DNA from: Candidatus Falkowbacteria bacterium RIFOXYD12_FULL_34_57
GTDB taxonomy: Bacteria; Patescibacteriota; Patescibacteriia; Patescibacteriales; UBA12075
Assembly (NCBI GenBank): GCA_001780285.1
Contig: MFGN01000022.1
Span: 1 to 32,709 of the forward strand
DNA: 32,709 nt
Direction: 5' to 3'
Shown here: one piece after another, positions 1-32,709 of the stretch
How positions within the stretch are numbered: the first letter of the stretch is position 1
Layout: each line of letters starts with the position of its first letter
The notes under the pieces: generated by a model
The model's input: the letters and a program-made list of their open reading frames with translations, nothing else
Told to the model about the DNA's origin: nothing
Database searches by the model: none
Made by a program: the position numbers and the translations under genes

Positions 1-14
1 TACATTCTGCCAAA

Positions 15-96
15 ACCATTGCAATATTTATATTTAAACCCCATTTGCATACTTATTGTCCTGCTTCGCAGTCCAATATGTATCTGAACTTATACA
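15..96. repeat. Left arm of 82-bp terminal inverted repeat
   Basis: Positions 15-96 are a perfect reverse complement of 32628-32709, the last bases of the window. The match breaks at 97. Inside the arm is a small hairpin, CTGC-TTC-GCAG. Read outward, both copies contain the short frame SSDTYWTAKQDNKYANGV followed by a stop, which could be the tail of a gene but is too short to assign. Because the arms lie at the window ends, the repeat may simply be where an assembly broke at a dispersed repeat. It could also flank an invertible or mobile segment. Confidence 0.95.
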
Positions 97-311
97 TACA
101 ACGCAAAAAAATAATCCGAAGCTATAAACCTTGTTTTTCCTGTAAAAACTTCATACTTTATCCACAGCCCTGACTATAAAAAAGTGTACTGATTGTGGTT
201 AAATTCTTTATAATTTTTTAATTTGACTAATATTAATTTAAATTTTATAAAAACTATCCCCTAAAAAGTTATCCCTAGCCTGTGAACAGTGTTTTAAAAA
301 ACTTAAAAATA

Positions 312-320
312 TGTTATAAT
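312..320 (+). promoter_or_regulatory. Candidate extended -10 promoter of the 350-aa protein gene
   Basis: TGTTATAAT at 312-320 is a consensus -10 box (TATAAT, 315-320) with an upstream TGn extension. No good -35 box lies at 16-18 bp spacing. If used, transcription starts near 327 and leaves a leader of about 275 nt before the gene at 603. Confidence 0.45.
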
Positions 321-326
321 ATTTAT

Positions 327-602
327 ATAAGGATCAATATTTCTTTTTGGTAAATATTAAAATTAGAGTCTTTAATATTTAGCCCGCAACGAAAGAGATA
401 AAAAGGTCGATTGGTCATATCAAAAAGAGTTTTTTCTCTAAAAACCCTTTAACTTTTTCCTCTTGATTTCAAAAACCAAGGGGTCATAAAAAAGTAAGCT
501 TATTTTTTTATAGTCTATAAATTTTAATTTAAAAGACTATTTTTCTAAAAATTTAAATAAAATTTAGTTAACTATCTTATTAGTTGGTTAAATTTTATCC
601 CC
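327..602 (+). other. Long structured 5' leader before the 350-aa protein gene; no gene seen
   Basis: No supportable ORF is present. The stretch has a perfect 11-bp stem (TAAATATTAAA at 351-361 with TTTAATATTTA at 371-381). It also has a small AGAG/CTCT hairpin at about 425-438 whose CTCT half could instead pair with AAAGAGA near 391, and a self-complementary A-run/TAAGCTTA/T-run at about 488-510 that resembles a weak terminator. A competing-hairpin leader (attenuator or riboswitch-like) is possible. I do not recognise a known riboswitch class. Confidence 0.35.
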
Positions 603-1655
603 ATGCACATGAAAAAACAAAGAAAGTTTTTGCTTGTTGTTGTATTGATTTTTTCACTACTTGTAATGCATAGTGGAAATCATTTAGTTATAGCGGGAGG
701 TTTTAATAGTGCTAGTGATTTAATCAGCGACTCCGATCTCGGTGCTTTGTCTAATCACACTTTCACATTAAATCTTTCTACCGGCATCGGTGCTAGTGCT
801 TGGCTGCGTGTTAATTTTAACAATAATTTTAACGGCGTAGTAGATGGCGATGTTGTGTGCCCAAGCGGCGGCACAGCATCAACAACAGATAACGGAGCTG
901 TGACCATTGTTGATTGTACCGGCGTGGCTCTGCCCGCAGGATCAAACTTAACACTAACAGTAGCCACCACCACCAACCCTTCAATTGCCGACAGTTATGC
1001 TATTGACATACAAACACTTGCAACAACTACAAAAGCAGAGATTGACAGTGCACAGGTTCGGGTTTATATCTTAAATGATGTAGATGTTACCGCCACTGTT
1101 CAGGCTACCTTAACTTTTACAGTTAATGCTACTACTTCTGGTGCTATTATCAATGGCGAAACAACAAATATAAACACTTCTTCAACCACCATTGCTTTTG
1201 GTAATATTCTATCCGGCACCAAATATACTGCCGGCCAAACACTAGAAGTAAGCACTAATGCATCTGATGGTTTTGCTGTAACTGTTGAACAAACACAAAA
1301 TCTACAAACCCAAAGTGGAAGCGACATAGATCCTCTATGGGGCGCTACCTCAACCGCTACAGCTTGGGCTGCTCCAACATCACCAGACCTTAACGAAGAA
1401 AGAACCTGGGGCCATATTGGTATAACCGGTACTGATATATCTGGAGTTGGCGCAAACCAATATAGGTCATTAGATAGCGTCAGTGTTAATTCTCCAGTTG
1501 AGTCGCTAACTGTGATGTCTCATAATAATCCCGCAGATGGAGCTACGGAGGGAATAGGTAGAGTCCATGTTGCCTACTCTGTTCAAATCTCAGATGTTCA
1601 GGAAGCAGGAGACTACTCCACAACACTTACCTATATCTGTACGCCAACATACTAA
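603..1655 (+). CDS. Secreted 350-aa surface protein with shared C-terminal module
   Basis: This is a predicted exported protein of unknown function. Residues 1-31 form a signal peptide with a KKQRK n-region and hydrophobic core, likely cleaved after LVIA. The mature protein is Ser/Thr/Asn-rich and beta-like. Its N-terminal part (motif ISDSDLGAL, then VRVYILNDV near residue 155) matches the 368-aa protein at 4671-5777. Its last ~170 residues match both that protein and the end of the 4841-aa protein: FG..L.G, L.VSTNASDGF.VTVEQ, and the terminal QEAGDYSTTLTYICTPTY. There is no LPXTG or other known sorting signal. The start could be Met1 or Met3 (ATG CAC ATG), and no ribosome site precedes either. 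The gene converges on the 892-aa gene and ends in a clear hairpin terminator. Confidence 0.85.
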   Translation: MHMKKQRKFLLVVVLIFSLLVMHSGNHLVIAGGFNSASDLISDSDLGALSNHTFTLNLSTGIGASAWLRVNFNNNFNGVVDGDVVCPSGGTASTTDNGAVTIVDCTGVALPAGSNLTLTVATTTNPSIADSYAIDIQTLATTTKAEIDSAQVRVYILNDVDVTATVQATLTFTVNATTSGAIINGETTNINTSSTTIAFGNILSGTKYTAGQTLEVSTNASDGFAVTVEQTQNLQTQSGSDIDPLWGATSTATAWAAPTSPDLNEERTWGHIGITGTDISGVGANQYRSLDSVSVNSPVESLTVMSHNNPADGATEGIGRVHVAYSVQISDVQEAGDYSTTLTYICTPTY

Positions 1656-1677
1656 ACAAGAACTTACAGTTTAGAAT

Positions 1678-1712
1678 AAAAAAGATACCAGCATAAAACG
1701 GGTATCTTTTTT
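1678..1712 (+). terminator. Bidirectional intrinsic terminator between convergent genes
   Basis: GATACC (1684-1689) pairs with GGTATC (1701-1706), flanked by six A on the left and six T on the right. It therefore works as an intrinsic terminator in both directions. It lies 22 bp after the 350-aa gene and can also end transcripts of the 892-aa gene coming from the other strand. Confidence 0.85.
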
Positions 1713-1721
1713 ATTATACCT

Positions 1722-1760
1722 TCTTCCTCTCCCCACGAAGGAGGGGGTGGGGTGGAGGTC
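1722..1760. repeat. GC-rich palindromic repeat after the 892-aa gene
   Basis: CCTC-t-CCCCAC (1726-1736) pairs with GTGGGG-tg-GAGG (1747-1758) around a purine-rich loop. This G/C-rich block stands out in AT-rich DNA and resembles the short dispersed repeats rich in CTCCCC/GGGGTGG seen in many bacterial spacers. It sits immediately next to the stop codon at 1764. Confidence 0.55.
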
Positions 1761-1763
1761 TTT

Positions 1764-4442
1764 TTATATCAATGTTTCTAATAATCCAATAACCTCAATA
1801 ATCAAAGGATATATTTTCCTCTGACTGACGCAATCACGAATCCAATCATTGTTGTCCGGCTCTCCAATTTCTGTACAACCGTTAGTTTTTTTCAAAATAT
1901 CATTTTGCAGATGATCTAATGCTTCCCAATACAACCCATCATCAATCTTAGCTAATACGCTATTAATCTTATTAGTTAAAGCATTTTGCATATCTTTATT
2001 CTTAAGTACGCTCAAATCCAACTCATTTATTTCTATAATAATTTCCTGTAAAGTATCAGTAACGGCATCCTGATAACTAATAGCTACTACTGTAACATTA
2101 CTTGGTTCACTATCTGTAAAACCATCATTTACAGTTAAACTAATAATATATTGTCCGCTCATATCAGCTACAAAACTAGTTTGTATATATGTTGACTCAT
2201 TGATTTCTGCTAAACTACTATCCGACTTACTAATTATACCCCATGAATATGTAAGCGAATCTAAATTAGCATCTAAACTTCCACTACCATCTAAATATAC
2301 AATATCACCCTCTAATACTGATTGATTTACTCCGGCATTAGCAACAGGAACAACATTCTCAAAAGTAATTATTACTTGATCAGGATTACCAGTAGACCAT
2401 GTATCACTGGTTGTCAATTCTATTATATACTCACCCTGAATATCAGCTGTAAACGTAGGATTAACAGCGGTAACATCCGATAATACAGCCATACTACCGA
2501 CCGGCTTATTCACAAAAGTCCATAAATAATTAATATTGTCCCCTTCTTCATCATAACTTTGGCTACCGTCTAATTGTATTAACGCTCCTATTTGAATTAC
2601 AGATTGATCTTCTCCGGCATCAGCAATGGGCGGAGTATTAAAAGTACTAACTAAAACTTCGTCATAATCACTGACTAATCCTAAACTATCTGTAACTGTT
2701 AAGCGAACAACATAATCCCCTGGCAAATCAGCAATAAATGTGGGACTAACTGTATTCTCACCAAATAATACTGCTGTGCTGTCTATGGGTCTAGAAACAA
2801 TATCCCAACTATAACTTAAAGGATAATTCTCATCCGGGTCAGAACTACCGCCCCCATCCAATATTACTAAATCACCACGAACAACAAACTGGTCCATACC
2901 AGCATTAGCCAACGGAGAACTATTAGATAAAATAGCTTTATATATTACTGAATCTGTTCCACCATAGTTCAAAGCCATAACATATGTTTCATTATTAATA
3001 ATAAAACTCCTAAAGCCAAAAGCTCCATTTGTAGGAATAGCCTGAATTTCCATAAAAGCACTACCATCCCATTTAAAAATATAGGAATTTATTTCCATAG
3101 TATTCCAATCTCTAAAATTAGCAATTGCAAGATATGTTTCTCCATTGATTTTAAAACTTTCGCAACCATAATTATATATTAATTCTCCTTGATGTTCTAG
3201 ACTAGAAATATATTGAAATTCCTCTAATGTTTCTCCATTCCATTTATAAACTACCGGATCAGCATTATAGTGAGAATTTGCAACAACTAAATATTGTTCC
3301 CCATCAATTTCGAAACTATCCCATTCTCGAGCTCTACTAGTAATTATAGACTGAAATTCTTCAAAATTTATACCATTCCACTTATATATTTTAGAATAAT
3401 ATAAAACATTTACATCACTACCATTTTCGGCACCAACAATATAAGTTTCTCCATCAATCTGAAAGCTCTCCCAATCATAAACTTCTTTAATTGAAATAAA
3501 CTGAAATTCTTCAAAATTTGTGCCATTCCATTTATATATTACTGAATCAACTCCACCAACAATGGCGATTGCAAGATAAGTTTCTTCATTAATTTTAAAA
3601 GACTCACAACTATATACATTATTTAAATAAGGAATATTTTGAATTTCATTAAAAAATAAATTTTCCCATTGGTATATTTTTATGTTCTTAGTAGCAAAAT
3701 TTACTACCGCTAAATACTTATCTCCATTTATCTCAAAATATTCAGCTTCAGGAAAACCATTTGTGGGAATATTTTGGTAAAATTCTAAAATATCTTCATG
3801 CTCTACAGGGGGGGGTGGTGGCCAATTTTCATCTGTATAAACAATCATCTTAAGATCTCGATCAATAAAGCTTTGAAAAACCCCTGTACTATGGTAAAGA
3901 TACACATTACCATCTAGTGGGTTATCTAAATTAAAATAAGCTTCAAAAGGTTTAAATATAAGATCATTTTGATCTCGTCCAATAAAATGCAAATAATATT
4001 TTTCTCCTTCGTTAACAGGAAAAGGTTTATCAAGCATTATAGTTGTACCCCACTTAACATTATCAACTACTTTACACACTAAAGTATCACCACCAGAATA
4101 ATTACCTTCTTTGTGTTCTAAGGTTATACAAAATTTTATTTTATTTGGGGCTCCATAATCACGATTATGAATCCATGCTCCATTAATATTAGTAACCCCA
4201 CTAGGAACAGTTACTTCTTGTTCAACATGATTTAAATTTCCATAAAAAACATCGTTTCCTATATCAGTATCCATGATAGGAGTAGTAGCTAAAACGGCAT
4301 TACTAAATATAAATATTCCCAAGACAATAAACGTAAAAATACCCAATACTCCTATTATTTTACTTTTTAACCAATTATCATTTTCTTCCCTATCCCGCCT
4401 GAGATGGGTAAATTTTTTAAATTTTGTTGTTTTATGTTCCAT
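1764..4442 (-). CDS. Anchored surface protein: EAR repeats, three PKD-like domains, FIMAH-like tail
   Basis: This 892-aa protein is exported or membrane-anchored, with a charged n-region and a hydrophobic segment at about residues 25-52 (…NAVLA). Residues ~55-205 look like a jelly-roll or binding module, followed by a PPPPP linker. Residues ~218-510 hold six EAR/EPTP-type repeats, each with the pattern FxEFQ.I…..eSF.I.GE.YL..AN…..s.iYKWNG. EAR repeats usually build a beta-propeller used in recognition. Residues ~515-775 are three PKD/K319L-like domains (PLANAGMDQ, PIADAGEDQ, PVANAGVNQ, each with LDGSGS and Y.W). The end (~785-892, NALTNKINSVLAKID…GC…NDWI.DC) resembles the helical FIMAH-type C-terminal domain. 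Adhesion or ligand binding is inferred. No ribosome site is seen, and a promoter lies just upstream. Confidence 0.88.
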   Translation of the reverse strand: MEHKTTKFKKFTHLRRDREENDNWLKSKIIGVLGIFTFIVLGIFIFSNAVLATTPIMDTDIGNDVFYGNLNHVEQEVTVPSGVTNINGAWIHNRDYGAPNKIKFCITLEHKEGNYSGGDTLVCKVVDNVKWGTTIMLDKPFPVNEGEKYYLHFIGRDQNDLIFKPFEAYFNLDNPLDGNVYLYHSTGVFQSFIDRDLKMIVYTDENWPPPPPVEHEDILEFYQNIPTNGFPEAEYFEINGDKYLAVVNFATKNIKIYQWENLFFNEIQNIPYLNNVYSCESFKINEETYLAIAIVGGVDSVIYKWNGTNFEEFQFISIKEVYDWESFQIDGETYIVGAENGSDVNVLYYSKIYKWNGINFEEFQSIITSRAREWDSFEIDGEQYLVVANSHYNADPVVYKWNGETLEEFQYISSLEHQGELIYNYGCESFKINGETYLAIANFRDWNTMEINSYIFKWDGSAFMEIQAIPTNGAFGFRSFIINNETYVMALNYGGTDSVIYKAILSNSSPLANAGMDQFVVRGDLVILDGGGSSDPDENYPLSYSWDIVSRPIDSTAVLFGENTVSPTFIADLPGDYVVRLTVTDSLGLVSDYDEVLVSTFNTPPIADAGEDQSVIQIGALIQLDGSQSYDEEGDNINYLWTFVNKPVGSMAVLSDVTAVNPTFTADIQGEYIIELTTSDTWSTGNPDQVIITFENVVPVANAGVNQSVLEGDIVYLDGSGSLDANLDSLTYSWGIISKSDSSLAEINESTYIQTSFVADMSGQYIISLTVNDGFTDSEPSNVTVVAISYQDAVTDTLQEIIIEINELDLSVLKNKDMQNALTNKINSVLAKIDDGLYWEALDHLQNDILKKTNGCTEIGEPDNNDWIRDCVSQRKIYPLIIEVIGLLETLI

Positions 4443-4467
4443 AATTTTTTTATTAATATTAATTTAA

Positions 4468-4495
4468 CTTATATAAGATTATTTTACCATATCAA
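4468..4495 (-). promoter_or_regulatory. Candidate promoter of the 892-aa gene
   Basis: On the minus strand TTGATA (4490-4495) and TATAAG (4468-4473) are separated by 16 bp. Transcription would start near 4461 and give a ~20-nt leader without a Shine-Dalgarno site. The rest of 4443-4617 is AT-rich spacer with nothing else recognisable. Confidence 0.45.
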
Positions 4496-4617
4496 ACATT
4501 AAGAAAAGATAAAAAAAATTATAAAGAAAATCTAAAATTTTTATAAATATTTCATAAAATAGCAAATTTATCTATTAATATTATAAAACTTACTAACTTT
4601 TTAATAATTTAAAAAAC

Positions 4618-4654
4618 AAAAAAGTCCTCTTTATAAAAAGAGGACTTTTTTTTT
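4618..4654 (-). terminator. Strong bidirectional intrinsic terminator after the 368-aa gene
   Basis: A perfect 15-bp stem (4618-4632 with 4637-4651, core AGTCCTCTTT/AAAGAGGACT) closes on a 4-nt loop. It has A-rich and T-rich flanks, so it can stop transcription in both directions. It lies 16 bp after the stop of the 368-aa gene. Confidence 0.9.
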
Positions 4655-4670
4655 ATTTTAGACTTTCAAC

Positions 4671-5777
4671 TTAGTAAATAGGAGTACAAATATAAGTTAT
4701 TTGGGTTTCATAGTCACCTGCTTCCTGCAAGCTTCCAATTTCTGCTCGATAAGCAATGGTTGTATAACCTATATTTGGAGTAGTACCAAGAGAAGGACCG
4801 GTGTGGTGCATTACGGGCATTGGGTTTGTATCACTTAAACCGACAAAATTTCCTGTAGAAAAATTATTATAACCGGTACCATAACTATGTAAATCAGCGT
4901 CATCAGATGTGAGACCCATATGACCATAGGTATGTTTTTGATCTAATAAATTAAGTGGGCTAGTCCAAGCAACTGCCGTAGTAGAACCCGTTCCATCGGG
5001 AGAATTATTAAAACTATTAATGGTGTCTAATCCGTCATTAGTTAATTCTGCGCTTTGTTCAACGGTAACAGTATAGCCATCAGACGCATTAGAAGTTACT
5101 GATAAATCTTGACAAATAGTTACCGGCACTCCAGCCGTTAAAGTGCCAAATGGGGTGGTAGATGCTGTAGTGCCAACCGGATTTTGACACACTATACCAT
5201 TGTTGAGTGTCGGGGTAGTAGTTCCGGTAACCGTAAAGGTTAAACTGGAACTAACTCTGGCAGTCATCCATACATCATCAAGTATGGCTACACGAACTTC
5301 TACGCGTTCTTCTAGTGTTCCCCCACTCGCGACCTCATCACTATATTTTTCAATGATAATAGCGTATGATGTTGCGGATCCCGGATTTGGGTTAGTAACT
5401 CCGGTAACTATTATCTGGGAAGAAGTAGCGCCGGTTACTTGTGCTGTTGCAATACATTCAATAATCTGCCCGGAAGTAGATGCTGCTCCAAAATATGATC
5501 CTCCATAACCACAAGTTTCAGATCCTCCGCCAACTCCGGTAAATCCGGCTGGGTATATAACTCTCCATACACCCCCACTAGCTGTTGTGCTTTGAGTGGT
5601 AAAATTAAAGGTATGGGTGGCAACAGCTCCCCGATCAGAATCGCTAATTGTGTCTTTAGCATTCGTCAAAGAGTCTACTGCGTTGACGATCGGCACAGAC
5701 GGTACTATGCCGTACATAATCACCATGGTAAAAACCAACATGGCGACTATGAATCTCTTTTGTTTTTTAGTTTTCAT
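4671..5777 (-). CDS. Secreted 368-aa surface protein, paralogue of the 350-aa protein
   Basis: This exported protein has unknown function. Residues 1-33 are a signal peptide (KTKKQKR n-region, hydrophobic core, VNA cleavage site). It parallels the 350-aa protein at 603-1655 along its length: KDTISDSDRGAV and HTFNF at the start, VRVAILDDV in the middle, then SLTFTV. Its last ~170 residues are the shared module (PFGTL, SVTSNASDGYTVTVEQ, terminal QEAGDYETQITYICTPIY). The gene starts 21 bp after the stop of the small MerR-type HTH gene, so the two are probably one transcript. No ribosome site precedes the ATG. Surface display is inferred from the signal peptide and the shared module. Confidence 0.87.
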   Translation of the reverse strand: MKTKKQKRFIVAMLVFTMVIMYGIVPSVPIVNAVDSLTNAKDTISDSDRGAVATHTFNFTTQSTTASGGVWRVIYPAGFTGVGGGSETCGYGGSYFGAASTSGQIIECIATAQVTGATSSQIIVTGVTNPNPGSATSYAIIIEKYSDEVASGGTLEERVEVRVAILDDVWMTARVSSSLTFTVTGTTTPTLNNGIVCQNPVGTTASTTPFGTLTAGVPVTICQDLSVTSNASDGYTVTVEQSAELTNDGLDTINSFNNSPDGTGSTTAVAWTSPLNLLDQKHTYGHMGLTSDDADLHSYGTGYNNFSTGNFVGLSDTNPMPVMHHTGPSLGTTPNIGYTTIAYRAEIGSLQEAGDYETQITYICTPIY

Positions 5778-5798
5778 AAATTTTATTTTTATTTTTAT

Positions 5799-6014
5799 TT
5801 AAATTTGAGATCTACTGGAAATATTTCGAAAATAATCAGTAGATAAAACTTGATTAATAATGTTCGTTATATCCCGCTTGCTGTAATATCTCCACCCACG
5901 GGAGTCTCTTTTCGCTTCGGGAATCAGACCTTCTTTTTCCCAGCGTATTAATGTAGTTTTATCTCTGTCTACTTTATCCAGTATATCCTTAATACGATAT
6001 TTTTTGTTTTGCAT
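5799..6014 (-). CDS. Small MerR-type HTH DNA-binding protein (71 aa)
   Basis: This is a likely transcription regulator. Residues ~6-50 form a MerR-type winged [13 protein letters not shown], then [17 protein letters not shown], then the wing [10 protein letters not shown]. The long dimerisation coiled coil and effector domain of full MerR proteins are absent, so it is close to a bare DNA-binding unit, as in excisionase-like proteins. It is the first gene of a two-gene unit with the 368-aa secreted protein and may control that unit. A palindrome with a -10-like centre lies upstream at 6281-6304. No Shine-Dalgarno site is seen before the ATG. An excisionase role is less likely because no integrase is present in the window. 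Confidence 0.85.
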
Positions 6015-6016
6015 AT

Positions 6017-6059
6017 ATTTTTTGTTTTAATTTTCCAGCTAATTTTTTGTTTTAATTTT
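6017..6059. repeat. 18-bp direct repeat just upstream of the MerR-type gene
   Basis: ATTTTTTGTTTTAATTTT occurs at 6017-6034 and again at 6042-6059, start to start 25 bp. The first copy begins 3 bp from the start codon. Low complexity limits how much weight this deserves. Confidence 0.6.
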
Positions 6060-6172
6060 GGGCTGGTCCGCCTCGGGCAGATATTTTTGGGTCTATCGCC
6101 AAATACCCCCTTTAAGGTTATTCGCTTCGCGAACCCGCACTGCTCCGCCAGCTGACGGATGCGGGAACATAC
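6060..6172. repeat. GC-rich palindromic (REP-like) block
   Basis: The stretch is much richer in G/C than its surroundings and has nested hairpins. These include TTCGC-TTC-GCGAA (6121-6133), CCCGCA (6134-6139) pairing with TGCGGG (6160-6165) with an inner TCCG/CGGA, and GCC-TCG-GGC near 6070. No ORF or tRNA fits. It probably forms part of the leader of the MerR-type gene and resembles REP-like dispersed elements. Confidence 0.5.
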
Positions 6173-6280
6173 GAATTAAATTAATTATTAAACATGGTAT
6201 TGGGAGATAAACCCACCTCATATAAAGACAACTTTCTAAAAATCATCTTTTTTATGAAGTTTATTCGACCTTTAATTTAT

Positions 6281-6304
6281 GGTCTAAAATTATAAATTTA
6301 GACC
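6281..6304. promoter_or_regulatory. Candidate operator palindrome with -10-like centre
   Basis: GGTCTAAA (6281-6288) and TTTAGACC (6297-6304) are perfect inverted arms around 8 bp. On the minus strand TATAAT (6289-6294) lies in the centre, in the direction of the MerR-type gene. No good -35 lies at normal spacing. An inverted repeat enclosing a -10 box is a typical repressor or MerR-type site, so autoregulation is plausible. Confidence 0.4.
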
Positions 6305-6337
6305 TATTTTAAAGCATTTAAGTTGTCAAAAAACAAA

Positions 6338-6600
6338 AAACTTCTTCATTTTCTAAATGAAAAAGCTTTAAAATATGTTAAAATATAACAATCTATAAAA
6401 TATTTATGGTTTTTGTATTTTGCGAAATTCATTTTGTTTTGATTTTTGCTTGATGTTATTTACTAATTTTGGCTAAATAACAACATTTTTTTTGTTTGTA
6501 GCACTATAGCACTATAGCACTACTTATATTATATCTTAAATTTAAGAAAAAGTCAATCCATAAATATGTGGATAACCCCTATTTTTATTGAATTTTTTTA
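6338..6600. other. Spacer with hairpins, an octamer tandem repeat and a DnaA-box-like site
   Basis: No gene is seen. The spacer contains a hairpin at about 6345-6365 (TTCATTT/AAATGAA) and a 9-bp stem at 6454-6462 with 6474-6482 (TGTTATTTA/TAAATAACA). It also has three tandem octamers, GCACTATA, GCACTATA and GCACTACT, at 6501-6524. TGTGGATAA at 6567-6575 is a consensus DnaA box. Two other such 9-mers occur at 158-166 and 29872-29880. They are scattered, so no origin is claimed. Confidence 0.4.
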
Positions 6601-6694
6601 CTATTACTAGCAAATTTATTAATTAATCTATCTATTTTAAAAATAACTAATAATAGTTCAACTTCAAAATTCTTAAAACCAAGATAAGATGTGC

Positions 6695-6723
6695 TTGACA
6701 AAAAATAATCTTTATGATAATAT
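6695..6723 (+). promoter_or_regulatory. Promoter of the 113-aa gene
   Basis: A perfect -35 TTGACA (6695-6700) is followed at 17 bp by TAATAT (6718-6723), or at 15 bp by GATAAT (6716-6721). The Cys-rich gene at the other end of the window has the same TTGACA-N15-GATAAT arrangement. The leader is about 45 nt long. Confidence 0.7.
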
Positions 6724-6773
6724 GACGACAATAAAAATAAAACGCACCTAAAAAACAAAAAAAGGAGAAGGAA

Positions 6774-7115
6774 ATGATAGAAAAAGAAAAAAATTTTGAA
6801 ATCATATCCGTTGAGGGTGAATACATCTTTTTCCGCCTTAATGACAACAAAAATCAAATCCATGTATTCCATCGAGTCACAAAAAAAATAGCTATTATAC
6901 CCAAAACATCTTCATCCTTCCTATCCCGAATGTATATTCCTGAAACAAAATGGGAAGAAAACAACATTATCACAGAACAGGAAATACTGGAAGCAAAAAA
7001 TCTCTTTGATCAGGGATACAGCCGAGGACTCCAAGAGGGTTATCAACAAAATCAAGCTTTTCCCAAAGACAAAAATGAACTTGCCGGCTTCCTCAAGGGA
7101 CGCCTGAGACAATAA
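6774..7115 (+). CDS. Hypothetical 113-aa cytoplasmic protein
   Basis: I do not recognise this family. There is no signal peptide or membrane segment, so it should be cytoplasmic. Residues ~1-50 look beta-rich (FEIISVEGEYIFFRL, IHVFHRVTKKIAII). Residues ~65-113 look helical and charged (ITEQEILEAKNLFDQGYSRGLQEGYQQN…FLKGRLRQ). The start is well supported: AAAGGAGAAGGA lies just ahead of the ATG, one of the best ribosome sites in the window, and a consensus promoter sits upstream. A terminator follows directly, so this is a single-gene unit facing the end of the giant gene. The strong expression signals differ from the surface-protein genes around it. Confidence 0.8.
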   Translation: MIEKEKNFEIISVEGEYIFFRLNDNKNQIHVFHRVTKKIAIIPKTSSSFLSRMYIPETKWEENNIITEQEILEAKNLFDQGYSRGLQEGYQQNQAFPKDKNELAGFLKGRLRQ

Positions 7116-7125
7116 CAAAAAACTT

Positions 7126-7157
7126 AAAAACCATCCAAAAAGGATGGTCTTTTTTTC
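7126..7157 (+). terminator. Intrinsic terminator shared by the 113-aa and 4841-aa genes
   Basis: ACCATCC (7130-7136) pairs with GGATGGT (7142-7148) around five A, followed by CTTTTTTT. On the minus strand the same stem is followed by TTTTTAAG, so it can also end the 4841-aa gene, whose stop codon is at 7191. Confidence 0.85.
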
Positions 7158-7190
7158 TATAGACTTTATTCTCAAAATCAACAAAAGGGA

Positions 7191-10100
7191 TTAATAAAAT
7201 GTCGGCACTAAAATATATACGATCTCCGTCGCATAATCCCCTGCTTCCTGCATTCTATCTATTTCTACTCTATATACAAGGTCCACTGTTTCGTTTATAA
7301 CCGGAATCTCGCTATAAGATATTTCTTTCATGTCAGTTTCAAATTTAGCGTAACTGTCATCTGGCGCAAAACGAGAAGAAAATGCGCCGGATAAAGTATC
7401 ATCACCAGAGTGATAACCAAAAGCGCTCGGAGAAGGGGAAATAGGCCAGCTTGCCGGATTTTCATTGGGGCTAGTTACCGGATCAATATCCGCTCCATTG
7501 TTTGCGATTAATTTTTGCTTTTCATAAACAAATAACTGATAGCCGTGTCCGGCATTAGTACTAATATTCAGGCGATGCGCTCCAATAACATCTTCTCCCT
7601 CCGTTAAGACTCCGAATGGAACCGAGGATGGCGTAGTAACAATATTGGTAACAACCCCTTCTGTGCTGGAGCCAATTCCAAATCCGGTCATAGTATAAGA
7701 AAGATTTCCGGATTGCGGAATTATGCTGGGATAAGTAAATGAAACATTTTTAGAAACTACCGCGCCGTTAGTGTTGTCATAAGCTCTAAAATAATAAGTA
7801 GTGCCGATATCAGCATTATTGTTGCGGATAGTAAATTCCCATTCAGCTAAACTGCCCGCCAGATGATCAAAGGTGGAAGTAGAAACACCGGATTCATTAT
7901 GTGTGGCCCCCAAAGATACGCCACTCAAAAGAACATCTTCTATTCTATCATCATCCGTGTCTATACCATTACCATATGTCCAAAGAACTGAAGTAGAACC
8001 GATTTCTCCCACAAAATGCACATCGGAAGAAAAATCAGAAAATGTGGAATACTGCAATCTCATTTTGAGATCAAGTCCTGTTATATCTTCAATCTCGCGC
8101 ATAGCAAATCTCAGCTTCACAACGGCTCCGCTCACCACATCAGAAGGTGTGGCATCTTCATCTGCCATTGGATAAAGCGGAGTAGAGGTAGAATAATCAT
8201 AATACCAACGCCAATTTTCTGACACGGACACATAAGAAATCATGGCTTGAAGTTCTTCTGAAGAGCTGGCTTTATGGCCAAAATCATCATATGCCCAAAT
8301 ACGGAATACATATTGTTTATTTACTGTCAATCCAGTAACGATGGTGGTTGTGGCGCCATTAAAATCTGCGTACCTTAAACTAGCATCACTTGATGTTCCC
8401 CAAAGATTATCTGATTCTGTAACTCCAGATGTACCCTCTTTCCAATAAATACGATAATCTCGAAAATTTGTATCTATAGTAGACGTACCCAAGCCAAGTG
8501 TAATACTGTTGCTGGTTTTATCAACAAGGGTTAAATTTCCAATATCGGTAGGACGAACCTGATCAATAATAACGGTGGTGGTAGCTGGTACAGACTGATC
8601 ATCCAGCCAATCATTGGCTGTCAGGCGCAAACAATATATATCATCAGCATCACTTAAGTTATTTAAAGTCGGCCAATCAAAATTAATAGTATTGGCCCCA
8701 TATTGTGTAATAATTTTATTAGTTCCTGTACCAATTTGATATAAAGAGCCATTATGAATATCCGGATCTCCATAAACAGCCGTGATATTTGCATCTGTTT
8801 CATCAAGGGTGGGGTCTAGTGGAATAGTAAAATCACAACTAGTGCCAACTACATAATCAATTCTTGCTCTAGATAAATCTCCATTAATATCGCTTACTTC
8901 AATAGAGATATCAATAATTGCGGAAGCATCTTTTTTTTGCTGAGCTGAAACAAAAGTACCGGTTGGAAGCGGCGCAAGAGACAATTCTGGATATTGGCTA
9001 TAATTATCCAAAACTGTTCCATTGTCAGTAACCCGAAAACAATAAGTGGCGCCGGCCGTGGAGCTGGCCGTAGCCTGAATAGTGTATTCCAATTCTGTAT
9101 ATTGGTTTTTATACAGGGTGGTACTGGCGGTTATGGCCGTCTGTTTTTGCAACATATACCCCGGAACAAAAATGTATCCTTCCGAATTGATAAATCTGGC
9201 AGTAGTCGGCTCTCCGTCTATAAAATAAATACTCTCTACCATTTCAAAATGTTCTCCGGTAGATGTGGCCGGAACCGGAGTCCAGGATGACACAGCGTTA
9301 CATGTTCCGCTTTTAAGGCCATATTCCAATCTATATCGATAATCTTCCGCTAACCAATCTCCCGTATTAACAATTGAAATTCTTACCCGTAAAGGAGCGT
9401 TTCTGCCAATGTGTGTACTGATTGTTGGATCTACTGTGTCTTCTTCTTCCCGCCAAGTAGCAGACGGTACGATTAAAGTGGTAGTAGACACCTCGCTGGC
9501 GGCACTAGCTTTATTGCCAAAATCATCATATATCCAAATATTAAACACATAATCCGTATTCTGGCTTAAGGAACTAATAGTTGTGGAACTCTTAGTGTTA
9601 AAATCTTCCGCTCCCAAATTTACATCATCCAGTTTTGTGAACGGCGTATCTGATTCAGTTACCCCCGATGTGCCTTTTTTATAAAATATTTTATATTCAG
9701 AAAAATTAGTATCACTACCGACGCCGTTAAAATTTAATTTTACAGTAAGACCGGTAACCTCTTCATCAGTTAGGCTTCCGGGAGCAATAGGGTTTATATT
9801 ATCAAGCGTAATAGTGGTAGTAGCCGATATGAATTGATTGCTGATTCCGTCATTCACCGTAAGCCTGAGACAATAATCGCCGTCTGCAATAGGCACATCA
9901 ATCTTTGAAAACCAATCAAAATTTACCGTATTAGAACCTCCGGAAGTGGTTATCATTGCAGTGCTTGTGCCGACCTGATATTCATTGTCATTATCTATTC
10001 CCGGATCTCCATGATCCGCAGTAATATTGCTATCCGTTTCATCTAATGTTGGGTCCCCGGAAGGGCTGAATATGCATGTCGTACCTGTTGCAAACTCTAA

Positions 10101-13100
10101 TTTAGCGCTTGCATTATCTCCATTTAAATCGTAAACCTCTATAGAAATATCTACTATGCCGGAACCATCTATTTTTTGAGCAACAGAATTAAAAACTCCG
10201 GTCGGATAAGCATTAGTGCTAAATGTTTTTTGGATTGAATTGTTTTTATTACCATAAGCATCATAAACATAAACCTTAAAACTATATTGAGTGTTGCCGC
10301 TTAAACCATTGATGGTGGTAGTAGATTTTCCATTGAACAAAATATTATTTAAATTGGGGTCAGTATGACTGGTATCTCCCTCATTTACCGTATCTACGCC
10401 GGCCTTATAGTAAATTTTATAATAAACAAAATTTGTTTCGGTGGTTGTGGCCCCAAAAAAAAGTGTTAAACTATTGCTTGTCCGGCTATAAAAACTTAAT
10501 GGTCCCGGTGCAGTCGGAGATGTGTTGTCAATTATGAGTGTGGTAGTAGCGGAAACAAGTTGATCATCTACTCCGTCGTTTACAGTAAGCCGCAGACAAT
10601 AAGTGCCATTAGCATTTGGAATATCTATTTTGGAAAACCAGTCAAAATAAACCGTATTAGTTGCTGTGTCGGTTATTATCCACCCGCCAGCATTTCCGAT
10701 TTGATACTCGTTATCATTTTCAATTTCCGCGTCACCATAAGTAGATGTGGCATTGGCATCAGTTTCGTCTAATGTCGGATCTCCGGAAGGACTAAACACA
10801 CAAGTCGTACCTGTCGCAAATTCAATTTTGGCGCGCAAATTATCGCTATTTAAATCATCTGCTTCAATAGTAATATCAACAATTCCCGAACCGTTTCTTT
10901 TTTGTTGAACCGCAATAAAATTACCTTGAGGCGCGTAGTTCGTGCTCGCAAAAACAGGGGTGGTAGCGCTTGCTTTTCTGCCAAAAATATCATAAGCCCA
11001 AATATTAAACTCATATTCCGTACCGTTTTGCAGGCCAAAAACCGTGGTAGTAGCAGCGCCGTTATAATTAATATATTTCAAATTCGAATCAGTGCTTGAT
11101 CCAAACAGCATGTCGGCTTCGCTAACCTCTGTAGCCCCACCATCGCTAATTTGATAATAAATCCTGTATTCACGAAAATTATTATCTACAGTTTGATCTC
11201 CAAAATCCAAAGTAATGCTATTTGCGGTTTGACTCACGGCCGTCATATCTCCAGGAATTTGCGGAGCTTCGGTATCTACTTCAAAATTAGGAATATCAGC
11301 ATCAAACTGTTGCCATGATGAACAAGCATTATCATCGTCACAAGCCATAGCCTGCCACTTATATCCCATACCTAAATCAGTAATATTGGAAACGGTAAGT
11401 CCGGATGAATAATAATATTTATATATCTCTTCTGATTCTAGCGTCATAAAGGTGGATGGTGAATTTTGGTTATTAAATTCAGTTTTAATCCAACCCGTAC
11501 TGCGATTTATTTCACTATAGCGAACTTCATCCAAAACACCATTCCAAGGTTCACCTCCGGCGACGGTAGAATTTCCTATAAAAATAGTAGTTGGCACGGA
11601 TAGCGCGTTGCTATGCGTACCGGACCCAAAATAAATGCCGTCAATATACACTGCCACATTGCTGCCGGTGCGGATATAATCAATCTTATGCCAATCACCG
11701 CTACCCGTGGTATATGCGCCAAAATTCGGCTGATCCCCGCCGCTATCATAAATTCGAATATCCGTATTATTCATAGCCCATTGCGGATCATAATTCGTAC
11801 CGCCCACAGTATGGCTGTAAAAATTATCCCAACCAGAAGGATTTACCGAATAATAAAACCAAGTTGACATAGTATAATTTCCCGGGGTGCCATACCCGTT
11901 AGGACTAGTATCCTGCAATGAATCATTGCTGCCATCAAAACGAATGCCTTGGCCGATCTGCCCCGTGGTCAAATCTGTAGAAAGCATTGATCCGCCGGAA
12001 ACCATATTATTACCATTAACAGTAGAATCAGTTACTATTCCGGTAGGATCATTATTTAAATGCCAAACACCTTTATAATCCGTGTCCCACACCCCGGTGG
12101 TAGTAGCATTGTCTATACTCGCGTCTCCATTTCCATAATACATATAAAGCGTGGTGTCCGTTGTAGATGATATGTCGGTTTGCACCCATGCCACCAATGC
12201 TCCAGTGGAAGAATTCCATGATTCTCGTTCATAATTTAGCTCGGTTATGCCGTCAGATGATGTAAATAAAATATCATAACCATCACTTCGCGCCTTGCCC
12301 ACCAGATCACTAATAACACTATTTATTAAAACTGGAAAATCTATTTCATTAGAAACTATTTCTGAAGCTTTTAATATTATTTCTTTTCGGTAAATCCAAT
12401 CAGAATTATACCAACCAGAAGGAACACCGCTCACAGTGGTAGAAGCCGCCCAGATGTTATTGCTACAAGAAGCATAAGCAGTAGACTCGTAACAAAAACT
12501 TCCCGGAACCGAACTCGCAACAGTGAATGTGCCGTCATTTGGCAATATTTCATAATAAAAAGTCATAGTTTCCCCGAAATTTACATCGGTACTCGTTGCT
12601 CTAAATTGAACATCATTATCATCTATTAATCCGCCGTTAGCAATAACCGAACCATCTGTTTTCTTTTGAGATAAATTAATTGGATTATCAGGAGTATAGT
12701 TAGTGGTTGCGGTTACCTCGGCAGTCGAACTGGCGCTATTGCCATAATCATCAAAAGCCCAAATTTTAAAAACATAAGTAACCCCTGATTGTAGGCCAGT
12801 AATGGTAGTAGTAGACTTGCCGCCGTAGTTCACGCTTTCTAAATTGGTATCGACGTGGTTTGTGTCGGCAGTTGTTACCCCGGAATCTCCCAGTTTATAA
12901 TGTATTTCATAATGAGAAAAATTAGTATCACTACTCTGGTCGCTAAATTGCAAAATCACACTATCAGTAGCCTGACTAATTACTGATAAATTTCCTGGGT
13001 TAGCTGGATTAATATTATCAATAGTAATCGTGGTAGTAGCTAAATCTTCCTGATCTTTATCACCGTCATTTACTGTAATTCTGACACAATAATCTCCATT

Positions 13101-16100
13101 GGCATTTGGAATATCATTTTTAGAAAGCCAGTCAAAATTTACGGTATTTGATCCAGGAGAAGTAAGTATCCAGCCCGATGTGGTACCAACTTGATATATG
13201 GCGCCGTTATCAATATCGGGATCACCATAATCAGCTGTTATGTTTGCGTCCGTAGTGTCTAAGGTCGGATCACCTGATGGAACAAAAACACAGGAAGTAC
13301 CGGTAGCAAATTCAACTTTTGCCCGTAAGATGTCTTCATTGTCAATATCGTCAACCTCAATAGAAAAATCTACAACACCGCTACCATTTGTTTTTTGCGC
13401 TACAGAGTTTATTGCGCCAACCGGTGCATGTCCGCCGCTGTTTGTGGTAACTACTGTGGGCGCAGAACTAGCCTTATTTCCAGCTAAATCATAAGCCCAG
13501 ATAGAAAAACTATAAGTAGTGGAAGCGGTTAAATTGGTAATAGTGGTTGAAGATTGGCCGTTAAACAATATATCTCCTAAATTAGAGTCGCTTGATGTGC
13601 CCCACAAATTATCAGACTCGGTGATGTTGGTTGTGCTGCCTATTTTGTAATATATGCGATATTCCAAAAAATTAAATTCAGTAGTGGTCGCACCAAAATC
13701 AAATTTAACCTCTGTAATGGTTTTACTGTTTAATGTTAATTTTCCCGGTGCTGTAGGCAAAGCTAAATCTACTCGAAAATTAGGCGTACTCTGGTTAAAG
13801 ACAGCCCAAGAAGAACAAGCTCCTTCGTTATCACAAGCCATAACCTGCCATTTGTATCCAGGAGCATATTCTAAAATAGCGGTTATATTTATTTCTGTTA
13901 CCTCCTGTTCTTCTGCTTCAAAACTCAAAAAATCATTTACATTATTTTGATTGTTGTATTCAGTTTTAACCCAACCGGTACTACGAGCCGTCTCACTGTA
14001 TCTCACTTCATCTAATCTGCCCCTCCAGAGCTCTCCGTTCAATGAAGAAGCTCCAATATAAGTAGCAGTTGGCACAAGTAAGGTGTTGCTGTGCGTACCT
14101 GATCCAAAAACCGCACCATCAACATAAACAACTACATTGCTACCGGTACGAATATAATCAATTTTATGCCACGAACCAGCTCCTCCAATCAAGGTGCCGA
14201 AACTAGGATTATCTCCGCCATTGTCATAAACTTCTATAGCGGTATTGTTCATTGTCCATTGCGGATCATAATCCCCTGTCGCTGTAGTGTGGCTATAAAA
14301 ATTATCATAACCGGACGGATTTAGGTCATAATAAAACCAAGCGGACATAGAATAATTTCCCGGAGTGCCATATCCAGACGGAGAAGAGTTTACTAATTCA
14401 TCTCCTGTTCCGTCAAAATTAATAGCTTGTCCAATGCGGCCGGCGACCAAATCAGTGCTATTCATAGTGGCATCCGGAGTCATGTTATTACCATTCAGTG
14501 TAGAGTCGATTACTGTACCGGATGGATTATTATGCAAATGCCACACTCCCTTGTAATCCAAATCCCATACTCCGGTAGTAGTCGCATTATCCGTACTAGC
14601 GCCACTGTTTCCATAATACATATAAAGAGTTGTATTGGTGGTGGACGATATATTGGTTTTTATCCAAGCTACTAGTTCTCCGGTAGAAGAAGCAAAATAT
14701 TCTCTTTCATAATTCAATTTAGTAACACCATCAGACGCGGTAAACAAAATATCAAAACCATCTTCCCGAGCACTATTTTTGAGACCTAAATCTGTAGTTG
14801 TGGCAAGAACTGGAAAATTATCTTCATTAGATAAAATCTGGCCCGCATCAATTATTATCTTTTTTCGATATAACCAATTAGAACTATACCAAGCAGGAGA
14901 GGTGGCTGCCTTTGTCCATATCTTGCTATCGCAAGAATTATAAGCAACGCCGTCTCCACAAGCATCGCTTGGCACGGTAGTTGCTGTGCGCAAAGAAGCG
15001 CTGGTGGAAGCTAGTTCTAAATAAAAAGATACATTATTACCCGTATCAATATCGGTAGTAGAGGCCGTAAACATCAAATCTCCATTATCCACCCAACCAC
15101 CATTCACAATAGTGGTTATGCCGTCATTTTTATACTGATTCATTCCCCCGGGTATATTGGGTTGACTATTTGTTCTAAAACTAACTTCTGTAGCTTGCGC
15201 TTTATTGCCGGCCGAATCATAAGCATAAATATTAAAAACATAATCGGTTGCAGTAGCAAGACCAGTAATGGTGGTGGTAGAATATCCATTAAATAAAATA
15301 TTTCCTAAATGAAAATCTTCTACCTGTGTCCAAGCGCTATCTGATTCTGTTACTCCGGATATTCCTTTTTTATAATATATCTTATATTCTAAAAAATTAG
15401 TTTCGGTGGTTGTAGCGCCGAATATCAAAGTAATACTATTATTATGATTATGATCAAAATTTAAACTTCCTGGATCAGTTGGATTATCTGAATCCACCCC
15501 CGGTCTATTGGCAATATCAGATGCAGTATAAGCATTTGAATCATTTCCGGATGCATCAAGTAAAGTAATATTAACCGGCAAATCAGAGGAATCGTCGATA
15601 TTCGCATGACTCTCTCCAACTGTATAAGTTACTGTATAGTTATTTCCGGCAGCCGCAAGCAGGGTACCGGATACATCCACGCCATTAATAGTTATGGTGC
15701 CGGCAGTATATCCTGTTCCGTCAGAAAAAATAGTAGCGGTAGCTATATCTCCAATACCCAAAAGTCCGGAACTTATATTAAATGTTACATTAGAAATTAT
15801 CGGCCTAGAAGCATCTACTCCGGGACGATTTAAAATATCGGCGGTATTGAATATAGAGGATTCGTTACCGGCATCATCTTTAATATTAAAAGCAACAGGC
15901 AAATCATCTGAATCTAATCTATTGGTATCTCCTTCGATTACAGTATAAGTAACTGTATACTGGCCCCCACCAATCTCATTAAAGGTGCCGCTAACATCGG
16001 TGCCGTTTATAGTCATGATACTGCCTGCATTCAATCCTGCTTCTGCTTCCAGGGAAGTAAGTGTCGCTGTAGCCGTATCACCGATTTTTAAAACCCCGGA

Positions 16101-19100
16101 AGAGGGAAAGAAAGATACAATAGAAACTGCCGGAGTATGCGCATCCACCCCTGGCCTGCCGGCAATATCCGGTGTAGTAGATGCCATGCTTTCGTTTCCC
16201 GCAGAATCCCTAAATGAAATATTAATAGGCAAATCTGCTGAATCCAACCTATCAATATCTCCCTCGGTAACAGTATAAGAAACTGTATATTGGCCCAAGC
16301 CAATCTCACTAAAAGTGCTAGATATATCTATATTGTTAATCGTCATAGTAGTACCGGTGGAAAGCGAAGTTTCGAAATTGATGGCGGTAATAGTGGCGGT
16401 AGCCGTATCCCCCACCTTCAAAACACCGGAACTAGGATTAAAAGTAATAGTAGCGATCCCGGGGGTGTTGCCATCAACCCCTGGCCGACCATCAGAATCC
16501 GCTGTATTATAAATACTTGACTCATTGCCGGCATCATCTTTTACAGTAAAAATAATCGGCAAATCATTACTATCTAAAACATCGTTATCTTCTTCAAAAA
16601 CAGTATAACTAACTGTGTATTGTCCGAAACCAATATCAAAAAAAGTTCCCGACACTGTTACACCGTTTATGGTCATAATATCCCCGGCATTAAGTCCTTC
16701 CTCGTTATCTGCCACTGTAATTGTCGCTGTTGCCGTATCTCCAACCTTCAATACCCCTGATACCGGAAAAAATGCAACACTGGCAATAGATGGGGTATGG
16801 GCATCCACTCCCGGCCTGCCACTAGGATCAGTGGTTGTATAATTTACAGATTCATTACCAGCATCATCCTTTATTATAAAATCTACGGGTAGGTCATTAC
16901 TATCAAGTATATCCGTATGCCCCTCAATCACAGTATAGACAACCGTATACTGCCCGGAGCCAATATCGTCAAAAGTACCTGTCACATCCACACCATTAAT
17001 TGTCATCGTATTTCCAGCATTAAGTCCGGATTCACTGTCAGCTACTGTAATCGTAGCTGTTGCCGTGTCTCCTACCTTCAAGACCCCCGAACTGATAGAA
17101 AATGTCACATCCGTAATTATTGGGGTATTCGCATCTACCCCCGGCCTATTTGTCGGGTCAGAAATTAAATAAGCATTTGATTCATTACCGGCCGCATCTT
17201 TAATCCTGAAATTAACTGGCAAATCATCTCCATCGGGATGATCCGTCTCTCCTTCTCCGATTATATAAACAACTCTATAATTTCCACTGCCCACCTCAAA
17301 AAAAGTATTAATAACATCCACATTATTAATTTTCATAATAGTTCCGGATGTACAGCCCAACTCTCCGCCTACAACAGAAATAGTGGCGGTTGCCCTGTCT
17401 CCCACCTTCAAAACTCCAGAACTCGGAACAAATGATACACCGGATATAATCGGAGAATTAGCGTCAATTGATGCTGTATTAGTTTGCACGGAAGTTGAGG
17501 CCGGAGAGTTATATTGTCCCGCTTCATCCTCAAGCGTTAAGACAACCGGAATATTCCCTGCTGCCTGGTCCTGGTCTCCTTCTTGTACGGTATAATCAAA
17601 AGTATAAGTAGAATTATCTATTTTTTGCAGATTGCCGGTAGAGCTGGTCGCCCAGTTGATAGAACTGGTGCTTACAGATAAAGTATAATCATCCAAATCA
17701 GCCAAAACAGTCGTAGTGGCCCGCACCACATCCCCAACCTTATAAACCCTGTTAGGCAAACTTATTGTTAAAATTTTAGGCTTATTGGCATCAATTGTTA
17801 TGCTTCCGCTCGGACTAGTAAATGCCGGGCTGTTTACATTGCCATGATTATCTCGCAACACTACACTAATCGGTGTTTCTCCGATTTCTCTGTCAATATC
17901 CCCTTCAGCGACAACATAAGTAACATTATAAGTGCTGTCAGCATTATCAATAAAATTAATAATCGACTTACCGTTGATAGTGATCGCGCTTTCATGATAT
18001 CCGCTCAAATCAGCATCAATAATTACGGAAATATTGCTGCCGATTTTATAATCACCATTAGAAAGATATACTGCCTGAATTATCGGAGAATGCGCATCAA
18101 TAGAACCGTTTGTAAAACTTCCGGTATAGGCGGAATTAATATTTCCGTATCCATCCTTAAGGGCTATTGAATAAGGAATTGTGCCGGTAGCGCGATCTGT
18201 ATTTCCCTCTATTACTAAATAATCCACAGTATAAGTAGTATCACCAATCTTTTGTAAATTAGTAACAGTAACATTGTTTATAGTGCTCGGATCCAAACTA
18301 AAAACACTGATATCGCTGGTTACGGTAATGGTGGCTATTATAAGATCCCCCGCCTTAAACATAGAGTTTGAAACGGACATATTTGTAATATTCGGCGCGT
18401 TAGCATCGATTGATCCGTTGGCAAAATTTCCACTGGAGGTCGCACTTTTATTCCCATACAAATCAACTAAGGCAATGCTGTAGGGAATATCACCAAGAGA
18501 ACGATCAGTTTGACCGGCGGCAATAACATAATCAACAGTAAAAGTAGTATTATTTATTTTTTGAATATTTATTACTTGTCCACCATTAATCATAGACCCC
18601 GGACCAATGCTTAGATTACCAGATTCACTAACGACGGTAGTAGTAGCACGCAAAGTATCACCGATTTTATACATTTTATTACTGGTAACAATTGATGATA
18701 TCACAGGAATGGTGTTATCTATTGTGGTTGTAGCCACGGTTGAACTAGCTTGATCCACTCTAAGATCATTGGCTGTTAAACGCAAACAATATGTTTCTCC
18801 GTTGGCCGCCGGCAGATCGGTTTTTGAAAACCAATCAAAGTTAACCGTGTTACTTCCGGAACTGGTAATAATATAAGCTGTACTTGTACCTACTTGATAA
18901 GGATGATTATTATCAATATCCGGATCACCAGTGTCGGCGGTAATATTCGCATCGGTTGCATCAAGTGTCGCATCATGAGCAAAAAAAACAGAACAATCCG
19001 TTGAAGTCGCCCACTCCACTTTTACTCGAGTCGGTTCCCAGTCGGCATCAGCTACCTCCATGGAAATATCCACCACTCCGGAACCATTATTTCGTTCTAA

Positions 19101-21716
19101 CGCGGAATTAAAAGAAGATGTTGGTGGAGTTTTAAGCTCCATTGAAAAAATCACCAAATTATGAATATCAACAACGGGCGCCGGCGAAATGTCCACGGTT
19201 TCTCTCATTTCCGCGACAATTGAACGGCTGCCGGCCGACAAAGAACCAAGATAAAAATTATGATGCGCATTTTCATCAAGAGCTCCATGCGGCAAATCTC
19301 TTTTTACACTAGGAAATCCGGTCGGTACCACAGATCCATCGACCATAATCCTGCTTTCTATTACCTTGGCATTATCGCCGGTATCTGCCACCTCCTGCGA
19401 CCAAATAAGATGATCACCCGTTGCTTTTACCGAAAAAGGGGTGGAGGTTGACTGATACCAGGTATTTTGCGTCGTTAAAGAAATATTTTCAGTTGAATAT
19501 CCGATATAATGACTTTGAAATTTATCAAGATTTATGGCAAAAATAGCCGAATCCGTCCAATCGTGCGTTGATGCCACATCAACCGACGCATCAACCCTCC
19601 AGGTTTTTGTGCCGGAAATATTGGCGCCGCTCATTAGAACGAACGACCGCTCATCAACTGCGTCCTCTGTTTCATAGCGTATGGCGTTATATTCAACCCC
19701 ATCGGTCGCGTTATATAGGCGCATTCTTAAATCGGCTGAAGTGCTGTCTGAAAGATAGTGCCCCAAGCCCAAAATCATCCAATCGTTTCCCCCGCCGGCA
19801 ATAGACACGCTGGCACCGTTTGTGGTCCATGAGGTCAATAAATTTCCGCTGTTTGACGCGGTTGAATAATACCAGTCCGTATTTTCAACTAAATCATCTG
19901 ATAAATTTATCACAAAAGCCTGATAAGCGCTAATATAATATGTTACAGCGGAAGCGTTGGTAACCTGAACTTCTATAGCTTCCCCGGAAACAGCCGTCCA
20001 TACAGTAAAAAATCTATAACCATGACCGGTGTTCGCCGCTCCCGTGTTGGATGTTTCCCAGCGATGAAGCGATCCCGCAAATTCCGTGGATCCGTGCAGA
20101 ACGCGAGCCATGGCATTGGCATTGGCGCTGGAATTATTCAAACTGAAATTTATGGATATTAAATATTTTTTTCCGGCCGTAAAATTGGTAGATGATATTT
20201 GATAGCTGGAAATAGTATCCCAAACCCCGCCCCCCGGAGCTCCGGAATACGCATTATTGTCATACTTATAATAATGCCCGATGGTGCTCACGGCATCAGA
20301 GGCGATCTGCCATTGACGATTTTCAATATCAACACTTTTTCCGTCTGCAACCACAGACAAGGGGCCAAGCAAATAAAATTCAGGGGAAATATCAGGCGCA
20401 TCAAAAGTATAAGTTGCTATTAGTTCCTCTCCTGATTTTAAACTAATATCTTCCCAAATCAACTTATTTTCTATATCTCCCTCCTGAATTAAGAATTTAG
20501 AATTATGAATTAAGACTTCATTATCATTATTCTTAATTCTTAATTCTTGATTCACTATTCTAAACCCTTTCGGTACGATTTCGGTTAAAGACCCTTTATA
20601 ATCTTCATTAGCTTTGACCCGTAACACCATACCATAATCTGCCTTCGGAAAAATACGCGTCGGTCCTTCCCGCTTCACAATAAACGACAAACTATTCTTA
20701 ACCTCAATTTTATCGGATATTATTCTTTGTCCATCAGCCGTTTCGGCAATAATCGTAATATTATACTCTCCGATTTTCTTTAAATCAAAATGCGCAAAAT
20801 AATCAGGCTCATCAATTACATTATTAAGTCCGCAAGCATTATTTTTCGCAATACTATCATCTGCTGTTGAAAGGATCGTCTTGCCCCAACCCGGTTCATC
20901 GATCTCAATTCTAACATCCGCACCACAAACAGTATCTCCTTCATCATCCAAAACCGCCACTTGTAAATAAGCGCTGCTTCCCGGTAAATACAAAGATTGG
21001 TCGGAATTAAAAGCAAGCACCCCCCAAGTAAAATCTTGGTTAAAATCAACTACATCTCCCAATGTAATCTCCTGATCAGATATTTTAACTTTGAGGGAAT
21101 ATTTTCCAATCTTCAATTGGCGCCCTTTATTTTTAACATTAACCGTAAATTTTCCGTCTTTATCATAAATAACCTCAGATTCAATATTATTTATTTTTTT
21201 TCCATCAATGTCTACAACAAAAGATTCTATTTTAATATTTTTATATTCATCCGTAAACCAAGATCTAAAAAATGATCCCACATTACCGAATACCCCCTTA
21301 TTTTTTTTAAATCTAAATTCCAATTGCGGTTTTTCGGCAAATGAAAAATCCTTGCGGCCCGATTCCAAATTCAAATTAAAATCTTTTTTATTGATTTTGG
21401 AAACTGTTTCGCGCCCGCTGCGTAGAGACGCTTGTGTTTGCGTCTCTACATTGGGCGACATATATGAATCAGACGAATATGAAATACTATTGTCATTCTG
21501 AGTGTTAGCGAAGAATCCCGCCTGCCCGCCGAATTGGAGGGTTGTTGACGCCCTACCATTATCTACAAGATTCTTCGCTTCGCTCAGAATGACATTTGTG
21601 TTGTTTATATTTTGCGCATTCACTAAAGACCCAAAAAAAGAAAACAACAAAAAACCAACTGACAAGATCAGAATTTTTTTATTAATATTAAACATTTTAT
21701 TTAAATTTAAACCCAT
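7191..21716 (-). CDS. Giant modular surface protein, 4841 aa
   Basis: This is a predicted adhesin-like exported protein. Residues 1-35 are a signal peptide (…SLVNA). Residues ~40-115 are partly encoded by palindromic repeats. Residues ~180-475 resemble macroglobulin-type MG domains (WGVLAFNSDQSLYL, REGPTRI, ending WQIASDAVS) and are shared with the 2291-aa protein. Residues ~480-870 are beta-rich. Ten Ig-like repeats (VLKVGDTATATITV) span ~1000-2075. Seven FN3 domains and five Asp-rich modules (DPTLDETDANITADYGDPDI) follow, with two DUF2341-LamG pairs (WLYRKKIIID, WIYRKEIILK) at ~2275-2600 and ~3100-3430. The last ~170 residues are the module shared with the 350- and 368-aa proteins, ending QEAGDYATEIVYILVPTFY. 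Met8 (21695) is an alternative start that gives a more usual signal peptide. No catalytic domain is seen. It is probably co-expressed with the 2291-aa gene. Confidence 0.92.
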   Translation of the reverse strand: MGLNLNKMFNINKKILILSVGFLLFSFFGSLVNAQNINNTNVILSEAKNLVDNGRASTTLQFGGQAGFFANTQNDNSISYSSDSYMSPNVETQTQASLRSGRETVSKINKKDFNLNLESGRKDFSFAEKPQLEFRFKKNKGVFGNVGSFFRSWFTDEYKNIKIESFVVDIDGKKINNIESEVIYDKDGKFTVNVKNKGRQLKIGKYSLKVKISDQEITLGDVVDFNQDFTWGVLAFNSDQSLYLPGSSAYLQVAVLDDEGDTVCGADVRIEIDEPGWGKTILSTADDSIAKNNACGLNNVIDEPDYFAHFDLKKIGEYNITIIAETADGQRIISDKIEVKNSLSFIVKREGPTRIFPKADYGMVLRVKANEDYKGSLTEIVPKGFRIVNQELRIKNNDNEVLIHNSKFLIQEGDIENKLIWEDISLKSGEELIATYTFDAPDISPEFYLLGPLSVVADGKSVDIENRQWQIASDAVSTIGHYYKYDNNAYSGAPGGGVWDTISSYQISSTNFTAGKKYLISINFSLNNSSANANAMARVLHGSTEFAGSLHRWETSNTGAANTGHGYRFFTVWTAVSGEAIEVQVTNASAVTYYISAYQAFVINLSDDLVENTDWYYSTASNSGNLLTSWTTNGASVSIAGGGNDWMILGLGHYLSDSTSADLRMRLYNATDGVEYNAIRYETEDAVDERSFVLMSGANISGTKTWRVDASVDVASTHDWTDSAIFAINLDKFQSHYIGYSTENISLTTQNTWYQSTSTPFSVKATGDHLIWSQEVADTGDNAKVIESRIMVDGSVVPTGFPSVKRDLPHGALDENAHHNFYLGSLSAGSRSIVAEMRETVDISPAPVVDIHNLVIFSMELKTPPTSSFNSALERNNGSGVVDISMEVADADWEPTRVKVEWATSTDCSVFFAHDATLDATDANITADTGDPDIDNNHPYQVGTSTAYIITSSGSNTVNFDWFSKTDLPAANGETYCLRLTANDLRVDQASSTVATTTIDNTIPVISSIVTSNKMYKIGDTLRATTTVVSESGNLSIGPGSMINGGQVINIQKINNTTFTVDYVIAAGQTDRSLGDIPYSIALVDLYGNKSATSSGNFANGSIDANAPNITNMSVSNSMFKAGDLIIATITVTSDISVFSLDPSTINNVTVTNLQKIGDTTYTVDYLVIEGNTDRATGTIPYSIALKDGYGNINSAYTGSFTNGSIDAHSPIIQAVYLSNGDYKIGSNISVIIDADLSGYHESAITINGKSIINFIDNADSTYNVTYVVAEGDIDREIGETPISVVLRDNHGNVNSPAFTSPSGSITIDANKPKILTISLPNRVYKVGDVVRATTTVLADLDDYTLSVSTSSINWATSSTGNLQKIDNSTYTFDYTVQEGDQDQAAGNIPVVLTLEDEAGQYNSPASTSVQTNTASIDANSPIISGVSFVPSSGVLKVGDRATATISVVGGELGCTSGTIMKINNVDVINTFFEVGSGNYRVVYIIGEGETDHPDGDDLPVNFRIKDAAGNESNAYLISDPTNRPGVDANTPIITDVTFSISSGVLKVGDTATATITVADSESGLNAGNTMTINGVDVTGTFDDIGSGQYTVVYTVIEGHTDILDSNDLPVDFIIKDDAGNESVNYTTTDPSGRPGVDAHTPSIASVAFFPVSGVLKVGDTATATITVADNEEGLNAGDIMTINGVTVSGTFFDIGFGQYTVSYTVFEEDNDVLDSNDLPIIFTVKDDAGNESSIYNTADSDGRPGVDGNTPGIATITFNPSSGVLKVGDTATATITAINFETSLSTGTTMTINNIDISSTFSEIGLGQYTVSYTVTEGDIDRLDSADLPINISFRDSAGNESMASTTPDIAGRPGVDAHTPAVSIVSFFPSSGVLKIGDTATATLTSLEAEAGLNAGSIMTINGTDVSGTFNEIGGGQYTVTYTVIEGDTNRLDSDDLPVAFNIKDDAGNESSIFNTADILNRPGVDASRPIISNVTFNISSGLLGIGDIATATIFSDGTGYTAGTITINGVDVSGTLLAAAGNNYTVTYTVGESHANIDDSSDLPVNITLLDASGNDSNAYTASDIANRPGVDSDNPTDPGSLNFDHNHNNSITLIFGATTTETNFLEYKIYYKKGISGVTESDSAWTQVEDFHLGNILFNGYSTTTITGLATATDYVFNIYAYDSAGNKAQATEVSFRTNSQPNIPGGMNQYKNDGITTIVNGGWVDNGDLMFTASTTDIDTGNNVSFYLELASTSASLRTATTVPSDACGDGVAYNSCDSKIWTKAATSPAWYSSNWLYRKKIIIDAGQILSNEDNFPVLATTTDLGLKNSAREDGFDILFTASDGVTKLNYEREYFASSTGELVAWIKTNISSTTNTTLYMYYGNSGASTDNATTTGVWDLDYKGVWHLHNNPSGTVIDSTLNGNNMTPDATMNSTDLVAGRIGQAINFDGTGDELVNSSPSGYGTPGNYSMSAWFYYDLNPSGYDNFYSHTTATGDYDPQWTMNNTAIEVYDNGGDNPSFGTLIGGAGSWHKIDYIRTGSNVVVYVDGAVFGSGTHSNTLLVPTATYIGASSLNGELWRGRLDEVRYSETARSTGWVKTEYNNQNNVNDFLSFEAEEQEVTEINITAILEYAPGYKWQVMACDNEGACSSWAVFNQSTPNFRVDLALPTAPGKLTLNSKTITEVKFDFGATTTEFNFLEYRIYYKIGSTTNITESDNLWGTSSDSNLGDILFNGQSSTTITNLTASTTYSFSIWAYDLAGNKASSAPTVVTTNSGGHAPVGAINSVAQKTNGSGVVDFSIEVDDIDNEDILRAKVEFATGTSCVFVPSGDPTLDTTDANITADYGDPDIDNGAIYQVGTTSGWILTSPGSNTVNFDWLSKNDIPNANGDYCVRITVNDGDKDQEDLATTTITIDNINPANPGNLSVISQATDSVILQFSDQSSDTNFSHYEIHYKLGDSGVTTADTNHVDTNLESVNYGGKSTTTITGLQSGVTYVFKIWAFDDYGNSASSTAEVTATTNYTPDNPINLSQKKTDGSVIANGGLIDDNDVQFRATSTDVNFGETMTFYYEILPNDGTFTVASSVPGSFCYESTAYASCSNNIWAASTTVSGVPSGWYNSDWIYRKEIILKASEIVSNEIDFPVLINSVISDLVGKARSDGYDILFTSSDGITELNYERESWNSSTGALVAWVQTDISSTTDTTLYMYYGNGDASIDNATTTGVWDTDYKGVWHLNNDPTGIVTDSTVNGNNMVSGGSMLSTDLTTGQIGQGIRFDGSNDSLQDTSPNGYGTPGNYTMSTWFYYSVNPSGWDNFYSHTVGGTNYDPQWAMNNTDIRIYDSGGDQPNFGAYTTGSGDWHKIDYIRTGSNVAVYIDGIYFGSGTHSNALSVPTTIFIGNSTVAGGEPWNGVLDEVRYSEINRSTGWIKTEFNNQNSPSTFMTLESEEIYKYYYSSGLTVSNITDLGMGYKWQAMACDDDNACSSWQQFDADIPNFEVDTEAPQIPGDMTAVSQTANSITLDFGDQTVDNNFREYRIYYQISDGGATEVSEADMLFGSSTDSNLKYINYNGAATTTVFGLQNGTEYEFNIWAYDIFGRKASATTPVFASTNYAPQGNFIAVQQKRNGSGIVDITIEADDLNSDNLRAKIEFATGTTCVFSPSGDPTLDETDANATSTYGDAEIENDNEYQIGNAGGWIITDTATNTVYFDWFSKIDIPNANGTYCLRLTVNDGVDDQLVSATTTLIIDNTSPTAPGPLSFYSRTSNSLTLFFGATTTETNFVYYKIYYKAGVDTVNEGDTSHTDPNLNNILFNGKSTTTINGLSGNTQYSFKVYVYDAYGNKNNSIQKTFSTNAYPTGVFNSVAQKIDGSGIVDISIEVYDLNGDNASAKLEFATGTTCIFSPSGDPTLDETDSNITADHGDPGIDNDNEYQVGTSTAMITTSGGSNTVNFDWFSKIDVPIADGDYCLRLTVNDGISNQFISATTTITLDNINPIAPGSLTDEEVTGLTVKLNFNGVGSDTNFSEYKIFYKKGTSGVTESDTPFTKLDDVNLGAEDFNTKSSTTISSLSQNTDYVFNIWIYDDFGNKASAASEVSTTTLIVPSATWREEEDTVDPTISTHIGRNAPLRVRISIVNTGDWLAEDYRYRLEYGLKSGTCNAVSSWTPVPATSTGEHFEMVESIYFIDGEPTTARFINSEGYIFVPGYMLQKQTAITASTTLYKNQYTELEYTIQATASSTAGATYCFRVTDNGTVLDNYSQYPELSLAPLPTGTFVSAQQKKDASAIIDISIEVSDINGDLSRARIDYVVGTSCDFTIPLDPTLDETDANITAVYGDPDIHNGSLYQIGTGTNKIITQYGANTINFDWPTLNNLSDADDIYCLRLTANDWLDDQSVPATTTVIIDQVRPTDIGNLTLVDKTSNSITLGLGTSTIDTNFRDYRIYWKEGTSGVTESDNLWGTSSDASLRYADFNGATTTIVTGLTVNKQYVFRIWAYDDFGHKASSSEELQAMISYVSVSENWRWYYDYSTSTPLYPMADEDATPSDVVSGAVVKLRFAMREIEDITGLDLKMRLQYSTFSDFSSDVHFVGEIGSTSVLWTYGNGIDTDDDRIEDVLLSGVSLGATHNESGVSTSTFDHLAGSLAEWEFTIRNNNADIGTTYYFRAYDNTNGAVVSKNVSFTYPSIIPQSGNLSYTMTGFGIGSSTEGVVTNIVTTPSSVPFGVLTEGEDVIGAHRLNISTNAGHGYQLFVYEKQKLIANNGADIDPVTSPNENPASWPISPSPSAFGYHSGDDTLSGAFSSRFAPDDSYAKFETDMKEISYSEIPVINETVDLVYRVEIDRMQEAGDYATEIVYILVPTFY
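11430..12410 (-). repeat. Second DUF2341-LamG copy inside the giant gene
   Basis: This part encodes WYNSDWIYRKEIILK, then NATTTGVWDTDYKGVWHL, then the concanavalin-like jelly roll (YGTPGNYTMSTWFYY, DWHKIDYIRTGSNVAVYI, LDEVRYSEINRSTGWIKTE). By eye it is about two-thirds identical in protein to the copy at 13915-14900. The copies lie ~2.5 kb apart with FN3 and Asp-rich modules between, so a long unit was duplicated. Confidence 0.8.
13915..14900 (-). repeat. First DUF2341-LamG copy inside the giant gene
   Basis: This part encodes WYSSNWLYRKKIIID, LYMYYGN, VWDLDYKGVWHLHN, YGTPGNYSMSAWFYY, SWHKIDYIRTGSNVVVYV and LDEVRYSETARSTGWVKTE. DUF2341 followed by LamG is a usual pairing in large surface proteins and suggests glycan or ligand binding. 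Confidence 0.8.
15490..17480 (-). repeat. Tandem Ig-like repeats, ~330-bp period
   Basis: Six long-type repeats of about 110 aa each carry SSGVLKVGDTATATITV, MTINGVDVSGTF, GQYTVSYTV, DSNDLPV and DAGNES followed by GRPGVDA. The DNA for GVLKVGDTATAT recurs near 15738, 16073, 16405, 16733, 17062 and 17392, a steady 328-335 bp period. Four shorter relatives (YKVGDTVRATTTV-like) continue from ~17480 to ~18710. The fold resembles Ig-like stalk domains of adhesins. Confidence 0.85.
21422..21449. repeat. Palindromic repeat GTAGAGACGC/GCGTCTCTAC in coding frame
   Basis: GTAGAGACGC (21422-21431) pairs with GCGTCTCTAC (21440-21449) around 8 nt. The same family occurs at 27622-27670 and 28135-28162. Here it is read in frame as part of NVETQTQASLRSG near residue 95 of the giant protein. 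I know this family as a dispersed spacer repeat in other bacterial genomes. Confidence 0.85.
21492..21593. repeat. 102-bp palindromic repeat in coding frame
   Basis: Imperfect inverted arms (21492-21517 and 21569-21593, with GTCATTCTGAG and GATTCTTCGC at their ends) surround a GC-rich core, GCCCGCCGAATTGGAGG, at 21524-21540. It is 34 codons long and is read as VILSEAKNL…STLQFGG…FF in the giant protein. It is a relative of the element at 27734-27838. Confidence 0.85.
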
Positions 21717-21789
21717 ACAGATATAATAATTCCTCTAAGTAATATTCGCCACCGGCCGCCGCCACAATAACCTCAGGACACACAAACAT
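21695..21789 (-). other. Possible 30-codon leader ORF ending at the internal start of the giant gene
   Basis: An ATG at 21789 opens a 30-codon frame (MFVCPEVIVAAAGG… …LYGFKFK) that ends in TAA one base before Met8 of the giant gene (TAA-A-ATG). An AAGGA lies 13 nt upstream. The part at 21747-21768 is unusually G/C-rich (GCGGCGGCC). It could be a translated leader coupled to the Met8 start, or chance. There is no homology evidence. Confidence 0.25.
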
Positions 21790-21840
21790 AATAATATAGT
21801 CCTTCTTTTTGCAAAAAACAATCCTGTGCTAAATTTTTAC

Positions 21841-21849
21841 ATAATACCA
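21841..21849 (-). promoter_or_regulatory. Weak candidate extended -10 promoter before the 4841-aa gene
   Basis: On the minus strand TGGTATTAT carries a TGn extension and a 5/6 match to TATAAT. No convincing -35 box is present, and the region where one would lie overlaps an inverted repeat (21858-21871). It would give a leader of about 120 nt. Confidence 0.3.
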
Positions 21850-21857
21850 TCAACTAA

Positions 21858-21940
21858 AGAGTAAATAAAGCTTTTTAGAAAATTATTTTCTAAGGCAGAT
21901 AAAGCATGGGGATATGTTTTATACATGCTTTATTTACTCT
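21858..21940. repeat. Nested, mutually exclusive hairpins between the two giant genes
   Basis: AGAGTAAATAAAGC (21858-21871) is the perfect reverse complement of 21927-21940. Within the segment, ATAAAGCATG (21899-21908) also pairs perfectly with CATGCTTTAT (21924-21933). The two pairings share 21927-21933 and cannot form together. A third palindrome, TTAGAAAATTATTTTCTAA, lies at 21875-21893. Confidence 0.85.
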
Positions 21941-21971
21941 CTACTTAACACTATTACCACACCCAACCAAC

Positions 21972-22061
21972 ATTTAATCTAATATCATTTATTTTTTACG
22001 AGCACCCCTTTTCGCGTCGGGCTTAGCAGCGCAGTAAAAAATAAATGATATTAGATTAAAT
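21972..22061. repeat. 28-bp perfect hairpin, three bases after the 2291-aa stop codon
   Basis: ATTTAATCTAATATC… (21972-21999) is exactly complementary to 22034-22061, with a 34-nt GC-rich loop at 22000-22033. No T-run follows on either strand, so it is not a normal intrinsic terminator. The long AT stem with a GC loop looks like a small palindromic insertion. Confidence 0.9.
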
Positions 22062-22063
22062 AA

Positions 22064-25000
22064 TTACTCCCCTCCATCATTATTCCTCCATCTATAGTGT
22101 ATCTGCTTCACAAACGGAAAAGTTACCTGATAAAAATCTGCATAACTATCATTATCTATAATTCCTATATCATTACCGCTTGAAAGCTCGGCCGAATACT
22201 CCACACTAGTAGACGCAAAATTTTTGTTAAATATTATTTTAAAATCCAAAATACAGGTATTTACCGCGCAGCTTGATGTACTATTTCCTGATAAAGTTGC
22301 AACATTCAAAATATCATTACCGCTCTCATAAAACTCATCAGTAGTCTGATTCCAATAAAATTTCAAATCGTCGTACGGCGAAGCATTATCACTCTTATCT
22401 GCAAGCCTTAAGGTTGTGGATGAAATTGCATACCAACCGTTAGTCTCTGTAACCACTGCCCTAAAATTATATTCCGTCCCCGATCCCGCCATTACTATAT
22501 TATCAGCAGAACTTGTAGCAAAGGCGTTAGTGAATGTTAACGATACATTAGAGATGGTAGCATTGGTTTTTATGGCAACTTCTGTGGCACTAGCTTTATT
22601 GCCGTAAACATCATAAGTCCAAATATTAAAAACATACCAGGTATTTTGGGTAAGCCCCGTAACCAAGGTAGAAGTAGCGCTATTGTAGTCATAAGCATTC
22701 AAATTCGTATTATCCACCTCTGTCATTCCCACACCGCCCTCAGTTACCCCCGATATACCCTGTTTATAAAATATCTTATACGCATCAACTGCCGGCTCAT
22801 TTGTATCCTGTCCAGGAGTAGTAGTCGCATAAAGAATGGTAATACTATTAGTGGTCACCTTTCCCTGTAAAAGAGAACCGGTCGATGTCGGCGCCGTATT
22901 ATCAAGGGTTAAAGTAGTAGTAGCCAAAATAAGCTGATTATCAAATCTATCATTTACGGTCAAGCGCAGACAATAGGTACCATCTGCTTCCGGCTCATCC
23001 GTTTTACTAAACCAATCTGCCTCAATGGTATTTTCTCCGGGAGAAGTAAGTATCCAAGCGCCGGAAGTACCAATTTGATATTCCCAATTATTATTAAGAT
23101 CCGGATCGCCAAAATCAGCTGTCACATTAGCATCAGTTTCATCAAGCGTCGGATCCAGGGGGGTGGTAAAATTACAATTTGAAGATGTCGCATACTCAAT
23201 CTTTGCTTTCAGCGTATCATGATTATTGGCATCATCCGCATCAAAAGATATATCCACGATTCCCGACCCATTCTGTCTCTGTTTGGTGGTCGCTTTATTA
23301 AAAATACCGGTCGGCGCATCATTGGTGGTAATATTTACAAAACTAGAACTAGCCTTATTGCCATACCAATCATAAACCCAGATCGCAATGCTATAAGTAG
23401 TGCTCGCCACAAGCCCGGAAGTGATGGTAGTGGTAGCCTCATCATTAAATAAAATATCTCCTAAATTTTCATCAGTAGATGAAGCAAGTATACTATCTGT
23501 TTCACGGGGTGCTGTACCGTCCATTACCTTGTAATATATCTTATATTCTTTAAAATTAGTTTCCGTAGATGTAGCGCCAAAATTTAGTGTAAGAGATGTG
23601 CCGGTCCTGCTGTTCAAACTTAGAGGTTCCGGCGCAGTAGGATTGATATTATCAATATACACGGTAGTCGTAGCCGGAGTTGCTTGATCTGAAAATAAAT
23701 CATTGGCAATGAGCCTTAAACAATAATCACCCTCTACACTGCCCAAATCCGCTTTTGATTGCCAATCAAAAAATACTGTGTTTGATCCGGAAGCTGTCTG
23801 AATATAAGCATCTACCGTGCCGATCTGGTATTCGTTATCGTTTTCAATATACGGATCCCCATAATCAGCCGTAATATTACCATCAGCCTCATCCAGGGTC
23901 GGGTCTCCGGATGGAATAAACACACAAGAAGTACCGGTAGCAAATTCCAGTTTTGCTGTTACCTCATGTCCATCCAGATCATCCACCTCAATAGCAATAT
24001 CCACCACGCCTGTTCCATCTATTTTTTGTATAGCAGAGATAAGTGTGCTGGTTGGAGCTGTATTTTCCCAACCATAAGTATATGTTAATATGCCGTTCAT
24101 CTTAGCGCCGTCGGTTTGCGGAATGAGCGCGGTGTCATCACTAACATAACAGGTTGTATAGGATTGATTATCCGTAGCATCCAGAGCGCTGGTCACATCT
24201 TTGTATATTTCCGCTGAACTATTTATGGCATCCGGCTGCGCCCAGTAATCCGGTGAACAAACCGGAACCCCCGTAGAGATATTTGCATCAAGTCCGAAAT
24301 AACCACCAGCAGCCACATCACCGGCACTGTCACTGTTCAAAAAATATGCCCATATTCCTCCGGCATAAACTGTTTTTCCGGCATTCTCCGGAAATACAGA
24401 ATAAATTGTGGAAAATGTTGTGCTCGTAGCAGGCGCCTCTGATGATTGGCCGGCAAAAATATTAAGGCTTGTAAGATATCCTTCTGAGTTATCATTGTCA
24501 TAAACATAGGTAATCATCAGTTCAGCAGAAATTCCGCCAAAAGTAACACTGCTTTGCGTAATATTTAATCGTACTGTTTTAGGACTTGCGGAATTAGCAC
24601 CCTGAAGCTCGGCATAATCAGTAGACGGGATAATGTGAACTATATTATAAGTGGGCCGCGGCACCGTACCGCCGCCGTTATAATTATAAACATAGCTGCT
24701 TGATGTCGCATTTGCACCAACCTTGCTGGAAACAGTGGTAGTCCATGCGCCATTGTTGTAGTGGTGATCAATGATTCTGAACCAAGCTTTTTTTATCCGC
24801 ACCTTGCCGCTTCCCGATCCATTTTCCGGAAAATAAACATCCACATCTTTAAACGTCAATGCGGTAGTATTTCCATTATTTATAACACCCAAAGGAAAAC
24901 TAACCGTCTTAGTGCTGGTGGCGGCAGAGCTGGACGCAATATAAGTTTCGTAAACCTCTCCGCCTACAGCATAATTCGTACCAGTATTAATATAAAACTC

Positions 25001-28000
25001 CAATTGCTGTGTAATATTTTCCGCATAACCGGAATTTGCCCACTCCGGGAAAAAGAAATATTGCATATTGCCCTGCGTGCCGCCATTCGCGCATTCAAAA
25101 TGAAATGTCTCACTATCTACATCATATCCCTGGATGTTTACATTCGGATCCAAATCAACCGCATTATTACCGTCATTGCCGTCAAACATCTTAAACCAGC
25201 TATCCAGGCGATAAGTAGATGTAGCATATGACGGAAATTCCGGAATTTCCATATGATAATCATAAATAGGACAAGTGCTGTTTCTAGTGCAACCACTGAC
25301 ACTGTTTTGCATAGTACCGCTATCATCCGGAGTAGGAGCTGTATCTGTTGAAGCCAAAGGATAAACAACAGTATTGGTTACATTAGAGGAATCAGCATCA
25401 TAGGTATAGGTAATATACAGAACAGCTCGAGCGCTTGCTATAGATGTTTTAGTAGTGCCATTTTTTATATTATACCCAAACTGCGCCTCAAGCTCAGTAT
25501 TACCGCCGGTATAACTAGCTAAATCAGTCTCGTTTGTTACATCAAGAAGCAGGCGCAAATGATTACTCTCAAGTTCGTCATAAGCCAGGATATTACTATT
25601 ATCATCCAAAACCTGTCCATTACCCGTGCCAAAAGCACTGCAAAATTCATCACACGCATCAAAACCGAGCTTATATCCTGTATAGTTTCCACCGGTAGAG
25701 TTATATGCCTCTATTTGGGTTTCAAGAAATACAAAAGCGTTTTTTATCTCTACTCCGGTTTCAGCCAAACGAAAATTAAAACTATTAAATACATTATTGT
25801 CATTAGTGTTTTGTCCCGCTGTAGCCCCGCCGTTGTAAGTGCCGGCCATAAACATCACCGTGCGCGCTCTTTTGCTAACCGCGTCCGAGGCTATCTGCCA
25901 ATTTCTATATTCTGTAAAATTAATTTTTTTCTCACCAATAATAAAATCTTTTATGGTTTCCATGATTCCACTTGAACTGGCACTAGTTTCTACTTTTGAG
26001 ATTCCCGAAAAGTGCGCCGGACCAAGCAAGTAAAATTCAGGTGAATTATCCGGAGCATCAAAAGTATATTGAATCTCTATTTCATCTCCCTCTAAAAACT
26101 CTACATCTCTCCAAAACAACTTCTTCTGACCGTCAATCAGCACTTCCTCAAATTCATAATTCGACCCAAAAGGATCTCTTTCGTTATTATTTATAATTTT
26201 TAATTCGTAATTTTTAATTTTAAATCCGTCAGGAACCGATTCTACAAAATCACCCTTAAAATTCGTATTAGCTAAAATATTTAAAGTCATACTATAATCT
26301 GATTTAGGGTTGATTCTGGTCGGCCCCACACGCTCTACTTCTAAATCTAATTTTTTCTTAACAATTAAATTTTCCATTATAATTTTTGCTCCTGCTGAAG
26401 TGCTGGCAGTCAAAGTAATCTCATATTCCCCGGCCGCATCTAAATTGTAATACGCAAAATAATCAGGGGTACTAATCACATTATCTTTAGCGCATGCCGG
26501 ATTACTGGTAATCAAATTGTTAAAAGAAGAAAGGGTAATAGTGTCACCATTAGGATTATTAATTTTTAAACTCAAACTTGCATCACAAACAGTGTGCCCA
26601 TTGTCATCCAAAACTGCCATTTGAATATAGGCTTTCTCGTCCTGCAAATAAACAGACTTATTAAAATTCATAGCCAGTACACCCCAGCTGAAACTCTGTT
26701 TAAGCTCCAAAACCTCCTCTTCGTCGCCGGAACTGTCTGTAATTATAAATTTAATAGTATACTTGCCCGGCTTTAACTCTTTCATCTCCGGCAGGCGAAT
26801 TTCAAACTCGCCGTCTTCTTCAAAAATAAAAGTTAAAAGCTCTCCCACTTCTCTTCCGCTACTATCAACAAGGCGGGCTTCAATATTTATATCTTTCCAA
26901 AAATTAGACACCCCAATAATCTCACCCAAGGTGTCCCAAATCCTATTTTCATTTTTGTTGTATCTAAATCGAAGCACACCCTCTTCCCCAACTTGAAAAA
27001 CAAGCTTTTCCGACAAAAGATCCAAAGCCTCTTCCCATCTTTGACGCTTGTCTATTTTTTCTATATCACTTCCCGGTTCATATTCAGCTTCTACCCACAC
27101 GCTATCCAAAAAAGCTGTAAAAATACTTTCCTCATCCACCAGGCCTTCAAATTTAATTTTCAATCCTTCAACTTTCTCCCAGGAATCAAGAAACGGAGCA
27201 TCATAATCAAAATATCCTCCGTTAATTACATTTGACAAAGTATTAAGCGACAGCTCATCCAGCTTTTCCCAAACACGATCATTCGTGCCGCTAGCAGAAT
27301 CAACCGAATACCAAACAATGATTTTAGCATCCATGGTAACGGGGCCATTTCCTTCTTGGGCTTGCGCATCCCTGACCTTTATTAATTTATTTATCAAGCT
27401 CATCCTATCTGATCCGTCCGCATCACTCGGTCCACTAACCTCAACTTCGACATCTTGCTCTTCTGCTTCAATAACTTCCACGTTAGAATCAATAATCACT
27501 TCATCATTTTTCGGTTCATCCCCATTTCTGTTAATTTCTATAATATTCAATTCTTCACCGGCTACCTCCACTACATTTTCTTCACCAATCCCAAAAACAG
27601 TATCCTCAATCTGCCCATCACGTAGAGACTCGCCATGCCTGCCCGCCGAATTGGAGGGGCGAGTCTCTACATTGGATGAAATATATGAATCAGACGAAGA
27701 TGAAATTTGTTCACTATAATTTTTATCCCCTATGTCACCCTGAACGCCAGTGAAGGATTCCGCCCGCCCGCCGAATTGGAGGGTTGATGATGCATTATCG
27801 GTAATTTCACGAGATTCTTCACTATCACTCGGAATGACGTTGGAAAATGTACTTGATTTTTGATTATTATCACCACTTTCAACAGGTTTGACGAAGTCAA
27901 ACCCGCTTTCCATCGCAAAAGAAAACTTAATTTTAGCACTTTTAAATTCACCCAAATCTTCCAAGGTATTAATATCGGGAGAAAGTATCTCCTGCGCTGT

Positions 28001-28939
28001 CGCTATCATTTTCAGAATAGGATTATAAGCGTTGATAAAATTTTTAACTTTATCCATAAAAGATGTCTTTTCGTCAATAATTTCAACCTCCATATCGTCA
28101 TTCGGCTCTACTAAATCATTATTCGGTTCTTCATGTAGAGACGCATTGCCATGCGTCTCTACAGTATCAGTATTCTGATCTTCGTTTTCTGATGAACCTG
28201 TAGAAATATCATTACTTTTTATCTTTTCAATCAATTCTCGTATATCGATTTCTTCCTCTAATAATAATGTGGAAGTAGAAATATTAATATCATTTATACT
28301 GCCGATATCAAGATCTCCCACATCATCAGTAGAACTCTCTAATTTCCAATTTTCAATTTCCAATTTCCCAATATCTACATTCTCCAATTCTTTCTCAATC
28401 TCCTCCTGAGTTAAATCCGTATCTTCGTACATATCCGCACCACCCTCCGGCGCTTCCCATTCTTCATCACTCTGGATACCCGCCTCTTTCTCTACAAAAG
28501 ATTCCTTAGAAGAAGATAAAAACATAAAATCCGACAAAACTAAACTAAAATTTCCGCCAGAATAAACAGCGCTGGTCTCCTCTGAAAAAGAAAACATAGT
28601 AGCATGCTCTGATACTTCCGCTTCCCCCAGCGCCCGTTCCTGATTCCACCACCCCTTGTTGGCATTTATATTATTATCTACAACCCCGGAAGAGGCGTAG
28701 AGATTAATAGTTCTACTTCTTCCCACCAAAGCGCTAATCGTTCCATTAAATAAATCAATTGGAGAATATCCGGTAAAAATATACAAAACAAAAATAAAAC
28801 CAAAAAACAAAGAAAAAACTTTTTTATAACCAAAAATAAATCCCGCTTTTTTTGGCGCAACAAACTTGGCAAAAAAATGCGGGATTTTTTTAAAATATTT
28901 TTGGTTGTTTCCTATTCGGTTGTCTTGCGAGTTACGCAT
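22064..28939 (-). CDS. Large modular surface protein, 2291 aa, possibly C-terminally truncated
   Basis: This is a predicted membrane-anchored or exported adhesin-like protein. A long basic n-region precedes a hydrophobic segment at ~41-57. Residues ~120-560 are acidic and low in complexity and include repeat-encoded pieces. Residues ~600-1016 hold the MG-like region shared with the 4841-aa protein (WGVLAMNFNKSVYL, VERVGPTRI, WQIASDAVS). Residues ~1016-1640 are two related beta-rich modules. Two Asp-rich modules (DPTLDEADGNITADYG, DPTLDETDANVTADFG) alternate with two FN3 domains to ~2127. The protein ends FPFVKQIHYRWRNNDGGE. From family memory, HYRWRNDDGSE normally opens a further domain, so the end looks cut. 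The shared QEAGDY C-terminal module is missing. It starts 68 bp after the membrane HTH gene and lacks a ribosome site. It lies upstream of the 4841-aa gene on the same strand. Confidence 0.9.
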   Translation of the reverse strand: MRNSQDNRIGNNQKYFKKIPHFFAKFVAPKKAGFIFGYKKVFSLFFGFIFVLYIFTGYSPIDLFNGTISALVGRSRTINLYASSGVVDNNINANKGWWNQERALGEAEVSEHATMFSFSEETSAVYSGGNFSLVLSDFMFLSSSKESFVEKEAGIQSDEEWEAPEGGADMYEDTDLTQEEIEKELENVDIGKLEIENWKLESSTDDVGDLDIGSINDINISTSTLLLEEEIDIRELIEKIKSNDISTGSSENEDQNTDTVETHGNASLHEEPNNDLVEPNDDMEVEIIDEKTSFMDKVKNFINAYNPILKMIATAQEILSPDINTLEDLGEFKSAKIKFSFAMESGFDFVKPVESGDNNQKSSTFSNVIPSDSEESREITDNASSTLQFGGRAESFTGVQGDIGDKNYSEQISSSSDSYISSNVETRPSNSAGRHGESLRDGQIEDTVFGIGEENVVEVAGEELNIIEINRNGDEPKNDEVIIDSNVEVIEAEEQDVEVEVSGPSDADGSDRMSLINKLIKVRDAQAQEGNGPVTMDAKIIVWYSVDSASGTNDRVWEKLDELSLNTLSNVINGGYFDYDAPFLDSWEKVEGLKIKFEGLVDEESIFTAFLDSVWVEAEYEPGSDIEKIDKRQRWEEALDLLSEKLVFQVGEEGVLRFRYNKNENRIWDTLGEIIGVSNFWKDINIEARLVDSSGREVGELLTFIFEEDGEFEIRLPEMKELKPGKYTIKFIITDSSGDEEEVLELKQSFSWGVLAMNFNKSVYLQDEKAYIQMAVLDDNGHTVCDASLSLKINNPNGDTITLSSFNNLITSNPACAKDNVISTPDYFAYYNLDAAGEYEITLTASTSAGAKIIMENLIVKKKLDLEVERVGPTRINPKSDYSMTLNILANTNFKGDFVESVPDGFKIKNYELKIINNNERDPFGSNYEFEEVLIDGQKKLFWRDVEFLEGDEIEIQYTFDAPDNSPEFYLLGPAHFSGISKVETSASSSGIMETIKDFIIGEKKINFTEYRNWQIASDAVSKRARTVMFMAGTYNGGATAGQNTNDNNVFNSFNFRLAETGVEIKNAFVFLETQIEAYNSTGGNYTGYKLGFDACDEFCSAFGTGNGQVLDDNSNILAYDELESNHLRLLLDVTNETDLASYTGGNTELEAQFGYNIKNGTTKTSIASARAVLYITYTYDADSSNVTNTVVYPLASTDTAPTPDDSGTMQNSVSGCTRNSTCPIYDYHMEIPEFPSYATSTYRLDSWFKMFDGNDGNNAVDLDPNVNIQGYDVDSETFHFECANGGTQGNMQYFFFPEWANSGYAENITQQLEFYINTGTNYAVGGEVYETYIASSSAATSTKTVSFPLGVINNGNTTALTFKDVDVYFPENGSGSGKVRIKKAWFRIIDHHYNNGAWTTTVSSKVGANATSSSYVYNYNGGGTVPRPTYNIVHIIPSTDYAELQGANSASPKTVRLNITQSSVTFGGISAELMITYVYDNDNSEGYLTSLNIFAGQSSEAPATSTTFSTIYSVFPENAGKTVYAGGIWAYFLNSDSAGDVAAGGYFGLDANISTGVPVCSPDYWAQPDAINSSAEIYKDVTSALDATDNQSYTTCYVSDDTALIPQTDGAKMNGILTYTYGWENTAPTSTLISAIQKIDGTGVVDIAIEVDDLDGHEVTAKLEFATGTSCVFIPSGDPTLDEADGNITADYGDPYIENDNEYQIGTVDAYIQTASGSNTVFFDWQSKADLGSVEGDYCLRLIANDLFSDQATPATTTVYIDNINPTAPEPLSLNSRTGTSLTLNFGATSTETNFKEYKIYYKVMDGTAPRETDSILASSTDENLGDILFNDEATTTITSGLVASTTYSIAIWVYDWYGNKASSSFVNITTNDAPTGIFNKATTKQRQNGSGIVDISFDADDANNHDTLKAKIEYATSSNCNFTTPLDPTLDETDANVTADFGDPDLNNNWEYQIGTSGAWILTSPGENTIEADWFSKTDEPEADGTYCLRLTVNDRFDNQLILATTTLTLDNTAPTSTGSLLQGKVTTNSITILYATTTPGQDTNEPAVDAYKIFYKQGISGVTEGGVGMTEVDNTNLNAYDYNSATSTLVTGLTQNTWYVFNIWTYDVYGNKASATEVAIKTNATISNVSLTFTNAFATSSADNIVMAGSGTEYNFRAVVTETNGWYAISSTTLRLADKSDNASPYDDLKFYWNQTTDEFYESGNDILNVATLSGNSTSSCAVNTCILDFKIIFNKNFASTSVEYSAELSSGNDIGIIDNDSYADFYQVTFPFVKQIHYRWRNNDGGE
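27622..27670. repeat. Nested palindromic repeat in coding frame
   Basis: GTAGAGACTCGCC (27622-27634) pairs with 27658-27670. The loop contains the core GCCCGCCGAATTGGAGG (27641-27657) found in the other repeat family. Here the core is read in a different frame (PSNSAGRHG) from the LQFGG reading in the other two genic copies. Confidence 0.85.
27734..27838. repeat. 105-bp palindromic repeat in coding frame
   Basis: The arms are GTCACCCTGAACGCCAGTG… and …CACTATCACTCGGAATGAC, with the core GCCCGCCGAATTGGAGG at 27766-27782. It is 35 codons long and is read as VIPSDSEESREI…STLQFGGRAESF in the 2291-aa protein. It is homologous to 21492-21593 and, like that element, is followed by a GTAGAGAC-family palindrome. 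Confidence 0.85.
28135..28162. repeat. Third GTAGAGACGC palindrome in coding frame
   Basis: GTAGAGACGCAT (28135-28146) pairs with ATGCGTCTCTAC (28151-28162) around TGCC. It is read in frame as VETHGNASLHE in the acidic region of the 2291-aa protein. Confidence 0.85.
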
Positions 28940-28949
28940 GGGGATGTGT

Positions 28950-28966
28950 GAATCTATAAAAGATTC
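28950..28966. promoter_or_regulatory. Small hairpin or operator just before the 2291-aa gene
   Basis: GAATCT (28950-28955) and AGATTC (28961-28966) are perfect arms around 5 nt, ending 10 bp from the start codon, where a ribosome site would be expected but none is seen. It could be an RNA hairpin affecting translation or a protein site. Confidence 0.35.
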
Positions 28967-29007
28967 AATAACAGCAAAACTTAGTTAAACTAATTAAGGC
29001 AAAATAA

Positions 29008-29436
29008 TTAGTAAGTGATTGTATTTTTATTTTGTTCTATAATTTTTGTTTTTGTTTGCACAATATTTGAATTATCAAATATTAAATATAAAAAATAAAA
29101 ACTTAAAAGAAAAAAACTGATAATCACCACCAAGAGAATCGGCAAGGCGGTTTTAAAAGTCTTAAAAAACAACCTTATAATATCTAATTCCATAAAAACT
29201 TGTCTCTTTTTACTAAAAATTTTATCTTTTAAGCTAACTTTTTGATTATTACTCTTTCCTTTATTTTTATAGTCCAAAACAGCTTCTTTTGTAGTCATCC
29301 AAGCCACATTGCAATACACTTGTTTTCCAGGAATTTTACCTGATCGAATCAATTGGCCCACATAATCCGAAGAATATCCAGAAATCTCAGCCGCTTCCTT
29401 TAAAGATATTAAATTTTTGTCATTATTTAATTCCAT
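29008..29436 (-). CDS. Membrane-anchored HTH regulator (142 aa)
   Basis: This is a likely DNA-binding protein tethered to the membrane. Residues ~10-55 form an excisionase/HTH_17-type helix-turn-helix: ISLKEAAEISGYSSDYVGQL, then IRSGKIPGKQV and WMTTKEAVLDY. A basic linker (~58-80) leads to one hydrophobic segment at ~98-120 (PILLVVIISFFLLSFYFLYL) and a short outer tail. The HTH would face the cytoplasm. The start is well supported: AGAAGGA lies 5 nt upstream of the ATG. The gene is first in line with the 2291-aa gene (68 bp on) and then the 4841-aa gene, so it may regulate them. Three phased palindromes upstream are its likely target or its controller's target. No effector domain is visible. 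Confidence 0.87.
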   Translation of the reverse strand: MELNNDKNLISLKEAAEISGYSSDYVGQLIRSGKIPGKQVYCNVAWMTTKEAVLDYKNKGKSNNQKVSLKDKIFSKKRQVFMELDIIRLFFKTFKTALPILLVVIISFFLLSFYFLYLIFDNSNIVQTKTKIIEQNKNTITY

Positions 29437-29531
29437 TTTATCCTTCTGTTATCCTGGAAAGTATGTAGTAATAGCGGAATACTTATCCGGGATCCATTCC
29501 GTAAATTTCAGGAAATAGATATTTAATCGTA

Positions 29532-29559
29532 AATATACTAAAACTATTAATTTACCCAA
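29532..29559 (-). promoter_or_regulatory. Candidate downstream promoter of the HTH-giant protein unit
   Basis: On the minus strand TTGGGT (29554-29559) and TATATT (29532-29537) are 16 bp apart. If this is the active promoter, the three palindromes sit upstream of it, centred near -51, -94 and -136, as in an activator array. A better -10 lies farther upstream at 29687-29692. Confidence 0.3.
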
Positions 29560-29568
29560 TATTAGCTA

Positions 29569-29583
29569 TCTCGACCCTCGATA
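29569..29583. promoter_or_regulatory. Operator-like palindrome, site 1
   Basis: TCTCGA-CCC-TCGATA. It is the first of three copies of a TMTCGA-N3-TCGAKA pattern and is centred at 29576. I saw no fourth copy when reading the other spacers. Confidence 0.6.
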
Positions 29584-29611
29584 TATTAAATTTCCTTTAT
29601 TTTTTAATGTT

Positions 29612-29626
29612 TCTCGATAGTCGAGA
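29612..29626. promoter_or_regulatory. Operator-like palindrome, site 2 (perfect)
   Basis: TCTCGA-TAG-TCGAGA. The perfect arms extend to 9 bp (29609-29617 and 29621-29629). It is centred at 29619, 43 bp from site 1. Confidence 0.65.
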
Positions 29627-29653
29627 AACAACTTTTTATAGATTTTTACCAAA

Positions 29654-29668
29654 TATCGAGCCTCGAGA
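29654..29668. promoter_or_regulatory. Operator-like palindrome, site 3
   Basis: TATCGA-GCC-TCGAGA. It is centred at 29661, 42 bp from site 2, so all three sites lie on about the same face of the helix. Confidence 0.6.
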
Positions 29669-29686
29669 TTTTTAATTTATGATTTT

Positions 29687-29716
29687 ATTATACCACTTTA
29701 TATCATAAAAAATCAA
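29687..29716 (-). promoter_or_regulatory. Promoter of the membrane-anchored HTH gene
   Basis: On the minus strand a perfect TATAAT (29687-29692) with a TGG extension is preceded at 18 bp by TTGATT (29711-29716). Transcription would start near 29680, placing the three palindromes at about +13 to +112 in a ~240-nt leader. Between 29437 and 29987 I see no gene. Confidence 0.55.
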
Positions 29717-29945
29717 ATTATAAAACCAACTAATAATCTTCCTTTCTTTTCTTCTTTTTAAATTAATATTAGCCAAAGTTATCTAAAATTCGCTTATTTT
29801 AAAAAATACTATCAACACTCTTTCCACAAACAAAAGAAAATTAATAATTTTTTTGTTTTTATTAATAAAAATGTGGATAAATCAACAAGAAAAGCCTGAA
29901 AAGCTTTTTGAAATCTCCACCCAAGGGGGAAAATTCCTATACAAT

Positions 29946-29976
29946 AAAAAAAGACGATCATTTTGACCGTTTTTTT
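29946..29976 (-). terminator. Intrinsic terminator of the DHH phosphoesterase gene
   Basis: On the minus strand A-rich sequence, then CGGTCA, a three-A loop and TGATCG (one G-U pair) are followed by TCTTTTTTT. It lies just after the stop codon at 29988 and separates the housekeeping genes from the surface-protein unit. Confidence 0.75.
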
Positions 29977-29987
29977 ATTAGTTTTAA

Positions 29988-30986
29988 TTATAAATTTTGA
30001 TCTGCAAATTTATATAAATCCTGTTTTACCTCCTCAAGTGTTTTTCCAAAAACATCGCAACCGGCAGCCAGTGGATGTCCGCCGCCGCCAGGATATCTAT
30101 GAGTAAATTTATTTACAGCTATACCGCCCTTAGAGCGAAGACTAAGCCGAAATTGATTATTTTTTGGATTTTCCGGATCAATCTTAATGGCCTGAATCTG
30201 AACCGTGATTTTTACACCGTCGATTGATCTTAGTCTTGAGTGAATATTTATTTTGATTTCTTCCGGCTCAAAATTTAAACCGGCAATAGTTTCCGGATCC
30301 AGATAAACAAGGGCTAAACTTTTATAATGCTCTCTTTTTGTATAAATCATGCCCCACAAATCTATTTTATCCCTGTCTATCGGTGTATTCATACACTCTT
30401 TTATCCATTCTACATCCACACCATAAGACAGAAGCTTAGAACAAACAAAAAAAGTTCTGGAGCTAACCTTGTAATTAAACGATCCTGTATCAGAATTAAT
30501 ACCCGTATACAAACAATTAGCAATATCCAGATTAATAAATCTTTCTTCCATTAGACCAAAGATTAATTCGCAGGTGGATGATGCTTGATCATCAATAATA
30601 TTTAAATTGCCGAACAAGTCATTGTCTTCATGGTGGTCTATATTGATAAGATATTTTGCCCCCTTCAGATCTTCGGCAATTCTTCCGACCCGGGAAATAG
30701 CACCATTATCCAAAATAAAAACTGCGTCAAAACTTGAAATATCAGAAATACTAGACACCATACAATTTGAATAAGGCAGGAATCCAAACTTAGATTCAAA
30801 AATATTGCCCCTCTCATTGTAAACCGTGACATTCTTTCCTAGTCTTATCAAATAAAGAGCCCACGCTAAACCGGATGATATAGTATCAAAATCCGGACCC
30901 GCATGAGTCACGATTAAAAAATTATTTCCCTCTCTAACCTTCTTGTGAACCTTAACTCGCTTTTCTGCATACTCTTCTGCATTCAT
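29988..30986 (-). CDS. DHH/DHHA1 phosphoesterase (NrnA-like)
   Basis: This is a manganese-dependent phosphoesterase of the DHH family. The closest characterised relatives degrade nanoRNA and 3'-phosphoadenosine phosphate. Counted from the upstream Met at 31004, the metal-binding motifs are H34-D38-D40 (THAGPDFDTISS), D99 (FILDNG), D123-H124-H125 (NIDHHED) and D172 (INSDTGSF). The DHHA1 substrate loop GGGGHPLAAG is at 306-315. Length (332-338 aa) fits the family. I prefer Met7 (30986) because AAAGGA lies 9 nt ahead of it, inside the longer reading, while the ATG at 31004 has no ribosome site. It is a soluble cytoplasmic enzyme lying downstream of rlmN on the same strand. Motif I reads HAGPDFD rather than the common HxNPDGD. 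Exact substrate is not decided by sequence. Confidence 0.92.
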   Translation of the reverse strand: MNAEEYAEKRVKVHKKVREGNNFLIVTHAGPDFDTISSGLAWALYLIRLGKNVTVYNERGNIFESKFGFLPYSNCMVSSISDISSFDAVFILDNGAISRVGRIAEDLKGAKYLINIDHHEDNDLFGNLNIIDDQASSTCELIFGLMEERFINLDIANCLYTGINSDTGSFNYKVSSRTFFVCSKLLSYGVDVEWIKECMNTPIDRDKIDLWGMIYTKREHYKSLALVYLDPETIAGLNFEPEEIKINIHSRLRSIDGVKITVQIQAIKIDPENPKNNQFRLSLRSKGGIAVNKFTHRYPGGGGHPLAAGCDVFGKTLEEVKQDLYKFADQNL

Positions 30987-31096
30987 TGGTAATAATCCTT
31001 TCATTAAAATATTATGTTGTTAAAATATCAATTAAATTTATAATCAAATTACATTATTTATAAAAAGTAATAAAATCTAATTACAAATATCTTTTG

Positions 31097-31144
31097 TGAT
31101 TCCCGCGATCTATCCGCCGAATTGAAAGAAAACAGGAATGACGG
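31097..31144. repeat. Degenerate palindromic repeat in the rlmN-DHH spacer
   Basis: GTGATTCCCGC (31097-31107) and CAGGAATGAC (31133-31142) are the outer parts of an imperfect palindrome. The core CCGCCGAATTG (31114-31124) matches the core of the three copies within the giant genes. This copy lies between genes, the usual site for such elements. I see no terminator in the remainder of 30987-31192. Confidence 0.65.
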
Positions 31145-31192
31145 ATAAATTGTTAAATTTATAATTTATTTAAATGCTTAAATGTTAATATG

Positions 31193-32200
31193 CTAAAATG
31201 ATTTAAGCTGCCCGCACGCCCCCACCACCTCACCACCGAAGCTTTTGCGAATTGTAGTGCTTATATGATTTTTTTCCAAAAAATCTTTAAATTTTTCCTG
31301 TGTTTCTCCGGAACTCGCCTTAAACTCCGCAAGCGTTTTATTATAAGCTATCAAGTTGACATGAATCAAATGGCGCTTGTCAAAACTTTGTATATAACGC
31401 GCCAATTCCCGCGCATCCTCTCCTTGATCATTAAAATTATCAAGCATCACATATTCAAAAAAAACTTTTCTATTGGTAATGCTCAAATAATATTCTATTG
31501 CTTTTTTAATTCTATTTAAATTATATCTTTCGTTAATACCAGCAAGCTCTTCCCTTTTTTGATTATTTGCGCTATGTATTGAAACCGCTAAATTTATTTG
31601 CGGAAACTCTTTGGCAAGGGCGCGAATTCCTTCAGTAACTCCAATAGTAGAAATAGAGATATGTCTGGAACCAAAACCAAACTTATCCTTATCAAGAAGT
31701 GTCTCTATTGCTTTTTTTGCCTCTTCCCAATTTAAAAATGGTTCTCCCATTCCCATAAAAACAATTCTATCAATTTTTGCGTCTTCCTTCTTTAAAATTC
31801 GTGCAAACAATAAAATCTGATTGATTATTTCTTCTGCTTGCAAATTTCGCTTGAATCCAGACTGTCCGGTAGCACAGAAAACACAACCGATAGGACATCC
31901 CGCCTGCGAAGAAATACAAGCCGTATTTTTACCTTGTTTATTGCGCATCAAAACTGCCTCAATTTGCTCACCGTCATTCAATCTTATAATCGCTTTTTTT
32001 GTATTTCCGCCGTTATCACTCATAATCTCGGCGTTAATTTTTAATGGATAATTTTCTTTTAAATTAGCAACCAAATTTTTTGGTAAATTTGAAACATCAC
32101 CCCAATTATCTACAAACTGCTTATAAACAGCATCTTGTATTTGCTTAAACCGAAAACGAGGTTCTTTTTCTAATATTGTAGATAAATTTTTTAAATTCAT
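31193..32200 (-). CDS. rlmN: 23S rRNA (adenine-2503-C2)-methyltransferase RlmN
   Basis: This radical SAM enzyme methylates C2 of A2503 in 23S rRNA, and RlmN enzymes also act on A37 of some tRNAs. Counted from the upstream Met at 32221, the iron-sulfur cysteines are C109, C113 and C116 (CPIGCVFC). GMGEP is at 157-161 and SIHSAN at 214-219. The two catalytic cysteines are C102 (NTACISSQAGC, equivalent to E. coli C118) and C336 (VGACGQL, equivalent to C355). The protein is shorter than the 384-aa E. coli enzyme but has all key residues. I choose Met8 (32200): a near-perfect promoter places its -10 box over codons 2-4 of the longer reading, so the mRNA should start almost at Met8 and be nearly leaderless. 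The gene stops at TAG. Confidence 0.96.
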   Translation of the reverse strand: MNLKNLSTILEKEPRFRFKQIQDAVYKQFVDNWGDVSNLPKNLVANLKENYPLKINAEIMSDNGGNTKKAIIRLNDGEQIEAVLMRNKQGKNTACISSQAGCPIGCVFCATGQSGFKRNLQAEEIINQILLFARILKKEDAKIDRIVFMGMGEPFLNWEEAKKAIETLLDKDKFGFGSRHISISTIGVTEGIRALAKEFPQINLAVSIHSANNQKREELAGINERYNLNRIKKAIEYYLSITNRKVFFEYVMLDNFNDQGEDARELARYIQSFDKRHLIHVNLIAYNKTLAEFKASSGETQEKFKDFLEKNHISTTIRKSFGGEVVGACGQLKSF

Positions 32201-32211
32201 ATCAATTAAAA

Positions 32212-32240
32212 AGTATAGCATTTTTTTATTATTTTGTCAA
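32212..32240 (-). promoter_or_regulatory. Promoter of rlmN
   Basis: On the minus strand TTGACA (32235-32240) and TATACT (32212-32217) are exactly 17 bp apart, giving 6/6 and 5/6 matches. The start point should fall near 32205, about 5 nt before the ATG at 32200. Confidence 0.8.
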
Positions 32241-32280
32241 ATATTTAAGGTTTGTAAAGGTTTTAAAGTTTTAATAATTT

Positions 32281-32304
32281 AAAAAGGGGCAGGTTTTCTG
32301 CCCC
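32281..32304 (-). terminator. Intrinsic terminator of the Cys-rich gene
   Basis: GGGGCAG (32286-32292) pairs with CTGCCCC (32298-32304). On the minus strand the stem is followed by TTTTT. It insulates the Cys-rich gene from rlmN. Confidence 0.9.
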
Positions 32305-32317
32305 AATGCCTTAAATT

Positions 32318-32518
32318 TTAGTCATCTTTCTTGTCTTTTTTCTGTCCACACCCACCACAGGGTTTGGTGTTGGGAAAGGGCTGATTAGAGCCGCCGCAAC
32401 CGCCGCTTGGACAGCCACCATCCGGACAATGCCCGCCGGTTCCGTCTTTTTTACCGGTACCATCACATCCTTTATCGCCACAATGTTTTCCGCCTTGTTT
32501 GCAGTCTGAGTCGCACAT
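32318..32518 (-). CDS. Cys/Gly-rich 66-aa mini-protein, metallothionein-like
   Basis: I do not recognise the family. From Met at 32518 the protein has 66 residues with nine cysteines (2, 6, 13, 18, 31, 36, 41, 54, 57), histidines at 12 and 30, many glycines and a KKDKKDD tail. Motifs include CPDGGCPSGGC and CGGC. This composition suggests metal binding, as in metallothionein-like proteins, but spacing does not match a family I can name. The start was chosen because AAGGAG (32528-32533) lies 9 nt ahead. The longer 90-aa reading from 32590 would begin inside the leader and makes the ribosome site part of the coding region. It has its own promoter and terminator and no signal peptide. Confidence 0.75.
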   Translation of the reverse strand: MCDSDCKQGGKHCGDKGCDGTGKKDGTGGHCPDGGCPSGGCGGSNQPFPNTKPCGGCGQKKDKKDD

Positions 32519-32582
32519 TTTGCACATCTCCTTTTTTAAGGTTAGACTTTTATTCAACGAATTTACCAAAAAGCAATTACAC

Positions 32583-32609
32583 ATTATCACAAAAAATCTC
32601 CGATGTCAA
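32583..32609 (-). promoter_or_regulatory. Promoter of the Cys-rich gene
   Basis: On the minus strand TTGACA (32604-32609) is followed at 15 bp by GATAAT (32583-32588) with a TGT extension, the same arrangement as in front of the 113-aa gene. The leader is about 60 nt and carries the AAGGAG site. Confidence 0.6.
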
Positions 32610-32627
32610 TGCTGATATCAAAATAAT

Positions 32628-32709
32628 TGTATAAGTTCAGATACATATTGGACTGCGAAGCAGGACAATAAGTATGCAAATGGGGTTTAAATATAAATAT
32701 TGCAATGGT
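32628..32709. repeat. Right arm of 82-bp terminal inverted repeat
   Basis: This is the perfect reverse complement of 15-96 and reaches the last base of the window, so the repeat may continue beyond it. It lies 18 bp upstream of the -35 box of the Cys-rich gene. Confidence 0.95.

Follow-up and report, generated by a model that had tools for sequence, protein, structure and literature searches.

Candidate operators of a membrane-anchored HTH protein in front of giant surface-protein genes of Patescibacteria

With a probability of roughly 0.7, three palindromes in the window (the whole stretch of 32,709 nucleotides of Candidatus Falkowbacteria DNA analysed here) serve as operators through which a membrane-anchored protein controls its own surface-protein operon, probably as a repressor. 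The presumed autoregulator, HTH-TM, is an HTH protein with one membrane helix. Comparison of sequences across genomes strongly supports the palindromes as the sites of this linked protein, and negative autoregulation, which the operator position would favour, is the most likely mode of control. We infer binding, dimerisation, repression over activation and any transmembrane signal alike; dimerisation is assumed from the palindrome, the structure model being that of a monomer.

Table 1. Positions of the features in the window
Feature	Position	Strand	Remarks
Giant protein 2 (4841 aa)	7191..21716	(-)	fn3, DUF2341 and laminin-G-like matches; 347 bp after giant protein 1
Giant surface protein 1 (2291 aa), proposed co-regulated product	22064..28939	(-)	N-terminal membrane anchor, large outer part
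HTH-TM gene (142 aa), proposed autoregulator	29008..29436	(-)	HTH_17 match, AlphaFold model, orthologues
Candidate operator 3	29569..29583	(-)	TATCGAGGGTCGAGA in gene orientation; exact motif
Candidate operator 2	29612..29626	(-)	Perfect palindrome TCTCGA-CTA-TCGAGA
Candidate operator 1, nearest the promoter	29654..29668	(-)	TCTCGAGGCTCGATA in gene orientation; exact motif; ~+12 to +26
Predicted promoter	29687..29716	(-)	TTGATT, 18 bp, TATAAT with extended TGG; consensus scan

Three palindromes behind a predicted promoter

On the forward strand, candidate operators 3, 2 and 1 read TCTCGACCCTCGATA, TCTCGATAGTCGAGA and TATCGAGCCTCGAGA, respectively, each an exact match to TMTCGA-N3-TCGAKA, and the arms of operator 2 extend to 10 bp (29608-29630). 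The preliminary description had located these three copies at exactly the positions found here, with centres 43 and 42 bp apart, between an extended -10 promoter and the HTH-TM gene (Table 1), and had seen no other copy in the spacers of the window. All of this holds, the last point for the whole genome: its 1,615,284 bases in 37 contigs contain just three exact matches, all at 29569-29668, so that the motif is not evenly scattered. The same pattern read backwards has no match in the whole 1.6-Mb genome. Two further one-mismatch matches were considered as second sites in this genome and discarded, both lying within coding frames. TCGA palindromes can arise by chance in coding DNA, but among 20,000 dinucleotide shuffles of 29437-29700 one exact site appeared in 13 and more than one in none; together with the phylogenetic recurrence presented below, the shuffles exclude chance or neutral repeats, whose probability is negligible.

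The extended -10 element TGGTATAAT (minus strand, 29695-29687) stands just upstream of operator 1, and the consensus scan predicts a transcription start near 29680. The palindromes would thus sit downstream of the start, in the leader, and this position favours repression. A similar geometry is found elsewhere: in 11 of the 24 distinct HTH-TM loci compared, plus one additional target in another genome (L130, see below), the first operator begins 25-29 bp after the TG of TGNTANAAT; its distance to the ATG ranges from 49 to 240 bp in those 11 loci. If transcription starts 7 bp past the -10 element, the first operator covers ~+12 to +26, and a dimer at this place would be in the way of promoter escape or early elongation. 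In the remaining loci, the nearest matching -10 is found 14, 19, 38, 44, 49 or ~140 bp upstream or is unrecognised; since it is much farther from the operator in L031, L034, L036 and G010 (49-141 bp upstream), the repression geometry is not universal. MerR activators bind between the -35 and -10 elements of promoters with a long spacer (19-20 bp). Such an activator position was rejected for the present operator: in about half of the loci, it starts 25-29 bp past the TG of the extended -10 element, and the predicted promoter spacer in the window is 18 bp.

The spacing of the sites had been read as placing a dimer on each of them on one face of the DNA. This is true in the window (43 and 42 bp), but strict four-turn phasing is unconserved: spacings elsewhere are 44, 34, 31 and 21-25 bp, so that the same face is shared only loosely between loci. 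The spacings cluster near two, three and four turns, shifted by ~2 bp (at 10.5 bp, R=0.71, a value matched or exceeded by 39 of 20,000 random sets in a post hoc test). Strict helical phasing was rejected as a rule, since the 34- and 24-bp spacings deviate by 85-100 degrees from the common face. Because the test was post hoc and many loci have one or two sites only, same-face binding is regarded as a plausible aid to cooperativity and not as a defining feature.

The sites could instead act as RNA, since they lie within the predicted leader: stem-loops might govern stability or attenuation, or form a protein-binding RNA element. A 10-bp hairpin is indeed possible at site 2, and in a predicted fold site 1 pairs with site 3. 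However, variants at positions 2/14 are mostly uncompensated (6/8 changed rows unpaired), and standard pairing across 22 site variants is 89.4%, compared with 87.3% in shuffles. Furthermore, many loci contain a single site, the loop is unconserved, the motif has no fixed strand, and no Rfam family reaches its gathering score. On account of the mostly uncompensated half-site changes and the lack of an Rfam match, hairpins were rejected as the main reading; they are very improbable.

Distribution of the sites and of the HTH-TM gene

Relatives were collected in two ways. A first search by the motif itself covered 59 related genomes, and in nine of the 12 other motif-positive genomes the motif lies directly upstream of an HTH-TM orthologue, which is followed by a giant protein. 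The set of relatives is therefore partly motif-found. A second search, through the 111 genomes of the order, used the HTH-TM protein alignment alone and avoids selection by the motif; the phylum search was likewise chosen by protein alone. In the order, the HTH-TM gene is present in 11 genomes, named relatives being Candidatus Falkowbacteria and other Parcubacteria. Ten of them carry the exact motif within 300 bp upstream of HTH-TM, and the eleventh (L028) has the one-mismatch copy TCTCGACCCCCGAGA at -51. Absence of the motif upstream of orthologous loci had been named in advance as the outcome that would speak against a linked operator; instead, the motif is present across the order and in other classes as well.

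The phylum sample consisted of 380 evenly drawn Patescibacteria genomes. All of the five best HTH matches in it (E<1e-20) have TCTCGAN3TCGAGA within ~200 bp upstream, and nearly all other inspected sites are intragenic. Exact sites are located 25-58 bp before the start codon in Paceibacter, Campbellbacteria and an unclassified Parcubacteria bacterium, where the next gene encodes a different large protein, and a member of Kaiserbacteria has a one-mismatch site upstream of HTH-TM. Taken over 24 distinct loci (25 entries minus L122, a duplicate of L036), the 300 bp upstream contain an exact site in 17 and a site with at most one mismatch in 21; the corresponding counts in 10,000 shuffled upstream regions are one and 23.

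The motif is associated with the regulator and not with the giant gene. When the N-terminal region of the giant protein was searched in the order, 16 genomes were positive; in the five of them that have no HTH-TM (G002, G007, G025, G040 and G048), the surroundings of the giant gene contain no site, even with one mismatch allowed. Giants without HTH-TM are thus also without the motif, which argues that the motif tracks the regulator. HTH paralogues of the type YxxDYIGQLIRxGKIKGQKVGRxWYV (L040, L042-L044) have no motif upstream. In genomes without a strong HTH-TM match, almost all sites fall inside open frames, i.e., they are background.

There are a few irregular cases. Among the sites whose genomes have no strong HTH-TM match, L022 in G005, L098 and L115 are intergenic and do not fall under this background. 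L022 (G005:C15:9601) is an exact site at the end of the preceding gene in a genome of the same family, 88% complete, in which the HTH-TM gene was not found; it may be a remnant or chance. The locus L034 is on a contig labelled Bacteroidia (BPGX01000014.1, KatS3mg027) and is nearly identical to the HTH-TM locus of Candidatus Paceibacter; this is probably a mis-binned Patescibacteria contig.

Altered operators, additional targets and fused genes

In two genomes (L038 and L039), the sites have the form TCTCGG-N3-CCGAGA or a near form of it, changed in both arms, and the HTH domain reads ANYxPDYVGQLIRAGKI...YSQ; the changed operator is unique in the L039 genome. The operator appears to have been altered together with the HTH sub-branch, which is suggestive, not proof, of their correspondence. 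This bears on the idea that a different, unlinked regulator reads the sites and controls the HTH-TM/giant operon. Such control is a common mode for operons, and yet it is quite improbable here: besides the joint change of operator and HTH branch, motif and HTH-TM co-occur across classes, giants lacking HTH-TM also lack the motif, and the fused forms described below retain the operator.

A further operator copy is found in the genome of L130 (G004), 9 kb away from the HTH-TM locus and before a gene of the giant family; its product is a 518-aa secreted protein that, by eye, resembles the middle part of the giant protein in the window. There, TGGTATAAT lies 29 bp before the operator, and the ATG 27 bp after it. 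Another genome with HTH-TM contains a second exact site (L123, G222:C13:15010), 141-155 bp before the gene of a 196-aa secreted protein and with better promoter-like sequence downstream of the site; this is a possible second target.

There are also fused genes. Two HTH domains, followed by the giant's own membrane anchor, form the beginning of the giant protein in G383 (4910 aa) and G457, and operators stand 34 bp (G383) and 31 bp (G457) before the ATG of the fused gene. G116 (L062) has one HTH joined to a related N-terminus, and only an imperfect site. These fusions would tie the DNA-binding heads functionally to the giant protein. In other Patescibacteria, distant HTH_17-like domains occur at the N-terminus, or close to it, in very long frames of ~850-4900 aa (L065, L067, L070, L073, L078 and L080), mostly before a membrane helix and without the TMTCGA operator; giant proteins headed by an HTH may be more widespread and use operators of other kinds. 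Judged on co-occurrence, motif-less giants without HTH-TM, fusions and the altered operator branch, autoregulation by HTH-TM, which the preliminary description had put forward, gains support from the compared genomes.

With the same protein-operator pair, HTH-TM might activate the operon, as ToxR, CadC and TcpP do, or mainly tether the gene to the membrane, in the latter case coupling synthesis and secretion of the giant protein. In favour of these variants, the best fold match of HTH-TM is RacA, a chromosome anchor, and G383 and G457 have the HTH in one polypeptide with the giant. Known transmembrane transcription regulators (TTRs) include virulence activators, e.g., TcpP (PMC10269533), and coupled transcription, translation and insertion have been proposed for a T3SS locus (PMC9977878). 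However, an operator downstream of the -10 element, as in most loci, is unusual for an activator, and the second target of L130, which shares the promoter geometry at a distance of 9 kb, speaks for transcriptional control. Both variants are considered unlikely, and repression by HTH-TM is preferred.

The regulator, its proposed action and known systems

HTH-TM is predicted to consist of a MerR/excisionase-like HTH (~residues 9-60), an amphipathic helix (69-93), one membrane helix and a short outer tail. It matches HTH_17 with E=2e-4, under the curated Pfam cut-off. The AlphaFold model has a pLDDT of 80-92 across residues 11-60 and contains the HTH, a wing, the helix 69-93 and then a long helix (97-138) including the membrane span, with no effector domain; residues ~98-120 are strongly hydrophobic, and this stretch is kept in orthologues. 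In MerR-family activators, an effector domain comes after the coiled-coil helix of dimerisation; in the HTH-TM model, the helix 69-93 is followed by the membrane helix. The nearest solved folds in Foldseek are RacA, the MerR family, phage Xis and BldC, none below E=0.04 and with sequence identities of 10-27%; sequence search yielded no solved homologue. An excisionase/attachment-site reading was set aside: no recombinase is present among the scanned window genes (DHH-family, radical-SAM, and giant or surface-like proteins), and TIGR01764 matches with E=0.004, below cut-off. In each of the 11 HTH-TM proteins of the order, the last residue is aromatic, in most cases within hydrophobic-[S/T/N]-[F/Y]-COOH (ITY, LNF, LSF, MTF, FSF and LTF; 29008-29020 in the window, and orthologues), the preceding tail being unconserved. 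Such an end is similar to the ligands of PDZ-domain proteases and might serve as an outer-side recognition tag.

As had been described, the HTH-TM gene precedes two giant genes, both downstream on the same strand. Giant protein 1 starts 68 bp past the HTH-TM gene and has weak fn3 and MG2 matches, and its N-terminus is conserved beside HTH-TM in relatives; giant protein 2 is possibly, not demonstrably, in the same operon. Within the first 35 codons of giant protein 1, before its membrane anchor, there is a 23-nt inverted repeat (28834-28891; 87% complementary, 12-nt loop, U-rich flanks), which may act as an attenuator; another possibility is a true start codon at a different position. The 892-aa protein encoded at 1764-4442 has five EPTP repeats and PKD domains, a surface-protein architecture adjoining the giants. 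Two flanking genes without assigned function (603-1655 and 4671-5777) weakly match NF058581, the C-terminal domain of the CPR Pam pilus pilin, with E=2e-9 and 2e-6, below cut-off.

In the proposed mechanism, dimers of the cytoplasmic MerR/excisionase-like HTH would read the TMTCGA half-sites of the three palindromes, the last of which lies ~130 bp upstream of the HTH-TM gene. A dimer on the first operator would hinder promoter escape or early elongation by RNA polymerase, and the extra operators would allow cooperative binding. In this way, HTH-TM would repress both its own gene and the giant gene that follows after 68 bp, i.e., negative autoregulation from the membrane. The most economical idea may be that the membrane anchor reports the amount of co-produced surface protein that has been inserted; in the HTH-giant fusions, this reporting would be automatic. 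Tentatively, and with clearly less confidence than the operator assignment, the locus can be seen as a self-counting surface switch, in which the giant comes with a membrane-bound repressor of its promoter, made together with it or, in some species, fused to it: each inserted molecule would add a DNA-binding head, shut the gene and perhaps hold it at the membrane. If true, a giant secreted surface protein would here be a transcription factor in its own right.

Little has been written on regulation in Patescibacteria. Indeed, the main text of a 2024 perspective on their unexplored biology does not contain “transcription factor,” “gene regulation” or “promoter” (PMC11665869), and nothing on this system was found in the papers searched on giant proteins of Patescibacteria, HTH-TM regulators and CPR operators. 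Here, comparison across classes links regulator, operator, promoter geometry and target, and suggests that the surface of Patescibacteria is controlled in a widespread way that has not been described so far. The targets are very large surface proteins, plausible tools for host-cell contact, and the natural HTH-giant fusion suggests that surface display may be coupled directly to transcription.

Among known systems, the RacA/MerR/Xis/BldC superfamily shares the predicted fold of the N-terminal 60 residues, and RacA and MerR proteins are dimers on inverted repeats; HTH-TM differs by its additional membrane helix and, from MerR activators, by an operator downstream of the -10 element instead of between -35 and -10. 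Negatively autoregulated operons with multiple phased operators are known from lambda OR and lac. Like them, the present locus has several near-identical palindromes at about whole-turn spacing near a promoter, whereas its regulator is membrane-anchored, its target is a giant surface protein, and its sites differ between species in number and spacing.

Of the classes described, the TTRs, such as ToxR, CadC and TcpP (Demey et al., 2023; PMC10269533), come closest, and Patescibacteria are unnamed in the main text of that survey. HTH-TM has two of the features by which TTRs are recognised, a predicted DNA-binding domain and at least one transmembrane region in one polypeptide; the third, regulation of transcription from the membrane, is suggested by the conserved arrangement of operator and promoter. 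It shares with TTRs a cytoplasmic DNA-binding domain and a single membrane helix and would, like them, act on a nearby operon. In contrast to the winged helix that forms the DNA-binding domain of ToxR and CadC, its domain is MerR/excisionase-like; its outer tail is very short and without a sensor domain, its operator lies downstream of the -10 element, suggesting repression, and in two genomes the HTH is fused to the target giant surface protein.
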